NCBI GenBank assembly: GCA_002839355.1
Contig: PGXW01000004.1
Span: 1 to 64,000 of the forward strand
Direction of reading: 5' to 3'
Length of the DNA stretch: 64,000 nt
Origin: Spirochaetae bacterium HGW-Spirochaetae-2
GTDB lineage: Bacteria; Spirochaetota; Spirochaetia; Sphaerochaetales; Sphaerochaetaceae
The notes beneath the pieces were generated by a model. The model worked only from the letters and a program-made list of their open reading frames with translations. It did not search any database and was not told the DNA's origin. Both the position numbers and the translations under genes were made by a program. This document shows, one piece after another, positions 1 to 64,000 of the stretch (positions within the stretch are counted from its first letter, which is position 1; each line of letters begins with the position of its first letter).

Positions 1-501
1 GCGACCCGCTGGTTCTATGCGCTATTTTGCCTGTTCATAGGGTTGGGTTTTGTCTCGGTACTGTCCGATGGTGGATTGACCGCACCATCGATCGTTCCGT
101 TGGCCCTTTTCATCATCAGTTTGATTGGTTTGGGGTACCGCGAAGCATGGCTGTTCGATCCGCATGCGCGCGCTGTCACCTATACGATCGGCTTCTACTC
201 CTGGGCAAAACGTGAAACCTACCCGTCGAGTTCCATCCAGATGCTGGAGATCACCCATTTCGTACGGGGAAGTTCCCCACTTGAGACGAATGTGAGACCA
301 CGTGGACGCAACAAGGCCATGCTCGTGTTCTCGTTGCATATGCAGGATGATTCCACGAAGGACATTGAGATTCTTCCCGAGCGGACCAGCGCTGGTCGGA
401 CCGAAGCCGCCGCCCAGGCTCTTGCCTTAATCATGGACCTGCCCTTCCATGCCGATAGGGAACCGGATATCTACCAGTCGGTATCTGTCAGGGATGTGTA
501 G
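1..501 (+). CDS. Partial hypothetical membrane protein (5' end outside window)
   Basis: The reading frame is open from base 1 and ends at TAG 499-501, so the N-terminus lies outside the window. The first 50 or so visible residues form two hydrophobic segments separated by a short Gly/Ser turn, consistent with a membrane hairpin. The remaining roughly 110 residues are soluble and mixed in charge. Two membrane segments followed by a small beta-rich domain resemble bacterial PH-like membrane proteins, but no diagnostic motif is present and I assign no function. It converges on the opp operon, whose oppF stop lies immediately after this stop. Confidence 0.7.
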   Translation, partial: ATRWFYALFCLFIGLGFVSVLSDGGLTAPSIVPLALFIISLIGLGYREAWLFDPHARAVTYTIGFYSWAKRETYPSSSIQMLEITHFVRGSSPLETNVRPRGRNKAMLVFSLHMQDDSTKDIEILPERTSAGRTEAAAQALALIMDLPFHADREPDIYQSVSVRDV

Positions 502-1515
502 TCACTCGTACAACCAGCAGGCCACTTCATGGTTCTCGTCAATCCGTTTCATGGGTGGAATATTGGTTTTGCACTTCTCCATCTTGTACGGACAGCGGTC
601 GTAGAAATAACATCCGAAGCGTTCCTTGTTCGGGGAAGGGACATCACCGGTGAGGATTATGCGTTGTCGTTTCCTTTCGATCACGGGGTCGGGAATGGGG
701 GCTGCGGAAAGCAATGCCTTGGTGTACGGATGCAGCGGATTCTTGTACAAGTCGCTGGAACGGGAAAGTTCCATGATCTTGCCAAGGTACATGACCGCAA
801 CCCGGGTACTTATGTACTCGATGACCGCAAGGTCGTGCGCGATAAATACGTAGGTGAGTCCCAGCTCTTTCTGCAAGTCATGCAGGAGGTTCAATATCTG
901 CGATTGGATCGATACGTCCAGTGCGCTCACCGGTTCGTCCGCAAGGATAATTTTCGGATTCAGGGCCAATGCCCGTGCGATTCCGATCCGCTGGCGTTGT
1001 CCGCCGCTGAACTCGTGGGGGTACCGGTTCTTGAACGCCTTGTTCAAACCGACCCGCTCCATGAGTTCCTCGACACGCCGTTCAATGACATCCTTGGTAA
1101 CGGAAGGGTCGAGCATACCGCGAGTCCGATAGATTTCCAACGGTTCGGCGATGATGGTCCGAACGGTCATGCGGGGATCGAGCGATGCATATGGATCCTG
1201 AAAAATCATCTGGATATTCTTGCGGGCGTCGAGCATTTGTTCCCTTGGGGCATTGACCAGGTCGATCCCGTCGAAGATAACGCTGCCCGAGGTCGGCTTG
1301 TACAATTGCGCGATGGACCTGACAGTTGTCGATTTTCCGCACCCCGACTCGCCGACGATTCCCAAGGTCTCGCCTTCGTTCACGGTGAACGAGATGCCGT
1401 CGACAGCTCGGACGGCCCCAATCTGACGTCTTATGATGAACCCAGACTCTATGGGGAAATGCTGCTTGAGGTCCACGACTTCGAGCAATGGTCTTTTTTC
1501 CGTTGTCTTACTCAT
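502..1515 (-). CDS. oppF: Oligopeptide ABC transporter ATPase, OppF/DppF type
   Basis: This cytoplasmic ATPase subunit of a peptide importer has 337 residues. It carries Walker A (GESGCGKST, about residues 55-63), the signature SGGQRQR, a Walker B ending ILADEPVSALD, and the C-terminal oligopeptide/dipeptide extension. That extension has a Cys-x4-Asp-Arg-Cys cluster plus further Cys residues; related DppD proteins bind an Fe-S cluster there. ATG at 1515 overlaps the oppD stop by 8 bp (ATGAGTAA), and family members begin near here, so it is preferred over an upstream in-frame ATG at 1572. It is the last gene of the oppB-C-D-F operon. Confidence 0.9.
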   Translation of the reverse strand: MSKTTEKRPLLEVVDLKQHFPIESGFIIRRQIGAVRAVDGISFTVNEGETLGIVGESGCGKSTTVRSIAQLYKPTSGSVIFDGIDLVNAPREQMLDARKNIQMIFQDPYASLDPRMTVRTIIAEPLEIYRTRGMLDPSVTKDVIERRVEELMERVGLNKAFKNRYPHEFSGGQRQRIGIARALALNPKIILADEPVSALDVSIQSQILNLLHDLQKELGLTYVFIAHDLAVIEYISTRVAVMYLGKIMELSRSSDLYKNPLHPYTKALLSAAPIPDPVIERKRQRIILTGDVPSPNKERFGCYFYDRCPYKMEKCKTNIPPMKRIDENHEVACWLYE

Positions 1516-2527
1516 GGGAGTGCTCCTTCTCGTCGATGAACAGCCAGCAAGAGACCTCATGGCCATTGCCAAGATCCTTCGTCGGAGGGTATTTGGTCCG
1601 GCAGATATCCATTGCCTTGTGGCAACGGGGATGGAACGGACAGCATGGCGGGAGGTCGATCACATTCGGTGGTTGCCCCTCGATTGAGAACAGCTTTCCA
1701 TCGTGGGCCTTGTCCAAGCGGGGGACCGATTGGATGAGGCCGAAGGTATATGGGTGCGAGGGTTTGGCGTACAAGTCGTCGGTCTTTGCCTTCTCGACAA
1801 TTTTTCCCGCATACATAACGCATACGGTATCGCACATACCCGCGACTACACCCAGATCGTGGGTGATCAGGATCACGGCGGTATCGAGTTTCTTCGAGAG
1901 TTCCTGGATCAATTCAAGAATCTGAGCCTGGATTGTCACGTCCAGGGCTGTGGTCGGCTCGTCCGCAATCAGGATTTTCGCTTCGCAACTGAGTGCCATG
2001 GCAATCATGACACGTTGGCGCATACCACCGGAAAACTGGTGGGGATAGCTGTGGATGCGCTCTTCCGCCGCGGGGATACCGACCAGTTTGAGCATCTCGA
2101 TCGACTTTGCCAAGGCTTCTTTCCTGGACATTGTCTTGTGAAGCCTGATTGTCTCGATCATCTGTGTGGAGATCCTCAAAAAGGGGTTGAGGCTGGTCAT
2201 GGGATCTTGGAAAATCATGGAGATGTCGTTGCCGCGAAGATGGCGAAGTTCGCTCTCGGAGAGTTTCAGGATATCCTTTCCCTCAAACAGGACTTCTCCT
2301 CCGACGATTTTTCCCGGGGGACTGGGGATGAGTCGCATGATGGAGAGGTTGGTCACCGACTTGCCACTTCCCGATTCTCCTACGATTCCCAGGGTCTCGC
2401 CCTTGTTCAACGTGAAGGAGATGCCGTCGACAGCCTTGACTATACCGGCATCGGTCTTGAAGTAGGTCTGGAGACCCTTGACCTCCAACAATCTCTTATA
2501 TGTATCAGGTGATGTTGCATTCGTCAC
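1508..2527 (-). CDS. oppD: Oligopeptide ABC transporter ATPase, OppD/DppD type
   Basis: This is the second ATPase subunit of the peptide importer, 339 residues. Walker A is GESGSGKS, the signature is FSGGMRQR and Walker B ends [11 protein letters not shown]. The C-terminal oligopeptide-transporter extension has the Cys-rich stretch CCPFHPRC followed by Cys in DICR and SCW, as in OppF. It pairs with OppF to energise the permeases OppB and OppC. There are 12 bp between it and the oppC stop upstream, and it overlaps oppF, so the two ATPases are probably translationally coupled. Confidence 0.9.
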
Positions 2528-2539
2528 TTTGAAATACTC

Positions 2540-4150
2540 CTATAACTGGTTCTTGCTCTGTGGGTCGAAGGCGTCGCGCAATCCGTCACCAAGGAAGTTC
2601 ATGGCGAACAGGAAGATGGTCATGGTGGCTGCGGGGAAGAACAACTTCCATGGATACAATGTCATGCCTCCAACAGCATCCCCTACGAGGGAGCCCCAAG
2701 AAGCATACGGGGCTTGGACACCAAGCCCAAGATAGGAGAGGAAGGATTCGGTCATGATGAACGAGGGAATCCTCAACGTGGAGAATACTATTATGACACT
2801 CAACGAATTGGGCACCAGGTGCTTGAAGATGATGCGCCATGTGGGGGCACCCATGGATCGGGCGGCCTCGATGAATTCCTGGTTCTTCAAGGACATGATC
2901 TGCCCACGTACCATGCGGCTGATCGTCAGCCAGCTGATTATGGCCAAGGCGAAGAACAGGTTCAATATGTTTCGACCGAAAATGGCCATGGCAATAATTA
3001 CCAGCAGCATATATGGCAAACCGTACATGATGTCTACGATTCGCATGATGAAATAGTCGACTTTTCCCCCGAGATATCCGGCCAATGATCCCAGGACAAT
3101 CCCGATGAGCACACTGGTGATGGTTCCGATGAAGCCGATGGCAATCGAGACCTGTCCTCCATAGATGATTCTGGAGAGCATGTCGCGTCCCTGGTTGTCG
3201 GTCCCGAGGTAATACTGGCGATCGTGCTTTCTGGTCGCCTCGACATCGGCCGAAAGAGAGCCGAGGATAGAAATCTCCTTGTCCAAGGGGAATTCCGCAC
3301 TTGCGTCCGTCGCAGCGGTCTTGAGATCTTGTGATGCGATATCCTTTGCATACGATACGATCTTGGAGAATACGTTTTCCTTGATAAGCTTGTCATGCTC
3401 CCTCTCGGACATCGATTCCAGTTTCTTGTCGTAGAGGAGCAAGTATTCTTCAGGAGTCAAACCGGTGTTCTGGGCCATGATGACTTTCACCAGCTGTTGT
3501 TCGATTTCCCGCTCATACTGGTTGCTCACGCTAGCGATCGAAGCTCCTACCATCTCGGCATAGATTTCGACAACCTGCTCCACTGGAAGTCTGGCGACGT
3601 TTTCCTTCTTGCCTGTCTCGGAATTGGTATACCAGACTTTCTTGACAGTAATCTGCAAGTCGGTTTGGAGTTTCTTCTCGAGATTCTCGATGATCCGCTT
3701 CTCCGCTGCCGTCAAGGTGTACGTGCCTTCGGCGACTTGTTCGGACCCGACAACGAACATATAGTCCCACACCTTGTTTGCGTTGCTGCTGTCGATCCAT
3801 GCCCACAGCATTTCCTCTTCGGCTTCCGACACCTGCATGCGGCCCTGGCGCCAGGCTTGGGTATAGATGTCCGCCAACCGCTTTTCCATGAGCAGTTCAC
3901 CGGCGTTCTTGCTGAAGGAGGGTTTGAGGTGCTGGTGGTCGAGGATGATCTCATCATACGGGTAGATGGGAAGTATCGGGGCAAGGGTTGCCAGCAAAAT
4001 GTATACAATTACTATGATGACGCTGATGACAGCCATCTTGTTCTTCTTCAACCTTCTCCAGGCATCCTTGGTGAGGCTGTTGCCTACGACAACCTGATTG
4101 AACTCGTTTGTCGTCTGGAGCTTGTTGCTTTTCTTATTGAATAGGTTCAT
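2540..4150 (-). CDS. oppC: Oligopeptide ABC transporter permease OppC with large insertion
   Basis: This is the inner-membrane permease of the peptide importer. The C-terminal about 270 residues are a standard binding-protein-dependent permease domain with the EAA-type loop (EAARSMGA) that docks the ATPases. At 536 residues it is far longer than typical OppC (about 300). After the first membrane segment (about residues 38-60) there is an extra hydrophilic, Glu/Lys-rich stretch of about 190 residues before the conserved GTDNQGRDMLSR motif. By topology that insert should face the periplasm and could contribute to substrate capture. No binding-protein gene is present in the operon. Confidence 0.88.
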   Translation of the reverse strand: MNLFNKKSNKLQTTNEFNQVVVGNSLTKDAWRRLKKNKMAVISVIIVIVYILLATLAPILPIYPYDEIILDHQHLKPSFSKNAGELLMEKRLADIYTQAWRQGRMQVSEAEEEMLWAWIDSSNANKVWDYMFVVGSEQVAEGTYTLTAAEKRIIENLEKKLQTDLQITVKKVWYTNSETGKKENVARLPVEQVVEIYAEMVGASIASVSNQYEREIEQQLVKVIMAQNTGLTPEEYLLLYDKKLESMSEREHDKLIKENVFSKIVSYAKDIASQDLKTAATDASAEFPLDKEISILGSLSADVEATRKHDRQYYLGTDNQGRDMLSRIIYGGQVSIAIGFIGTITSVLIGIVLGSLAGYLGGKVDYFIMRIVDIMYGLPYMLLVIIAMAIFGRNILNLFFALAIISWLTISRMVRGQIMSLKNQEFIEAARSMGAPTWRIIFKHLVPNSLSVIIVFSTLRIPSFIMTESFLSYLGLGVQAPYASWGSLVGDAVGGMTLYPWKLFFPAATMTIFLFAMNFLGDGLRDAFDPQSKNQL

Positions 4151-4165
4151 TCGGCGTCTCCAATC

Positions 4166-5095
4166 TTATTTATAGGTGATGCGTGGGTCGAGTAACGAAT
4201 AGACGATGTCAACAAGGAAATTCATGATGACAAGAATTACCGAATAGACGATCACGACACCAACGATGAGCGTATAGTCACGATTGAAGGACGACTGCAC
4301 GAAGAATCGGCCGAGTCCGGGAATACGGAATACCGTTTCCACGACAACCGATCCCGTGATGATCCCTGCGAAAGCCGGGCCGAGGTAACTGACGATGGGA
4401 AGCATGGCTCCCTTCATGGAATGCTTGAATATGATTGCCGAGGGTTTCATCCCCTTGGCTTTTGCTGTCCGTATATAGTCGCTGCGCAGTGTTTCGAGCA
4501 TGCTCGAGCGGGTAAGTCGCGCTATTGTGGCGAAATCGGCAAATGCGAGGGTAAGTGCGGGTAACACGATTGTCTTCCATCCATCACCGGAACGGAACCA
4601 TCCGGAAGTTGGGAACCAACCGAGCCGCATGGCAAAAATATATTGCAGAACCGGACCAATTACAAACAGTGGAACCGATATTCCCACCACTGCCAAGGCC
4701 ATACTAAGATAGTCCACCCAGGTGTTTTGCTTGACCGCCGCCAACATCCCGCTGGTAATACCGAATATAATCGATAGGGAGATGGCTATGGCTCCAAGGA
4801 TCATGGAGTTGGGCAAACTCTGGAAGATATAGAAGTTCACGTCATGGTCCTTGTACCGATACGATGGGCCGAGGTCGCCTCGCAATACATCGAACATGTA
4901 CCGACCATACTGGACTATCAGGGGATCGTTCATATGGTATTTGGCTTCGATATTCCGTTTGACGACTTCAGGCAAAGCTCGTTCGCCATCGAAGGGTCCG
5001 CCCGGGGCGACGCGGATAATGAAGAAACTGATGGTGATAATCACCAAGAGTGTCGGGATGATTCCTAACAGCCGTCTGATGATATATTTAGTCAT
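4166..5095 (-). CDS. oppB: Oligopeptide ABC transporter permease OppB
   Basis: This is an inner-membrane permease of 309 residues with six predicted membrane segments and the EAA-like loop (RTAKAKGM). The N-terminus, KYIIRRLLGIIPTL, is typical of OppB/DppB. ATG at 5095 is chosen because a GAGG Shine-Dalgarno lies about 6-9 nt upstream; a GTG at 5107 overlaps that site and is unlikely. It is the first gene of the minus-strand operon. The usual OppA-type binding protein is absent here, so it must be encoded elsewhere, or capture may involve the enlarged OppC. Confidence 0.9.
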   Translation of the reverse strand: MTKYIIRRLLGIIPTLLVIITISFFIIRVAPGGPFDGERALPEVVKRNIEAKYHMNDPLIVQYGRYMFDVLRGDLGPSYRYKDHDVNFYIFQSLPNSMILGAIAISLSIIFGITSGMLAAVKQNTWVDYLSMALAVVGISVPLFVIGPVLQYIFAMRLGWFPTSGWFRSGDGWKTIVLPALTLAFADFATIARLTRSSMLETLRSDYIRTAKAKGMKPSAIIFKHSMKGAMLPIVSYLGPAFAGIITGSVVVETVFRIPGLGRFFVQSSFNRDYTLIVGVVIVYSVILVIMNFLVDIVYSLLDPRITYK

Positions 5096-5124
5096 TGGCA
5101 ACCTCACGACAATGAGAAAGATGA

Positions 5125-5172
5125 TATGCGCGCATACAAAGCGATAGTATACGATGCCGCATAGTTATGCAA
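5125..5172 (-). promoter_or_regulatory. Candidate opp promoter with two palindromes
   Basis: On the minus strand a TATACT -10 (5146-5151) lies upstream of oppB. A TTGCAT at 5167-5172 could be a -35, but the 15-bp spacing is short. Two inverted repeats flank the -10: a perfect 12-bp palindrome TATGCG-CGCATA at 5125-5136 and GCATA-GT-TATGC at 5159-5170. They share the TATGC/GCATA half-sites, so they could bind one dimeric regulator. The regulator is not identified. Confidence 0.4.
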
Positions 5173-5625
5173 GTAAACGGATATACCATGGAGAGATGCC
5201 CCGTCAACAAAAATCGTCCGGATTGGGTTCGGATGACAAGATTCGGAAAACTTAAACTGCTATATGATAGATTTTTGGAACAGTACCCTACAAAGTTGAT
5301 GAAAAGTGTCCAAAACGATGACGTATCGATAACAAATATTGAACAGATAAAGAAATGAAATGGAATGAGGAAAAATTTTCTGAAAAACCGAATTGGGTTT
5401 CTTCTGAAATCAGAGGGTTTCTAGCGGTGGATTCTCAAAAATATCCTGTTCTATTGATCCTGTTGTGACCGGGAATGTTGATGATTTGAAGCGGTGTGGT
5501 CGATACTTTCCCGAAGACTTTGGCTTTACTATTCGAAAAAAAGGAAAAAAGCTTGAAAACAGTAGTTTCCAAGTGCATCAAGTCTCTATGCAAGTTTTAT
5601 TAATACAATTCTGGATATTTTGTAG
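5173..5625 (+). other. Gene-poor stretch with fragmentary small ORFs
   Basis: This AT-richer stretch between oppB and the next gene has no convincing intact gene. One small frame (ATG at 5167 or 5191, stop 5358) overlaps a second (5355-5467) by ATGA. The second seems to continue in another frame after about 5450 (residues TGNVDDLKRCGRYFPEDFGF...). This looks like a coupled pair of short genes broken by a frameshift, or chance frames. No known family is recognised. Confidence 0.3.
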
Positions 5626-5654
5626 TTGTTATCTTTTTCAACCTAATTTATACT
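5626..5654 (+). promoter_or_regulatory. Sigma-70 promoter of outer-membrane protein gene
   Basis: TTGTTA (5626-5631), 17 bp, then TATACT (5649-5654). The start codon lies 36 bp further on behind a strong AAGGAGG. Confidence 0.65.
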
Positions 5655-5690
5655 ATGTGCAATATGTGTCTTTGCATAAGGAGGAATTTG

Positions 5691-6371
5691 ATGAAAAAGC
5701 ACGTGATGCTTGCATTGCTGATTTTGTTTCTTGGATCGTCGTTCGTATTCGCCGGAGCTTTCGGTGCTGGCGTGAGCGCTGGTGGAAGCATGGCATTCGT
5801 TGGAACCGAGCCTAGTGGCGAAGGTACTCCCCGGTATGGTCTTACCGGTGGTGTCTTTGGTGAATATGATTTCTATGCAATCGAGAATATTGTCGATTTC
5901 TCTGCACAATCCGGTGTGTATTTTATGATGAATGGATTCAGGTCGGATGTCGATTTGACTGCTGCTCCTGGAAGTCCTTTTACTGAGGTAACCCCAACGG
6001 AATTCAATTTGAACTATATTCAAGTTCCTGTTCTCCTCAAGGCAAGCTTTCCTTTGAACCTGCCTGTCAAGCCATTTGCTCTTGTTGGTGCATCTGCAGG
6101 ATATCTGGTCACCAAATCAGTTGAAGCTTCCGATGATCTTTCAACAGGTGAAGATGGATATTTTACTGCCGCTGTGTCTGATCCCTATAAAGAAAAACTG
6201 AGTAATTTTGATTTTGGTTTGGTATTCGGTGCTGGCGTGGATTTGGATATGGGTCTTTCGATTGATGCCCGTTTCAACCTTGGCTTGATGAATATCGACG
6301 AAGATGCCACTGGTGACGATTACACGAAAACCCGTTCGATTACTCTTATGGTCAGCTACAACATCCTGTAG
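5691..6371 (+). CDS. Outer-membrane beta-barrel protein (PorT-like family)
   Basis: The 226-residue precursor begins with a clear Sec signal (MKKHVMLALLILFLG..., cleavage after FVFA). The mature part is Gly-rich with alternating hydrophobic strands and ends with an aromatic/hydrophobic strand (TLMVSYNIL), as expected of a small outer-membrane barrel of the OmpA-like/PorT 'outer membrane beta-barrel' type. The start is fixed by AAGGAGGAATTTG before ATG 5691; longer in-frame starts upstream fall inside the promoter. It is monocistronic, with its own promoter and terminator. Substrate or role is not predictable. Confidence 0.75.
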   Translation: MKKHVMLALLILFLGSSFVFAGAFGAGVSAGGSMAFVGTEPSGEGTPRYGLTGGVFGEYDFYAIENIVDFSAQSGVYFMMNGFRSDVDLTAAPGSPFTEVTPTEFNLNYIQVPVLLKASFPLNLPVKPFALVGASAGYLVTKSVEASDDLSTGEDGYFTAAVSDPYKEKLSNFDFGLVFGAGVDLDMGLSIDARFNLGLMNIDEDATGDDYTKTRSITLMVSYNIL

Positions 6372-6394
6372 TTCCAGAATTCTAACTTGCATAC

Positions 6395-6426
6395 AAGGCC
6401 ATCATGGAGCAATCCGTGGTGGCTTT
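6395..6426 (+). terminator. Rho-independent terminator
   Basis: An AAGGCCATCATGG arm pairs, partly by G-U, with CCGTGGTGGCTTTT; the stem is followed by a T run. It lies just after the beta-barrel gene. Confidence 0.6.
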
Positions 6427-6510
6427 TCCATGTACGCACATCCCCTTGACAGTCGTCGGCAAGTTGGACCAGACTTGCCGTTGCACCCTTTGGGGTATGT
6501 GGAGGAAACG

Positions 6511-7875
6511 ATGGTCGATATCGGTGGAAAACGGATATATGTGGAGAATCTTGGTTGCGCAAAAAATCAGGTCGATGCCGAAATCATGGTCAATGAATTG
6601 GTCGAGGCCGGCTGTGTCGCAGTCGAGAACGCAGACGACGCCGATATCATATTGGTAAACACATGCGGATTCATCGAATCGGCCCGTGCCGAATCGGTGG
6701 AGACTTTCTTTGGACTACGCGAACAGTATCCAGCTGCCAAGGTTATTATGACCGGGTGCCTTTCCCAGCGCTACGGCAAGGAACTGGAAAAGGAACTGAC
6801 CGAAGCCGACGGCATATTCGGAAACAGGGACCTGAGCCATATCACCACGTTGGTACGCCGGATCTATAGCGGCGAGCGGGCGGTCGATCTGCCGGCGTAT
6901 CCGCTGATAACCGAAGAGAGTGACAAACGGGGCAAGTTGTTCAATTTCCCCGGCAGTGCATATCTGAAGATATCCGAAGGCTGCAACCACCGGTGCCGAT
7001 ACTGCGCTATCCCCGTAATCCGTGGCAATCTGCGCAGCCGTCCATTCGATGCGATTATCGAAGATGCCAAGCGGCTCATCGGTAGCGGAATCAAGGAGTT
7101 GAACCTAATCGCACAGGACCTGGCCGCATACGGTACCGACCAAGGAGACAATACGTCGAAATTCCTTGACTTGTTGCAGGCTCTGGCGGCATTGGACGGC
7201 GATTTCCGCCTCCGTATGCTCTATATCCATCCCGATGCCTTTCCCGCCGAGTTGCCTGCCTTGGTCGCCGCGACTCCCAAGATCATCCCATACTTCGACA
7301 TCCCCTTCCAGCATGCCCATCCCAATGTATTGCGTCCCATGGGCCGCATGGGGGATCGCGAAACCTATCTGGAACTGGTCGCATCGATTAGGGCAGTGGT
7401 GCCCGACGCCACATTGCGATCCACATTCATGCTCGGCTTCACCGGAGAAACGCCGGAGACCGTTATGGAACTACAGCGGTTTGTCAAGGAAGCCCAACTC
7501 GATTGGGTCGGCTCGTTTGTCTACTCCCGGGAAGAGGATACTCCTGCCTACAAGGACCGGACAGCGGCCGAGCACAAGACGATAAGCAAAAGGGCTGTGA
7601 AGTGGCAGAAGGAGCTTGAGGCTATCCAGGAACCCATTACCACGCAGCGTTTGCAGCGGTTTGTGGGAACAGAGCAGAATGTCCTGATCGAAGAATTGGT
7701 GGAGGGCGAGGATCTTGCGATCGGCAGGACGCCCCACCAAGCTCCCGAGGTCGACGGCTTGACGGTGGTCATGGGACGGAACCTCGTTCCCGGGGAAGTC
7801 GTGCGATGCGGTATCTCCCGTGTGAACGGGATTGACCTGGAGGCGATTCCGGTCGGTTCGGAGGGTTTGCGGTGA
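6511..7875 (+). CDS. rimO: Ribosomal protein S12 methylthiotransferase RimO
   Basis: RimO is a radical-SAM enzyme that methylthiolates an Asp of ribosomal protein S12. At 454 residues the domain order is as expected. The N-terminal UPF0004 domain has Cys in ENLGCAKN, NTCGF and TGCLSQ. The radical-SAM core has CNHRCRYC (Cys 158, 162, 165), and a TRAM domain follows at the end. The text 'NLGCAKNQVDAE' and 'GNRDLSHI' favour RimO over MiaB. ATG 6511 follows GGAGGAAACG. A TTGACA at 6446 may be its -35, but the -10 is poor. The stop overlaps the pcrA start by 4 bp (GTGA), so the two are coupled. Confidence 0.92.
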   Translation: MVDIGGKRIYVENLGCAKNQVDAEIMVNELVEAGCVAVENADDADIILVNTCGFIESARAESVETFFGLREQYPAAKVIMTGCLSQRYGKELEKELTEADGIFGNRDLSHITTLVRRIYSGERAVDLPAYPLITEESDKRGKLFNFPGSAYLKISEGCNHRCRYCAIPVIRGNLRSRPFDAIIEDAKRLIGSGIKELNLIAQDLAAYGTDQGDNTSKFLDLLQALAALDGDFRLRMLYIHPDAFPAELPALVAATPKIIPYFDIPFQHAHPNVLRPMGRMGDRETYLELVASIRAVVPDATLRSTFMLGFTGETPETVMELQRFVKEAQLDWVGSFVYSREEDTPAYKDRTAAEHKTISKRAVKWQKELEAIQEPITTQRLQRFVGTEQNVLIEELVEGEDLAIGRTPHQAPEVDGLTVVMGRNLVPGEVVRCGISRVNGIDLEAIPVGSEGLR

Positions 7876-10136
7876 GTCGTATCGATACCTATCTGCATGA
7901 ACTGAACGAACCCCAGCGTGAAGCCGTGTTGGAGAATAACCGTCCCCTGTTGGTTCTGGCAGGCGCGGGGTCGGGCAAGACACGCGTCATCACGACCAAG
8001 ATTGCCTATGCCGTGGAAGTCCTTGGACTCCGGCCTTGGGAAATCTTGGCGGTGACCTTCACCAACCGAGCCGCGAAAGAGATGAAGGATCGCGTCACCG
8101 ACATGCTCGAGGGTACCGATGTGTCGGATATGCAGATCAGGACCTTCCACTCGTTCGGGGCCTGGCTGTTGCGCAGGTATGGCAGCAGTATCGGCCTGAG
8201 CAACACCTTCAGCATCTACGACGACGAGGATTCGCTGTCTGTGCTCGCTTCCTGTTATCCCGAGAGCAAGAAGGCGGAACTGTCTCCTGTGGCGAAGGCC
8301 ATTTCGCTGGCAAAGGATATGGGATTGGACCCCGAAAGTCCCGAATTGGCCGATTTTAGACGCGACCATGTGTTCCGCAAGCAATTCGCCGATTATGAGA
8401 AGAAGTTGCGGCAAGTGGGGAATGTGGACTTCGCCGACCTCATCGGCCGGTCCATCGAATTGATCGAATCGGACAAGCAGGTCGCCGCCATGGTGCACCG
8501 AAGGTTCAAGATGGTGCTGGTCGACGAATACCAGGACTCGAACATGTCGCAATTCAAGTTGCTCAAGTCGCTGGTCGGACCGCACACGTTCGTATGCGTC
8601 GTCGGTGACGATGACCAGAGCATCTACCGTTTCCGTGGGGCCGAAGTCGAGAATATCCTCTCGTTCCCCGATGTCTATCCCAATACGCGGGTAGTGAAGC
8701 TCGAACAGAACTACCGCTCCACGAAGAATATCCTGGCACTTGCCAGCAAGGTCATCTCCCGCAATACCGGAAGGCATCCGAAGACATTGTGGACCGACAA
8801 GGACGGAGGCGAGCCGTGCAAGCTCATCCATGTCTCGGATGAACGGGCCGAAGCACTGCGTGTGGCAATGGAATTGCGCAGGAATGGCAACTATGACAAT
8901 GCGGCGGTCCTGTACCGCACCAATGCCCAGTCTGTGGCTTTCGAAACGCTCTTCACCCAGTCGGGAATTCCCTACAAGGTGATCGGAGCGCTGCGATTCT
9001 ATGACCGGGAGGAGATAAAGGATTCCCTTGCGCTTCTCTATATCCTCATGAATCGCAACGACGAGGTTAATTTCAAGCGGATGGTGAACAAACCCACGCG
9101 GGGTCTCGGGGGTGTGTCCATCGACAAGGTCCTCGATGTGGCCTTCAGCCGAAGATGCGATCCGATTGCCGCGTTGCACACATCGGTCGATGAAGGCATC
9201 CTCACCGGAAAAGCCGCCACCGGAGCGGCCAAGTTCGCCTCATTGTTCGATGAAGCCGAACTGAGGATGCAGGAAAGCAACTCCGAAGCCTTGCGGTACC
9301 TGCTGGAGGAATCGGGCTTGGTGGACCATTACAAGGAACAGGATACCCGCAACAAGACCGATAAGACGGACAACCTCGGAACCTTGGTGTCCACCGTCGG
9401 GGAGTATCCTGCGGGCAAGGAAGGCTTGGGGTTGTTCCTCGAGTCGTTGATGCTCGATCCGACCATGATCGGCCACAAGGATCCGTCGGACAAGGCAGGG
9501 GTCTCCCTCATAACCATGCACAATACGAAGGGGTTGGAATTCGATAGGGTGTTCATTACAGGTCTGGAAGAGGGGGTGTTCCCCGGCAGATCGAGCGAAA
9601 GCGATGCCGATATCGAGGAAGAGCGCCGCATCTTCTATGTGGCGATCACACGGGCCCGCAAGGAGGTGTTCCTCCTTGCCTGCAGCCGTAGGACCATGTG
9701 GGGCAAGACCGCCTACCAGACTCCATCGCGATTCCTCCAGGAGATTCCCCGGGATCTGGTGGAGACCGAGGGAGCCAAACGGGAGTCCTCGGTATTCTCC
9801 GCCGGTTATGGAGGATTCGGGGCATTGGAGGCCAAACGCATGCGTGGTGACGCCTATAGTACCGCAGTTCGCAAGGGGACCGGTCGCAATGCGAATATCA
9901 TCCTTTCTCCGGTGAAGGATTTCACCTCCAACGGTGGACAATCGAGCTCCTCCGGGGATGCCGGCGGGGCGTTTTCCTTGGGTGACAGGGTGTATCACGA
10001 TGCATTCGGAGAGGGCGAGGTCCAGGGTATCAAGACAATCCGGGGTAAAGAGATGGTGGATGTTCGGTTCGCGACCGGCAAGATATCCACGTTCTTTTCC
10101 GACAGGGCTCCGCTTGAGAAATTGGCCCGTGACTGA
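7872..10136 (+). CDS. pcrA: UvrD/PcrA-family DNA helicase
   Basis: This is a superfamily 1A 3'-5' DNA helicase for repair and replication-fork maintenance, 754 residues. It has Walker A AGAGSGKT (residues 30-37), VDEYQDSN (motif II), GDDDQSIYRFRGA (motif III), LEQNYRST (motif IV), a TMHNTKGLEFD motif V and VAITRARK (motif VI). The C-terminal SH3/Tudor-like segment (GDRVYHDAFGEGEV...) is typical of PcrA, where it contacts RNA polymerase. It starts with GTG, overlapping the rimO stop. Confidence 0.93.
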   Translation: MSRIDTYLHELNEPQREAVLENNRPLLVLAGAGSGKTRVITTKIAYAVEVLGLRPWEILAVTFTNRAAKEMKDRVTDMLEGTDVSDMQIRTFHSFGAWLLRRYGSSIGLSNTFSIYDDEDSLSVLASCYPESKKAELSPVAKAISLAKDMGLDPESPELADFRRDHVFRKQFADYEKKLRQVGNVDFADLIGRSIELIESDKQVAAMVHRRFKMVLVDEYQDSNMSQFKLLKSLVGPHTFVCVVGDDDQSIYRFRGAEVENILSFPDVYPNTRVVKLEQNYRSTKNILALASKVISRNTGRHPKTLWTDKDGGEPCKLIHVSDERAEALRVAMELRRNGNYDNAAVLYRTNAQSVAFETLFTQSGIPYKVIGALRFYDREEIKDSLALLYILMNRNDEVNFKRMVNKPTRGLGGVSIDKVLDVAFSRRCDPIAALHTSVDEGILTGKAATGAAKFASLFDEAELRMQESNSEALRYLLEESGLVDHYKEQDTRNKTDKTDNLGTLVSTVGEYPAGKEGLGLFLESLMLDPTMIGHKDPSDKAGVSLITMHNTKGLEFDRVFITGLEEGVFPGRSSESDADIEEERRIFYVAITRARKEVFLLACSRRTMWGKTAYQTPSRFLQEIPRDLVETEGAKRESSVFSAGYGGFGALEAKRMRGDAYSTAVRKGTGRNANIILSPVKDFTSNGGQSSSSGDAGGAFSLGDRVYHDAFGEGEVQGIKTIRGKEMVDVRFATGKISTFFSDRAPLEKLARD

Positions 10137-10137
10137 T

Positions 10138-10983
10138 ATGATGCATTTCATGGGTAGACAAAACGACCTTCCTCCCTATACTATGCCTCTTGTCGTTCGT
10201 GCGCGTGAGTACCACTTGTATGATCGCGAAGGTAAACGATACATCGATTTTTTTCAGAACCATGGTAGGGCTATTCTGGGTCATAGGCCCGATGGCATAT
10301 TACGTGCAATGAAAAGTACCGCTTCGCGTGGACTTCTTGCCGAATATCCCTCGGTTTATCCCGGGAGGCTCGAAAAGATAGTGGAACAGTTGCTGCCCGG
10401 TTACCGCGTCGTCCGTCTGTATGACAGTCGACGGTATGCGGTGGAGGCTTTGCGACAGGTGTTCGGTCCGGATGATGCTCCACTCGTCATCGCCGATCCT
10501 GCGCTTGCCGATATCGCCACCGGTCGAACCGTAGCCTTCTGGCGCCCCTTTCTTGCAGATGTTGAGGTCAATGCCGAGGTCCTCATCCCAATCCTTCCTT
10601 TCCCAGGGAATTTTATCTGCGAGATGGTTTGTGCCAAGGATCCGACGGTTGCCGATCAGCTTCCTCCCTCGGACGCCATTTCTCCGCTGGTCATTGATCT
10701 GATGGTCAAGACAATTGGAGACTTGTTGTCGATGGAAGAGAAGCAACGGAAGCGATTTTTCCGAAAGACGTATCTGCATGTACTCATGCGGCGGACATGC
10801 GGTCCCTACTGCGTGACGTCCTTGGATGATGCGGCATACCGGAAGTTCCATACCGCCTCACTCGATGCGGGTGTGCTTCTTCCGCCGACGCAGGACGCGC
10901 CGATCATCATTCCTCCGGTGTTCACCGAGGGGGAGGTTGCCCGGTTTCTGCCGATTGCAGAGGAGTTTCTTGGGAAAAGGTGA
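10138..10983 (+). CDS. Shortened class III aminotransferase-like protein
   Basis: The N-terminal about 90 residues look like the start of a fold-type I, class III PLP aminotransferase: YHLYDREGKRYIDFFQNHGRA then ILGH, followed by an alternating helix region. The protein has only 281 residues against about 430 in the family. The usual central block with the cofactor-binding Asp and Schiff-base Lys is not recognisable, so it may lack aminotransferase activity. It starts 1 nt after the pcrA stop (ATG 10138; ATG 10141 or 10150 also possible) with no obvious Shine-Dalgarno, so coupling to pcrA is likely. Function unknown. Confidence 0.7.
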   Translation: MMHFMGRQNDLPPYTMPLVVRAREYHLYDREGKRYIDFFQNHGRAILGHRPDGILRAMKSTASRGLLAEYPSVYPGRLEKIVEQLLPGYRVVRLYDSRRYAVEALRQVFGPDDAPLVIADPALADIATGRTVAFWRPFLADVEVNAEVLIPILPFPGNFICEMVCAKDPTVADQLPPSDAISPLVIDLMVKTIGDLLSMEEKQRKRFFRKTYLHVLMRRTCGPYCVTSLDDAAYRKFHTASLDAGVLLPPTQDAPIIIPPVFTEGEVARFLPIAEEFLGKR

Positions 10984-10998
10984 ATCTATCGCCATGTA

Positions 10999-11027
10999 TT
11001 GACATACATTGGGAAAATGTGTAACTA
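10999..11027 (+). promoter_or_regulatory. Promoter of rplM-rpsI-recX
   Basis: TTGACA (10999-11004), 17 bp, TAACTA (11022-11027). It is followed by a leader of about 60 nt containing a hairpin. Confidence 0.7.
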
Positions 11028-11055
11028 TACACCGCTGATTGCGGAATAATACGCG

Positions 11056-11074
11056 AGAGAGGTATGTCCTCTCT
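11056..11074 (+). promoter_or_regulatory. Hairpin in rplM leader, possible autoregulatory site
   Basis: AGAGAGG-TATGT-CCTCTCT forms a perfect 7-bp stem with a 5-nt loop in the 5' leader, 20 nt before the rplM start. It has no following T run, so it is not a terminator. Leaders of rplM operons in several bacteria carry structures bound by L13; that comparison is inference here. Confidence 0.45.
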
Positions 11075-11093
11075 TGAACATAGGGTTATGTAG

Positions 11094-11522
11094 ATGAAGA
11101 CTATTTTTGTAAAACCGGCAACGATCGTAAAGAAATGGTATCTGATCGATGCTGAAGGAAAGGAATTGGGTCGTGTGGCAGTTGCTGCCGCGCGTATTCT
11201 TCGTGGCAAGAACAAGCCTGAGTATGTCCCTCACCAGGACATGGGCGACTTCGTTATCGTCATCAATGCTGCGAAGGCCGCGTTGACCGGCAACAAGTAC
11301 GAAGACAAGATGTATTACCGCCACTCCAATTACCCGGGTGGTTTGACTACAGAGTCGTATGCAGACATGGTAGTCCGCAAGCCGACCTTCCCGATGGAGC
11401 ACGCTGTGAAAGGAATGCTTCCCAAGGGTGCATTGGGGAACAAGTTGTTCACCAACATGAAAGTGTATGCGGGCGATGTCCATCCGCATGCGGCACAGCA
11501 ACCCATCCAGGTGGAAATCTAA
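11094..11522 (+). CDS. rplM: 50S ribosomal protein L13
   Basis: At 142 residues this is the normal length for L13, an early-assembly 23S rRNA-binding protein. Hallmark segments are WYLIDAEGKELGR near the N-terminus, the YRHSNYPGG loop and the MLPKGALG motif followed by LKVYAG-like text. It heads the usual rplM-rpsI pair, with 15 nt to rpsI. Its leader carries a strong promoter and a hairpin. Confidence 0.97.
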   Translation: MKTIFVKPATIVKKWYLIDAEGKELGRVAVAAARILRGKNKPEYVPHQDMGDFVIVINAAKAALTGNKYEDKMYYRHSNYPGGLTTESYADMVVRKPTFPMEHAVKGMLPKGALGNKLFTNMKVYAGDVHPHAAQQPIQVEI

Positions 11523-11537
11523 GGCAGGAGCAGGAAA

Positions 11538-11954
11538 GTGGCAACTAAGAAAAGCGAGAAACAGAATGTGAATCTTGGACTCGGTACCGGTCGTCGCAAG
11601 ACAGCCGTTGCCCGTGTATATCTTCGCGATGGCGAAGGCAAAATAACCATCAACGGCCGCAATGTGGACGAGTACTTCGGTAATCCCCTGTACGTCTACA
11701 TGGTCAAGCAGCCACTTGATGTGACCGACAACATGAACAAGTTCGACTTGGTGATCAACGTCAACGGCGGTGGTCCCACAGGTCAAGCCGGTGCTTGCCG
11801 TCATGGTATCGCACGTGCATTGGTCGCACACGACGAAGCCAATCGTCCGGTGCTCCATGCAAACGGGTTCATGACTCGAGACTCGCGCATGGTCGAACGC
11901 AAGAAGTTCGGTCAGCCCGGAGCACGCCGCAAGTTCCAGTTCTCCAAGCGTTAA
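11538..11954 (+). CDS. rpsI: 30S ribosomal protein S9
   Basis: This protein has 138 residues and contacts tRNA in the P site through its basic tail. The family signatures [12 protein letters not shown] near the N-terminus, [10 protein letters not shown] in the middle and the conserved C-terminal [10 protein letters not shown] are all present. The start codon is GTG 11538 behind GGAGCAGGAAA. It is co-transcribed with rplM and followed 15 nt later by recX. Confidence 0.97.
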
Positions 11955-11969
11955 GCGCGGGGAGGTTGG

Positions 11970-12488
11970 ATGGCGTACGCCACCATACGGAGAGGAGCTT
12001 CTCAGGAGCTTACCGAGGCGGAATTCAACACATTGCGCCAGCACCTGGTTGGCATGCGTTGCCGCCAAAAAGCCATGGATCTGCTGGCAATGCGGGAGCA
12101 TGGGCGCAAGGAACTCGAGTTGAAATTGCGTCGTAAGGAGTTCCCTTCCGACACCATCGCCGAGCAACTTGATCGGCTTGAAGAGGAAAACCTGCTCAGC
12201 GACCAACGGTTTGCCTTTCAGTTCATAGTCTCCAGGCAACGGAAGAATCCAGAGGGACGGCACGTGCTGGTCCTGCGGCTCATGCAGCGTGGAATCGACC
12301 GTACTGTTGCCGAATCGGCGGCTGGGCAGTGGTTTTCGGACGAAGAGGCGGCACACGATGCCCTCTGCCGTGCAGCGGCAAGAAGTCTTCGCAAGAAGCA
12401 GGTCGACCATACCCATCTGCGGGCCGAGCTGTACAAGAAGGGTTTCACGGCAGCCGAAATCTCAAACTTCATGGATGAATTGGACTAA
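11970..12488 (+). CDS. recX: RecX-family regulatory protein
   Basis: This 172-residue, helix-rich protein has the RecX repeats: 'RCRQKAMDLLAMREHGRKELELKLRRK' spans one, followed by LLSDQRFAFQFI and RGID...AE text. RecX modulates RecA filament formation. The usual neighbour recA is absent; here recX is the third gene of the rplM-rpsI operon (GGGGAGG before ATG 11970), an unusual placement that would tie its dose to growth rate. A terminator follows within 10 nt. Confidence 0.82.
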   Translation: MAYATIRRGASQELTEAEFNTLRQHLVGMRCRQKAMDLLAMREHGRKELELKLRRKEFPSDTIAEQLDRLEEENLLSDQRFAFQFIVSRQRKNPEGRHVLVLRLMQRGIDRTVAESAAGQWFSDEEAAHDALCRAAARSLRKKQVDHTHLRAELYKKGFTAAEISNFMDELD

Positions 12489-12496
12489 TGAAAAAG

Positions 12497-12520
12497 GCTA
12501 CCCACCGAAGCGGGTAGCCG
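12497..12520 (-). terminator. Terminator between recX and eno (shared)
   Basis: GGCTACCC-8 nt-GGGTAGCC is a perfect 8-bp stem. Read on the minus strand it is followed by TTTTTC, so it ends eno transcripts. It may also end the recX operon in the other direction, where the T run is poor. Confidence 0.8.
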
Positions 12521-12556
12521 GAATCCAAAACAATAAATCCTATGATCTCAGGATAC

Positions 12557-13867
<1,311 letters not shown>

Positions 13868-13887
13868 CTATGTAACGTTATGTACAA

Positions 13888-13916
13888 AATATCGTTGTTT
13901 TCGTATCGATTGTCAA
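13888..13916 (-). promoter_or_regulatory. Enolase promoter
   Basis: On the minus strand TTGACA (13916-13911), 17 bp, GATATT (13893-13888). The 5' leader contains the 8-bp palindrome TAACGTTA at 13872-13879 and GGAG upstream of the ATG. Confidence 0.6.
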
Positions 13917-13945
13917 GGCGACTGGACTATCGGCGAACAAGTCCC

Positions 13946-13974
13946 TTTTCAAATGGGTATGGGGCATGTACACT
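13946..13974 (+). promoter_or_regulatory. Candidate promoter giving a leaderless mRNA
   Basis: TTTTCA (13946-13951), 17 bp, TACACT (13969-13974), then exactly 6 nt and ATG 13981. The transcript would begin at or next to the start codon. Confidence 0.45.
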
Positions 13975-13980
13975 GTGGGT

Positions 13981-14952
13981 ATGGATAGCCACGAAGAACC
14001 GACAGGATATACATTGCCGCCACTCTCCGATGAATTTCTCTTCCAAGTGATCTTCTGCATGGAGGACCAAGCCAACGAGTATTGTGTCGATTTGAAAGAT
14101 GGTGTCATCACCGAATCGGCGTTCGTGGTCGACCGGCGCGAGATCGATCCCCCTCGGTTCCTCGATTTACCGCCCTGGTACCCCTCCGATGGGTTTCGGA
14201 CCATGGAGAAGTTTGTGTCGACGTTGCGCAATCCGATCTACCGGGAACGGTTGCGTCAGGTGCTCCAGTCGGGCAAAGGGGTCTTCAGGCAATTCAAGGA
14301 TGTCCTGCATGAGCAATCCTCGCTGGAACGACTGTGGTACTACTATAAGGATAGGGAAATCAGGCGCAGGATCTTCTATTGGTATGAACGGCATGACGAG
14401 GCTTTCAGACTTGCCCGGCTGGGTGAGGAGGCTCCAGAGGACGGCCCCGGAGAGCTGATCCGTGAGGATTTCGCCATAACAACCGATGCAAGACCCTATC
14501 TCGAGGAAATTGCGGCGGCAGGAGCTAGGATCGTAGAGCGCCTGCATGTCTCTGGCCAACGGACCGACTTGCATATCGCAGTCCAGGTACGCGAGGCATG
14601 GAAGGAACATGTCGATGACAAGCACGTCGTCGCACTGTCCTTGAGCGGTCAGTTCGTCGCGTTCATCCGGTATCGGGTGTATGCGGAAGAGGGGGTGGCG
14701 GTCATACGCTGCTATGCGGTGGAAGATGAGTTCCAGGGATTGGGCGTCTTCCATTACCTGTTCGACAGCCTGTGTGCGATTCTCAACAATCAAGGGATTC
14801 GGGAAGTCGTGGTGAGACTAGCTGGTGAATCGATTAAAATCGAGCATATGTTCGAATCGGTCAATCCGGTGAACCTTACCAGGACCATTTCGATTTCGAT
14901 TCCCCACTGGTGCGATGATATTTCCAATATTGAACAATCTTCATTTGTATAA
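13981..14952 (+). CDS. UPF0158 domain fused to GNAT acetyltransferase domain
   Basis: The protein has 323 residues. The N-terminal half (to about residue 140) matches the UPF0158 pattern: a Tyr/Pro-rich segment, FRTMEKFV, then GKGVFRQFKDVL and an aromatic helix (LWYYYKDREIRRRI). The C-terminal about 130 residues look like a GNAT N-acetyltransferase, with strands VVALSLSGQFVAFIRY, the acetyl-CoA-type motif DEFQGLGVFHYLF, and a final strand pair. Fusion of the two is unusual; the substrate is unknown. ATG 13981 is preferred because the -10 lies 6 nt upstream; an in-frame ATG at 13966 would sit inside the promoter. Confidence 0.72.
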   Translation: MDSHEEPTGYTLPPLSDEFLFQVIFCMEDQANEYCVDLKDGVITESAFVVDRREIDPPRFLDLPPWYPSDGFRTMEKFVSTLRNPIYRERLRQVLQSGKGVFRQFKDVLHEQSSLERLWYYYKDREIRRRIFYWYERHDEAFRLARLGEEAPEDGPGELIREDFAITTDARPYLEEIAAAGARIVERLHVSGQRTDLHIAVQVREAWKEHVDDKHVVALSLSGQFVAFIRYRVYAEEGVAVIRCYAVEDEFQGLGVFHYLFDSLCAILNNQGIREVVVRLAGESIKIEHMFESVNPVNLTRTISISIPHWCDDISNIEQSSFV

Positions 14953-15111
14953 TTATTCAAAATTTGCAGGATTACCCACATGATTTCCACACAAAAGAGG
15001 CATTGAGATTGCCAATTTTTTGTGGATAGCGTAGGATTTTTCTTGAAAAATGTGAATTGCATGGATTTTATATAGAACGCATGTAACTATTCAATCGAAT
15101 ATGAATTTAAC

Positions 15112-15140
15112 TTGACAGGTATATGGGGCGTTGTTATAAT
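15112..15140 (+). promoter_or_regulatory. Perfect-consensus sigma-70 promoter of porin gene
   Basis: TTGACA (15112-15117), exactly 17 bp, TATAAT (15135-15140). Both hexamers match consensus, predicting very high expression of the next gene. Confidence 0.88.
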
Positions 15141-15174
15141 CCGTCTTGTATAACGAGAAAAGGGTGGAGGAAGT

Positions 15175-16503
15175 ATGAAGAAAATTTCTGCAGTACTTTT
15201 GGTTCTAGTACTCGTGGGCAGTGTGGCTTTCGCCGGCTTCACGGGGTATGCACGGACTGGTATCGGTTATGACTTTGACACCAGCGATTATGGGTTTCTC
15301 AGAAAGACCACATCGGCATCTATCGATGTGACTTTGAATGAGTTTATCGGCGAAGCTAAGACTGAAGGTGATATCTATGTGGATATCAAAGCAACGTTGA
15401 AGTTTACCTTCGACAATGCCGACGCTTCTGGTATTGATAATGATACCACCACTCCTGGAACACAGGATGACCCCACTTTGATTGACATTGATTTGACATT
15501 CAATCATGCGAAGATTGTTGGTGATGGTTGGTATGTCGGTATCCTCAATGCAGTACGTCCCGCCAACTTCGCTACTTCTGCAATTGATACCAGTGATTAC
15601 ACTCCTGCTGATAATGACCTCGGGTTTGGGTATGACGATGTTTCGTACGCTGCCGACATTGCTGCCCGCTATCATGGTGTCGATCGGAATGCTGGTTTGG
15701 AAGTTGGTTACCAGGGGTATGTTCTCGGACTTGGTTTGAATGGAAACGCCGATGCTGAAACTTACAACATGTACGGTACCGTGACCACTCCTGCGTATGA
15801 ACTTGGTGATGGCCTGACTGCACAATTCGGTGTTTCGGGAAAGTTGACAAAGACAACACTTGTTGACGACAAGGCTGCAGCTGGATCGGTTAAGGTTGCT
15901 TATGCATCGGATGATCTTTCTGTGAGTGTTGCTTCTGACGTGGTATACAACAATGATCTGATGGCTGATGTTGCTTTCAAAGCTGCTTATGACATCGTGA
16001 CATTGGATGCTTACTATGCGACTGACGAAGTGTATGTCAATACCGATGATGCAGTTGCAGATCCTACAGGCAAGAAAAATCTTCTTTCCGCAAAGGTCGC
16101 TGTTGACTTGGATCCGATGACTGTTACAGTCACCGCGAAAGATATTGTCGATACGAAGGATCTCAGCGCTTCTGTCAAATATCAGGTGAGCGATGAACTT
16201 GCTGTGACTGCACGTGGTGGTTATAACGTTGGTTCCGAGGTTATCAAAGGTGGAGCAGACGTTGAGTACAAGACTGCTGACTACACAGCCAAAGCCGGTG
16301 GAACATACTACACCAAAGGCGCCACTGCCTACACCAAGGCCCGTATTCAGTTGAATGCCTCTGTTGAATCTACAACCATCATTCCTGGTGCTACACTGAA
16401 ACTGGCTTACGCTGGTGATGACCTGACCGATGCGAAGGCAGCTTCTAGCTATGACAATGGCGACAAGGGTAAAGTCTACGCTGAAATCAAGATCGCTTTC
16501 TAA
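15175..16503 (+). CDS. Major porin-like outer-membrane protein
   Basis: The 442-residue precursor has a signal peptide (MKKISAVLLVLVLVG..., cleavage after VAFA). The mature part is almost entirely short amphipathic strands rich in Thr, Asp, Tyr, Ala and Val, and it ends with strand-like KVYAEIKIAF, whose last residue is Phe as in many barrel proteins. Codon use is simpler than in neighbours (many Gct/Gat/Act). With a perfect promoter, GGTGGAGG Shine-Dalgarno and strong terminator this is probably an abundant surface protein. I do not recognise a named porin family. Confidence 0.75.
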   Translation: MKKISAVLLVLVLVGSVAFAGFTGYARTGIGYDFDTSDYGFLRKTTSASIDVTLNEFIGEAKTEGDIYVDIKATLKFTFDNADASGIDNDTTTPGTQDDPTLIDIDLTFNHAKIVGDGWYVGILNAVRPANFATSAIDTSDYTPADNDLGFGYDDVSYAADIAARYHGVDRNAGLEVGYQGYVLGLGLNGNADAETYNMYGTVTTPAYELGDGLTAQFGVSGKLTKTTLVDDKAAAGSVKVAYASDDLSVSVASDVVYNNDLMADVAFKAAYDIVTLDAYYATDEVYVNTDDAVADPTGKKNLLSAKVAVDLDPMTVTVTAKDIVDTKDLSASVKYQVSDELAVTARGGYNVGSEVIKGGADVEYKTADYTAKAGGTYYTKGATAYTKARIQLNASVESTTIIPGATLKLAYAGDDLTDAKAASSYDNGDKGKVYAEIKIAF

Positions 16504-16531
16504 TCAAACCACTCCAAATGGTTTACATAAA

Positions 16532-16556
16532 GGCCGCCCATTCGGGCGGTCTTTTA
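16532..16556 (+). terminator. Rho-independent terminator of porin gene
   Basis: GGCCGCCC-ATTC-GGGCGGTC is an 8-bp GC-rich stem with a 4-nt loop followed by TTTT. Confidence 0.9.
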
Positions 16557-16560
16557 ACGT

Positions 16561-16689
16561 TTGTGGAACATCTATGATCTATTGTTGGTCGTTTGCCATT
16601 GTTATCGATTGGAGAATGATATTGTTAGAATAATATCAGCCAGACAAGCAACCAAGAAAGAGATGATGTACGATCGTAGAGGTAACGGT
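16561..16689 (+). pseudogene. BrnT-type toxin, 3' remnant
   Basis: From 16567 the frame reads NIYDLLLVVCHCYR, then DIVRIISARQATKKE, the conserved C-terminal half of BrnT ribonuclease toxins (RIISARxAxKKE). The N-terminal half, with the catalytic residues, is gone: the frame begins 5 nt after the porin terminator. No stop separates it from the next ATG in the same frame, which suggests further small damage at its end. It should be inactive. Confidence 0.7.
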
Positions 16690-17008
16690 ATGAGAGATGA
16701 ATATGATTGCCAAACGAAGCGAGGGGAAAGGGACCACGAAGTGGGTCACTCTCCTGAGCGAGTGCAGGCAACGTAAGGCAGCATACCTTGCCTCTTGAGG
16801 TATTGATGCCTTTCCTTTCAGTTCAGCACGGGAGAATCCATATATCCCAAAACTCAAGAAACAGATAACCATTCGCCTTGATGTGCAAACCGTCGAGTAT
16901 TTCAAGTTGATGGCTGAAGAGACCGGTATAACCTATCAGAATTTGATCAACCAGTACCTTGCCGAGTGTGCGAAAAAGCGAAAGTCCTATTCGTATATCT
17001 TCGAATAG
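16690..17008 (+). pseudogene. BrnA/CopG-type antitoxin interrupted by a repeat element
   Basis: ATG 16690 begins MRDEYD, the usual start of these antitoxins, then enters foreign DNA at 16709 and meets a stop at 16774. From 16817 the expected text resumes: FSSARENPYIPKLKKQ, ITIRLDVQTVEYFKLMAEE, GITYQNLINQYL, ending in TAG 17006-17008. This is a ribbon-helix-helix antitoxin paired with BrnT. Removing about 109 bp rejoins GAT with TTC AGT to give a continuous MRDEYDFSSAREN frame, so insertion of the repeat is the direct cause of inactivation. Confidence 0.8.
16709..16816 (+). repeat. Dispersed hairpin repeat, copy A (inside brnA)
   Basis: It starts GCCAAACGAAGCGAG and contains the family core GAGCGAGTGCAGGCAACG. 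Two hairpins are visible: GACCAC-GAA-GTGGGTC (one bulge) and a second in GGCAGCATACC...GGTATTGATGCC. The flanks (GATT on the left, TTCAG on the right) rebuild the antitoxin codons, allowing a duplication of about 1 nt. No transposase is encoded. Other copies are at 32865, 54238 and 54996. Confidence 0.75.
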
Positions 17009-17058
17009 AGTACTTTGGAAGTGTTAAGCCAACTTCTTCGACATTAATGCAATTAAAC

Positions 17059-17097
17059 TTGCATGTTTAGACAAAGGATACTATAATATCCCTAAAC
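17059..17097 (+). promoter_or_regulatory. hipBA promoter and operator
   Basis: TTGCAT (17059-17064), 17 bp, TATAAT (17082-17087). The inverted repeat GGATA-CTATAA-TATCC (17076-17091) overlies the -10, and an outer pair GTTTAG (17065-17070) / CTAAAC (17092-17097) brackets it. GGATA/TATCC half-sites are also used by the E. coli HipB operator, there in the opposite order. Confidence 0.7.
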
Positions 17098-17123
17098 AGG
17101 AAAAAAAGCCAACAAGGGATACT

Positions 17124-17432
17124 ATGATAGCTGTAATAAAGAGCCAACAAGATTATCGGGAGGAGATTAGAGAAAAGGCAAAATCGAGAAGACTTGCCTT
17201 GAATCTGACACAAACAGGTCTGTCCAATCGTTCTGGTGTGAGCCTCGGCTCCATAAAAAAATTTGAATCGACAGGAGAAATATCCCTATCGTCACTGCTC
17301 GATATTGCATTGGCTCTCGGTTGTCTACAAGATTTCGAAATGGTGTTCCAAGAGAAGGACAGTGTACAGATAGACCTATTTTCCAAAACAAAGCCAAACA
17401 AGCCAATGCGTAAACGGGGGTCCAAGCAGTGA
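17124..17432 (+). CDS. hipB: HipB-like antitoxin, XRE family DNA-binding protein
   Basis: This 102-residue protein has a helix-turn-helix of the XRE/Cro type (LALNLTQTGLSNRSGVSLGSIKKFE..., about residues 25-50) and a basic tail. By analogy with HipB it neutralises the adjacent HipA kinase and represses the operon by binding the palindrome over the -10. AAGGGAT precedes ATG 17124. The stop overlaps the hipA GTG start by 4 bp, fixing stoichiometric coupling. Confidence 0.85.
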   Translation: MIAVIKSQQDYREEIREKAKSRRLALNLTQTGLSNRSGVSLGSIKKFESTGEISLSSLLDIALALGCLQDFEMVFQEKDSVQIDLFSKTKPNKPMRKRGSKQ

Positions 17433-18628
17433 GACTTGACGTCTACCTCAACGATTATGGAAAAAGACGCCTGGTCGGACGCCTAGACGATAGAGGAGGG
17501 GAGATTGTATTTCAATATGCCCCAGATTTTCTTCATGAAGAACTAAACCTTTCACCATTCCTGTTGCCATTGCGAACACAAGCTTTTATTGAAGATTCCC
17601 ATGTATTTGGTGGATTGTATGGTTTGTTTGAAGATAGCATACCCGATGGATGGGGACGGTTGTTGCTTGACCGCAGGTTAAAGAGCATTTTTCCTGTGAA
17701 TCATCCGGTCGGACAGCTTGAACGGCTTGCATTGGTCGGGGCGACAGGTATCGGAGCGTTAGAGTATGAACCCTTCTTGGACGCCAAAGAGGGCCCCGAA
17801 TCCACAATTGCAGATTTGACAATACTGGATACGTTCGCCCAACATGCAATTGAATACCTCCAGGGGGAGTCAACCGAGATATTGGATGAGTTGTATGTGA
17901 ACAATGGTTCTTCCGGAGGTGCCAGACCCAAGGTTGTCGCATTGGTCTCGGATGACCGGAAGGATATTGTGTTTGACCAAGCCCGCTGCGTTACCGCTTC
18001 TCTGGGATATGCTCCTTGGTTGATAAAATTCCCCAACTCGCATGATCCGAATTCGATAGGAAAAATCGAATACATGTATTCGTGTGTTGCCAGGAAAGCC
18101 GGGATAGAGATACCACCTACACACCTATTTCCATCGAACCATGGGCCTGGATACTTCGGTATACAACGGTTCGATCGCTATGTTGAACCAGAAACCCGTC
18201 GGATCTTGAAAATCCATGTACACAGTGCTTGTGGTTTACTGCATGCGAGCCATCGGTATTCTTCAATCGATTATGAGAGCCTGATCCGACTAACCTCGCT
18301 CCTCACACAAGACGTAAGGGAAACCGAACGAATGGTTAGGCTCATGATGTTCAATGTAAAGAGTGGGAATAAGGATGACCACAGCCGCAATTTTTCGTTT
18401 GTTTTGCTTCAAGATGGCACGTGGAAGCTTTCCCCAGCATATGACCTGACACCCTCGAATGGTTTCAACGGTGAACATTCGGCTACGGTGAACAACAAGG
18501 GAACGGATATTGGTGATAGGGACCTTTTGCAAGTTGCCACATCCGGAGGACTATCTCCGGCAAAAGCTAAGGAAATCCTTCAAGAAGTTTCTGAAGCTGT
18601 AGTTGAGTTACTGACCGGTAGCCTCTGA
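17429..18628 (+). CDS. hipA: HipA toxin, Ser/Thr kinase (full-length type)
   Basis: The protein has 399 residues. The N-terminal subdomain (about 1-100, GLFEDSIPDGWGRLLLDRRL) and the kinase core (to about 390) are on one chain, as in classical HipA. Visible motifs are the Gly-rich loop SSGGARPK, Lys in WLIKFP, FDR, the catalytic NKDDHSRNFSF and the metal-binding SPAYDLTPS. HipA of E. coli phosphorylates glutamyl-tRNA synthetase and causes growth arrest; the target here is not known. The catalytic loop has Arg rather than the usual Lys before Asn. It appears intact, unlike the toxin-antitoxin wreck immediately upstream. Confidence 0.88.
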   Translation: MRLDVYLNDYGKRRLVGRLDDRGGEIVFQYAPDFLHEELNLSPFLLPLRTQAFIEDSHVFGGLYGLFEDSIPDGWGRLLLDRRLKSIFPVNHPVGQLERLALVGATGIGALEYEPFLDAKEGPESTIADLTILDTFAQHAIEYLQGESTEILDELYVNNGSSGGARPKVVALVSDDRKDIVFDQARCVTASLGYAPWLIKFPNSHDPNSIGKIEYMYSCVARKAGIEIPPTHLFPSNHGPGYFGIQRFDRYVEPETRRILKIHVHSACGLLHASHRYSSIDYESLIRLTSLLTQDVRETERMVRLMMFNVKSGNKDDHSRNFSFVLLQDGTWKLSPAYDLTPSNGFNGEHSATVNNKGTDIGDRDLLQVATSGGLSPAKAKEILQEVSEAVVELLTGSL

Positions 18629-18840
18629 TATTTCCTATACCGAAGGCCACCAAGATATCGTTCATCCAGGTTGTAAACAATCTCATCAATTTCAAATAAA
18701 AACCAAAAAAATATGTAATTATATTTCCTTTCAACTATTAACATTCCTTGAAAAATCATATAAAATCCGACTCTGGAAATCAGAATGTCAATAACAAGCT
18801 AAAAACTCAGACAATTCCATATTTTAGAAGGTACTGAACC

Positions 18841-19278
18841 ATGGGAAAGCCTCTTACACCTTTACATTGCATAAGCATGATAAGTCTTGTCGTTCTGTTA
18901 CTATTTTTCTCAGGTTGTGAAATGTCCAACGGCAACGATGGTTCTCCTATCGTCGTCTCTTCAAACCCCATACATGGGTCTGGCAGCGTTCCAATTGACC
19001 TCAATAGAATACTGATTGTTTTTAACGACGAGATGATTACAACGAGCTATTCACTCGCATGGAACCCCTCAAGTTTTCAGCATAAGATTAAGAAAACACA
19101 ATTCATCGATACAAATACATTTGAAATACAACTGAAAGCCAACGAAGAGGATTTGGAGTATGGAACATCCTATAAGGTAATTCTGAATCCAGGCAATTCA
19201 AAAAACTTCAAGAATACGGGTGGATTTTCACTTGGTAGGAATACAGAAATAGCCTTTACGACACAGGAAATGGAATAA
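18841..19278 (+). CDS. Small lipoprotein with Ig-like (Big_5) domain
   Basis: This 145-residue protein has a lipobox (LFFSGC, Cys about residue 26) after a hydrophobic signal, so it should be lipid-anchored. The rest fits a single bacterial Ig-like 'Big_5' repeat: ...VSSNPIHGSGSVPIDLNRILIVFNDEM, then GTSYKVIL, typical of cell-surface proteins. Such domains usually come in arrays or attached to enzymes; here it stands alone. The flanks are AT-rich (18629-18840 shows no gene). Function unknown. Confidence 0.68.
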   Translation: MGKPLTPLHCISMISLVVLLLFFSGCEMSNGNDGSPIVVSSNPIHGSGSVPIDLNRILIVFNDEMITTSYSLAWNPSSFQHKIKKTQFIDTNTFEIQLKANEEDLEYGTSYKVILNPGNSKNFKNTGGFSLGRNTEIAFTTQEME

Positions 19279-19307
19279 TCCTTAACCATGCCACTATACG
19301 TTTGCTT

Positions 19308-19336
19308 AAAAATATGGAGGTCATACGCTGACCTCC
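19308..19336 (-). terminator. Terminator of rlmL operon
   Basis: GGAGGTCA-TACGC-TGACCTCC (19316-19336) is a perfect 8-bp stem. On the minus strand it is followed by ATATTTTT. Confidence 0.85.
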
Positions 19337-19361
19337 ACCCATACACATACATTCGTTGAGC

Positions 19362-21605
19362 CTATGCTTTCTTTTTGACTACTTTTTTCATAGGTTTTTC
19401 CAACTCACGGGGCTGCATCCTCACAATCGCCTTGCGGTGCCTGATCAGGTAACAGTAATGGATCTTCTGGTCCCGTATGAAATCCTCGCCGATTGTCTGC
19501 GGTGTAATCTCCTCTACATCGTATTCTTCCTCAAGTTCGGGATCGATCGAGAACTTTCGGAAATTGGTTGAGAAGATCAGTGTGCCATGTTGGGACAAAT
19601 GCTTCATGGTCGCATGCACCAACCTGGTCTGGTCACGATCCACATCGAACTCCCTGCGCATCTTCGAATTGCTGAACGTCGGGGGATCGCAGAATATCAA
19701 GTCGTACATATCGTAGGTCGAGCGCAACCATTCGATACAATCTTCCTTGTAGAAGAAATGGTTCATTCCTTCGAAACCGTTCATCCGCATGTTCTTGATT
19801 GCCCAGTCCAGATAAGTCGAGGAGGCATCGACGGAGACCGTGCTGAGAGCACCACCAGCGGCTGCATGGACTGTTGCCGTCCCCGTGTAGGAGAAGAGGT
19901 TGAGGAAGCGCTTGCCCTCGGCCATATCCTCGATCATCTTGCGTACCGGACGATGGTCCAGGAATATTCCCGTATCGAGATAATCGGTGAAGTTGACCAT
20001 GAACATGTGTCCGTGTTCGCGGATGATAAAGAACTTCCCCGCCGACGAGAGCTTCTCGTACTGGCTGAGACCTTTCTGCTCGCGCCGCTGTTTCACAAAA
20101 ATCATCTCTCGCTCGATTCCCAGCGCACGCTCGGTCGCATCGATCAGTTCCTCAAGGCGCCGTTCGGCATCATCCGGATCAATGGTCGCCGGAGGAGCAT
20201 ACTCCTGCAAATGCAGGTACTTGCCCTCATACCAGTCGATGGCGGCAGAGTATTCGGGCATATCGGCATCGTAGATGCGATACGAAGTCACACCTTCGGC
20301 TTCCATGAGCGGTTTAATCCGCGAGAGGTTCTTCTTCAAGCGGTTGAAAGCCATCTCGGCGCCCGGCGTGAGCGGTTGCGCAAGACGATCCTTCTTGCGT
20401 TGGACAGCCTTGTCTATCATCTCCTGCCGTTGTTCGCGGGTGAACACGAGATAGTGAGCCAACTGTGCCTCGAGCGGGCCGTTGTACAAGGAGTTGGTCC
20501 TGTCGGGCTTCATGTCGACATAGCTGAGTAGTTCCTTGTCTCCGCACAGGATGCTTACCCGCCAACCTGGAAACAGCGTGTTGAACTGCGTTCCCAACGA
20601 GAGATACAGAGCCTCAATGGAATCTCCACTGGCCATGCGAACTCCATACGGAGGATCGGTAACGGCAAAGTTGATCCCTTCGGGAACATCTTCCTCGGTG
20701 ATCGAGGTGAAATCCTTGACCTCGAACGAAAGCACACTCTCGAGCCCGGCATGCTTGGCATGGAGCCGGCACAATCGGATCGCTTCGGGATCGTTGTCCC
20801 ACCCGATGATCCTGATATTCCGCTGCATACCGATCTTTTGTCTCTCGTAGGCCTCGTCAAGCACCTCTTCCCAGATATCGGGATCGTGCATGTCGAGCTT
20901 GAGGAACGCGAATCGGTTGTTGTCCAGCAGTCCCGGGGCTGTATCGGTAGCCATGAGGGCCGCTTCGATGGGGATCGTACCGGAACCGCAGAACGGATCG
21001 AGCAACAGGGCTGGAGCGCCGTCAAGCACAGTCTTGTACCAATCGCTTCGAACCAATACCGCAGAGGCGAGGTTTTCCTTGAGGACCGCACCGGTATCGC
21101 CTTCACGGTAGCCGCGCTTGTGCAACGACTTGCCCGAGAAATCGAGATACCAGGTGACTGCATCGTGTTCGAAGTGGACATGGAACGTCACATCGGGATT
21201 GTCGAATTCGACCGTCGGACGCTCGCCCTCGTACCGCTCCTTGAGCCGATCCACAATAGCATCCTTGAGTCTGATTGCCCCGAACGTGGTCTTCTTCAAC
21301 CACGGACAGTTCATGGCTGTTACCGTGACGGTGAACGTCTTCGTCGGATCAAGCCAGGTTTCCCAAGGTATTTGCATGGAGGATTCGTAGAATTCATCGG
21401 GACCGAACAACTCGTCATCCTGGGCAATGCCCAGCATGAGACGGGTCGAGATCCGTGTCTGCAAACAAAAGCGGTAGGCGGTGACGAGGTCTGCCTCGAA
21501 CTCCACACCGGCATTGACCAGATGAACTTCGGTAGCGCCGGCATCTTTTGCCTCTTGGGCGACCATGTCGTTCTGGTTGGCGGCAGCAGCCGCAAAGTAT
21601 ATCAT
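19362..21605 (-). CDS. rlmL: Bifunctional 23S rRNA methyltransferase RlmL (G2445/G2069)
   Basis: At 747 residues it has the E. coli RlmKL architecture. A THUMP domain (about 45-165) is followed by an N-terminal MTase with LLDPFCGSGTIPIEAA and TDPPYGVRM (m2G2445). A linker leads to a second MTase with FLNLFSYTGTATVHAA and FCDPPTFSNSK (m7G2069). The C-terminal tail is Lys-rich (KKVVKKKA). AAGGAG precedes ATG 21605, 9 nt after the hslO stop, so it is in the ftsH-hslO-rlmL transcript. Confidence 0.92.
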   Translation of the reverse strand: MIYFAAAAANQNDMVAQEAKDAGATEVHLVNAGVEFEADLVTAYRFCLQTRISTRLMLGIAQDDELFGPDEFYESSMQIPWETWLDPTKTFTVTVTAMNCPWLKKTTFGAIRLKDAIVDRLKERYEGERPTVEFDNPDVTFHVHFEHDAVTWYLDFSGKSLHKRGYREGDTGAVLKENLASAVLVRSDWYKTVLDGAPALLLDPFCGSGTIPIEAALMATDTAPGLLDNNRFAFLKLDMHDPDIWEEVLDEAYERQKIGMQRNIRIIGWDNDPEAIRLCRLHAKHAGLESVLSFEVKDFTSITEEDVPEGINFAVTDPPYGVRMASGDSIEALYLSLGTQFNTLFPGWRVSILCGDKELLSYVDMKPDRTNSLYNGPLEAQLAHYLVFTREQRQEMIDKAVQRKKDRLAQPLTPGAEMAFNRLKKNLSRIKPLMEAEGVTSYRIYDADMPEYSAAIDWYEGKYLHLQEYAPPATIDPDDAERRLEELIDATERALGIEREMIFVKQRREQKGLSQYEKLSSAGKFFIIREHGHMFMVNFTDYLDTGIFLDHRPVRKMIEDMAEGKRFLNLFSYTGTATVHAAAGGALSTVSVDASSTYLDWAIKNMRMNGFEGMNHFFYKEDCIEWLRSTYDMYDLIFCDPPTFSNSKMRREFDVDRDQTRLVHATMKHLSQHGTLIFSTNFRKFSIDPELEEEYDVEEITPQTIGEDFIRDQKIHYCYLIRHRKAIVRMQPRELEKPMKKVVKKKA

Positions 21606-21614
21606 AAGGACTCC

Positions 21615-22538
21615 TTACTGCAATAATGTGTCCAATTCGTCTTTTCCGAAAGGGTACACGGATCCACAATTGAAACAATGCAGTTCCAAGGGGAACGGAC
21701 CCTCTGCCAGGATAGCTGTCCTTTCATCCTGCGGAAGTGATCGGAGATAATCGGCGAACCGCTTGCGGTCGCACGGACATGAGAAGCCATATGGCAAATG
21801 CTCCAAATGGCGCGGATCGGAAGCGGCAAACACCTCTTCCACGAAGTCCGCACCGGACTTTCCTTCCGACAGGTATTTTCCAAGCGAAGGCATGTTCGCA
21901 CAGGTCATTTCCAATTCTTCCAGTTGGGCATCGTCCGAACCGGGCAGATTCTGGAGGAAAAGGCCCCCGGCACCCACCACACGACCTTCCCGGTCGAACT
22001 GGATGCTCAGGGAGACCACCGACGGGGTCTGTTCGGAAATAAGGAAATATTCGGCCAAATCCTTGGCGATACTGCCGTGTTGGAGCATCACCTGACCTGT
22101 GAACGGAGACTTCTTTCCTTCCAGCAATTTCGTCACGGTAAGGAAACCGGGACCGAAGAACGGTGAGAGATCGAAACTTTCCAGCGGTTTCTCGATGGGA
22201 ATGGGAACTTCCTTCAAATATCCCCTGACAGCACCGATAGCCCAGGCCTCGATATAGACACCCTTGATCGGGCCCCCGCACTCTATGGAGAGTTGCACGC
22301 GGTCGTCACCTTTCACAGTAGAGGCCAACAGGCCGCCGGCTAGATAGCCATGGCCGAGTACCAAGGTTTCCAGGATCCCCAGATCGTGGTTTGCGCGCAT
22401 CTGGTTGACAACACCAGTTCCCTGCAGCACAACCGCACGGATAGAACCGTCGTTCAACAGGAAAACATCCCTTCCATCTTCGGGAAGGGATTGTATATGG
22501 GAACGTAAAAAATCATCTTCAATAGGTTTGCGAATCAT
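21615..22538 (-). CDS. hslO: Redox-regulated chaperone Hsp33
   Basis: The protein has 307 residues. The N-terminal domain (GTGVVNQMRANHDLG, ALGRT-like GHGYLAGGLLA) is followed by the C-terminal zinc switch with FSCPCDRK and HCFNCGS, the CxC...CxxC set that forms disulfides on oxidation and activates the holdase. It lies 11 nt downstream of ftsH with no strong Shine-Dalgarno, suggesting translational coupling in a proteostasis operon. Confidence 0.93.
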   Translation of the reverse strand: MIRKPIEDDFLRSHIQSLPEDGRDVFLLNDGSIRAVVLQGTGVVNQMRANHDLGILETLVLGHGYLAGGLLASTVKGDDRVQLSIECGGPIKGVYIEAWAIGAVRGYLKEVPIPIEKPLESFDLSPFFGPGFLTVTKLLEGKKSPFTGQVMLQHGSIAKDLAEYFLISEQTPSVVSLSIQFDREGRVVGAGGLFLQNLPGSDDAQLEELEMTCANMPSLGKYLSEGKSGADFVEEVFAASDPRHLEHLPYGFSCPCDRKRFADYLRSLPQDERTAILAEGPFPLELHCFNCGSVYPFGKDELDTLLQ

Positions 22539-22549
22539 AGTGGTATAGA

Positions 22550-24520
22550 TTACGCAACAACACCATTTTGTGCAAGCGTTTGGAACTCCTCTCCGTCGAT
22601 AACTTCTTTCTCCAGGAGAATTGCCGTGATCTTTTCCAAGACCTCCCGATTTTTCCCCAATTTCTCCAGGACCGTCTTGTAGCGTTCGTTCACGATCCGA
22701 GCCGTCTCGCTGTCGATATATTCCTGGGCGACTTCCGAATATTCGCGGGCACCACCCAACCCTTGGCTGGTCGTGGAGGGTAGCGTTATGTTCCTGTAGC
22801 GCTCGCTCATACCGAATTCTGTGATCATCCGCCGTACCATGTCGCTCGCCCGGCTGATATCGTTTCCGGCACCCGTGGAAATCTCTCCGAATATGAGTTC
22901 CTCGGCTGCCCTGCCTCCCATGAGAGTATCGATATTTCCAAGCAACTCGCTTTCGCTCATGAGGAACCGGTCCTCCGTGGGATACTGCAACGTATATCCG
23001 AGGGCTCCAAGTCCGCGGGGAATGATCGATATCTTGGAAACCGGAGGCGCACCCTTAGTAGTATAGGCGGTGAGCGCATGTCCCGTCTCGTGATACGCGA
23101 CCTTCTTGCGCTCGTCATCGGTGAGAATCCGGCTCTTGCGCTGCAAACCGGCAACAGATTTCTCGATCGCTTCCTCGAAGTCGGATTGGTTGACCGTCTT
23201 CCTTCCGGAACGGACGGCCATGAGTGCCGCTTCGTTGGCGATGTTGGCGAGGTCTGCTCCGGCAAGGCCCGCGGCAGACTGTGCGATTTTACGCAAGTCT
23301 ACGCCAGCCGCTATCTTGATACCCTTCGTATGGATCTTCAGGATTGCCAACCTACCATCCAAATCGGGTTTGTCCACCAGCACCTGACGGTCGAAACGGC
23401 CAGGTCTCAGCAATGCCTGGTCAAGTATTTCGGGACGGTTGGTGGCTGCGATAATGATGACGCCGGTACGCGAATCGAACCCATCCATTTCGACCAACAG
23501 CTGGTTGAGCGTCTGTTCGCGCTCATCGTTGCCGCCGAAACCCGCTTGGCTTCTGGTACGACCGATCGCATCGATTTCGTCGATGAATATGATGCAGGGC
23601 GATTTCTCCCGTGCCTGCCTGAACAAATCACGCACACGGGCCGCACCGACACCGACGAACATCTCGACAAAATCGGCGCCGCTCATGCGGAAGAACGGAA
23701 CTCCCGCTTCACCGGCCACGGCCTTTGCCAACAGGGTCTTTCCGGTTCCAGGGGGACCGACCAACAGCACGCCCTTGGGAATCTTGCCGCCGATTTCCGT
23801 ATACTTGTCCGGATTCTTCAGGAAGTCGACCACCTCTTCCAGTTCGAGCTTGCTCTCATCGGCACCCGCCACATCCTTGAACCGCACCCCGGTATCACCC
23901 TCGGCAACAATCTTTGCCTTGTTCTGGTTGAAGGAGAGGACGCCCTGTCCACCTCCCTGTCCCATCTTGGCGAACACAAAGCGCCAGATCGCAAGGAAGA
24001 TCAGCATGGGAAGCAGATAGCTGAGCAGGGACGAAAAGAGGCTCGGAGTCGCTGGAGCTGTTGCATAATATTCGATTCCGGCTGCATCCAGCAACGGTAT
24101 GAACGTCGGGTCATCCAGTGCATAGGTGGAGAAGGATTGAATATCAGGCGCCTGTTGGGTCAATCCCCGCAAGCCTGTGGTCTGTACGGTATTCACCACT
24201 TGCTCACGGCTTATGGTGTACCCGACATACTTGTTCTCCTGTATCTCGACCCGCACGATCTGGCCGGACCGGATCATGTTCTTGAACTGGTTGTAATCGA
24301 CCGCAGTCACATTCGTGTTGCGCATCAGATACGTGTTGATCATCATCATCGCAAGAATGATGAAGATGAAATACCAGAACGAGAACTTGAAGCGTTTTCC
24401 GAAAAACGAGAATTTCCCATTGTCCTTGTGGATACCCGGCTCTTTCTCTGGGCAAGGTTTGTTCTTGCCCATCTGATTGGGCTTCTGTTTGTCCTGGCAT
24501 TCCGAATCTTTTTCTGTCAT
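22550..24520 (-). CDS. ftsH: ATP-dependent zinc metalloprotease FtsH
   Basis: This membrane AAA+ protease degrades unassembled membrane and regulatory proteins. The 656-residue protein has a Lys/Pro/Glu-rich cytosolic N-tail of about 35 residues, then TM1 ([18 protein letters not shown]), a periplasmic domain, TM2 ([19 protein letters not shown]), Walker [19 protein letters not shown], the second region of homology [18 protein letters not shown], and the zinc site HETGH. ATG 24520 follows GAGGTGTAC; the in-frame ATGs at 24559 and 24592 fall close to the promoter. Confidence 0.94.
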
Positions 24521-24563
24521 GTACACCTCATAGGCCGTCACCTGGTTGTGACGTGCCATATAC

Positions 24564-24592
24564 AATATACATCGCCTGTCGGCAATCGACAA
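24564..24592 (-). promoter_or_regulatory. ftsH promoter
   Basis: Minus strand TTGTCG (24592-24587), 17 bp, TATATT (24569-24564). Its -35 overlaps the -35 of the divergent SDR promoter. Confidence 0.6.
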
Positions 24593-24614
24593 ACCGACGA
24601 TTGTGGCCTATAGT
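24586..24614 (+). promoter_or_regulatory. SDR gene promoter, leaderless arrangement
   Basis: TCGACA (24586-24591), 17 bp, TATAGT (24609-24614), then exactly 6 nt (CACCAT) before ATG 24621. No Shine-Dalgarno can fit. Confidence 0.55.
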
Positions 24615-24620
24615 CACCAT

Positions 24621-25361
24621 ATGAAATTGCCAGAATCTGTGGTGGTGGTCACCGGAGCCTCCGACCGGCTAGGACGCATGGTCGCCCTCGCACTCGCTGC
24701 GCGTGGTGCCAAGGTGGTCGTGCACTGCTATACCCAAACAGGAAGTGCCGACAAAACCGTTGCCCTCATACAGGAACGGGGAGGGACTGCGTTTCGCCAA
24801 GCCGCCGATCTGACGGGCATGGAGGGTATCGAAGCCCTCGCCGCGGCTGCTGTGCAACACTTCGGGCACTGGGATGGCTTGGTCAACTGTGCCTCCGTGT
24901 TCCGTGCAATCGGGATCGTGGATGTCGGAGAGGCGGATTGGCAACTCGACCAGGACCTGCACCAACGTGCCCCGTTTTTCCTTTCGAAGGCCTTGTATCG
25001 GTTTCGCAAGACTGTTGCGTCCGAATCACCCGCCTGCGTGGTGAATATCACCGACACTGGAGTCCGTCGACCGACTGGTAGCCGGCCATCGTACTACTGC
25101 GCAAAATCTGCACTCGAAGGCCAGTCACGAATACTTGGGGTATCCCTGGCTCCGCTGGTACGGGTAAATGCCGTGGCTCCGGGGGCTGTCCTACCGGCAG
25201 TCCAAGCCGATGAAGCCTATTTTACCGAATTGGAGAAGCGGTTGCCATTGGGCAAATTGGCATCACCCGAGGATGTGGTGGATGCGGTTGTATTCCTGTT
25301 CGAGAACGATTCGATCACAGGCCAGACGATAGTGGTTGACGGTGGAGAACACCTGCTGTAG
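24621..25361 (+). CDS. Short-chain dehydrogenase/reductase, pteridine reductase-like
   Basis: This 246-residue Rossmann-fold oxidoreductase has the nucleotide motif TGASDRLGR (after VVVVTG), the NCAS loop, a Tyr-x3-Lys catalytic pair in SYYCAKSAL and VDGG at the C-terminus. The text VVNITDTG and the early TGASDRLGRMVALALAARGAKVVVH resemble pteridine/dihydromonapterin reductases (FolM, PTR1), which normally have an Asp-Gly after the active-site Ser. Here the Ser of the catalytic triad appears replaced by Thr, since the position reads ITDTG. The substrate is therefore uncertain. Confidence 0.72.
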   Translation: MKLPESVVVVTGASDRLGRMVALALAARGAKVVVHCYTQTGSADKTVALIQERGGTAFRQAADLTGMEGIEALAAAAVQHFGHWDGLVNCASVFRAIGIVDVGEADWQLDQDLHQRAPFFLSKALYRFRKTVASESPACVVNITDTGVRRPTGSRPSYYCAKSALEGQSRILGVSLAPLVRVNAVAPGAVLPAVQADEAYFTELEKRLPLGKLASPEDVVDAVVFLFENDSITGQTIVVDGGEHLL

Positions 25362-25373
25362 ATTCTGCAGTAG

Positions 25374-25456
25374 TGTGAAAAATTTTCACATCCCGAATGC
25401 AGTGGAAGAGCTTGCACAGCAGGTGTAGCCCTGATTTGGTGTGAAAGTTCTTCACA
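25374..25456 (+). promoter_or_regulatory. Paired operators upstream of efflux operon
   Basis: Two inverted repeats share the same half-sites: TGTGAA-AAATT-TTCACA (25374-25390) and TGTGAA-AGTTC-TTCACA (25440-25456). Both are 17 bp and their centres are 66 bp apart. They lie about 110-190 bp upstream of the predicted sigma-54 start site, where enhancer-binding proteins of the NtrC class usually bind. The obvious candidate is the NtrC-like regulator encoded at the end of this operon. Confidence 0.7.
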
Positions 25457-25538
25457 GGAAACCGAAACGGACTTCGACCACCAGTATTGTGTTGATTGTG
25501 TGTTTTTTTACCAGACAAAGTCGACGATACGAGGTGAT

Positions 25539-25554
25539 TGGCATACTATCTGCA
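25539..25554 (+). promoter_or_regulatory. Sigma-54 (-24/-12) promoter
   Basis: TGGCAT-ACTAT-CTGCA. The invariant GG and GC doublets are at the exact consensus spacing (consensus TGGCAC-N5-TTGCA). The predicted start is near 25566, 32 nt before the first start codon. Confidence 0.75.
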
Positions 25555-25597
25555 TGAATGTGGAAAATACCTGATAACAGATGGTAAAGGGAAACAA

Positions 25598-27040
25598 ATG
25601 GGAAACATACGACTCGTCGGTCTGATCGGTATCTGTCTGCTTGCATTGGCATCGTTGGGTGCCGCGGATTTGGATACGATTGTAGGTCAGGCAAAGAAGA
25701 ACAGCAGCACGATCCAGTTGATAGAGTTGAGCAAACAGAACAGCGACCTGTCGGTAGCCATGGGCGAAGTGCAGGAGACGACCGGTATCGAAGTCGCGGG
25801 AGATCTCTCCTATAGGGATTATTCGTATTCTATAACAGAGAAAAAAGAGAGTCTGGTGTTAAGTCCCTCTGTTGTCATTACCTTGCCGAACGATGGAAAG
25901 ACCAGGATTACCGTGGGAGCCACCTCGATCAGCCGGTCGTTGACCAACGACAATTTCTGGAGCGCCGATCCGAGCGTTGGGATTTCGCATACGATTTCAT
26001 TCGGCGATTCCGGTGATATCCTCAGCGATCTGAAGTTGGCCAAGCAGAAGCTCGAGATTGACCAGACCTACCGCCAACGCATCTATGACTTCGAATCCTC
26101 CATCTACAACAAGATTTCGGAGATAGTCACCTACGAAATGAACCTGCTCAATGCCGAAAAGGATATTCTTATCCAGACGACGAAGATAGAAAATGCATTG
26201 AAACTGAAGACTACTGCTGTCGGATCCACTACCTACCGGAGCATGGAGCTGGAGTTGGCCAAGTTGGAAAACACCAGGTCCTCGATCCAACAGAAGTTTG
26301 CCATGGCAAAGACCCAATACACGCAACTGACCGGTTTGGAGTGGGACGGTGTCGGTTCAATCAGGAAAGCCGACCTCTCCTTCACCTTCATGCCAACTGG
26401 TGACACCTCGGTGATCACCGCTGCGCTCGAACTGGAAATTGCGAAAGAGGAACTGGCCTTGCGGCAACGGAGTACAGTCATATCGGGAAATTCGCGTACG
26501 GTGCCGAGCCTTACTGTGGGCGGAAGCACGGGCCTCTCCTATACGGAAACGACCACTGCTACCCTAAACTACCAGATGAATGCCCAGGCAGCCTATAGCG
26601 CGAACAACTTCACCACAGGAGCCTCTGTGAACCTGGGTATCTCCGATACCGGGTCAGTCACTCCCTCGCTCACAATCAGCGGCAGTTGGAGGAACAATCC
26701 GACCGTCGCCAGCGACGTATTGGAGATCCAAAGCTTGCAAAATACTGTCGCCATTGCTGGTATCGACTATCAGGAAGCCATGTTGGACTATCAGATCAAC
26801 GCCAACCAACTCCAATCCGATATCCTCAACCATCGGCTGGAGACCGGACAGTTCGAACAGACCGCAACCTATCGCAAACAGGTGTTGGACGAGGCCCTCC
26901 AAGCGTTCGCAAAGGGATTGACAACCCAAACCGAAGTCGACCATGCCCGTTTGAATGTCGAATTGACCACCTATGAGCGCACCATATACGCACTTGAGGC
27001 GTTGGTTCTTGAAAACCGGGCGAAAGCCCTGCAACTGTAA
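25598..27040 (+). CDS. TolC-family outer-membrane efflux protein
   Basis: The 480-residue precursor has a signal peptide (MGNIRLVGLIGICLLALAS..., cleavage near GAA). The mature protein is made of long heptad-rich helices interspersed with strands, in two similar halves (about 25-250 and 250-480), as in TolC/OEP channels. Ala/Glu/Leu-rich helices near the end (EALQAFAKGLTTQTEVDHARLNVE) are typical. AAAGGGAAACAA precedes ATG 25598; an earlier in-frame start at 25538 lies within the promoter. It heads a tripartite exporter operon. Confidence 0.82.
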   Translation: MGNIRLVGLIGICLLALASLGAADLDTIVGQAKKNSSTIQLIELSKQNSDLSVAMGEVQETTGIEVAGDLSYRDYSYSITEKKESLVLSPSVVITLPNDGKTRITVGATSISRSLTNDNFWSADPSVGISHTISFGDSGDILSDLKLAKQKLEIDQTYRQRIYDFESSIYNKISEIVTYEMNLLNAEKDILIQTTKIENALKLKTTAVGSTTYRSMELELAKLENTRSSIQQKFAMAKTQYTQLTGLEWDGVGSIRKADLSFTFMPTGDTSVITAALELEIAKEELALRQRSTVISGNSRTVPSLTVGGSTGLSYTETTTATLNYQMNAQAAYSANNFTTGASVNLGISDTGSVTPSLTISGSWRNNPTVASDVLEIQSLQNTVAIAGIDYQEAMLDYQINANQLQSDILNHRLETGQFEQTATYRKQVLDEALQAFAKGLTTQTEVDHARLNVELTTYERTIYALEALVLENRAKALQL

Positions 27041-27061
27041 TCTAAGAGAGGATACACCATC

Positions 27062-28225
27062 ATGAGTCCCAATACGAATTCGAATGCGAATCCCAACAAC
27101 AGTACCGAAGATAGGGTCAGGTCCAACCTGAAGAAGAAGTTGCGAAAAAAACGGATCAAACGACTCATTACTTGGGTCGTGGTTGTCGCAATGCTCGGCA
27201 TTGCTGTCTTCACCTACCAGTTCTACAAGACCAACGGCCGTATGCCGTTCACCAGTGCCGACAAGTTGGCTGCGCAGCAAGCAACCGCGGCTACCCAAGA
27301 GACCACGGTACGGGAAATCGAATTTTCCCAGACCATCGACATTAGCGGAAACGTCGAGGCCTTCCAGACCCAGAAGGTGGTCTTCCGATCGACCGGTGCC
27401 GTTACCGGTGTCTTTGTTGAGGAGGGTGTGCGGGTGAAGAAAGGCGACCTGTTGGCGACCATAGACGACACCTCCCAATCCTATACCTTGGCGAATATCG
27501 AATCGCAGATAGAGGAGGCGAAACTGCAAGGCTCGGTGCGCCAGCTCGAATTGCTGGAGATGCAGAAGACCATGGCAGTCAACAATCTCGACTACACGAA
27601 AGCCTATGCGAATTTCGATGGAGTGGTGGCATCGGTCTCGGTGGATGAAGGCGATTACTTCGAAGCCGGCGATGCGGCCATGGTCATCATCGACCGCAGC
27701 AAGCTCAAAGCTACCGTCGAAATCGATGAGATCGATATCCAGAGCGTCCAGACGGGTATGACGGCAGAATTGACCTTCGATTCCATTCCTGGAAAGACGA
27801 TCGATGCGACCGTCACCTACATCCCCATGCTCGGACGCACCACCAGCCAGGGAATCGGTGTCCTGGATGTCGAGATTGTCATTGAGGATCCTCCAACCGC
27901 GCTGGCTCCCGGCTTCACATTCGCCGGAACAATAAGTGCCGACGAAGTGAAGAGGATGTTGGTGCTCCCGACTTCGGCTATAGTATCCAATCGACGCGGT
28001 TCCGATACCGTGCGGAAAAAAGGTGCCGACGGAAATCCCGTCTCGGTAGAGGTGACCACCAAATACTTGGGTGAAGGAATGAGTGAAATTCTTTCGGGAA
28101 ATCTGAAAGCAGGCGATGTCGTATTGATGGGAACCACCACGAACAGCATGTTCAATATCGGAATACCTGGAGCGACACCTATGCAGGGCAGCGGTGGTGG
28201 TGCCGGTCTGCGGACCTCATTGTAG
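27062..28225 (+). CDS. Periplasmic adaptor (HlyD/MacA family)
   Basis: This 387-residue protein has a very basic cytosolic N-terminus ([11 protein letters not shown]), one membrane anchor (about 38-55), a barrel-sandwich/lipoyl half ([13 protein letters not shown]), a short coiled coil, a second lipoyl half ([13 protein letters not shown]) and beta-barrel domains. This is the adaptor joining the MacB-like ABC unit to the TolC channel. The helical hairpin is shorter than in MacA. GAGAGGATACACC precedes ATG. The last 20 residues are Gly/Met-rich. Confidence 0.85.
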
Positions 28226-28236
28226 GGAGCAATACT

Positions 28237-28911
28237 ATGGCACAAGCAGTAATTTCCCTGTACGACGTGCGCCGCTACTTCCTGATGGGCGAGTTTGTCG
28301 TCAAGGCCCTAGATGGTGTGACACTCTCTATTGAAGAGGGTGAGTTCACCGCCATAACCGGGCCTTCGGGATCTGGAAAGACGACCCTCATGAATCTGAT
28401 CGGGTGTCTCGATACACCGACAGACGGCATCATCCAGATCGACGGCGAGGAGACTCTCGGCATGAGCGAGGCCGAGCTTGCCTATATCCGCAACCAGAAG
28501 GTCGGATTCGTGTTCCAGCAATTCAACTTGTTGGGAAAGATCAACGCGTTGGAAAATGTCATGACACCCTTGCTCTACGCGGGTGTAAGTGTGAAGGAGC
28601 GGCGCGAGCGGGCCAAGTCGGCCCTGGAACGGGTTGGATTGGCTGACCGCATGAAGCATCGGCCCAATGAACTCTCCGGTGGACAGAAACAACGTGTCGC
28701 GGTTGCCCGCGCATTGGTGAACAACCCGTCCATCCTATTGGCCGACGAACCTACCGGAGCGCTCGATACCCATACCGGACGGCAGATCATGGAACTGTTC
28801 GAAGAGTTGAATGCCGAAGGTCGGACCGTAATCCTGGTTACCCATGACCATGATATCGCCATGCGTGCACGTCGGCAGGTCCATGTCCGCGACGGCCATT
28901 TGGAGGGGTAG
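28237..28911 (+). CDS. MacB/LolD-type ABC transporter ATPase
   Basis: The 224-residue nucleotide-binding subunit has GPSGSGKTT (Walker A), the Q-loop in VFQQFNL, signature [14 protein letters not shown], Walker [13 protein letters not shown] and the H-loop VTHDHD. The LolD/MacB subclass is recognised by these phrases. MacB itself is a fusion of ATPase and permease; here they are separate genes, with TAG of this gene directly abutting ATG of the permease. Confidence 0.92.
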
Positions 28912-30093
28912 ATGATCTGGGAAAACATTAAACTGGCATTGAAGGACATGATGGCGAGCAAGATGCGCACGCTGCTTTCCCTACTCGGGATTGTCATCGG
29001 TGTCGCCTCGGTCATAGCAATCCTCACCCTGGGGCAAAGCGCAACCAAGAGCATCACCCAGACAATCGTGGAGGGTGGGCTGGAGATGGTAACGATATTT
29101 CCCATCCGTTCCGAAAAGGCCGCCAACGAATTCACCGAGGATTTCGGTGAACGACTCGTTGCCAATGTCTCCGATATCAAGACGGTCCTGCCGGTCAACT
29201 CCAGTACCGCGACTATCCGTATCGGGCAAAACTCCCTATCTGCTTCTGTTACGGGAGTACTCTCCACGTATGCCGAGATTCTCGATTATGAAGTTTCGGA
29301 GGGGGCCTTCTTCACACTTTCCGACAATATGGCCAACCGCCAGGTGGTGGTGTTGGGCTCCGATGTCGCAGAGGAACTGTTTCCCGACGGCAACGCAATC
29401 GGTGAGTATGTGAGCATCTTCCGCAACCAAGCCAAGAGCTACCAGGTGGTCGCCGTCATGCAGGAGAAAGATGCCTCGTTCAACCTCCAGTTCAACGGAA
29501 GCGTATTCATCCCCTACAACACCTATGCGCAACGCTATATAAAACCCACCATTGTCGGTTCGTATGTGGTCCGGGTGGCCGATGGTGCCGATGCCCTCGC
29601 GGTTTCGGATGCGATCACCGAATACCTCGATGCGACTGTGGGGTCCGACGCCTACCGTGTATTCTCCCCGGCTAGCCTGGCCGATATGGCCGAGCAGATC
29701 ACCGGCACCTTCAGCTCGTTCTTGGCCGCAATCGCAGCCATTTCGCTTCTGGTCGGTGGAATCGGTATCATGAACATCATGCTGGTCTCGGTCGCGGAGC
29801 GTACCCGTGAAATCGGGGTGCGCAAGGCGATGGGAGCCTCCCCGTGGACAATTATGGGACAATTCATTACCGAGGCTATCGTCCTTACCATAACTGGTGG
29901 TATCATAGGCATAGGTCTTGGAACATTGCTGAGCTGGCTCGTGGCCGATATTGTCGGTTGGAACCTCTATATCTCCTATGCTTCGTTCCTGTTCGCTGCC
30001 GGATTCTCAACCCTCGTCGGCGTATTCTTCGGGTGGTATCCTGCCATGAAGGCCTCCAGACTAGATCCAATCGAGGCGTTGAACTATGAGTAG
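28912..30093 (+). CDS. MacB-type ABC transporter permease
   Basis: This 393-residue permease has one N-terminal membrane segment (LSLLGIVIGVASVIAIL), a periplasmic domain of about 220 residues, and three C-terminal segments. The last part contains the FtsX/MacB motif ERTREIGVRKAMGA and ends DPIEALNYE, exactly as in MacB permeases. These mechanotransmission transporters act with an adaptor and TolC. Its last codons overlap the histidine kinase start by 8 bp (ATGAGTAG), so the exporter and its sensor are translationally linked. Confidence 0.92.
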   Translation: MIWENIKLALKDMMASKMRTLLSLLGIVIGVASVIAILTLGQSATKSITQTIVEGGLEMVTIFPIRSEKAANEFTEDFGERLVANVSDIKTVLPVNSSTATIRIGQNSLSASVTGVLSTYAEILDYEVSEGAFFTLSDNMANRQVVVLGSDVAEELFPDGNAIGEYVSIFRNQAKSYQVVAVMQEKDASFNLQFNGSVFIPYNTYAQRYIKPTIVGSYVVRVADGADALAVSDAITEYLDATVGSDAYRVFSPASLADMAEQITGTFSSFLAAIAAISLLVGGIGIMNIMLVSVAERTREIGVRKAMGASPWTIMGQFITEAIVLTITGGIIGIGLGTLLSWLVADIVGWNLYISYASFLFAAGFSTLVGVFFGWYPAMKASRLDPIEALNYE

Positions 30094-31390
30094 TGCAAGG
30101 CGGTGGTCCTTCGTAGAGGGCAAGGAACAGATTTTCGTTGTCGGAGGACTCCTATTCCTCTTCGTATTGCTGGTTACCCTGGTGCTGTTCCTCTCGCAAT
30201 TGATAATCGAGAAGGAGAACACCCTCATGCAGTTCGAGGCAGAGCGTGGATTCGCATCCTCGACCCTGCTGCTGTTGCAGGAGGAGCACTCGCGGGCATT
30301 GGAGGCCATGCGGGAAGGAAATGTACGGGGAATCGGCGTCTACTCCAACGCCGGACGGCTCATGCTCGGTCTCGGTTCGGTGCCCAATACCTTGCCGCTT
30401 GAACGTTTCAACATCATTTGGCGAAATAGGAATGCGAACCAATGGAACCAGGGGGTGGCAACCTACAACAAGGATACCGGCATGATCGAATACATCCGCT
30501 TCAGCCGCCTCACCATCCAGGTGGAGACCGGCGATATCATGCTGGAGGAAGACGGCTTCCTTCCATCGCCCTTGACGTTCCCCGATGTCCTCTACATCCT
30601 TTTCGACGGCCAGGATTATTTCCGCAAGGTCATGCTCGTACGTATCTTCAGCGCGGCGGCGGTACTTGGTCTGCTGGCCTTCCACCTGTTGGTCTACAGC
30701 ATCTATCGCAACAACCGCAAGTACCGGGAGACCTTGGCGAAACAGGAGAGTCTGGTAAATCTCGGTGAGGCCGCCCGTACGCTGGCACATGAGATAAAGA
30801 ATCCGTTGAGTGCGATAACCTTGCAGATGGCATTGTTGAAGAAGACCTTGCCGGTATCGGCCAAGGAAGACCTCATGGTTGTCGACCAGGAAGTGCAGCG
30901 GCTGACCCAGTTGACCAACAAGGTCTCCGATTTCCTGCGCAATCCCGTGGGTATGCCCGAGAAACTCGATATCGTTGCCCTGCTGGAATCGTTGCAACAT
31001 ACGTTCCAGGGAAAGCTGAAGTTCGCTCCCGGTTCGTTGCACCATGCCTATATCCATTTCGATTCCGACCGTGCCCGTTCGGTGTTCGAGAACCTGATCA
31101 AGAACGCGCTCGAAAGTTGCACCGATTGCGATCCCGAAGTGGAAGTGGAAGTCAGCCGGGACAAGCGGCATTCGATACATATCGCTGTGCGTGATCGCGG
31201 GGAAGGAATCCCCGAGCAAAACCTGGAAAAGATATTCGACCCGTTCTTCACCACAAAGATCCATGGTTCCGGAATCGGTTTGGCAATCTGCCGCCAGTTC
31301 GTCCGTGCCCGTGGTGGGAACCTGAAGCTCTACGCACGGGAAGGCGGTGGTACGGTTGCCGAAGTCATCCTTCCGTCGGTGCATGTATAG
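30086..31390 (+). CDS. Membrane sensor histidine kinase, NtrB-like
   Basis: The protein has 434 residues, with TM1 (about 16-38), a sensing domain of about 150 residues (no recognised fold), TM2 (about 190-210), then HisKA with LAHEIKNPLS (His 235) and a HATPase domain (NLIKNALES, DRGEGIP, GSGIGLAI). The AHEIKNPL box and lack of HAMP place it with the NtrB/AtoS group that partners sigma-54 response regulators. Start overlaps the permease. It is followed by its response regulator 9 nt later. Confidence 0.88.
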   Translation: MSSARRWSFVEGKEQIFVVGGLLFLFVLLVTLVLFLSQLIIEKENTLMQFEAERGFASSTLLLLQEEHSRALEAMREGNVRGIGVYSNAGRLMLGLGSVPNTLPLERFNIIWRNRNANQWNQGVATYNKDTGMIEYIRFSRLTIQVETGDIMLEEDGFLPSPLTFPDVLYILFDGQDYFRKVMLVRIFSAAAVLGLLAFHLLVYSIYRNNRKYRETLAKQESLVNLGEAARTLAHEIKNPLSAITLQMALLKKTLPVSAKEDLMVVDQEVQRLTQLTNKVSDFLRNPVGMPEKLDIVALLESLQHTFQGKLKFAPGSLHHAYIHFDSDRARSVFENLIKNALESCTDCDPEVEVEVSRDKRHSIHIAVRDRGEGIPEQNLEKIFDPFFTTKIHGSGIGLAICRQFVRARGGNLKLYAREGGGTVAEVILPSVHV

Positions 31391-31399
31391 GGGAAACCA

Positions 31400-32770
31400 A
31401 TGAGAATCCTGATTGTCGACGATGAATACAATATCCGTGAATTGATGCGCAAATACCTGGGTCTTGAAGGACTCGAGAGCGATGGTGCCGAGAACGGGCT
31501 TTCTGCCCAACGACAGCTCCGCGAGCACCACTACGATGCCTGCCTGGTCGATCTGAAGATGCCCGGTATGGACGGCATCAGCTTGATCCGGTGGATACGC
31601 CAGGAGGGGTTCCGCATGCCCGTCATCATGATCAGTGCACATGGTGAGATCCACGATGCGGTCACCGCTTTGAAAGAGGGGGCCCAGGACTATATCGTCA
31701 AGCCCTTCGATCCCGAGGAGCTGACCATACGGTTACGCAAACTTATGGAAGTCCAGCAGTTGCGGACCCTTGTGGAGACCAAGACACGCTCGACCGAGGG
31801 AATCGACGAGGGTCTTATCGGAGAGTCTCCTCCCATGTGTAAGATTCGGGAGATCATTTCCCGCATAGCCGACTCGCCGGCGACTGTGCTGGTGACCGGG
31901 GAGAGTGGAACCGGCAAGGAGGTCGTAGCCCGACAGATCCATGGAGTCTCCGCGCTTGCTGAGGGGCCGTTTGTCGCCATCAATATCGGAGGTGTACCGG
32001 AAAACCTGTTGGAAAGCGAGTTGTTCGGCTATGAAAAGGGTGCATTCACCGGTGCGGTAGGTCGCAAGATCGGCATGTTCGAGCTGGCAAGCGGCGGTAC
32101 GTTGTTCCTCGATGAAATCGGGGATATGCCGATGACGCTGCAGGTGAAGATGCTGCGTGTGCTCCAGGAGCGCAAGATCACCCGATTGGGCGGGACATCT
32201 CCTATTCCGATCAATGCCCGTATCATCGCCGCGACGAACAAGAAGCTCGAGGAGATGGTCCATGAGGGTTCTTTCCGCGAGGACCTCTTCTATCGGCTCA
32301 ATGTGGTACGTATCGAATTGCCCCCTTTGCGGGACCGCAGGGAGGATATTCCCCTGCTCGCCGGGGTCATACTCAACAAGCTCAACCGCCAGATGGGGCA
32401 CCGTGTCGAAGGTCTGTCTCCCGAAGCGATCGACGCACTGAAAGCCCATCCGTTCTACGGCAATGTCCGCGAATTGGAGAATATCCTTGAACGTGCGGTT
32501 ATTTTCGCCGACGGACCGGTGATCAAACCCGATGTCCTGGAATTGCGGGCCAGTATCTCCCGGCCAGGTACAGATATGGGACAATCCAACAGTACTTTGA
32601 TAGCTCAGGAAGACAATGGCGAGGCGCGCAGTCTCAAGGAACTTGAAGTTGAGGCTATCATCCGGGCCTTGCACCGGTGGGAAGGGAATCGGACCCGTGC
32701 CGCAGAGGAGTTGGGTATCTCCCGCAGGACATTGATAAACAAGATCGCGGAATATCGGTTGGATCTTTAA
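31400..32770 (+). CDS. NtrC-family sigma-54 response regulator
   Basis: The protein has 456 residues. The receiver domain has DD at 7-8 and the phosphoacceptor Asp 51 in LVDLKMPG. The AAA+ domain has GESGTGKE, the sigma-54-contacting loop GAFTGA (about 214-219) and the R-finger text. The C-terminal Fis-type helix-turn-helix is NRTRAAEELGISRRTLINKI. It should activate only sigma-54 promoters. The only such promoter seen in the window is at the start of its own operon, with two palindromes placed as enhancer sites. Confidence 0.92.
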   Translation: MRILIVDDEYNIRELMRKYLGLEGLESDGAENGLSAQRQLREHHYDACLVDLKMPGMDGISLIRWIRQEGFRMPVIMISAHGEIHDAVTALKEGAQDYIVKPFDPEELTIRLRKLMEVQQLRTLVETKTRSTEGIDEGLIGESPPMCKIREIISRIADSPATVLVTGESGTGKEVVARQIHGVSALAEGPFVAINIGGVPENLLESELFGYEKGAFTGAVGRKIGMFELASGGTLFLDEIGDMPMTLQVKMLRVLQERKITRLGGTSPIPINARIIAATNKKLEEMVHEGSFREDLFYRLNVVRIELPPLRDRREDIPLLAGVILNKLNRQMGHRVEGLSPEAIDALKAHPFYGNVRELENILERAVIFADGPVIKPDVLELRASISRPGTDMGQSNSTLIAQEDNGEARSLKELEVEAIIRALHRWEGNRTRAAEELGISRRTLINKIAEYRLDL

Positions 32771-32775
32771 ACCAT

Positions 32776-32793
32776 AATACCACAAAGGGTATA
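32776..32793 (+). promoter_or_regulatory. Orphan hip-type operator
   Basis: AATACC-ACAAAG-GGTATA matches the operators of the hipBST locus (TATACC-N6-GGTATA) at all but one half-site base. Its spacer differs from the second hipBST operator by a single base (ACAAAG vs ACAACG). It lies 6 nt after the response-regulator stop with no hip gene nearby. Confidence 0.5.
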
Positions 32794-32824
32794 TGCTATT
32801 AATAAACCTATGGTGTTGGTGATG

Positions 32825-32843
32825 GTACCCCATTATGGGGTAC
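32825..32843 (+). repeat. Perfect hairpin after efflux operon
   Basis: GTACCCCA-TTA-TGGGGTAC is an 8-bp stem with a 3-nt loop. No T tract follows, so it is not a typical intrinsic terminator; it could be a binding site or an mRNA 3' stabiliser. Confidence 0.5.
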
Positions 32844-32864
32844 AAGAGTGGATTAACTTTCAAT

Positions 32865-32984
32865 GGTTACTCTCCCGAGCGGGTGCAGGCAACGCAAGGA
32901 TCCATACCTCGCTCCTTGGGGCGCGGCAGAGGGGGTGAAGTATCCGGGGTCCAGGGCGTGCCCCGGGGTGGGGATACTTTTCAA
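32865..32984 (+). repeat. Dispersed hairpin repeat, copy C (5' truncated)
   Basis: It contains the family core CCGAGCGGGTGCAGGCAACG but lacks the left-hand AACGAAGCGAG part. The right half holds a strong hairpin, AAGTATCC (32938-32945) with GGATACTT (32972-32979), enclosing CCGGGG/CCCCGG. It lies in the 356-bp gap between the response regulator and the AraC-type gene; the rest of that gap shows no gene. Confidence 0.65.
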
Positions 32985-33126
32985 TTTTTACAGGAAGAAA
33001 TTACGTCTGTTATACCTTCGGAAAAATTGTATAGCAACAATATGAATGATGATGTAATTCTCCAGTCAATAAGCTTTCTTGTGTTTTTCTTGCAAATTCG
33101 AAGTAGTCGTTTATAAGATAGAAAGC

Positions 33127-34035
33127 ATGTCAGGTAGTCAGTTCTTTACCTATTTAACGTATGGTACCCGTGATGAGGCTTGGAAAATATTCTGCACCAA
33201 AGTGGGAAACCTACGCATGGAGCCGGACGAGAATTATCGCGAAGTATGGCAGGAACACTGGAAGGGTATTGGTAAGCCTTGGGAAGAGGGGACCTTGCGC
33301 CATGAATTCCAATGCATCTACATCACCCAAGGGACCGGATGGTTCAGCTATAAAGGGAAGAAACACCGTATCGTGCCAGGTACTATCATTACCCTTGTCC
33401 CCGGAATCCGCTATTGGTACGGACCCGACGACAACTCCAGTTGGACCGAGTACGTTGTGGGCTTCAAGGGTGAATATCCCGAGGATTTGCAACGATTGGG
33501 TTACTTCTCTGACGATAACGTAATCAAAGATGTCGGACTTCGGGAAGGCTTTGTCGGAATATTCACCGAATTGGTGGAGATAGCAAAGGAACAAAGGGCA
33601 GGTTTCCAACACGTACTTGGTTCGGATATCATGGTACTGTTGGCTAAAATCAACTACCAGACACAACAGGATTCACAACTTCACGAGCATGAACTTGAAC
33701 TGATCGAGCACGCGAAAATCAAATTCCAAGAACATCTTTATTCTACTTTGGATATTGAATCCATGGCCTGTTCGATGAACGTCTCATACACAACCTTCCG
33801 CGACATCTTCAAGAAGTATTCGGACTTGTCACCTTACCAGTATTTTCTTCAGATGAAGCTTAATAAAGCCAAAGAATTGCTATCTGAGGGGAATCTCACC
33901 GTAAAGGAAGTCTCGTTCAAACTCGCTTTCGATAACCCATACTACTTCTCCCGATTCTTCAAGAAAAAGTCTGGAGTCTCTCCCTCGAGGTGGAATGGTA
34001 GGGAGATCGAAACTGATTTGGACTTCCTGGAATAA
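33127..34035 (+). CDS. AraC-family transcriptional regulator
   Basis: This 302-residue regulator has an N-terminal cupin-like sugar-sensing domain (about 60-140, CIYITQGTGWFSYKGKKHRIVPGT). At the C-terminus are two helix-turn-helix motifs (about 200-295), with the AraC signature ...VKEVSFKLAFDNPYYFSRFFKKKSGVSPSRW. It precedes, in the same direction, a sugar ABC transporter whose promoter region has a direct repeat suited to AraC proteins, so it probably controls that operon. ATG 33127 is chosen; the Shine-Dalgarno is weak. Confidence 0.88.
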   Translation: MSGSQFFTYLTYGTRDEAWKIFCTKVGNLRMEPDENYREVWQEHWKGIGKPWEEGTLRHEFQCIYITQGTGWFSYKGKKHRIVPGTIITLVPGIRYWYGPDDNSSWTEYVVGFKGEYPEDLQRLGYFSDDNVIKDVGLREGFVGIFTELVEIAKEQRAGFQHVLGSDIMVLLAKINYQTQQDSQLHEHELELIEHAKIKFQEHLYSTLDIESMACSMNVSYTTFRDIFKKYSDLSPYQYFLQMKLNKAKELLSEGNLTVKEVSFKLAFDNPYYFSRFFKKKSGVSPSRWNGREIETDLDFLE

Positions 34036-34054
34036 CCCTCTCCGACATCATAAA

Positions 34055-34118
34055 TTTTGTGCATACAATCACCAAATTATGTGCATGGTATATTCTCCCA
34101 TACCATTTAAGCTATAGG
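34055..34118 (+). promoter_or_regulatory. Control region of sugar ABC operon
   Basis: A direct repeat TTTTGTGCAT (34055-34064) / TTATGTGCAT (34077-34086) has a period of 22 bp, as in AraC-type sites. Immediately downstream is an inverted repeat ATGGTAT-N8-ATACCAT (34085-34106). A TATAGG (34113-34118) may be the -10; no good -35 is present, as expected for an activator-dependent promoter. Confidence 0.55.
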
Positions 34119-34185
34119 TGCGGGATCATGACCAATAGAGCAGCAACACAAGCCTGGGGTCACGCTGCCAGGGAGGACCACAGCT

Positions 34186-35673
34186 ATGGCACAGAATATG
34201 TTCTTGAGAATGCACAATGTTTCCAAGACGTTTCCCGGTGTGAAAGCATTGAAAAACATCGATCTTGAAGTCGAATACGGCGAGATACATGCACTCATCG
34301 GTGAAAACGGGGCGGGGAAGTCGACCCTCATCAAGATTCTGTCGGGAGTCTACCAACCGGATGAAGGAGCTGAGATCATCATCGATGGAGTGGTCCAAAA
34401 GACAATCACCCCCTTGGATTCACTGAAACGTGGTATTGCTGTCATCTATCAGGATTTCTCACTATTCCCAAACCTCTCCGTTGCCGAGAACATCGCAATG
34501 GTATCGCGGGTCGAAAAACGGAAGAAGATTGTTAATTGGCGTGAAACAAACCAAATAGCTCGATCTGCACTGGCCAAACTAGGATTAAAGATACCCCTCT
34601 CCAAGACACTCTCCGAGCTTTCGGTCGCCAAACAACAACTTGTGGCCATTGCCCGGGCATTGGTGAACGACGCAAAACTAATCGTCATGGATGAACCGAC
34701 CAGTGCACTCTCACGTGGGGAGGTTGAATCACTCTTCTCCATCATCAGGAACCTGAAGGAGCAAGGGATATCCATCCTCTTCATTAGCCACAAGTTGGAC
34801 GAACTGTTCGCAATTTCTGACCGCTTCTCCATTCTCAGAGACGGAAAGTACGTCGGAACATTCGGCGAAGATGAACTTGATGACGATCGGCTTATTTCCC
34901 TAATGGTCGGACGCAAAATCGAATATAAAATTTTCGAAAAGCGGACTTTGGTCGACCCGATCTTCGAAGTACGTAACCTCAGCAAGGCAGGTAACTTCAA
35001 AGACATCTCCTTCACCCTCCACCGAGGTGAAATTCTTGGTATCACCGGTCTCGTTGGAGCTGGCCGGTCAGAGTTGGCCCAAGCCATCTTCGGACTCAAC
35101 CCAAGCGATAGCGGCGAACTGATCCTCGAGGGCAAGAGACTTCAGGTGAACGCCCCCGAACAGGCAGTCCAACATGGCATCTCCTACATCCCAGAGAACC
35201 GACTTACCGAAGGGCTCATCCTCAAGAAGACTATGAGCGACAATATCTGTCTGACTGTACTCAAGCAAATCTCCAGTAGACATGGTTTGATTGAAAAGGA
35301 GGCACAGAATAAACTGGTGGAGAAGTGGATCGAAGAGATGCACATCAGGCCCAATATACCCAATATGATTGCATCCAAGCTTTCAGGAGGCAACCAACAA
35401 CGGGTTGTGTTATCCAAATGGCTCGCTACCGATCCTAAGGTGCTGATTGTTGACGAACCTACCAACGGCATCGATATCGGCGCCAAAGCAGACATCCACC
35501 AACTGCTCAGAGATCTCTCCGAACAAGGCATGTCCATTATCGTCATCTCTTCGGAGCTTCCAGAGATATTGGCGATAGGAGACCGGGTACTCGTAATGCG
35601 GCGGGGAAAGATTGCAGCGATTTTGGATGGCAAGAACCTCACTCAAGAAGAAATCATGAAAGAGGCTTTGTAA
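34186..35673 (+). CDS. Sugar ABC transporter ATPase (RbsA/MglA type, two NBDs)
   Basis: The 495-residue protein carries two nucleotide-binding domains. The first is intact: GENGAGKST, MDEPTSALS, with LSVAKQQLVAIARAL as signature. The second lacks a normal Walker A (GLVGAGRSE) but has the signature LSGGNQQRVVLSKWL and VDEPTNGIDIG, as in RbsA/XylG/MglA. It energises the two following permeases. GGGAGGACCACAGCT precedes ATG 34186. It is the first gene of the four-gene transporter operon. Confidence 0.93.
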   Translation: MAQNMFLRMHNVSKTFPGVKALKNIDLEVEYGEIHALIGENGAGKSTLIKILSGVYQPDEGAEIIIDGVVQKTITPLDSLKRGIAVIYQDFSLFPNLSVAENIAMVSRVEKRKKIVNWRETNQIARSALAKLGLKIPLSKTLSELSVAKQQLVAIARALVNDAKLIVMDEPTSALSRGEVESLFSIIRNLKEQGISILFISHKLDELFAISDRFSILRDGKYVGTFGEDELDDDRLISLMVGRKIEYKIFEKRTLVDPIFEVRNLSKAGNFKDISFTLHRGEILGITGLVGAGRSELAQAIFGLNPSDSGELILEGKRLQVNAPEQAVQHGISYIPENRLTEGLILKKTMSDNICLTVLKQISSRHGLIEKEAQNKLVEKWIEEMHIRPNIPNMIASKLSGGNQQRVVLSKWLATDPKVLIVDEPTNGIDIGAKADIHQLLRDLSEQGMSIIVISSELPEILAIGDRVLVMRRGKIAAILDGKNLTQEEIMKEAL

Positions 35674-35674
35674 G

Positions 35675-36742
35675 ATGAACAACATTTTTTCACAAATCAA
35701 ACGGAGCAAGGAAATGGGCATCCTAGCAATCCTGGTGGTAATTTCCATCATTATTTCGGCTTTCAACAGCTCGTTTCTCACCTTTGGCAATCTTCTGGAT
35801 GTGGTGAAGAGCAATATCGTTTTAGGTATCATGTCGATGGGAATGCTCCTGGTGTTACTCACCGGCGGTATCGATGTCTCGATTGCATCGGTCATTTCTG
35901 CGGTAACAGTGATTATCGGTCGGTTCATGGTCGACTACTCATCCAATATCTTCCTCATCTTCCTGGTGGGAGTTGTCGCAGGATCACTTATGGGACTGAT
36001 TAATGGTTTGCTGATAGCTAAACTCAAAATTCCACCCATCGTTGCCACGTTGGGAACTATGAGTGTGATATTCGGATTGGTCCTCTACCTCACCAACGGG
36101 AACTGGATCACCGGCATCCCCCAGAATTTCATTGACTTCGGTCGTGTAACCATCGGGCAATTTCCCGTCGCGGGAAGTGACCGAATCCAAGGTATCCCGA
36201 TACAATTCCTTTTCCTATTGTTCGCTATAGCTCTCACTTGGTTCATCTTGAAATACACAATGATTGGCAGAGGTATCTACGCCATTGGCGGCAACAGAGA
36301 TTCGGCTGAACGTATTGGTATGAACAGCGAAAATATAACCTTGTTCATCTACACCTATGAAGGCTTCCTCATCGGTCTCGCGGGAGTCGTGCACACTTCG
36401 ATCATGCGACAGGTGGACCCCAACGCTTTCATCGGATTCGAGATCCAAGTAATCGCGGCAGTCGTGCTTGGTGGAGCTAGTGTCCTTGGTGGTTATGGTT
36501 CGGTGTCAGGAACCATCATAGGCGTCTCTCTCTTTTGTATCATCAACAATGGACTGATTCTCATGCACATTCCCACCTTCTGGCAGAAGATAGTAGTTGG
36601 TGTCGTATTGATCACATCCATCAGCTTCGATGTCATCCAGAAGCGTATGCACGATAAGAAAAATATCAGGGTTGATATAGACGAATCCGAATCGTCGTTC
36701 AAAAGACTCAGCGTAGTCCAAAAATCGACAAGCCAAGCGTAG
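35675..36742 (+). CDS. Sugar ABC transporter permease 1 (RbsC type)
   Basis: This 355-residue membrane protein has about 8-10 hydrophobic segments and the branched-chain/ribose permease signature GGASVLGGYGSVSGTIIG, plus LTGGIDVSIASV near TM3. The start follows the ATPase stop by 1 nt, implying coupling. The cytosolic tail is charged. Two different RbsC-like permeases occur in tandem here, as in the RhaPQ and LsrCD transporters where a heterodimer forms the channel. Confidence 0.9.
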   Translation: MNNIFSQIKRSKEMGILAILVVISIIISAFNSSFLTFGNLLDVVKSNIVLGIMSMGMLLVLLTGGIDVSIASVISAVTVIIGRFMVDYSSNIFLIFLVGVVAGSLMGLINGLLIAKLKIPPIVATLGTMSVIFGLVLYLTNGNWITGIPQNFIDFGRVTIGQFPVAGSDRIQGIPIQFLFLLFAIALTWFILKYTMIGRGIYAIGGNRDSAERIGMNSENITLFIYTYEGFLIGLAGVVHTSIMRQVDPNAFIGFEIQVIAAVVLGGASVLGGYGSVSGTIIGVSLFCIINNGLILMHIPTFWQKIVVGVVLITSISFDVIQKRMHDKKNIRVDIDESESSFKRLSVVQKSTSQA

Positions 36743-36766
36743 ACAAGGTATACGGAGGAGCAACCT

Positions 36767-37837
36767 ATGAACAAGGATATACAGAAGAATACCAAACAGA
36801 TAGGGGCGCCACAGAAGGAGAACCGGATGCGTCGATTGGTGAAGAAGGTACACTTGGATACAAAAGAGCTGGTGCTCCTCCAGCTCCTTATTGGTGTATT
36901 TCTGCTCATGTCGATCCTTTCTCCGGGTCGGTTTCTCAGTGTCTATAACTTGCAGTCCATGGCTTACCAGTTCCCCGAATTTGGTATATTCGCCCTTGCG
37001 ATGATGGTCATTGTGGTCACTGGCGGAATCAACCTCTCCATCACCTATAGTGCGACCTTATCCTCAATTCTCGGCGCAGTTGTCCTGGTCGCTTTGAACA
37101 ATTTAGGTGTCCAACCCCTTGTGACTGTTGTGATAGGTGTACTGGTGATCATTATCAGCTCCATCGCGTGTGGAGCTGTCAACGGCCTCATTGTTGCTCA
37201 CATCGGTATCACTCCAATGTTGGCGACCTTGGGAACCATGACGCTCTTCGAGGGAATCGCCTTGAACATCACCAAGGGGGGGGCTATATCGGGCTTCCCT
37301 GACATGTTTCAGTGGTTCGGCAATAGCGCTATCCTTGGAATCCCGGTGCCATTGCTTATATTTGTACTGGTCATCATCGCCACCTATTTCATTCTCCAAC
37401 GAAGTAGTTTCGGAGCTAAGGTGTACATGATTGGATGCAACCCAACGGCAACCCGATTCTCGGGAGTCAATGTCAAGAAGGTCCTGTTCCTGCTCTACAT
37501 CTACTCGGGAATCCTCACCGGATTCGCGGGCATCATCATGGCTTCGCGTTACAACTCGGCCAAGGAGTCCTACGGCTATACCTACCTCTTGCAAAGTGTA
37601 GCGGCCGCGGTCCTTGGCGGAACCGACATCTCCGGTGGTTTCGGTAAGGTCTTCGGGACAGTCGTCTCGGTGCTCATCCTCCAAGTCATCTCGAGCGGTC
37701 TAAATATTTTCGGAGTGAACCGCTTCATCACCGATGTCATCATGGGAATGATCCTCATCGTCGTGCTCACCATCAACTTCGTGAACAATAGGATGGAAGA
37801 GAAGGCGTTGTTAAGCAAGAAGGTAGTCACCGCATGA
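36767..37837 (+). CDS. Sugar ABC transporter permease 2 (RbsC type)
   Basis: This second RbsC-like permease has 356 residues, with a 40-residue Lys/Arg/Gln-rich cytosolic N-terminus. The signature is GGTDISGGFGKVFGTVVSV; TVTGGINLSIT-like text (VVTGGINLSITYSATL) marks TM3. It is 24 nt after permease 1 with GGAGGAGC before ATG. It likely pairs with permease 1 to form the channel. Confidence 0.9.
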   Translation: MNKDIQKNTKQIGAPQKENRMRRLVKKVHLDTKELVLLQLLIGVFLLMSILSPGRFLSVYNLQSMAYQFPEFGIFALAMMVIVVTGGINLSITYSATLSSILGAVVLVALNNLGVQPLVTVVIGVLVIIISSIACGAVNGLIVAHIGITPMLATLGTMTLFEGIALNITKGGAISGFPDMFQWFGNSAILGIPVPLLIFVLVIIATYFILQRSSFGAKVYMIGCNPTATRFSGVNVKKVLFLLYIYSGILTGFAGIIMASRYNSAKESYGYTYLLQSVAAAVLGGTDISGGFGKVFGTVVSVLILQVISSGLNIFGVNRFITDVIMGMILIVVLTINFVNNRMEEKALLSKKVVTA

Positions 37838-37869
37838 TTCGCTGACTTGCGATGCAATTTGGTTTGAGA

Positions 37870-37886
37870 AAACCCTGTTAGGGTTT
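37870..37886 (+). repeat. Intercistronic hairpin before binding-protein gene
   Basis: AAACCC-TGTTA-GGGTTT is a perfect 6-bp stem 27 nt before the start codon of the next gene. It may act as an mRNA processing or stability element that raises binding-protein expression relative to the permeases. Confidence 0.4.
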
Positions 37887-37913
37887 GGAAATATTTTTCA
37901 AAAGGAGAAAAAC

Positions 37914-38921
37914 ATGAAGAAACTGGTACTTAAAGCAACAATCCTTACCATGGCACTTCTGATGGTTGGTTCTGTTGTTTTCGCGCAGGGCCAGACAGCT
38001 GCACAAGATGATGAAATCACCATCGTTGTCATGCCGAAGTTGGTTGGAATTCCGTACTTCAATGCATCCGAAGTCGGTGCGAAGCAAGCTGGTAAAGACT
38101 TGGGCGTGAATGTCATCTACACCGGACCTTCCACTGCGGACGCGGCCCAGCAGGTCAGGATGATCGAAGATTTGATTGCAAAAGGAGTCGATGCCATTGC
38201 TGTCGCTCCCAACGACCCTGCTGCTTTGACACCTGTTCTGCGTAAAGCGAAACAGGCTGGAATACTCGTCCTCGACTGGGATACCCCTGCCGACCAGAGT
38301 GTCGTCGATTTGTCTATTCACCAGATTGATGACAAGGAGTATGGCCAACATATCTGGGACTTATTGGTCGAGGAGATGGGTGATACTGGAGACTATGCAG
38401 TCGTTACCGGTGGACTTTCAGCTGCCAATTTGAACGGTTGGATCGATCATGGTTTGGCATATGCCAAAACGCAGTATCCCCAATTGAATCTAGTCACCGA
38501 TCGTGTCCCCACCGATGAGAAACAGCAGATCGCCTACCAGAAAACGCTGGACTTGTTGAAGGCTTATCCTTCTCTCAAGGGTGTTGTCGGTGTCAGCACA
38601 CCTGCTCCTCTCGGTGCTGCTCAGGCTGTCCAGGAAAAGGGTGCTGCACAAAAGGTCGCAGTTGTTGGAACCGCTTTGCCGACCGATTCGAAGCCTTATC
38701 TTGAAGATGGCTCGCTCCGCGTGGCGACCTTGTGGGATCCCTCGAAGCTCGGTTATCTGACGGTGTATCTTGCAAAGGAAATGTTGGAAGGAAAGAAACC
38801 TGTTGATGGCCAAGATGTACCGAATGTCGGAAAGATTACCGTTTGGGAAGACGGAAAAACAGTCATCATGGGACCACCAACAGATTTCACGAAAGACAAT
38901 GCAGGTCAGTTCAGCTTCTAG
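37914..38921 (+). CDS. Sugar-binding protein, LsrB/RhaS-like
   Basis: The 335-residue precursor has a signal peptide (MKKLVLKATILTMALLMVG..., cleavage near VFA). The mature part is a periplasmic-binding-protein fold I. The phrase MPKLVGIPYFNASEVGAKQAGKDLGV and later APNDPAALTPVL, DWDTPAD place it near the LsrB (AI-2) and RhaS (rhamnose) group. A ketose 3-epimerase gene downstream suggests a ketose or deoxy-sugar ligand rather than AI-2, but this is inference. AAAAGGAG precedes ATG. Confidence 0.85.
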   Translation: MKKLVLKATILTMALLMVGSVVFAQGQTAAQDDEITIVVMPKLVGIPYFNASEVGAKQAGKDLGVNVIYTGPSTADAAQQVRMIEDLIAKGVDAIAVAPNDPAALTPVLRKAKQAGILVLDWDTPADQSVVDLSIHQIDDKEYGQHIWDLLVEEMGDTGDYAVVTGGLSAANLNGWIDHGLAYAKTQYPQLNLVTDRVPTDEKQQIAYQKTLDLLKAYPSLKGVVGVSTPAPLGAAQAVQEKGAAQKVAVVGTALPTDSKPYLEDGSLRVATLWDPSKLGYLTVYLAKEMLEGKKPVDGQDVPNVGKITVWEDGKTVIMGPPTDFTKDNAGQFSF

Positions 38922-38955
38922 GTTATACTGAAAACGTCATTAATGTCATTATGTT

Positions 38956-38992
38956 GAAACAGGCTTGTCCGCATTTTGGGCAAGCCTGTTTC
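38956..38992 (+). terminator. Stem-loop after binding-protein gene
   Basis: GAAACAGGCTTG and CAAGCCTGTTTC form a perfect 12-bp stem, extended inward by TCC/GGG. Only a short T run ends the stem (CTGTTTCC), so it may be a partial terminator that limits read-through into the epimerase remnant. Confidence 0.65.
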
Positions 38993-39023
38993 CAAATTAC
39001 TCGAACTGTCAAGGAGGAGAGCT

Positions 39024-39675
39024 ATGCGAAAGGTAGGAATCTACTATGCGTTCTGGACGCACGAATGGGATGTCGATTTTATCCCTTTCATCAAGAAAGT
39101 GGGAAAATTGGGATTTGACCAACTCGAACTGAACGGTGGGACGATTGTCCATATGAAAGCACAGGAACGATGCGATCTGAAACAACTTGCAGACGATCAT
39201 GGTATTGCACTCTCCTACGGTATTGGCCCCGTATGCCGGCGACCATAATGTTTTACTCAATGTCGAAGTCATCAATCGATTCGAACAGTTCTTGGTGAAC
39301 GACAGTCATGAGGCATTGGCCTATGTCCAAGAAGTCGATCATCCTTCTTGCCGTATTTTGCTCGATACATTCCACATGAACATTGAAGAGGATTCGTTCG
39401 GGGATGCTATCCGTCGGGTTGGACCCTACTTGGCAGCTTTCCATCTGGGAGAGACCAATCGAAAGACTCCCGGAACAGGTCGCATACCATGGGTTGAGAT
39501 CAAGCAAGCGTTGGATGATATCGGTTTCGATGGTCCCATGGTGATGGAACCATGTGTCATGCAAGGAGGATAGGTAGGACGGGACATTGGTGTATGGAGA
39601 GATATCGTGAAAGTTCCCGATCTCGATGCGTTGGCATCTGAATCGGCTAAATTCGTACGGGAGAATCTGGTCTAA
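39024..39675 (+). pseudogene. D-psicose/tagatose 3-epimerase family, decayed
   Basis: AAGGAGGAGAGCT precedes ATG 39024. Residues MRKVGIYYAFWTHEWDVDF, KKVGKLGFDQLELN and LADDHGIALSYGIGP match the start of ketose 3-epimerases. The frame then stops at 39246, while text from another frame (from about 39233) continues GDHNVLLNVEVINRFEQFL, LLDTFHMNIEEDSFGDAIR, HLGETNRKTPGTGRIPWVEI. About 75-80 family residues are missing at the join, so there was a deletion plus frameshift. A TAG at 39571 then interrupts before VGRDIGVWRDIV and the natural stop at 39675. It is inactive. Confidence 0.85.
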
Positions 39676-40035
39676 GTTTTTGCAACTATGAAAGGGTATA
39701 TGTCTTATAACAATTGGAGTCTTGTTTTCCAGCAATCATTATCTGCATTGACATCTTCCAGGACATATAAACAGTCGTGGAACATCACTATTCGATGAAT
39801 TTTTTAAACTACTTATCGCGGGGTATCTACTGGGTCTCTTAACCATAGTATATCAGAAATATCCCTTGAGTTATCCGATATTATCCGATATTATCCGATA
39901 GGATTGAGTGCCTGCCCCTGGAACTTCCTAGGCCCCATCAATCCTGAAGATCTCAAGGAGAACCTGCCACGAAGTACCGGTTTTCCTGACACTGTAAGTG
40001 TGGTGTCGTCCATAACCGATATTTACGATATGCCA
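39676..40035 (+). other. Intergenic stretch without a gene
   Basis: No supported gene. It holds a 10-bp tandem repeat (separate entry) and a short open frame (39904-40086) of unrecognised content, probably debris. It is AT-rich up to about 39900 and more GC-rich after. Confidence 0.5.
39871..39900 (+). repeat. Three perfect 10-bp tandem repeats
   Basis: TTATCCGATA is repeated exactly three times head to tail. The unit is close to one helical turn, so a protein could bind each copy on one face; polymerase slippage is the simpler origin. Confidence 0.75.
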
Positions 40036-40097
40036 GTTTCCTACAGGAACGGTCGATGCGGCTCACCGATTCGCTCGAACCATTGACCACAGTTGGA
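40036..40097 (+). repeat. Left direct repeat flanking hipBST (hipT 3'-end remnant)
   Basis: The 62-bp segment matches 41698-41759 at 52 of 62 positions. It encodes FLQERSMRLTDSL, the same C-terminus as intact HipT at the far side, but the stop codon is lost. It also carries the following promoter -35. It is the tail end of a second, lost hipT copy. Confidence 0.7.
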
Positions 40098-40111
40098 AAT
40101 AGTACTAAACT
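40083..40111 (+). promoter_or_regulatory. hipBST promoter
   Basis: TTGACC (40083-40088), 17 bp, TAAACT (40106-40111). The start site would fall in the first operator, fitting autorepression. Confidence 0.6.
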
Positions 40112-40210
40112 ATACCATATCGGGTATAAAAAGTCTGTTTACGCTAATAATATACCACAACGGGTATAAAAAATAGCAAAGATGCTTTACATTATACCCG
40201 GTCAGGTGTA
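40111..40210 (+). promoter_or_regulatory. Three hipBST operators
   Basis: TATACC-N6-GGTATA occurs at 40111-40128 and 40151-40168, and as TATACC-N6-GGTGTA at 40193-40210. Centres are 40 and 42 bp apart, about four helical turns, so dimers would lie on one face. A further half-site GGTATA (40216-40221) runs into the hipB start codon. Confidence 0.8.
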
Positions 40211-40220
40211 TTAATGGTAT

Positions 40221-40463
40221 ATGATGACAATCGGTGAATACATTAAATTCCGTAGACGACAAACTGGTCTTACCCAAGAAGAGTTTGCCTTCCGTTCGGG
40301 ATTGGGACTTCGTTTTGTGCGTGATCTGGAGCAGAACAAACCGACCGTACGTTTGGACAAGGTGAACCAAGCCTTGGGCATGTTCGGTATGCAGGCAGGC
40401 CCCGTACCTGCACAACGAAAGCAAACGGAGTCGGAGGGTGGTGGCAATGACACTACTTCGTGA
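40221..40463 (+). CDS. hipB: HipB, DNA-binding component of HipBST
   Basis: This 80-residue XRE-type protein has a helix-turn-helix (KFRRRQTGLTQEEFAFRSGLG..., about 10-45) and a short polar tail (QRKQTESEGGGN). In HipBST systems HipB binds the operators and augments neutralisation of HipT by HipS. ATG 40221 or 40224 may be used; the operator half-site GGTATA abuts the start. The end overlaps hipS by 17 bp. Confidence 0.85.
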   Translation: MMTIGEYIKFRRRQTGLTQEEFAFRSGLGLRFVRDLEQNKPTVRLDKVNQALGMFGMQAGPVPAQRKQTESEGGGNDTTS

Positions 40464-40779
40464 AGCTGTAGTCCAATACGACGGACAGGAGGCGGGTGTT
40501 CTCCAGGAAACGGATGAAGGGTATATCTTCACCTATTCGATCGGATACCTTCAAGACCCCGAGTCCAAGCCAATAAGCCTTACTATGAAATTGCGGGAAG
40601 ATTCGTACCACAGTAGTACGTTGTTTCCCTTCTTCGACGGTCTTATTCCCGAGGGTTGGTTGTTGGAAGTCGTCTGTGCGAATTGGAAGCTGGACCGCAG
40701 GGACCGCATGGGCTTGCTCATGACAGCGTGTAAAGACTGTATTGGTGCCGTATCTGTCCATGACAAGGTGGCAAGATGA
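40447..40779 (+). CDS. hipS: HipS, small antitoxin of HipBST
   Basis: The 110 residues correspond to the N-terminal subdomain 1 of HipA made as a separate protein: VQYDGQEAGVLQETDEGYIFTY, then LFPFFDGLIPEGWLLEVVCANWKLD and DRMGLLMTACKDCIGAV. In the E. coli O127 system HipS is the antitoxin proper. GGAGGGTGGTGGCA precedes ATG 40447. It overlaps hipB by 17 bp and hipT by 4 bp. Confidence 0.85.
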   Translation: MTLLREAVVQYDGQEAGVLQETDEGYIFTYSIGYLQDPESKPISLTMKLREDSYHSSTLFPFFDGLIPEGWLLEVVCANWKLDRRDRMGLLMTACKDCIGAVSVHDKVAR

Positions 40780-41741
40780 ACAGCCGATGTCTCTATTGTG
40801 GCAAGACCTTGACCGAAAATCGGCCGGATGGATGGCACCACAAGTGTGCCTTGGGATTCTTCCATACCGACAGCGTTCCAGAAATACCCATCACCCAGAA
40901 GTCCTTATCGGCATATGTCGAGCAATCTATTGGCAAGGCCTCTGCAGTCGTTCCTGGTGTTCAGCAAAAAGTATCGGTTCACATGGAACGCCAGGATGCC
41001 GAGTCCTTCCGCTTTACCATGGTGGGCAAGCCCCAAGGGTTTATCCTGAAACCGGGATCCGAAACCTATCCCCAATTGCCGGAGTGTGAAGCTGCGACCA
41101 TGCGGTTGGCGCAAGTATTCGGATTGTCTACGGTACCGTTTGCCTTGATCCGATTGCCCGACTCGACTCTGGCATATATAAGCAAGCGTATCGACAGGAA
41201 ATGGCAGGACCAAACTATCGTCGGAAACATTGCCATGGAAGATTTCTGCCAGCTTTCAGGCAGGATGACAGAAGACAAATATCGAAGTTCGTATGAAAAG
41301 TGTGCGACGATACTAAGCAAATACTCGGTACAGCCAGGTCTGGATATCACCGAATTTTTCATGCGTCTCATATTTTCGTTCATAACTGCAAATAGCGATA
41401 TGCATCTGAAGAACTTTTCACTCATTGAACAGCCGTGGGGCTGGACCCTTTCTCCGGCATACGATTTATTGAACACGACCTTGCTCCTCCCTGAAGATCA
41501 GGAGGAAACGGCCCTAACGCTCAATGGCAAGAAGCGAAGATTGCTGCGTAAGGATTTTATTCATTTCGGTGAACACATTGGAGTCCCGTCCCAGGCTGTT
41601 CTCCGCATCTTCAGGCAAGTGGAACTACTCCTACCCGATATGCTGAGAACCATTGAGGATTCCCATTTGTCTCCTTTCTTGAAAGTCGAATATTCCCGTC
41701 TCCTGCAAGAACGTTCAATGCGACTGACCGATTCGCTTTAA
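40776..41741 (+). CDS. hipT: HipT, split-type HipA kinase toxin
   Basis: This 321-residue kinase core lacks the HipA N-terminal subdomain. It begins with a Cys-x2-Cys...His-x3-Cys-like segment (RCLYCGKTL, then GWHHKC), a probable small metal site. The Gly-rich loop reads SAVVPGVQQKVS with one leading Ser; known HipT proteins autophosphorylate Ser in this loop. Catalytic NSDMHLKNFSL and metal-binding SPAYDLLNT are intact. HipT of E. coli phosphorylates tryptophanyl-tRNA synthetase; the target here is inferred only. ATGA overlap with hipS. Confidence 0.87.
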   Translation: MNSRCLYCGKTLTENRPDGWHHKCALGFFHTDSVPEIPITQKSLSAYVEQSIGKASAVVPGVQQKVSVHMERQDAESFRFTMVGKPQGFILKPGSETYPQLPECEAATMRLAQVFGLSTVPFALIRLPDSTLAYISKRIDRKWQDQTIVGNIAMEDFCQLSGRMTEDKYRSSYEKCATILSKYSVQPGLDITEFFMRLIFSFITANSDMHLKNFSLIEQPWGWTLSPAYDLLNTTLLLPEDQEETALTLNGKKRRLLRKDFIHFGEHIGVPSQAVLRIFRQVELLLPDMLRTIEDSHLSPFLKVEYSRLLQERSMRLTDSL

Positions 41742-41759
41742 CCATTGACCACACTTGGA
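41698..41759 (+). repeat. Right direct repeat flanking hipBST
   Basis: Counterpart of 40036-40097 (52 of 62 identical). It covers the last 14 codons of hipT, its stop and the pepF promoter -35. Recombination between the two copies would remove hipBST precisely while keeping the downstream promoter. Confidence 0.7.
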
Positions 41760-41774
41760 GTCAGCACGTACACT
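41745..41774 (+). promoter_or_regulatory. pepF promoter
   Basis: TTGACC (41745-41750), 18 bp, TACACT (41769-41774). Homologous to the hipBST promoter through the flanking duplication. Confidence 0.55.
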
Positions 41775-41809
41775 ATCGTGTATGTCCACATAGTCAAGGA
41801 GCACAGACA

Positions 41810-43597
41810 ATGGAAAAGTTGCCACATTGGAACCTGCAGAGCATATATGGCGCGATAGAGAGTCCCGAATTCGAACACGACCTGGCCAGCCTGGTGCCAC
41901 TGGTTGCCAAGCTCCGCAACCAGCTTGGCGATCTCGATGCCCAGCATGCCGATTTCCCCACGTGGTTGCTTGCCCTGTTGGAAACCTACCAGACCACACT
42001 CGATACCATAGAGACGCTCAACGCCTATGCCAGTGCACTCGTAACAGTGAATACCAACGATGAAGTGGCAATGCGGGGCCTGAATCGTGTCGAGGAAGCC
42101 GATTTGGCTATCAAAGCAATCCATGTCCAGGTGATCAACACCTTGGCACTCTACCGGCAATCGGTTCGCGATTCGATCAAACACGACGGGCGGATCGCCC
42201 CATTCCATTTTGTGCTTGAAGAGTTGCTTGAGGAGCAGGAGCACACCATGGGCGAAGCCGAGGAAGCCTTGGCAGCCGACTTGAACCGAAGTGGTGCCGA
42301 TGCGTGGGGGCGGTTGCAGGAAGCTGTCTCATCGAATGCGGATACGCTCTGGAATGCACAGACCGGTGAACGCAAGACGGTCATCCAGTTGCGGTCACTC
42401 GCCTTCGAGGCCGACCGGTCTATCCGGAAGAAAGCCTTCGATGCCGAACTGGCTGTATGGAAACAACACGAGGTTGCCTTTGCCTATGCGATCAATGGGG
42501 TGAAGGGAACCACCATCACCCTAGACAAACGGCGGGGATATCGCGATCCCTTGCAGCGTGCAACCATGCAGGCGCGCATTGACGATACGGTGCTCTCCGC
42601 ACTTATCGGTACCATCGAGAAGAATCTCGAGGTATTCCGTCGGTACCTGAGGGCGAAGGCACATTGCCTCGGTCTGCAGAAACTGGCGTTCTTCGACCTG
42701 TTCGCACCGGTCGGAGATCTGGACAAACGGTATTCGTACGACGAGGCCAGGGCGTTTATTGTGGAGAACTTCAGCACTTTCCACCCGCCTTTGGGCAGTT
42801 TTGCAGAAAAGGCCTTTGAAAAGGGCTGGATCGATTGCGAGCCCAGGGCCGGGAAAGTCGGAGGTGCGTACTGCACGTCCTTTCCGCTTCGGAAGGAGAC
42901 GCGAATCCTCGCCAATTTCGACCATAGTTTCGACGGAGTCTCGACAATTGCCCATGAATTGGGACACGCCTACCACGACCAGATCACCAGCGACTTGCCC
43001 GCGCTTCTTCGCCATTATCCCATGACATTGGCCGAAACCGCTTCGATCTTCAGCCAGTTCATCATTTTCAAGGGGGCGCTCAAGGAAGCTTCGGAACCAG
43101 AGCAGCTTGCGTTGATCGAAAGCTTCCTGCAAGATGCGACCCAAACCTGCGTCGATATCCTCAGCCGATTTTATTTCGAGCGGGAATTGTTCCGCGTACG
43201 GGTCGAGGGGGATATTATGGCAGGGCAACTATCTGCTATGATGGTGGATGCCCAGAAAGCCAGCTATGGCAATACCTTGGATGAACAGGCCTTGCATCCC
43301 TACATGTGGGCGGTAAAGGGACATTACTATAGCAGCGACCTCTCGTTCTACAACTTCCCGTATGCCTTCGGGCAACTGTTCGGTCTTGGTGTCTATAGTC
43401 TGGCACAAGCCGATCCTACAAATTTTGGAGCCAGGTACGACGCGTTGCTGTTGCAGACTGGGCAAGATACCGCTTGTGCGGTAACCGCATCTGTCGGTTG
43501 TGATATTACCACTGAAGACTTCTGGCAACAGAGTGTGGATGTCATCTCCAGTTACGTTGATGAATTTTGTCGGCTTGCCGGCTATACAGGAGTATGA
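41810..43597 (+). CDS. pepF: Oligoendopeptidase F family metallopeptidase (M3)
   Basis: This 595-residue cytosolic zinc peptidase has the active-site motif AHELGHAYH (HExxH, about residue 382) with the downstream ETASIFSQ Glu, typical of M3B oligopeptidases. The N-terminus LPHWNLQSIYGAIESPEF fits PepF-type clostridial/spirochaete members. It would trim peptides of the sort an Opp system imports. AAGGAGCACAGACA precedes ATG. Its TGA overlaps an in-frame ATG of the next gene. Confidence 0.9.
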   Translation: MEKLPHWNLQSIYGAIESPEFEHDLASLVPLVAKLRNQLGDLDAQHADFPTWLLALLETYQTTLDTIETLNAYASALVTVNTNDEVAMRGLNRVEEADLAIKAIHVQVINTLALYRQSVRDSIKHDGRIAPFHFVLEELLEEQEHTMGEAEEALAADLNRSGADAWGRLQEAVSSNADTLWNAQTGERKTVIQLRSLAFEADRSIRKKAFDAELAVWKQHEVAFAYAINGVKGTTITLDKRRGYRDPLQRATMQARIDDTVLSALIGTIEKNLEVFRRYLRAKAHCLGLQKLAFFDLFAPVGDLDKRYSYDEARAFIVENFSTFHPPLGSFAEKAFEKGWIDCEPRAGKVGGAYCTSFPLRKETRILANFDHSFDGVSTIAHELGHAYHDQITSDLPALLRHYPMTLAETASIFSQFIIFKGALKEASEPEQLALIESFLQDATQTCVDILSRFYFERELFRVRVEGDIMAGQLSAMMVDAQKASYGNTLDEQALHPYMWAVKGHYYSSDLSFYNFPYAFGQLFGLGVYSLAQADPTNFGARYDALLLQTGQDTACAVTASVGCDITTEDFWQQSVDVISSYVDEFCRLAGYTGV

Positions 43598-43602
43598 AAA
43601 GC

Positions 43603-44778
43603 ATGGAATTGCGACTTGAAATTGAAAAATTGGTCTCCAAGGGCGATGGCCTCGCCCGTCACGAAGGGAAAACGATATTTGTCACGGGAGCGCTCCCGGG
43701 TGAGACGGTTCTCGCCGAAACGATTGAGGACAAGGGAGACTACTCCCGTGCGGAAGTAGTCGAGATCGTCACCGCATCGCCCGATCGTGTCGTTCCCGCC
43801 TGCCCGCATTATGGAGTGTGCGGTGGTTGCGATATGCAGCATGCCACTACCGAAGCCCAAGCTGTCCAGAAGTCCTTGATTGTTCAGGAGAACCTGTTGC
43901 GTATCGGAGGCATCGACATCGATAGCGAGGCCGAGGGCATCACCACCTATCCCGTTGCTTCGGCTCAGGGTTGGGGGTATCGGACCAGGGTGAAGTTCCA
44001 TGTGGATCTTGAACAGAAGAAGGCGGGTTTCCTGGGCCGCAAGAGCAATGACCTCGTCGATATCCGCCACTGTCCGATCTTGTGCGATTCATTGAACAGG
44101 TTGTTGGATGAGAAGCGCCCCTTGCTGTTCAGAGCTGCACAGATGCGTCAGAAAAGTGAAATTTGGCAAAAACGCAATGCCTTGATAGAGGTACCGGCAT
44201 TCGCCGGTGATACGAAAGTCTCCCTCAGTACACAGGAAGTCGCAGTCGAGGTGGCGGGAAAGACCCTATGGGCCGATTCCAATGTATTCTTCCAGGCGAA
44301 TAGACAGGTGTTGCCGGCAATGGTCGATTTTGTGAAGAACCACGTCGAGGGGAAGACCATAGTCGATCTATACGCCGGAGTCGGTACATTCGCAGCTTTT
44401 CTCGAAGGTCCGGACAGACAAGTCGTAGCGGTCGAGCGGGACAAGCGATGCCTCCAGCTGGCTGAGAAAAATCTATCCCATACCGAATTTTTCCCGCAGA
44501 CAGCTGAACACTGGGTCAGGATGCAGAAGGACCGACAGGTCGATACTGTGATCGTGGACCCGCCGAGGACAGGATTGGATGCGAAGGTAATCGGTGCGAT
44601 TTGCAGTTGGAAACCATTGTCGGTTGTCTATGTCTCCTGCGACAGCGTCACGTTGGCTCGTGACTGCAAGAAGTTTGCCGAAAAGGGGTTCAAGGTGAAG
44701 GCACTGCAGGTGTTCGACCTCTACCCGCAGACTTCGCATGTTGAGGCGGCCGTACTGATATCGAGGGTGGATAGCTAA
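43603..44778 (+). CDS. RNA m5U methyltransferase, RlmD/TrmA family
   Basis: The 391-residue protein has an N-terminal TRAM domain (MELRLEIEKLVSKGDGLAR), a Cys cluster C-x5-C-x2-C (CPHYGVCGGC) plus a later HC that can hold a 4Fe-4S cluster, the SAM motif IVDLYAGVGTFAAFL, DPPRTGLD and the catalytic VSCDSVTLARD. The cluster favours RlmD-like 23S rRNA targets over TrmA. ATG 43603 is preferred: AGGAG is 10 nt away, whereas it is only 1 nt from the alternative ATG 43594. Confidence 0.85.
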   Translation: MELRLEIEKLVSKGDGLARHEGKTIFVTGALPGETVLAETIEDKGDYSRAEVVEIVTASPDRVVPACPHYGVCGGCDMQHATTEAQAVQKSLIVQENLLRIGGIDIDSEAEGITTYPVASAQGWGYRTRVKFHVDLEQKKAGFLGRKSNDLVDIRHCPILCDSLNRLLDEKRPLLFRAAQMRQKSEIWQKRNALIEVPAFAGDTKVSLSTQEVAVEVAGKTLWADSNVFFQANRQVLPAMVDFVKNHVEGKTIVDLYAGVGTFAAFLEGPDRQVVAVERDKRCLQLAEKNLSHTEFFPQTAEHWVRMQKDRQVDTVIVDPPRTGLDAKVIGAICSWKPLSVVYVSCDSVTLARDCKKFAEKGFKVKALQVFDLYPQTSHVEAAVLISRVDS

Positions 44779-44813
44779 CACTAAAGGTATTGCAGTGGGG
44801 GAGGAAGGTTTCC

Positions 44814-45683
44814 ATGGGATTGGCGGTGTATTTTTTCTCCGGGACAGGAAATACCTATATATTGGCAAACCAGATCGCAGAAAAATTCGAAACGGCCCCC
44901 ATTTCGATTCCGAACATCATGCACGGGGAAAAAATTCATGTCGATACTGGTGATATGTGCATTGTCTTCCCTTGCTACATGGCCACACTGTCGGGATTGC
45001 CGTTGATTGTCGAGAGATTTGTCAGGAAGATAGACAACCTCGGGGAAGTCACTCTTTTTGCGGTTTGCAATTGCGGGGGGTACGAAATCGTCAATGCGCT
45101 CCCCTCGTTGCACCGACTGAGGCAGATTGTCGAATCCTGCAACGGGAAACTGTATGCAGGGCATTCTCTGAGACTTCCCATGAACAACCTGGATTATGAC
45201 CATATTCCGATTCCCATAAACAGGAATAGCGAGGACATAATCCGAAAGGCAAAAATACAAACGGACCGTATCTCTGCCATGATACGTCAAAGACGTAGGA
45301 CACGGTTCGCAATTCCCAAGAACCTGTTCTCCCTTGTTATGAAACCGATGTACGGCATGATCAACAATGCCGTGATGCGGGAGCTGAGGATTCGTGCTCA
45401 CGAACCGGATGACAGTCGGTTGCACTACGATGAACTAATACCGTTGACCGACAAGAGTATTGTTGTCGATGGTACATGTACTGGTTGCGGAATCTGTGCG
45501 AAGCTTTGTCCTGTGGACAATATCAAGCTGGTGGACCGGAAGCCGGAATTCCAGCATGCATGCGAAATGTGTTTTGCCTGCGACGAATGGTGCCCGACAG
45601 GTTCCATCCACCATTGGAGTAGGGCTCGTGGGGTCAAGTACCACCATCCTGAAGCGATTCCCAGGAATTTTTTCTATCGATAA
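44814..45683 (+). CDS. EFR1-type flavodoxin-ferredoxin fusion
   Basis: The protein has 289 residues. The N-terminal flavodoxin-like domain has FFSGTGNT for FMN phosphate binding. The C-terminal part carries two 4Fe-4S motifs, CTGCGICAKLCPVDNI and CEMCFACDEWCPTGSI. Such EFR1 proteins are electron-transfer components, often of anaerobes. GGGGGAGGAAGG precedes ATG 44814. It lies 35 nt after the methyltransferase gene, possibly in one transcript. Confidence 0.85.
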   Translation: MGLAVYFFSGTGNTYILANQIAEKFETAPISIPNIMHGEKIHVDTGDMCIVFPCYMATLSGLPLIVERFVRKIDNLGEVTLFAVCNCGGYEIVNALPSLHRLRQIVESCNGKLYAGHSLRLPMNNLDYDHIPIPINRNSEDIIRKAKIQTDRISAMIRQRRRTRFAIPKNLFSLVMKPMYGMINNAVMRELRIRAHEPDDSRLHYDELIPLTDKSIVVDGTCTGCGICAKLCPVDNIKLVDRKPEFQHACEMCFACDEWCPTGSIHHWSRARGVKYHHPEAIPRNFFYR

Positions 45684-45740
45684 AAACCAGATTTCGTCAC
45701 TTTTTCTGGTTGAATCAATGAAAATTGGAATAGATTTTCC

Positions 45741-45769
45741 TTAAGTTATGGACACTTATGCTTTATAGT
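45741..45769 (+). promoter_or_regulatory. Promoter of cheR-kinase operon
   Basis: TTAAGT (45741-45746), 17 bp, TATAGT (45764-45769); AAGGAG then precedes cheR. Confidence 0.55.
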
Positions 45770-45787
45770 GTAGCCCAAGGAGCTCAG

Positions 45788-46621
45788 ATGCACGACAAAT
45801 TGGGTGAAATTGTTCAAATTGCGGCAAGCGCATATGGCTCGGATATCTCCAAGTATGACGATATGTTCCTAAAGCAAGTTGCGGAGAAAAGATTCGCATG
45901 TGCAAACGTCACCAATATATCCGAATATGTCCAGTATCTCTCGAACAACCCCGATGAAGTTGGCGCACTATTGCGATCATTGCATATCACCCATACCGAT
46001 TTTTTTAGGAATCCCCTCACATTCGCACATCTGGAGCAATGGATTCTCCCAAGTCTCCTGGAGGGAAAACCAGAAGCCAGCGAGTTGCGCATATGGTCCG
46101 CGGGATGTTCATCGGGGCAGGAACCGTATTCGATCGCAATGCTGGTTGAAAACATCCATACAAGGAAATCGAGACCCTTGCGTTACCGTATCATTGCCAC
46201 GGATATCTCCGGCTCGGCGTTGCTTCAAGCTACCAAGGGAGAGTACCGGGAAGATGAAATCCAAAGGATCCGGGTAAAGGACTTGAAGGATTTTTTCATC
46301 AAGACAGGCGATACCTATACGGTAAGCGACCGGTTGAAGCAACATGTGGGATTTTCGACCTACGATTTGTTGGACAACCGGTATTCCTGTCCGCAGGAGA
46401 GTATATTTGGCAATTTCGATCTTGTCGTATGCAGCAATATGTTGTTCTATTACAAGCCAAACCACCAGCAATACATCGTGAGGAAGCTGATCGACTCCAT
46501 GGACAAGTTTGGATATTTGATTACCGGAGAGGCAGAGCGGCAAGTGGTTGAGAACTTCACCGAATTGTATCAGGTTGCTCCACCATCACCCATTTACAAA
46601 CAAAGGAGAGGTGTACGATGA
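45788..46621 (+). CDS. cheR: CheR-type protein-glutamate methyltransferase
   Basis: This 277-residue SAM-dependent methyltransferase has the CheR N-terminal helical domain and THTDFFRNPLTF, then WSAGCSSGQEPYSIAML, TDISGSALLQA and NLVVCSNML-like text (DLVVCSNMLFYY). CheR methylates chemoreceptor glutamates. No chemotaxis receptor or CheA is nearby; instead it is coupled (ATGA) to a hybrid histidine kinase, so it may modify that sensor or a partner. AAGGAGCTCAG precedes ATG. Confidence 0.85.
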   Translation: MHDKLGEIVQIAASAYGSDISKYDDMFLKQVAEKRFACANVTNISEYVQYLSNNPDEVGALLRSLHITHTDFFRNPLTFAHLEQWILPSLLEGKPEASELRIWSAGCSSGQEPYSIAMLVENIHTRKSRPLRYRIIATDISGSALLQATKGEYREDEIQRIRVKDLKDFFIKTGDTYTVSDRLKQHVGFSTYDLLDNRYSCPQESIFGNFDLVVCSNMLFYYKPNHQQYIVRKLIDSMDKFGYLITGEAERQVVENFTELYQVAPPSPIYKQRRGVR

Positions 46622-49590
46622 AACTGAAGGACCTTAAGATATCCAAGCAAATAGATATCTATTTCAGTGCGGTCTTTATAATTGTAGCGATTCTGGTGGC
46701 AAACTCTTTCCTGTATGTGGATGCGTTATGGGAAAACACCTCCGGCTTGTACAACAATCCCCTGACTGTCCGCCGGGCGGTAGGTGATATCAAGGTGGAT
46801 GTATTGTTGATACATCGGGATATGCGGCAGTTGCCCTTCGAGGATAGCCAACGGGAAATCGAGCAGCTCCTCGGAAATATCGAGACCTGTGAAGCGGATA
46901 TGGATCGGCAACTGGCCACCCTATACGATAGATACTTGGGACCGCAAGCCGATATTGACGAAGTCTCCGAGGCTTTGACCCGCTGGAAAGCCATTCGGAA
47001 TGAAACGGTCCGGTTGCTACGCGCCGGGCATATCGAGGAAGTGGCGGAACGGGTAAAATCAAATGGAGTCGGAGGAGCCCAGACGGATCTGATTCTGAGT
47101 CACCTGACCGATATCAGCGATTTCGCCATGCTCAAGAGTGACGATTTCTTTCAAACCGCCCAGGAGCATAGGAACCAGATTATGGTTCAAATGATATTTC
47201 TCTGTGCAGGACTCCTCGTTCTGTTGGTGGTGATCGGATTGTATCTTCGTAAAGGCATCCTGCCTCCCTTGGCAACTCTGGCCGAGGCGACTGAAGCGAT
47301 CAATCGGGGGGAAATGGATACACGTGTTCGCAATGATTCCCCGAACGAGTTGGGGGATCTATCGCGGGCATTCGACACCATGGCCGAGACCATCCAAACG
47401 GAAATGGAATATCGAAAAAAAGTTGCGCGCATATCGGCGGTTATGTTCCAGCATGGAACCTTGCGTGAGTTTTGCCAAGAATTGCTGAGAAATCTTCTGG
47501 AAATGACCGATTCTCAGTTGGGAGCGATATACCTTCTGGAAGAGTCCGCCAACCGGTTCGAAAGGTACGAATCCATAGGAGTCCTTCAGGATGAGCTCAG
47601 TTCTTTCGCCGTTGCCGGAAAAGAGGGTGAATTTGGGGTGCCCCTAGCTTCGAAGAAGGTTCATCATGTAACGGATATTCCCGCTGACGCCCAGATGGTA
47701 TTCTCCACGGTCAGTGGAGATTACAAGGCAAAGGAAATTATCACGATACCGATTGCCCAGGGGAATGACACAGTTTCCATGATTTCGTTGGCGAGTATCA
47801 AAAGGTATTCGGCGGAATCGATTCAGTTGGTGAATGGCTTGGTGAATGAGATAACCGCAAGTTTCAATGCGGTCATGTCATCGCAGCGGATTCTCGAGTT
47901 TTCTCAAAAACTGCAGAGCACGAATGCCGAGCTTGAGCAGCAAACGAGGGAATTGGAGATGCAGGCAGATGAACTTGCCGAGCAAAATGCCGAACTCGAG
48001 ATGCAAAAGAACCAGTTGGATGAAGCCAGCCGGCTCAAGACCAATTTCCTATCGAATATGAGCCATGAATTGCGCACACCGCTCAATTCGGTGATTGCCC
48101 TCTCCGGAGTACTCGGACGTAGGCTTGCCGACAAGATTCCGGCAGACGAGTGCAGTTATCTCGAAATAATTGAACGAAATGGGAGAAATCTTCTGACGAT
48201 GATCAACGATATCCTCGATATCTCTCGAATCGAGGCAGGGCGTGAGGAAATCGAGATCACACGGTTCAACACCAACGATACGATCTCCGAAGTGGTATCG
48301 ATGATACAACCGCAAGCACAACAACAGAATATCGAGTTGTTCCTTACTTCAAGCGATAGCGGAATAACCATTGAGAGCGATGCCTCCAAATTCCAGCACA
48401 TCCTACAAAATCTGATTGGCAATGCGGTGAAGTTTACCGAGGCTGGCTCGGTGGAGATCTCTTCAACAAAAATCGGCAATAGTATCGCAATATCTGTGAA
48501 GGACACCGGAATAGGTATTTCGGAAGAGTCCATTCCACATATTTTCGATGAGTTCAGGCAAGCCGACGGCAGTACGTCCAGAAGATTCGGCGGCACCGGA
48601 TTGGGTCTGGCCATTGCAAAGAAATACGCCGATCTGCTTGGAGGGACCATTGCCGTGACAAGCTCTCCCGGTGTAGGTTCGGAATTCATATTGACACTTC
48701 CATTGCACTATACCGGCAGACATTACCAGTCGGAACAATCGGGAATTGGGACCGATACGAATAGCAGACTCCAATCCTTCCAACACGATGTACAGGATTT
48801 GTCGGGCAAGACAATCCTGCTGGTCGAGGACAACGAATCGGCAATAATTCAAATCAAGGATCTTGTTGAAGATTTGGGATGCCAAGTCCATGTTGCCCAT
48901 GATGCGATCGAGGCGTTCGCGATCATCGACCAGACAATACCCGATGCCATGATACTCGATCTGATGATGCCGGATGTCGATGGATTCAAAGTGCTCGGGA
49001 TGCTTCGCAACGCCGAACCGACCGCCCATATCCCTGTTCTGATACTGACGGCAAAACATATCACGAAGGAAGAACTGAGGTTCTTGAAACGGAACAACAT
49101 CCACCAACTCATCCAAAAGGGCGATGTCAAAAGGTTGGAACTCCAACATGCAGTTTCCACCATGCTGCATCCCGATAAGCCGAAGGTCGGCCAGGTAGCG
49201 GGAAAGCCCCGAGCATTCGAAGGCAAGCCTGTCGTGCTGGTGGTTGAGGACAATGTGGACAACATGATCACGGTAAAAGCACTTTTAGGGGACAACCATA
49301 TTGTTTTGGAAGCCTCGACTGCCCAGGAAGGTATGGAAATGGCAAGAAAACAGGTGCCCAACCTTATCCTGATGGACATTGCACTACCTGACATAAACGG
49401 TATAGAAGCTTTCAGAAAGATACGGCGAACGCCCCAGACACAACATATACCGGTCATTGCGTTGACTGCCAGCGTTATGCGGCATGAACGTGAGACGATC
49501 CTGTCACATGGATTCGATGCTTTTATTGCGAAACCGATCATTGCAAGTGATTTCTTCCAAGTGATCGATGGGGTCCTCTATGGGAAATAA
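46618..49590 (+). CDS. Hybrid histidine kinase with two receiver domains
   Basis: The protein has 990 residues. TM1 is about 14-35, a helical periplasmic 4-helix-type sensor about 36-185, and TM2 about 190-212. HAMP (to 270) and a GAF domain (about 285-425) follow. A long coiled coil (EQQTRELEMQADELAEQNAELEM) leads to HisKA with SHELRTPLNS (His 483) and HATPase (GTGLGLAIAKKYADLLGG). Two REC domains have Asp 781 (LDLMMPDVDG) and Asp 920 (LMDIALPDI). The sensor resembles methyl-accepting-type four-helix bundles, which would suit CheR partnership. It overlaps the next gene by 11 bp. Confidence 0.9.
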   Translation: MKLKDLKISKQIDIYFSAVFIIVAILVANSFLYVDALWENTSGLYNNPLTVRRAVGDIKVDVLLIHRDMRQLPFEDSQREIEQLLGNIETCEADMDRQLATLYDRYLGPQADIDEVSEALTRWKAIRNETVRLLRAGHIEEVAERVKSNGVGGAQTDLILSHLTDISDFAMLKSDDFFQTAQEHRNQIMVQMIFLCAGLLVLLVVIGLYLRKGILPPLATLAEATEAINRGEMDTRVRNDSPNELGDLSRAFDTMAETIQTEMEYRKKVARISAVMFQHGTLREFCQELLRNLLEMTDSQLGAIYLLEESANRFERYESIGVLQDELSSFAVAGKEGEFGVPLASKKVHHVTDIPADAQMVFSTVSGDYKAKEIITIPIAQGNDTVSMISLASIKRYSAESIQLVNGLVNEITASFNAVMSSQRILEFSQKLQSTNAELEQQTRELEMQADELAEQNAELEMQKNQLDEASRLKTNFLSNMSHELRTPLNSVIALSGVLGRRLADKIPADECSYLEIIERNGRNLLTMINDILDISRIEAGREEIEITRFNTNDTISEVVSMIQPQAQQQNIELFLTSSDSGITIESDASKFQHILQNLIGNAVKFTEAGSVEISSTKIGNSIAISVKDTGIGISEESIPHIFDEFRQADGSTSRRFGGTGLGLAIAKKYADLLGGTIAVTSSPGVGSEFILTLPLHYTGRHYQSEQSGIGTDTNSRLQSFQHDVQDLSGKTILLVEDNESAIIQIKDLVEDLGCQVHVAHDAIEAFAIIDQTIPDAMILDLMMPDVDGFKVLGMLRNAEPTAHIPVLILTAKHITKEELRFLKRNNIHQLIQKGDVKRLELQHAVSTMLHPDKPKVGQVAGKPRAFEGKPVVLVVEDNVDNMITVKALLGDNHIVLEASTAQEGMEMARKQVPNLILMDIALPDINGIEAFRKIRRTPQTQHIPVIALTASVMRHERETILSHGFDAFIAKPIIASDFFQVIDGVLYGK

Positions 49591-52294
49591 AAAGATCAGA
49601 ATCTTGGCGATCGATGACAATAATGACAATCTGGTCACTTTGAGGGCGTTGATACAGGAGGACTTTCCCGAAACTGCTGTTTCGACAGCCCAAAGTGGTA
49701 GGGAAGGGCTTGAACTTGCGGTACTCGAGGATCCCGATATCATCTTCCTCGATATCATCATGCCGGCAATGGATGGCTATGAAGTTTGTTTGATGCTGAA
49801 GGCCGATCAGAAGCTACGCGACATACCTGTTGTTTTTCTCACCGCCGTCAAAGGTGATAAGGAGAGCCGCATCAAGGCCTTGGAAAGCGGTGCGGAAGCA
49901 TTCTTGGCCAAACCTATCGATGAGGTCGAATTGACTGCACAGATTCGGGCCATGATGAAGATACGCGCCTCGAATCTCCAAAAGCGCAATGAAAAGGAGT
50001 CGCTTGCCGCATTGGTCGAGGAAAAGACCAGGGAACTGCAGGAGTCGAACAGGAAGACTTTGCGATTGTTGGAGACGGTGAAGAGGGAGCAGACCTTGAT
50101 CAGGGCGATATTCGATAGCATACCGGGATATCTGTATGTGTACGACGAAGATGGAAGACTCATACGATGGAACAGGAACCATGAGACGATGACGGGATAT
50201 TCGGCTGAGGAACTTTCCCATATGACTCTTGAAAAATGGTTCGACCAAGAGGATTTTGTTAAGGTCGACGCAGCTGTCCATGATGTGTTCGAGAAGGGGT
50301 ATGGGGAAGTAGAGGCGAAGTTGATCCTGAAAAGTGGGGAAAGGATGTTGGTCCGCTCGAGCGGCGCGCCCCTCGTTTGGGACGGCCACAAGTATTTTGC
50401 CGGCATTGGAGTGGATATCACTGAACAGAAGAAGGTGCAGGAAGCTTTCCTGGAATCCCAATCGATCTTGAAGGCTGCCTTTGAGAATAGCCAGGCGGGT
50501 ATAGCCATAGCTGACGCTCCGGATGGCAAACTCCGATATGTCAACAAGGCTGGTCTTCTCATTCGGGACAAGTCGGAACAAGAGATCGTGCAGGACATCG
50601 ATATACACAAGTATGCTGAAAGTTGGAGGATAATGCACCTTGATGGAACACCTTACGCGGATGAGGATGTTCCTTTGGCAAGGGCAATTCTCAAGGGTGA
50701 GACCTGCAGCGAAGAGTTCATTATCAGGCGGGACAGCCTGGAGGACCGGTACGTGCTTGCGAACGCTGCTCCCATAAGGGACTCTAACAACAATATCAAG
50801 GCCGGTATTGTGGTTTTCCTTGATATCACCGAACGCAAGATCATGGAAATGCAACTTCAGCAGAACATGGAGGATTTGTTGGAATCACAACGGATCGCAC
50901 ATTTGGGAACCTGGCGTATGAATTTGGAGACGAATCAGGTTGTATGGTCGGCTGAACTGTACAAGATGTATGGGTTCGATCCGATAGCACCGCCACCTTC
51001 CTACACAGAGCATATAAAGCTGTTCACGCCTGAAAGTTGGAAGAACTTGTCGACAGCTCTTGAATACACGAGTACTTCAGGACTTCCCTACGAGGTGGAA
51101 CTCGAGACTGTGGCTGTGGATGGGAGGCACGGGTGGATATGGGCACGGGGTGAGGCACTCAAGAATTCCAATGGCGACATTACCGAGCTGTGGGGAGCCG
51201 CCCAGGATATTACCGAACGCAAGAAGGCCGAGAGTGAACTGTTGTACCTGAGTTACCACGACCATCTGACACAATTGTACAACAGGAGATTCTTCGAAGA
51301 GGAACTGGTGAGACTGGATACAGTTGAGAATCTTCCGTTGTCCGTTATCATGTGCGATGTCAACGGTCTGAAGCTGGTCAACGATTCGTTCGGACATGAT
51401 TCGGGCGATGCGCTCCTCAGGAATGCCGCGAAGACGATCGGGAATGCTTGCCGGAAAGGGGATGTCATCGCGCGCATCGGTGGGGACGAGTTTGTCGTTG
51501 TCCTTCCGAGGACCTCTGCCGAAGAGACTGAAAAAATCGCAAACCACATAAAGGAGCTGGCCGCGATGGAACGTGTGGCCAACATCGAACTTTCGATCTC
51601 CTACGGGTACGATAGCAAGACCACCGATGTACAGTCGATTGTCGAGATAGTGGCGAATGCGGAGAACCACATGTATCGACACAAGTTGTACGAGCGTTCG
51701 AGCATACGCAGCAAGACGATAGACCTGATCATGAACACCTTGTTCGAGAAGAGCAACCGGGAAGCGATGCATTCGAATAGGGTTAGCCGGCATTGCCAGT
51801 CGATCGCAACCAAGATGGGCTTCAACCGGGACGCGGCCAACCAGATGAAGATCGCCGGACTTATCCATGACATTGGGAAGATTGGCGTCGATGAGAAAAT
51901 CCTGAACAAGCCGGGACAACTGACTACCGACGAACGGAGGGATATCGAGAGACACCCCGAGATCGGTTGGAAAATATTGAGCTCAACCAATGAATTCTCG
52001 GAGTTGGCGCAGTTCGTGTTGAACCACCACGAGAGGTGGGATGGCAGCGGGTATCCGAACGGCCTCAAGGGCGAGGCGATACAGGTCGAGGCAAGGATTA
52101 TCGGTGTCGCCGACGCGTTCGATGCCATGACCAGCGACCGAAGTTATAAAAAGGGGATGAGCCAGGAGGATGCGGTTATCGAACTGAAGAGGTGCTCCGG
52201 AACGCAATTCGACCCGAACATTGTGGATGTATTTGTGAACTTGGTATTACCGGGCACCGCCGGCCACAAGCGGGGAACCCCTCGTCCAATATGA
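49580..52294 (+). CDS. REC-PAS(x3)-GGDEF-HD-GYP protein (c-di-GMP synthesis and breakdown)
   Basis: The protein has 904 residues. A receiver (Asp 58, FLDIIMPAMDG) is followed by three PAS/PAC units (about 180-300, 305-425 and 430-560). GGDEF (residues 634-638, RIGGDEF) has the inhibitory RxxD site RKGD five residues before it, so synthesis and product inhibition look intact. The C-terminal HD-GYP has HD at 763-764 (LIHDIGKIGV), HHERWDGSGYP and DAFDAMTSDR, so c-di-GMP hydrolysis also looks possible. Its likely phosphodonor is the preceding kinase. Opposed activities on one chain are uncommon. Confidence 0.92.
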   Translation: MGNKKIRILAIDDNNDNLVTLRALIQEDFPETAVSTAQSGREGLELAVLEDPDIIFLDIIMPAMDGYEVCLMLKADQKLRDIPVVFLTAVKGDKESRIKALESGAEAFLAKPIDEVELTAQIRAMMKIRASNLQKRNEKESLAALVEEKTRELQESNRKTLRLLETVKREQTLIRAIFDSIPGYLYVYDEDGRLIRWNRNHETMTGYSAEELSHMTLEKWFDQEDFVKVDAAVHDVFEKGYGEVEAKLILKSGERMLVRSSGAPLVWDGHKYFAGIGVDITEQKKVQEAFLESQSILKAAFENSQAGIAIADAPDGKLRYVNKAGLLIRDKSEQEIVQDIDIHKYAESWRIMHLDGTPYADEDVPLARAILKGETCSEEFIIRRDSLEDRYVLANAAPIRDSNNNIKAGIVVFLDITERKIMEMQLQQNMEDLLESQRIAHLGTWRMNLETNQVVWSAELYKMYGFDPIAPPPSYTEHIKLFTPESWKNLSTALEYTSTSGLPYEVELETVAVDGRHGWIWARGEALKNSNGDITELWGAAQDITERKKAESELLYLSYHDHLTQLYNRRFFEEELVRLDTVENLPLSVIMCDVNGLKLVNDSFGHDSGDALLRNAAKTIGNACRKGDVIARIGGDEFVVVLPRTSAEETEKIANHIKELAAMERVANIELSISYGYDSKTTDVQSIVEIVANAENHMYRHKLYERSSIRSKTIDLIMNTLFEKSNREAMHSNRVSRHCQSIATKMGFNRDAANQMKIAGLIHDIGKIGVDEKILNKPGQLTTDERRDIERHPEIGWKILSSTNEFSELAQFVLNHHERWDGSGYPNGLKGEAIQVEARIIGVADAFDAMTSDRSYKKGMSQEDAVIELKRCSGTQFDPNIVDVFVNLVLPGTAGHKRGTPRPI

Positions 52295-52437
52295 TAGTCT
52301 GTTTGGTTGCCAAACCACGCCCTTGGGTGTCGATACCTTTTATCAAATTGTATAGACCACTAGTTTACCCTTCCGGGACCAGCATGTACTATACTATAGG
52401 ACATGCTTTCGGAGACTGCAACAAGGGGATATTGATT

Positions 52438-53568
52438 GTGGACAAGGCGCTGACCAAACGGATTCTCTCACTCATGGTAATCGGAATAGTCCTCTATTGG
52501 GCATTGGCCAACCATACCACCGTGCTGATCCTGATCAGGAGAACCTTTTCGGTTCTCAGTCCCCTGATTGCCGGAGGTGCGATCGCATTCATTCTGAATG
52601 TGCCGATGCGCTCATTGGAACGCCGGGTTTTCCGTAGGGGCAAACCGGGACTTCGCCGGAGCCTCTCGATTATCCTTACCTTCCTGTTGGTGGTTCTGGT
52701 GCTCTCGCTGGTGTTGTTGATCGTAATTCCCGAACTTGTCTCTGCAATCGAGCGTCTCGGGACAAGTATTCCAACCTTCCTCGACAGTCTGAAGGTTTAT
52801 GGGGATACGCTCGCAGAGCGGTATCCCGATATAGGTTTCTGGCTTTCCGAATTGGATATTTCTTGGAATACCATGAAAACCGATGTGCTCGATTTCCTCA
52901 AGAAGAGTTCCTCCACGTTGGTTGGTTCTACAGTCGGCCTGGCCACCGGCCTGGTCAATGGCGTGGTCAATTTCATTCTCGGTTTGGTGTTTTCCGTGTA
53001 CATGCTGGCACGAAAGGAGCATCTCGCCCGTCAGTTCAAGCGGTTGCTCTCCGCCTATATTTCGGAAGAACGGGTTGAGAGAATCCTGCATGCGGGGGAT
53101 CTGGTTAATGCAACATTCAGTCGTTTTGTCGCAGGGGCTTGCACCGAAGCCGTTATCCTTGGGTTGATGTTCCTGGTGACCATGTTGGTGTTCCGTTTTC
53201 CCTATGCGGTACTGGTCGCAGCCTTGGTATCGGTCTCCGCGCTCATTCCTATCGTAGGAGCGTTCCTCGCGGCGCTGGTGGGCATGCTGCTCATGCTGGT
53301 CTCCGACCCCATGCAAGCTGTCTGGTTCCTGGTCCTATTCCTGGTGCTCCAGCAGATCGAAGGAAACCTGATCTACCCACGCGTCGTGGGGGATTCGATA
53401 GGACTGCCCGCACTGTGGGTCCTGGCTGCGGTAATGATCGGTGGCAGCATGTTCGGTGTCCTGGGCATGCTTGCAGGTGTGCCGTTTGCGGCGGTCATCT
53501 ACGTATTGATCCGCGAATCGGTAGTCCAACGTCTGGCAAAACGTGATGCGCAACGGGGTACCGGTTGA
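52438..53568 (+). CDS. AI-2E family transporter (YdiK/PerM type)
   Basis: This inner-membrane protein has 376 residues and about eight hydrophobic segments, with the family layout: two N-terminal helices, a middle soluble part (SIERLGTSIPTFLDSL...), then FSVYMLARKE, the FVAGACTEAVILG helix and QQIEGNLIYPRVVGDSIGLPALWVL. Members export various small molecules; some are Na+/H+ antiporters. GTG 52438 follows AAGGGGATATTGATT; an in-frame ATG at 52384 lies too close to the -10 TATACT (52390-52395). Confidence 0.85.
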   Translation: MDKALTKRILSLMVIGIVLYWALANHTTVLILIRRTFSVLSPLIAGGAIAFILNVPMRSLERRVFRRGKPGLRRSLSIILTFLLVVLVLSLVLLIVIPELVSAIERLGTSIPTFLDSLKVYGDTLAERYPDIGFWLSELDISWNTMKTDVLDFLKKSSSTLVGSTVGLATGLVNGVVNFILGLVFSVYMLARKEHLARQFKRLLSAYISEERVERILHAGDLVNATFSRFVAGACTEAVILGLMFLVTMLVFRFPYAVLVAALVSVSALIPIVGAFLAALVGMLLMLVSDPMQAVWFLVLFLVLQQIEGNLIYPRVVGDSIGLPALWVLAAVMIGGSMFGVLGMLAGVPFAAVIYVLIRESVVQRLAKRDAQRGTG

Positions 53569-53570
53569 AC

Positions 53571-54242
53571 ATGATGAATATGCCGAGAGAAAAGAAGCCT
53601 GTTTGGCGCACGGTTCTCAATATGATTCCACTGGTCGCATTGGCTGTGTTCGTTACGATTTTCGTCCTGAGAAACGGCGTCTCGACAATCGATGCGCTGG
53701 TCGAGAGTTTCAGCGAACATCCATGGATCACCGCAGCGGCTTTCATGGGTCTGTTCCTGCTCAAATCGATTTCCTTCGGATTGCCCTTCACGTTGCTATA
53801 TATTGGAGCGGGAAATATCTTTCCCCTCGGTTGGGCTCTGGTGGTCAACGTGTGCGGAATTGTGGTGAATATGCAAATCCCCTACCTGTTGGGTCGGTTC
53901 TCCGGTGGAACCGCAGTGGAACGTCTGTTGGGCAAGTTTCCGAAGCTGGGCAAGTTCGAAGCCTACAGTAAGGATTCGGCTTTGCTCTTCACCTTTATGG
54001 TGAAGTTTGTCGGCAAGGTTCCACATGAAATCACCAACGCACTTTTGGGTTCGCTCAAGATACCTTACTTGTCGTACATGGTTGGTGGGGTGCTTGGATT
54101 GCTTCCCACTATGGTCGCCACCACGTTGGTCGGCAAAGGTCTGGATAACCCCGACTCCCCATTGTTCATAATTTCGATAGTGGTAGTGGTCATGCTTCTC
54201 GTGGTTTCATTACTATTGTATCGCCGTCAAATTGATTGCTAA
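53571..54242 (+). CDS. VTT (TVP38/DedA-like) membrane protein
   Basis: This 223-residue membrane protein has about five hydrophobic segments and the VTT-domain pattern: ...IGAGNIFPLGWALVVNVCGIVVN, then GRFSGGTAVERLLG, and FTFMVKFVGKVPHEITNALLGSLKIPYLSYMVGGVLG. VTT proteins are implicated in lipid scrambling and membrane homeostasis. The last codons and TAA come from the left edge of repeat copy B (GATTGC-TAA), so its original C-terminus may have been different. The start is coupled to the AI-2E stop. Confidence 0.8.
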   Translation: MMNMPREKKPVWRTVLNMIPLVALAVFVTIFVLRNGVSTIDALVESFSEHPWITAAAFMGLFLLKSISFGLPFTLLYIGAGNIFPLGWALVVNVCGIVVNMQIPYLLGRFSGGTAVERLLGKFPKLGKFEAYSKDSALLFTFMVKFVGKVPHEITNALLGSLKIPYLSYMVGGVLGLLPTMVATTLVGKGLDNPDSPLFIISIVVVVMLLVVSLLLYRRQIDC

Positions 54243-54385
54243 ACGAAGCGAGAGGAAAGGGACCATGGAATGGTCACTCTCCCGAGCGAGTGCAGGCAAC
54301 GTAAGTATCCATATCTCGCCCCTCGGGGAGGGAAAGCTTCCTCTTTCTTGGGTTTGCCCTGGGGATATTGATACATTTCATTCCA
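54238..54385 (+). repeat. Dispersed hairpin repeat, copy B
   Basis: It begins GCTAAACGAAGCGAG and contains CCGAGCGAGTGCAGGCAACG. The first hairpin is perfect: GACCAT-GGA-ATGGTC within GAGAG...CTCTC. The second half has GTATCC...GGATATTGATAC pairings around a GC-rich core. Same orientation as copies A and C. Confidence 0.72.
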
Positions 54386-54441
54386 ATTCAACGTGATTCG
54401 GACTATACTGGCATGTGGCATAGCAACTTGGAGGAATGTTC

Positions 54442-54978
54442 ATGGATTTCTTGCAAAACCTTGGTATTTGGATTTACTTTGTCATCTTTTTTGGAAAAAT
54501 TCTTGAAGTAACGGTTTCCACCATTCGAATGGTCCTTATCAACCGTGGTGAACGGGTCAAGGGAACCATAGTAGCATTCTTCGACAGCTTGCTGTGGTTG
54601 TTGATTACGGGAACTGTTCTGCAGGGATTCCAAGAGGATCCCCTACGGATGGTGGTTTTCGCACTTGCTTTCGCAGTCGGCAACTACATGGGGTCCTGGT
54701 TCGAGGACAAGTTGGCATTCGGTCTCAGCTCGGTCCAGGTGATTGTTCCCGAATCTCCCGAAAGCAAAGAGCTGGCGAATTCCTTGCGGAAAGAGAATTT
54801 CGCAGTGACGGTCATGAAAGGCACCGGTCGGAACGGAAATCGCGACCTTCTGCTCCTGCACCTCAAACGAAAGCGGATTGCCCAGGCGGTCAGCCTCATC
54901 AACACCAAGCTTCCGGGTGCCGTTATCGTGGTCAACGACTCCAAGATTATCAGCGGCGGATATATTTCCAGAAAATGA
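54442..54978 (+). CDS. UPF0316/DUF2179-type membrane protein
   Basis: This 178-residue protein has three membrane segments (about 5-25, 42-60 and 66-85) with the family phrase KILEVTVSTIRMVLINRGERVKG, followed by a small soluble alpha/beta domain (LREENFAVTV-like) ending GAVIVVNDSKIISGGYISRK. Function unknown. GGAGGAATGTTC precedes ATG 54442 (ATG 54436 is too close to that site). The gene sits alone between copies B and D of the repeat, which are in opposite orientation. Confidence 0.82.
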   Translation: MDFLQNLGIWIYFVIFFGKILEVTVSTIRMVLINRGERVKGTIVAFFDSLLWLLITGTVLQGFQEDPLRMVVFALAFAVGNYMGSWFEDKLAFGLSSVQVIVPESPESKELANSLRKENFAVTVMKGTGRNGNRDLLLLHLKRKRIAQAVSLINTKLPGAVIVVNDSKIISGGYISRK

Positions 54979-54995
54979 ATGGTTCCAATTGTTCA

Positions 54996-55066
54996 CCATA
55001 CGTTCCCTGCACTCGCTCGGGAAAGGGACCAGCTTCCTGGTTCCTCTCCCCTCACTCCGTTGGGGA
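54996..55066 (-). repeat. Dispersed hairpin repeat, copy D (inverted, short)
   Basis: Read on the minus strand it is CCCCAACGGAGTGAG..., then ACCAG-GAAG-CTGGT and CCGAGCGAGTGCAGGGAACG. It lacks the right half. The stem ACCAG/CTGGT differs from that of copy B (GACCAT/ATGGTC) on both arms, i.e. compensatory change. It lies 18 bp after the UPF0316 stop. Confidence 0.68.
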
Positions 55067-55176
55067 ATGATCATCATTTACCCAATCTTTACCTATCGTT
55101 CAGCTTGAGCATATGGACACGCAGTATCCTTCGGTCAGAAGCCAAACAAGAGCCGATGTGCTCGAAGGAGAACTGT

Positions 55177-55641
55177 ATGGTTACGAAGAAAAAAGTATTG
55201 GTCCTGGTCCTGGTACTTCTCATGGTCGCTGCTGCTGTCAGCGCCGGCGCAATGGGAAGAGGAAATTTTGGAGCTATGGGAGCAGGTGCCGTTGTCGCAG
55301 CGACAACCACGAGTGGAGATGCGACCCGTCCGATCCAGCGCTGGCAGACCCTCGATGCCGAGACGCTTGCCGACTGCCCTCTCTGCACAGACGCTTTAGA
55401 TCTGGAAGCCTTCCGCCTCATGCAGGCCGAACGTGCCGCATTCCGTGAAAAAATGCAAAGCAACCGGATTGTCGCTGCCCGGCAGTCATATGCTACCATG
55501 GGAATGCAAGGTCGTTATGCCGTGCAATCCGCGCCTGCAATGTCCACCCGGGGCCCGGCAAGAGGAAATCAGAGCATCACCCGTTCGCCCATGAACCGGA
55601 CTTTCGGCGGAGCCTCGTTCGGTCCCGCATGGTCACGGTAA
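55177..55641 (+). CDS. Secreted protein with CxxC motif, unknown
   Basis: The 154-residue precursor has a signal peptide (MVTKKKVLVLVLVLLMVAAA..., cleavage after VSA). The mature part is Gly/Ala-rich, then DCPLCTDALDLEAFRLMQAERAAFREKMQ, a helix next to a CPLC motif, then an Arg/Gln-rich low-complexity tail. CxxC plus its neighbours (a DUF2202 protein and a metal-efflux unit) hint at metal or redox handling; no family is recognised. GAAGGAGAACTGT precedes ATG 55177. Confidence 0.65.
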   Translation: MVTKKKVLVLVLVLLMVAAAVSAGAMGRGNFGAMGAGAVVAATTTSGDATRPIQRWQTLDAETLADCPLCTDALDLEAFRLMQAERAAFREKMQSNRIVAARQSYATMGMQGRYAVQSAPAMSTRGPARGNQSITRSPMNRTFGGASFGPAWSR

Positions 55642-55667
55642 ATACCCATAGGGTATAGGAGGCTGTC

Positions 55668-56315
55668 ATGGCTACAAGAAATCTGACGATTGCCACAATG
55701 GCGGTATTGTTGATACTTGCAATGGGTACTCTCGCCGCACAAGGTGCGGTGGAGTATATGGAGGAGAATCCCGGATCGACGGCTGTCCTGGGCGGTTCGG
55801 AGGCAGCTGTGACGTCTCCCGCATCCCTCGAAGAAGGAATCCTGCTGATGCGGGAAGAAGAAAAGTTGGCGCGCGATGTCTATCTTGCAATGTATGAGAA
55901 ATGGGGCATCAAGACCTTCGCCAATATCGCACGTAGTGAACAGCAACACATGGATGCGGTCGCCCTCTTGCTGAAGAGCAAGGGCATGGATGACCCGGTA
56001 GCCAATGCCGCGGTCGGCGAATTCACCAATCCGAAGATCGCCGCGCTGTACGACGAGTTGATTGCTCTGGGGAACACCTCTGCGATCGACGCCCTGACCG
56101 TCGGTGCGATAATAGAGGACTTGGATATCTACGATTTGCAGGAGTTGCTGGCCGAAACCGACGATGCCGATACTGTCCGTGTCTATAGCGCACTGTTGCG
56201 CGGTTCGGAGAACCATATGCGTTCCTTCGCCGGTTTGTTGAACCGTTTTGGAAAGCCCTACGAGGCACAATATATTTCCAGTGAACGGTTGACCGAGATC
56301 TTGACCGGTCGTTGA
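55668..56315 (+). CDS. Secreted DUF2202 (ferritin-like) protein
   Basis: The 215-residue precursor has a signal peptide (about 1-23, after TLAA). The mature part fits DUF2202: LEEGILLMREEEKLARDVYLAMYEKWG and FANIARSEQQHMDAVALLL. Conserved Glu and His residues spaced as in ferritin-like four-helix bundles (EEEK, EQQH, ENHM) could bind a di-metal centre. It follows the CxxC protein by 26 nt (ATAGGAGGCTGTC before ATG) and probably shares its transcript. Confidence 0.8.
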   Translation: MATRNLTIATMAVLLILAMGTLAAQGAVEYMEENPGSTAVLGGSEAAVTSPASLEEGILLMREEEKLARDVYLAMYEKWGIKTFANIARSEQQHMDAVALLLKSKGMDDPVANAAVGEFTNPKIAALYDELIALGNTSAIDALTVGAIIEDLDIYDLQELLAETDDADTVRVYSALLRGSENHMRSFAGLLNRFGKPYEAQYISSERLTEILTGR

Positions 56316-56340
56316 CCGAACTCTTTCTACAGAAGAATTG

Positions 56341-56378
56341 GGGTGTTCCCGGCTGTTTGCGGGGGACACCCTTTGTTA
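56341..56378 (+). terminator. Rho-independent terminator
   Basis: GGGTGT...ACACCC with inner CCC/GGG pairs, followed by TTTGTTATT, 26 nt after the DUF2202 stop. Confidence 0.8.
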
Positions 56379-56383
56379 TTGTC

Positions 56384-56413
56384 TTGACAATAGTGTATGT
56401 CACACAGTATGAT
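56384..56413 (+). promoter_or_regulatory. Promoter of padR gene, leaderless arrangement
   Basis: TTGACA (56384-56389), 18 bp, TATGAT (56408-56413), then exactly 6 nt before ATG 56420. The spacer holds GTGTATGTCACAC-like dyad symmetry, a possible PadR autoregulatory site. Confidence 0.6.
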
Positions 56414-56419
56414 GCGGGC

Positions 56420-56773
56420 ATGAAAGAATCTGATCAGGATGCGTTCCAAAAGAACTTTGCGAATTTAAGCCTCGAGTTGCGCAGGGGAACCTTGGTGTTG
56501 AGCGTGTTGAGCCAGTTGCGCAAGCCCCAGTATGGGTACTCGTTGGTTGAGGAGCTGGGGGCAAAAGGAATCCAGGCAGAACCAGGAACCTTGTACCCGT
56601 TGCTCAGACGACTCGAAACACAGCATTTGTTGGACAGCATGTGGGAAACTTCAGGCTCCAAACCCCGCAAGTATTACGTTCTGACAGACAACGGCCGGCA
56701 TATGTTGGACCTGCTCTTACAGGAATGGCAGACGATTACCAGGCATATGATCGGTTTGCTCAAGGAGGAGTGA
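56420..56773 (+). CDS. PadR-family transcriptional regulator
   Basis: The 117-residue regulator has the PadR winged helix: ELRRGTLVLSVLSQLRKPQYGYSLVEELG, then GTLYPLLRRLETQHLL and RKYYVLTDNGR, and a short C-terminal dimerisation helix (PadR-s2 type). It probably represses itself and the membrane protein encoded 5 nt downstream. ATG 56420 has no Shine-Dalgarno. Confidence 0.88.
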   Translation: MKESDQDAFQKNFANLSLELRRGTLVLSVLSQLRKPQYGYSLVEELGAKGIQAEPGTLYPLLRRLETQHLLDSMWETSGSKPRKYYVLTDNGRHMLDLLLQEWQTITRHMIGLLKEE

Positions 56774-56778
56774 CAAGA

Positions 56779-57789
56779 ATGGGTGGTGTACATGATCATT
56801 TGGTGGAAAGGTATGTCTATGCGGTGACCAGACGGTTGCCGACAGCCCAACGGGAAGATGTCTCCATGGAATTGCACTCCTTGATCGACGAAATGGTCCA
56901 GGACCGACCGGAAGATCCTGAATCTGTGGTCACGGTGTTGATGGAGATGGGAGATCCTGCGGAACTTGCGGATCGGTACCGGGGTGTGCAGCGGCATCTG
57001 ATCGGTTCCGGGTACTTCGATTTCTACATTCTTGTCTTGAAGATTGTTGGATTCGCTGTGAGTCTCGGTATAGTGATCTCGCTTGCGATAGGTTTTGCCT
57101 TCAATCCGCCCGAATCGGTGGGATCCATAATCGGAAACATGGTCGGTACGTTGTTCGCCGCATATGCCCAAGCGTTCGCTTGGATAACGGCGACATTCGC
57201 TATCATGGAATGGAACCAGAGGCGGTTGGGAAAATCCGAACGGTTGGAGCAGTGGTCGTTGGACGATCTTCCCGATATTCCCCAGAAATCGACAATCATA
57301 CCCCGCAGCGAGCCTATTGCGTCGCTCGTCTTCCTCGTTGTGGTATTTGCGATCTTGAATGCATCCACTTGGCTCCTCAAAGTCACCCAGATCGAACACT
57401 ATACACACTTCATCAATCCCTTTGTTCCTGAAGTATTCAAACGGGTGCTTATCCTGTTCAATCTCACCATCGCGATAGCAATGGGTATCGAGTTCGCAAA
57501 ACTGTATAGCGGGGTCCAGACCAAACGTCTTGCCTTGCTTACCATCGGACTCAAGCTTGTCTCCCTCTGCATTTCCCTATACATCGTTGCTGGTAGTGGC
57601 ATCTGGAATCCCGATTTCGCTATCCAAATGGCACAAGTATTCGGGGAGGGTGCCGGGGCAAACCCGTTCTTCCAAAAATTCTGGAACAATCTGCCGACGT
57701 TCCTGGTAGTGGTCATGATCTTCGGCTATGTGGTCGAGACGATCCAAACGGTGTGGCGGACTTGGAATTTGAAAATTCCCGAAAAATGA
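56779..57789 (+). CDS. Membrane protein with N-terminal HAAS-like domain
   Basis: The 336-residue protein has an N-terminal helical segment (LVERYVYAVTRRLPTAQREDVSMELHSLIDEMV...MGDPAELADRYRG) typical of HAAS/DUF1700 proteins that accompany PadR regulators. About six membrane segments follow (starting near 80, 130, 205, 245, 270 and 315). It is the PadR-regulated partner; its job is unknown but these pairs often sense envelope stress. AAGGAGGAGTGACAAGA precedes ATG. Confidence 0.78.
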   Translation: MGGVHDHLVERYVYAVTRRLPTAQREDVSMELHSLIDEMVQDRPEDPESVVTVLMEMGDPAELADRYRGVQRHLIGSGYFDFYILVLKIVGFAVSLGIVISLAIGFAFNPPESVGSIIGNMVGTLFAAYAQAFAWITATFAIMEWNQRRLGKSERLEQWSLDDLPDIPQKSTIIPRSEPIASLVFLVVVFAILNASTWLLKVTQIEHYTHFINPFVPEVFKRVLILFNLTIAIAMGIEFAKLYSGVQTKRLALLTIGLKLVSLCISLYIVAGSGIWNPDFAIQMAQVFGEGAGANPFFQKFWNNLPTFLVVVMIFGYVVETIQTVWRTWNLKIPEK

Positions 57790-57796
57790 TTAAATT

Positions 57797-57838
57797 TTGA
57801 CCTACGTCAAGGAAACTATCGGTTGCAAGGTGTACAAC
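57797..57838 (+). promoter_or_regulatory. FNR-type box upstream of metal-efflux genes
   Basis: TTGAC-CTAC-GTCAA (57797-57810) is a perfect Crp/Fnr-family palindrome (FNR consensus TTGAT-N4-ATCAA). A TACAAC (57833-57838) lies where a class II-activated -10 should be, with the box near -41. The Crp/Fnr regulator two genes downstream is the obvious candidate. Confidence 0.6.
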
Positions 57839-57867
57839 AGGGTATCTCTTTACCAAGGAGGTGCTGT

Positions 57868-58083
57868 ATGAAGCACATTACATTGCAACTGGAAACCCTG
57901 ACTTGCCCGAGCTGTATGGCGAAGATCGATGGTATGATGAAGAAGACCGAAGGTGTCGTGAAGGCCGAGGTCCTGTTCAACTCTTCCCGTGTGAAGGCCG
58001 AGATCGACGAGAGCATCGTTTCCACCGCACAAGTCAAGCAGCGCATAGAAGCTCTCGGCTACAAGGTGCTCGGGGAAAAATAA
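57868..58083 (+). CDS. HMA-type heavy-metal chaperone
   Basis: This 71-residue single HMA domain (betaalphabetabetaalphabeta) has a CxxC metal site (LTCPSCMAK) and ends with GYKVL. The neighbouring P-type ATPase lacks an N-terminal HMA domain, so this protein probably supplies it in trans. AAGGAGGTGCTGT precedes ATG 57868. One nt separates it from the ATPase start. Confidence 0.85.
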   Translation: MKHITLQLETLTCPSCMAKIDGMMKKTEGVVKAEVLFNSSRVKAEIDESIVSTAQVKQRIEALGYKVLGEK

Positions 58084-58084
58084 T

Positions 58085-59929
58085 ATGCACAAGACCTCCA
58101 CCCTCATCATGGCTACAGTTCTCGTTGTCGCATCGTTCTTCTTGCATCGTCTGTATGGATATATCTCCGTCACCATTGCCGTTATGCTCGCATCGACGGC
58201 TTTGGCGGGTTACCCGGTTGTCCGTAAGGCGATCGGTGCCTTGCGGTACCGTATTGTCGGTATCGAAGTGCTCGTGTCGGTTGCGACTATCGGAGCGGTG
58301 ATAATCGGGGAGTATTGGGAAGCCGCTGCGGTCACCTACCTGTTCCTATTCGGCGGATACCTTGAGGCCAAGACATTGGAGAAGACACGTTCATCGATCA
58401 AGGCACTGCTCAATCTTGCTCCCGAGACGGCTCGGATCGTCAAGAATGGCAAGGAAGAGGTGGTCGACCCCAAATCGGTAGTCCAGGGTGACAGGGTCAT
58501 CGTCAAACCGGGCGAACGGATCGCTGTGGACGGAACAGTAGAGGATGGTCTTGCGTACGTGAACCAGTCGACGGTGACCGGCGAGTCGCTTCCTGTGGAA
58601 CGCCAGGCGGGACAGCAAGTATTTGCCGGGACCGTTGTCGAATCGGGTTACCTGATAGTAGAGGCGGAGAAAGTCGGAGACCAGACCACGTTTGCCCGTA
58701 TCCTGGAACTCGTCGAAGAGGCGCAGGATGCGAAGGCGAAGACCCAGAAGTTCCTGGAACGGTTTTCGCAATATTACACGCCCGGTATCATGGTCCTTTC
58801 GCTGGTTTTGTTCCTCTTTACCCGCGATATCCGCCTCTCGCTTACGCTATTGGTTATCGCATGTCCGGGGGCCTTGGTTATCAGTGCCCCAGTCTCGATA
58901 GTCGCGGGAATCGGAAATGGTGCGAAAAAGGGTATTCTGGTAAAGGGTGGCGATGTCATGGAACGGTTGGGTACTGTCCGGGCGATTGCATTCGACAAGA
59001 CCGGAACCGTAACCAAGGGAGAGCCCGAGGTTGTTTTCCTGCAAGCATTCGATATCGATCGTGACGAACTGCTGGGAATCGCAGCCAGTGGAGAGACCTA
59101 TGCCGAACATCCGATAGCCAAAGCTATTGTCGGGTATGCATCCGAGCGGTTGGCCCAAGATATCCGTATTCCCGAGGAGACGAATCCCATTCCGGGAAAA
59201 GGTGTTGTCTTTGTCTTGGGAGGCAAGACCTATCTGCTTGGCAACCGGGCATTGTTCGCCGATCATACAGTATCCTTGGAAATCCATGAGCCGGCAATCC
59301 GGGCCGAAGAGGAACTTGCGCGGACTGTCGTGATTGTCGGCAGTACCGAACGGGTACTTGGATTTTTCGCTATTGCCGATACGGTGCGTCCGCAGGCGAA
59401 GGAATTGCTGAAAGCCTTGAAAAAAATTGGTATCAGGCATGTGGTGATGCTTACCGGAGACAACGAACGGACAGCGCGGGCCATAGCCGGACAACTGGGC
59501 TTCGATTCATATCGAGCCAGCCTTCTTCCCCAAGACAAGGTGTCGGCTCTCAAGGAATTGCAGGCCGAGTACGGGACTGTTGCCATGGTCGGAGATGGCG
59601 TCAACGACGCACCGGCTCTTGCTACCGCCGACTTGGGCATTGCGATTGGCGGTGCGGGATCCGATGTCGCCATGGAAACGGCCGATGTTATTGTCATGTC
59701 CTCGCACCTATCCATGCTCACCCATGCGGTAGGACTTTCGAGGGCAACGGTCAGGAACATGAAGCAGAATATTGTCTTTGCCATACTGGTTGCGGTCATA
59801 CTGCTCGCGGGAGTCCTGGTACGCACAGTCGACCTCTCATTCGGCATGCTGGTGCACGAGTTCTCCGTATTGCTGGTCATAATCAATGCAATACGGCTTA
59901 TGGGGTATGGAAAGAATACGAAACTGTAG
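58085..59929 (+). CDS. P1B-type heavy-metal transporting ATPase
   Basis: The 614-residue pump has TGES (actuator), CPGA in the sixth helix (Cys 260) instead of the usual CPC/CPH, DKTGTVTKG (phospho-Asp 304), an HP pair (AEHPIAKAI), MLTGDNERTA and MVGDGVNDAPAL. The last helix has HEFSVLLVIINAIRL; zinc pumps have an Asp there and Co pumps HEGxT, so the metal is uncertain (Zn/Cd/Co class). It lacks an N-terminal HMA domain. It is followed by a Crp/Fnr regulator. Confidence 0.9.
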   Translation: MHKTSTLIMATVLVVASFFLHRLYGYISVTIAVMLASTALAGYPVVRKAIGALRYRIVGIEVLVSVATIGAVIIGEYWEAAAVTYLFLFGGYLEAKTLEKTRSSIKALLNLAPETARIVKNGKEEVVDPKSVVQGDRVIVKPGERIAVDGTVEDGLAYVNQSTVTGESLPVERQAGQQVFAGTVVESGYLIVEAEKVGDQTTFARILELVEEAQDAKAKTQKFLERFSQYYTPGIMVLSLVLFLFTRDIRLSLTLLVIACPGALVISAPVSIVAGIGNGAKKGILVKGGDVMERLGTVRAIAFDKTGTVTKGEPEVVFLQAFDIDRDELLGIAASGETYAEHPIAKAIVGYASERLAQDIRIPEETNPIPGKGVVFVLGGKTYLLGNRALFADHTVSLEIHEPAIRAEEELARTVVIVGSTERVLGFFAIADTVRPQAKELLKALKKIGIRHVVMLTGDNERTARAIAGQLGFDSYRASLLPQDKVSALKELQAEYGTVAMVGDGVNDAPALATADLGIAIGGAGSDVAMETADVIVMSSHLSMLTHAVGLSRATVRNMKQNIVFAILVAVILLAGVLVRTVDLSFGMLVHEFSVLLVIINAIRLMGYGKNTKL

Positions 59930-59951
59930 CAACCGGCAAGACAGGTTGGGG

Positions 59952-59992
59952 TGGGGCAAGCAATTGCCCCATCACGCGTTTCGGGCTATAGT
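59952..59992 (+). promoter_or_regulatory. Dyad and promoter before Crp/Fnr gene, leaderless
   Basis: A perfect inverted repeat TGGGGCAA-GCAA-TTGCCCCA (59952-59971) contains the -35 TTGCCC (59964-59969). It is 17 bp from TATAGT (59987-59992), then exactly 6 nt to ATG 59999. The dyad may be an operator over the -35 or the end hairpin of the ATPase mRNA. Confidence 0.55.
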
Positions 59993-59998
59993 GGAGCC

Positions 59999-60691
59999 AT
60001 GGAATGCACCTGTCACGGGCACGGTCCGTACAACTGTATCGATATTGTCCCAATTTTCCACCATCTCGATCATGATGAGATGATGCAGGTCGCTGCGATC
60101 ACCACCGAGCGTACATTCTCCAAAGGTGAGGTGGTCTATCGTGTCGGGGACAGCAGGGGTGAACTCTATGTCCTGCATACCGGGCTGGTGAAGGTTTATC
60201 GACTTTCGAGTGAAGGGCGGGAACAGGTGATCAGGACCGTCGGGCCCGGAGAATTCCTCGGTGAACTCTCGCTCTTCAGTCCAAGCAGCCAAACCGATAC
60301 CGCGGTTGTGCTGGAACCTGCCCGTATGTGTGTTATCGCCTGGCAACGGCTCCGTTCCCTCATGGAGAGCATTCCGTCGATCGCCTTCAAGGTCATGGAA
60401 CAATTGAGTGGGCGCCTGGAACAAACCGAAAGCTTGTTGGAACAGACCAACCTCATGTCGGTCGAACAACGGCTTGCCCGGTATCTTCTCGAAGCTTCCC
60501 ATGGGAAGGACTCGTTCGTATTGGGTCTTTCGAAGGGGGATCTAGCCTCCCTGCTCGGTATGACGCAGGAAACGCTGAGTCGCCGCCTCTCCTCATTCCA
60601 TCAAGAAGGTATACTGGAACTACAAGGACATAGGGGTATTCGGATTATGGACAGGGAGGCCCTGCGGGCTTATGGCGATGACGAAGCCTGA
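59999..60691 (+). CDS. Crp/Fnr-family regulator with Cys-rich N-terminus
   Basis: This 230-residue regulator has a cyclic-nucleotide-type beta-roll (about 30-130), a dimer helix and a C-terminal winged helix (KGDLASLLGMTQETLSRRLSSF). Before the roll is MECTCHGHGPYNC, three Cys and two His within 13 residues. In FNR similar Cys ligate a 4Fe-4S cluster, but here the fourth ligand is missing nearby and the His could make it a metal-ion site. It probably controls the HMA-ATPase unit through the TTGAC-N4-GTCAA box. Confidence 0.88.
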   Translation: MECTCHGHGPYNCIDIVPIFHHLDHDEMMQVAAITTERTFSKGEVVYRVGDSRGELYVLHTGLVKVYRLSSEGREQVIRTVGPGEFLGELSLFSPSSQTDTAVVLEPARMCVIAWQRLRSLMESIPSIAFKVMEQLSGRLEQTESLLEQTNLMSVEQRLARYLLEASHGKDSFVLGLSKGDLASLLGMTQETLSRRLSSFHQEGILELQGHRGIRIMDREALRAYGDDEA

Positions 60692-60766
60692 ACCATGGCG
60701 ATATGCATGTTCGAATGGGTATGCTACACTCGGGTGTGGTTTCCAAGCTGATCGGAGGGTAGGTTG

Positions 60767-62677
60767 ATGAAGGATGGGTTCATACAGGTAGCAGCGGCTA
60801 CCCCAACGGTTCGAGTCGCCGATTGTACGTTCAATGCCACACGGACCATCGATCTGATGATCCGGGCGGACAAGCAGGGTGTGGCTTTGGTGGTGTTTCC
60901 CGAGCTTGGACTTACCGCGTACACGTGTGCCGACCTCTTTCTCCAACCGACTCTACTCAAAGGGGCCCTCGAAGCGCTTTCGACAGTTGTACGGGCATCC
61001 GAGGACCTGACGGTGGTGGCTGTGGTGGGACTTCCGCTTGCGTGGAAAGGCAAACTGTACAATTGTGCCGCAGTGGTACAGTCCGGGCAAGTCCTCGGCG
61101 TGGTCCCCAAGTCGAAAATTCCGAATTACCATGAATTTTATGAAAGCCGTTGGTTTGTACCGGCACCGGTCGACAATGGTTTGATAGAGATTGCAGGCTC
61201 GGTTTGCCCGTTCGGTACCGATATCCTGTTCGGTTCACAACAGCTGGAGAACTTCATTTTCGCTGTAGAAATCTGCGAGGACCTTTGGGTTCCATCCCCT
61301 CCCTCCGTGCGTCATGCTCAATCGGGAGCTACGATCCTGGCCAACCTATCGGCAAGCGACGAATTGGTTGGCAAAGCCTCCTACAAGCGGCAACTGGTGA
61401 CCGGACAGTCGGCACGACTGATGGCAGCATATATCTATGCCGGTGCCGGTAGCGGGGAATCCACCACCGATATGGTTTTCGCCGGTCACGACATGATTGC
61501 CGAGAACGGCATCATGCTCGCAGAAAGCGCGGTTCCATTCGAGGGATTGGTGTGCACGGAGGTCGATGTCGAACGATTGGCGGCCGAACGAAGGCGCAGT
61601 ACCACATTCGAGATGTTCGATGACGGTTCCTACGATATGGTCAAATTTTCCCATCCTGTTTCCGATACTCCGTTGACCCGTCAATTCAACAGGTTCCCGT
61701 TCGTCCCTGCCGAAGGCCCGGACCGCAACCTTCGGTGCAAGACGATACTGATGATCCAATCCATGGGATTGGTCAAGCGTTTGCAGCACACCGGTGTAAA
61801 ACGGGTTGTCGTGGGAATTTCAGGAGGATTGGATTCTACCTTGGCGCTTCTGGTGGCGGTCGAAGCCTTCGATTACCTCGACTTGCCACGATCGGGTATC
61901 GTGGCGATCACCATGCCTTGTTTCGGAACCACAGAGAGGACCCGATCCAATGCCAAGGCGTTGGGCAGTGCCTTGGGCCTTACCGTGCGAGAGATCGATA
62001 TCACCGCTTCCGTGTTGCAACATTTTGCCGATATTGGACACGATCCATCAGTACACGATGTGACATTCGAGAATTCCCAAGCCCGCGAACGCACCCAAGT
62101 GCTCATGGACGTGGCGAATTCGGAGTCGGCGTTGGTGGTCGGTACCGGCGACTTGTCCGAACTTGCACTCGGATGGGCGACCTACAACGGGGATCACATG
62201 TCGATGTACGGGGTCAATGCGTCGGTGCCCAAGACCTTGATCCGTCACTTGGTCCGCTACTATATCGAGACAGGCGATTCGAAAGATTTGGGGGCAGTGT
62301 TGACCGATGTGCTCGATACGCCGGTAAGTCCCGAGTTGCTGCCCGCACGTGATGGTGTGATCTCTCAAGTCACCGAAGAAATTGTCGGTCCCTACGAATT
62401 GCACGATTTTTTCCTCTACTATGCGATCCGGTGGGGATTCGGACCCGCCAAGGTGTATCGGATCGCACAGGTCGCATTCGACGGACAATACGACGTCAAG
62501 ACGATCCTCAAGTGGCTAAAGGTGTTTTATCGCCGGTTCTTCTCACAGCAGTTCAAACGGTCCTGTTTGCCCGATGGCCCAAAAGTAGGTTCGGTGGCAC
62601 TCAGCCCACGGGGGGACCTGCGCATGCCGAGCGACGCATGTGTCACGTTGTGGACCGATGCATTGGACGACCTGTAG
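60767..62677 (+). CDS. nadE: Glutamine-dependent NAD+ synthetase
   Basis: The enzyme has 636 residues. The N-terminal nitrilase-like glutaminase has catalytic Glu 46 (FPELGLTAY), Lys (KSKIPNYHEFYE) and Cys (AVEICEDLW). The C-terminal ATP-pyrophosphatase synthetase has GISGGLDSTLAL and VVGTGDLSELALGWATYNGD. It amidates nicotinate adenine dinucleotide with ammonia from glutamine. GGAGGGTAGGTTG precedes ATG 60767. Confidence 0.95.
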   Translation: MKDGFIQVAAATPTVRVADCTFNATRTIDLMIRADKQGVALVVFPELGLTAYTCADLFLQPTLLKGALEALSTVVRASEDLTVVAVVGLPLAWKGKLYNCAAVVQSGQVLGVVPKSKIPNYHEFYESRWFVPAPVDNGLIEIAGSVCPFGTDILFGSQQLENFIFAVEICEDLWVPSPPSVRHAQSGATILANLSASDELVGKASYKRQLVTGQSARLMAAYIYAGAGSGESTTDMVFAGHDMIAENGIMLAESAVPFEGLVCTEVDVERLAAERRRSTTFEMFDDGSYDMVKFSHPVSDTPLTRQFNRFPFVPAEGPDRNLRCKTILMIQSMGLVKRLQHTGVKRVVVGISGGLDSTLALLVAVEAFDYLDLPRSGIVAITMPCFGTTERTRSNAKALGSALGLTVREIDITASVLQHFADIGHDPSVHDVTFENSQARERTQVLMDVANSESALVVGTGDLSELALGWATYNGDHMSMYGVNASVPKTLIRHLVRYYIETGDSKDLGAVLTDVLDTPVSPELLPARDGVISQVTEEIVGPYELHDFFLYYAIRWGFGPAKVYRIAQVAFDGQYDVKTILKWLKVFYRRFFSQQFKRSCLPDGPKVGSVALSPRGDLRMPSDACVTLWTDALDDL

Positions 62678-62876
62678 AACCCTATCCAGCCAGCTTCCCC
62701 TTAATGCTTGATATACATGAAGATGACATATCTATGATAATTGTAAAATTAAGCCAAGGAAAGAGTTGGGGAAAAAAAACTGAAAAAATTTGTATCCTTG
62801 GTAGCCTTTCCACTGTTATAGTATCGATACGTAATTTATATGGGTATTGAATAAAGAGGGGATAGGTTACTACAAT

Positions 62877-63491
62877 ATGCGCAAATCGTTGCTTTGCATC
62901 CTGTTGGTTTTGCTTCTCATACCGTCTGTACTTGGGGCGCGAAGTCTGTTTGAAGTGGGTTTGGGAGTATCGGGAATTTACGATACGAACGGTTCCGAAG
63001 ATATGCAGCGATTTTTGGAAGGCATGGCGAATGGTGAGAACTGGACACTTGGGGTAGGTTTGAACACACGGCTATCGATTGTGGATGTTTCCTTCCTGGC
63101 AATGTTGCCGAGTGGCAGCACTGATGGGGAACAGGCAATGTCGTTGCTCTCGGGCGTGGCTTTGCAGATTCCATTGGTAACCGATGCGTTGTATGTGAGC
63201 GTGGGAGGTGGATTGACTACCATCTTTTCCTATGCCGAAGGGGAGACCGAAGCCAAGATCGCCGGAAGAGCCGTATCTGAAGTGACTTTTGGCGATGTTA
63301 TTGTCGAATCACCGTTGCACCTTCGCTTCAGCTTGGATGTGTTGATCGGTTCGGCAAAAGTCGGGTTCTTTTACCTTGTGGACACCGAAGCGACGATCGG
63401 AGGGTTCCAGGAGGCAGGAGGATGGGCCGACCTGTTCAAGTCGACCGGCAATGAAAAAGTCGGGATGATGATGCAATTGGCATTGTTTTAG
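62877..63491 (+). CDS. Secreted outer-membrane-type protein, unknown
   Basis: The 204-residue precursor has a signal peptide (MRKSLLCILLVLLLIPSVLG, then A-R). The mature part is Gly-rich beta-strand text, with no named domain and an aromatic C-terminal residue (LALF), compatible with a small beta-barrel. It stands alone after nadE; 62678-62876 shows no gene, only AT-rich sequence with a possible TATAGT -10 near 62816. Confidence 0.65.
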   Translation: MRKSLLCILLVLLLIPSVLGARSLFEVGLGVSGIYDTNGSEDMQRFLEGMANGENWTLGVGLNTRLSIVDVSFLAMLPSGSTDGEQAMSLLSGVALQIPLVTDALYVSVGGGLTTIFSYAEGETEAKIAGRAVSEVTFGDVIVESPLHLRFSLDVLIGSAKVGFFYLVDTEATIGGFQEAGGWADLFKSTGNEKVGMMMQLALF

Positions 63492-63500
63492 TGGAGAAAT

Positions 63501-63518
63501 TGAAACCTTTTGGTTTCA
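63501..63518 (+). terminator. Stem-loop after outer-membrane gene
   Basis: TGAAACC-TTTT-GGTTTCA is a 7-bp stem with a 4-nt loop followed by TTGATGTT; a weak terminator. Confidence 0.5.
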
Positions 63519-63572
63519 TTGATGTTATCAAAGTGCAGGGACACAGGTTCCCTGAGCAAAGGAGAGGTTGTC

Positions 63573-64000
63573 ATGAAGAAGACAATGATGGTTTTGGTTA
63601 TGGTGCTTCTATTGGTTCCGGCAGGCTTGTTCGCGGGAATCTTTGACCTGAGTGTTGGTGCTACAGCACAATATAATGGATCCGTAAGCGTTGAAGGGGG
63701 ATTCGAATGGCAGGACGGTATGTCCGATCCTGAGAATTATGCCTTTGGTGCAGACATGCGCATGCGCGTCCTGTTTGCTGAGGTTGGAGTCGCCGGGCTG
63801 TATTCCGCCATCACTGACGGACATAAGATCGAAGGTATCGTGACCGGTGGTGTTTCACTCGATTTGCTCGGACTGGTACGTGTCGGCTTGGGTATGGGAC
63901 CTCGGCTTTCTGTTCAATTCGACAAGGATTGGGGCAGTGCAACTGTGTTCGATGGCAATGGGGATCCGATTACTGAAGATACCGATTTCGAGACAGCGTT
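63573..64000 (+). CDS. Outer-membrane-type protein, 3' end outside window
   Basis: An open frame of 142 codons runs from ATG 63573 (AAAGGAGAGGTTGTC before it) to the window end without a stop. It begins with a signal peptide (MKKTMMVLVMVLLLVPAGLF, then A-G). The mature part is Gly/Asp-rich with alternating hydrophobic residues (VTGGVSLDLLGLVRVGLGMG), similar in style to the preceding gene and the protein at 5691. It is probably a beta-barrel; the C-terminus is not visible. Confidence 0.75.
   Translation, partial: MKKTMMVLVMVLLLVPAGLFAGIFDLSVGATAQYNGSVSVEGGFEWQDGMSDPENYAFGADMRMRVLFAEVGVAGLYSAITDGHKIEGIVTGGVSLDLLGLVRVGLGMGPRLSVQFDKDWGSATVFDGNGDPITEDTDFETA

Follow-up and report, generated by a model that had tools for sequence, protein, structure and literature searches.

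A lone hipBST-type operator behind a response regulator gene as the probable relic of a hipBST insertion

An operator-like palindrome that stands alone behind a response regulator gene is probably a relic of a duplicated hipBST operator, marking the original left end of a hipBST insertion. It lies in a window of 64,000 nucleotides (the whole stretch of DNA that was analysed) from the 3.62-Mb genome of Spirochaetae bacterium HGW-Spirochaetae-2 (G000), which we compared with its sister genome, the metagenome-assembled Spirochaetae bacterium HGW-Spirochaetae-4 (G001). The explanation is ordinary but well supported; it describes a tidy genomic scar, not a new mechanism, and changes no general principle. 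It does suggest that a lone operator can record the former place of a toxin-antitoxin operon. Counts of the motif alone would dismiss the orphan, which becomes understandable from the junctions seen in a neighbouring species.

The orphan palindrome and the hipBST operators

The orphan occupies positions 32776–32793 of the plus strand, where the 18 bp read AATACCACAAAGGGTATA (AATACC-ACAAAG-GGTATA). Its first base lies 6 nt past the stop codon of a gene for a sigma-54-type response regulator (RR; 31400–32770, plus strand; Response_reg, Sigma54_activat and HTH_8 domains). The closest hipBST operator, O2 (TATACC-ACAACG-GGTATA; 40151–40168, plus strand), reads TATACCACAACGGGTATA. Letter by letter, the two differ by one half-site base and one spacer base, and the spacers agree at five of six positions; from start to start they are 7,375 bp apart. 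Both the similarity and the separation of 7.4 kb were thus correctly given in the initial annotation. A small correction concerns the hip genes: the window also contains a second HTH-HipA gene pair, at 17124–18628. The products of this pair have 102 and 399 amino acids and carry HTH_3, Couple_hipA and HipA_C domains; no TATACC-N6-GGTATA site with up to two mismatches was found within 1 kb before it.

The hipBST locus (40111–41741, plus strand) consists of the operators O1 (TATACC-ATATCG-GGTATA; 40111–40128), O2 and O3 (TATACC-CGGTCA-GGTGTA; 40193–40210), spaced 40 and 42 bp apart and identified by palindrome scan, matrix and the arrays of relatives, followed by three consecutive overlapping genes. 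The first, hipB (40221–40463), encodes an HTH protein with Legionella HipB as its best PDB match (E 5e-6) and with profile matches just below the cut-off (Pfam HTH_3, 22 bits against a cut-off of 23, and NCBIfam couple_hipB). The second, hipS (40438–40779), resembles the HipA N-terminal domain and best matches Legionella HipS (E 2e-18), and the third, hipT (40776–41741), encodes a HipA_C kinase that best matches Legionella HipT (E 8e-47). Couple_hipA was found only in 40438–40779 and HipA_C only in 40776–41741, i.e. the kinase lacks the HipA N-subdomain 1. The order hipB-hipS-hipT and the likeness of HipS to the N-terminal part of HipA are shared with HipBST of E. coli O127:H6, as described in the available text of PMC6581861, PMC10627512 and PMC8262856. 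HipT is closer to the Legionella protein than to that of E. coli (E 8e-47 versus 3e-11). It also lacks the double-serine motif that the O127:H6 protein has at its Gly-rich loop. The loop has no S-aliphatic-S sequence and reads SAVVPGVQQK, with V and P at the places of the two autophosphorylated serines of E. coli HipT, counted from the loop glycine. Among 16 relatives, Thr stands at the first of these places in 12 and at the second in four. A large fraction of HipT proteins, though not every one, is reported to carry the motif, and it is not a defining requirement for hipBST membership. We regard the operon assignment as well founded, while the toxin and antitoxin roles of HipT and HipS are predicted from sequence.

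Matches to hipT at E≤1e-20 occur in 21 of 139 genomes of the family, G000 included. Close hipT genes (90–100% identity) were found only in G000 and G001 among the 139, and the next one has 47%. Operator arrays were read, with up to two mismatches, at the 16 better loci (L051–L066) of the 22 found outside G000 (L051–L072). Fourteen of the 16 carry three or four TATACC-N6-GGTATA sites before hipB, 40–41 bp apart; the exceptions are L064 with one site and L065 with none, and the six weaker loci (L067–L072) have at most one site each. This comparison with relatives indicates that the hipBST operators are real, and it provides an operator consensus for hipBST of this spirochaete family: arrays of TATACC-N6-GGTATA, mostly 40–41 bp apart.

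The orphan does not belong to an array of this kind, with its three or four sites spaced 40–42 bp apart. There is no second site at +40, the nearest site with up to two mismatches is 1.3 kb away (at 34099), and the orphan does not stand in a hipB promoter, being followed by a dispersed repeat and then araC. A second palindrome at 32825–32843, GTACCCCAT-T-ATGGGGTAC, might be taken for a second operator in decay; this was rejected because its centre lies about 50 bp from that of the orphan, compared with 40–42 bp in the array, and because its half-sites do not fit in their spacing. We also scored the sites with an operator matrix trained on 43 operators from 14 of 15 other hipBST loci in other genomes. 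O1 scored 23.9, O2 20.9, O3 18.2 and the orphan 16.2, which places it fourth in the window and within the range of the training operators (15.6–30.4). In one simulated 3.6-Mb genome no site reached this value. The score is near the bottom of those of true operators, and we count this against the orphan as a relic.

Junctions between the response regulator gene and pepF

In many relatives, the right-hand neighbour of RR is a gene for a pepF-like M3 oligopeptidase, found in the window at 41810–43597 (plus strand) and assigned by synteny, with Pfam Peptidase_M3 seen on the G001 ortholog only. A search with the RR protein over 41 genomes gave 30 loci, many of the matches being other sigma-54 regulators. 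Leaving aside G000, G001 and L019, whose flank is too short, 27 relatives were readable. In 14 of these, among them G002 of the same genus, a pepF match begins 9–127 bp after the matched RR end, and RR identity is at least 64% in all 14. One further locus (L014) has the pepF match at 932 bp, and the flanks of the other 12 show no such match; in eight of the 12 the RR protein is only 44–60% identical and may not be orthologous. In the window, 9 kb lie between RR and pepF and hold the orphan, the repeat, an AraC gene, a sugar importer, a broken epimerase gene, a hipT tail, O1–O3 and hipBST. In the 200 bp behind RR, a site with up to two mismatches is present in none of the 27 relatives, while G000 and G001, which bear the insertion, both have one. 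This indicates that the site arrived with the insertion. A plain RR-hipBST-pepF order was not found in any of the 139 family genomes.

The junctions on the right-hand side of the inserted genes differ between the two species, with an RR 3′ end upstream of O1 in G001 and a hipT 3′ end in G000. The 57-bp RR 3′ end through TAAAC (32716–32772, plus strand) has a second, perfect copy upstream of hipBST O1 in G001. This copy equals the RR gene of G001 itself at 57 of 57 bases, including three positions where G000 differs, and runs through TAAAC into O1 (TATACC-GTATCG-GGTATA) without a gap. At the genuine RR gene of G001, the stop codon is followed by TAAAC, CAT and then the orphan, AATACC-ACAAAG-GGTATA. 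Relative to the RR 3′ end, the orphan therefore has the position that O1 has at the other junction, save for an offset of 3 nt. An allele with O1 directly behind RR must thus have existed, unless the contig is misassembled; a single metagenome-assembled contig (PGXU01000012.1) is the only one to show this junction. Locus L073, likewise from this genome, has the same letters wherever it was compared, which covered the initial 2 kb of L040 and 200 bp at the junction.

In G000, the same spot upstream of O1 holds the degraded remnant of another hipT 3′ end and the intergenic bases that follow it (40028–40097, plus strand), with 83% identity over 70 bp to 41690–41759 (E 9e-17 against a 1.8-kb subject). 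Since its stop codon is changed, it is not a gene. Its simplest source would be a tandem hipBST copy that has lost its interior. The initial annotation had proposed that the orphan may be the footprint of a lost hip locus. That part of its claim is supported by the adjacency of RR and pepF in relatives, the RR 3′ end at O1 in G001 and the hipT remnant beside O1 in G000.

The following course of events would account for these junctions. From an ancestral RR-pepF order, as seen in relatives, hipBST with its operator array would have entered between the two genes, placing O1 a few nucleotides behind the RR stop, as the RR-TAAAC-O1 junction of G001 suggests. The hip locus would then have been tandemly duplicated, which would explain the hipT 3′ end and the start of the hipT/pepF spacer fused to TAAAC-O1 in G000. 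The interior of the left copy may have been replaced by, or lost with the arrival of, the block of AraC and sugar ABC genes, which would leave an operator behind RR at the left and a hipT tail at the right. We infer this order of events (tandem duplication, block insertion), and likewise that the orphan was the first operator of the left copy, descended from O1 rather than from another operator of the array. Among the array operators its spacer is nearest to that of O2. That only one operator survives at the left also counts against a relic. HipB, by homology a predicted autorepressor acting through O1–O3, may still bind the stranded site. If it does, the relic would be a natural case in which to ask whether stranded operators have any effect at all.

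The 3′ ends of RR in G001 and of hipT in G000 are fused to O1 within the same few bases and share TAAAC. This could mean that recombination recurs at the boundary just upstream of O1 and that the O1–O3 array is the left end of a mobile hipBST unit. On landing behind a gene, such a unit would capture or duplicate that gene's 3′ end, and the orphan would be an occupied-site scar of the movement; we give this proposal only a slim chance. A promoter-like sequence, TTGACC-N17-TAAACT (40083–40111, plus strand), ends on the first base of O1 and has its -35 element in the duplicated hipT/pepF intergenic sequence. The scan of 39850–40300 found 2 matches versus 1.3 in shuffles, and this putative promoter is suggestive only; no promoter-like match was found at the corresponding O1 position of G001. 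The duplicated spacer piece bears the -35 TTGACC of the apparent pepF promoter, which reads TTGACC-N18-TACACT in common with G002 (alignment judged by eye). Since the -35 element stems from the duplicated spacer, hipBST may have gained a new promoter through the duplication, in the G000 species only. Around the orphan, no convincing hip promoter match was found other than the site itself.

Frequency of the motif and alternative explanations

A search of the whole genome with the O2 18-mer and up to three mismatches returned four matches, namely O2, the orphan (2 mismatches), O1 (2) and C55:23753 (3), whereas the reversed control returned 3+7. The bare palindrome TATACC-N6-GGTATA with up to two mismatches has 8 matches in the window versus 0.97 in shuffles, an excess that arises because the window contains the hipBST promoter; genome-wide, there are 131 matches versus 197 for the reversed pattern. 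With up to one mismatch, the 3.62-Mb genome of G000 has 21 sites versus 17 for the reversed control, and G001 has 19 versus 13. First-order shuffles of the window give 0.05 such sites per 64 kb, or about 2.8 expected per genome. As the shuffle null and the reversed-pattern null disagree, we preferred the stricter, reversed one. Motif counting was therefore set aside as a sole test of the orphan, there being no clear genome-wide excess over the reversed control. The initial annotation had named many such sites at chance frequency as evidence against its claim, and for the motif alone this is what was found.

These counts are the main argument for a chance palindrome with no history shared with hipBST. 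In addition, among the 21 sites of G000 with up to one mismatch, the list on which the genome-wide scoring was done, five non-hip ones have higher matrix scores than the orphan. Four of them lie within coding-length open frames (295–631 codons). The fifth, C60:68256, lies outside all frames that reach 150 codons and has only a weak HipB-like tblastn match (E 0.005) next to it. We considered the five as further hip footprints and rejected this, since no clear hip remnant was seen at any of them. One site, C66:4992, matches the motif exactly and recurs in G001 with all 18 letters unchanged; it falls inside frames of at least 100 codons. Six of the 21 sites are in hip promoters (three at hipBST, three on C2) and 15 remain, including the orphan. 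At 15 non-hip sites per 3.62 Mb, the probability of one in a given 21-bp stretch is about 9e-5, a figure for a stretch that was picked after the site had been seen. While the bare motif is near chance frequency, the position of the orphan is not: it stands where G001 joins the second RR 3′ end to O1, the RR genes of the 27 other relatives have no such site behind them, and five of its six spacer bases are those of O2. We thus consider a chance origin unlikely.

A second alternative is a functional remote site, at which HipB, alone or with HipS and HipT, would act as a roadblock behind RR, repress a neighbouring gene or form a loop to O1–O3. In E. coli K-12, HipB reportedly acts on several promoters, and solitary HipB-like palindromes away from hipBA are said to have been proposed as regulatory. 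Those sites reportedly lie in promoters, whereas the orphan lies behind a stop codon and looks like a relic. In favour of a functional site, the two species agree at all 18 positions, in the half-sites as well as in the spacer. The comparison of G000 and G001 shows no change in the 30 bp 32771–32800, and 6 of 51 and 11 of 143 positions changed further downstream. At the local rate, zero changes in 18 bp are only weakly unlikely, and the conservation would be a weak sign of function. The available text of PMC10653801 reports that Legionella HipB binds its operators in vitro, including variants without full symmetry, and binding of the orphan by HipB may occur here as well. The hipBST operators of relatives, however, stand in arrays 40–41 bp apart, whereas the orphan is single. 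The promoter-like match that overlaps the orphan is on the minus strand and within chance (1 found versus 1.1 in shuffles), and no plus-strand match is present at the site. Moreover, 285 bp and the dispersed repeat lie between the orphan and the AraC open frame. Hence the other option of the initial annotation, an additional site through which HipB would act on the AraC/efflux region, was unsupported, and the name of the region needs amending: the AraC gene precedes a sugar-uptake ABC operon. Efflux-type genes lie upstream, at about 25.5–30.1 kb, with a kinase/RR pair (HlyD by domain, the others by inspection). Taken together, we hold a functional remote site to be quite improbable.

The orphan might finally belong to another XRE-type regulator, such as the HipB of a hipBA-like locus on contig C2, where sites with the same half-sites (e.g. 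AATACC-TTTTGG-GGTATA) precede an HTH-HipA pair; given that these sites form a tight array 25–27 bp apart while the orphan is single, and that its spacer is close to that of hipBST O2, this is hardly credible. The C2 array itself (G000:C2:19523–19619; L048 2524–2620) comprises four similar palindromes directly upstream of the gene pair, more tightly spaced than the hipBST operators.

An RNA hairpin or terminator was also considered as the reason for the palindrome and rejected: the 223 nt from the RR stop fold little better than shuffles, with a z-score of -1.34 and 23 of 200 shuffles as good or better. In Rfam, the single match listed for 32300–33300 has an E value of 0.66 and is not at the orphan.

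Related systems and the inserted block

The closest published parallel that we found is in Legionella pneumophila. Its hipBST operon has three evenly spaced 18-nt operators with 6-nt inverted repeats upstream, and elsewhere in that genome the operator motif was found at no place but in front of a pentapartite system, an occurrence that the authors ascribe to a putative duplication, according to the accessible portion of PMC10653801. The two systems share three operators of 18 nt with 6-nt half-sites and 6 nt between them, the last value being obtained for Legionella by subtraction. As described in the same portion of PMC10653801, the middle of the Legionella operators is largely conserved and the gaps are 53 bp, whereas the operators studied here vary in the middle and have gaps of 22–24 bp (compared by description, not by letters). 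The additional Legionella motif lies upstream of the pentapartite system, while the extra site here has no hip genes behind it (PMC10653801, available text). Our literature search found no publication on a toxin-antitoxin operator remnant stranded by an insertion; we do not claim that such a case is unpublished.

Between the orphan and the AraC gene, a copy of a dispersed intergenic repeat was recognised by genome matches at 32861–32986 (plus strand). The repeat has at least 44 matches in G000, this copy counted, at least 49 in G001 and one in G002, a third species of the genus; fragments were counted, and 40 candidates were scored in each of G000 and G001. It is about 125–165 bp long, some copies having a tandem sub-unit of about 89 bp, and it also occurs at 54269–54328 and 16744–16800. 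A terminator-like stem within the repeat, at 32961–32973, compares with 0.6 in shuffles (1 found).

The first gene of the inserted block encodes an AraC-family regulator (33079–34035, plus strand; domain profile). At E≤1e-60 it has no relatives among the 139 family genomes outside G000 and G001, and the outer limits of the block are therefore not readable from a donor; an assignment of the block to a known element was considered and set aside. The sugar ABC importer genes follow at 34186–38921 (plus strand), with an ATPase (34186–35673), two permease-like open frames named from position and inspection only (35675–36742 and 36767–37837) and a substrate-binding protein (37914–38921). Divergence between G000 and G001 per 250 bp is 0–2% at 33050–35799 and 0.4–10% at 35800–39799, compared with 4–11% on the RR side (30800–33049) and 2–14% on the hip/pepF side (40050–46049). 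The low divergence of 33050–35799 relative to the flanks points to a probable recent exchange of this stretch between the species, which blurs the dating of the events. Downstream of the importer genes lies an interrupted epimerase-like gene (38976–39573, plus strand), in which a D-psicose 3-epimerase profile matches 39187–39573. Compared with G001, about 200 bp have been deleted from it, between two ATTGGCC repeats.
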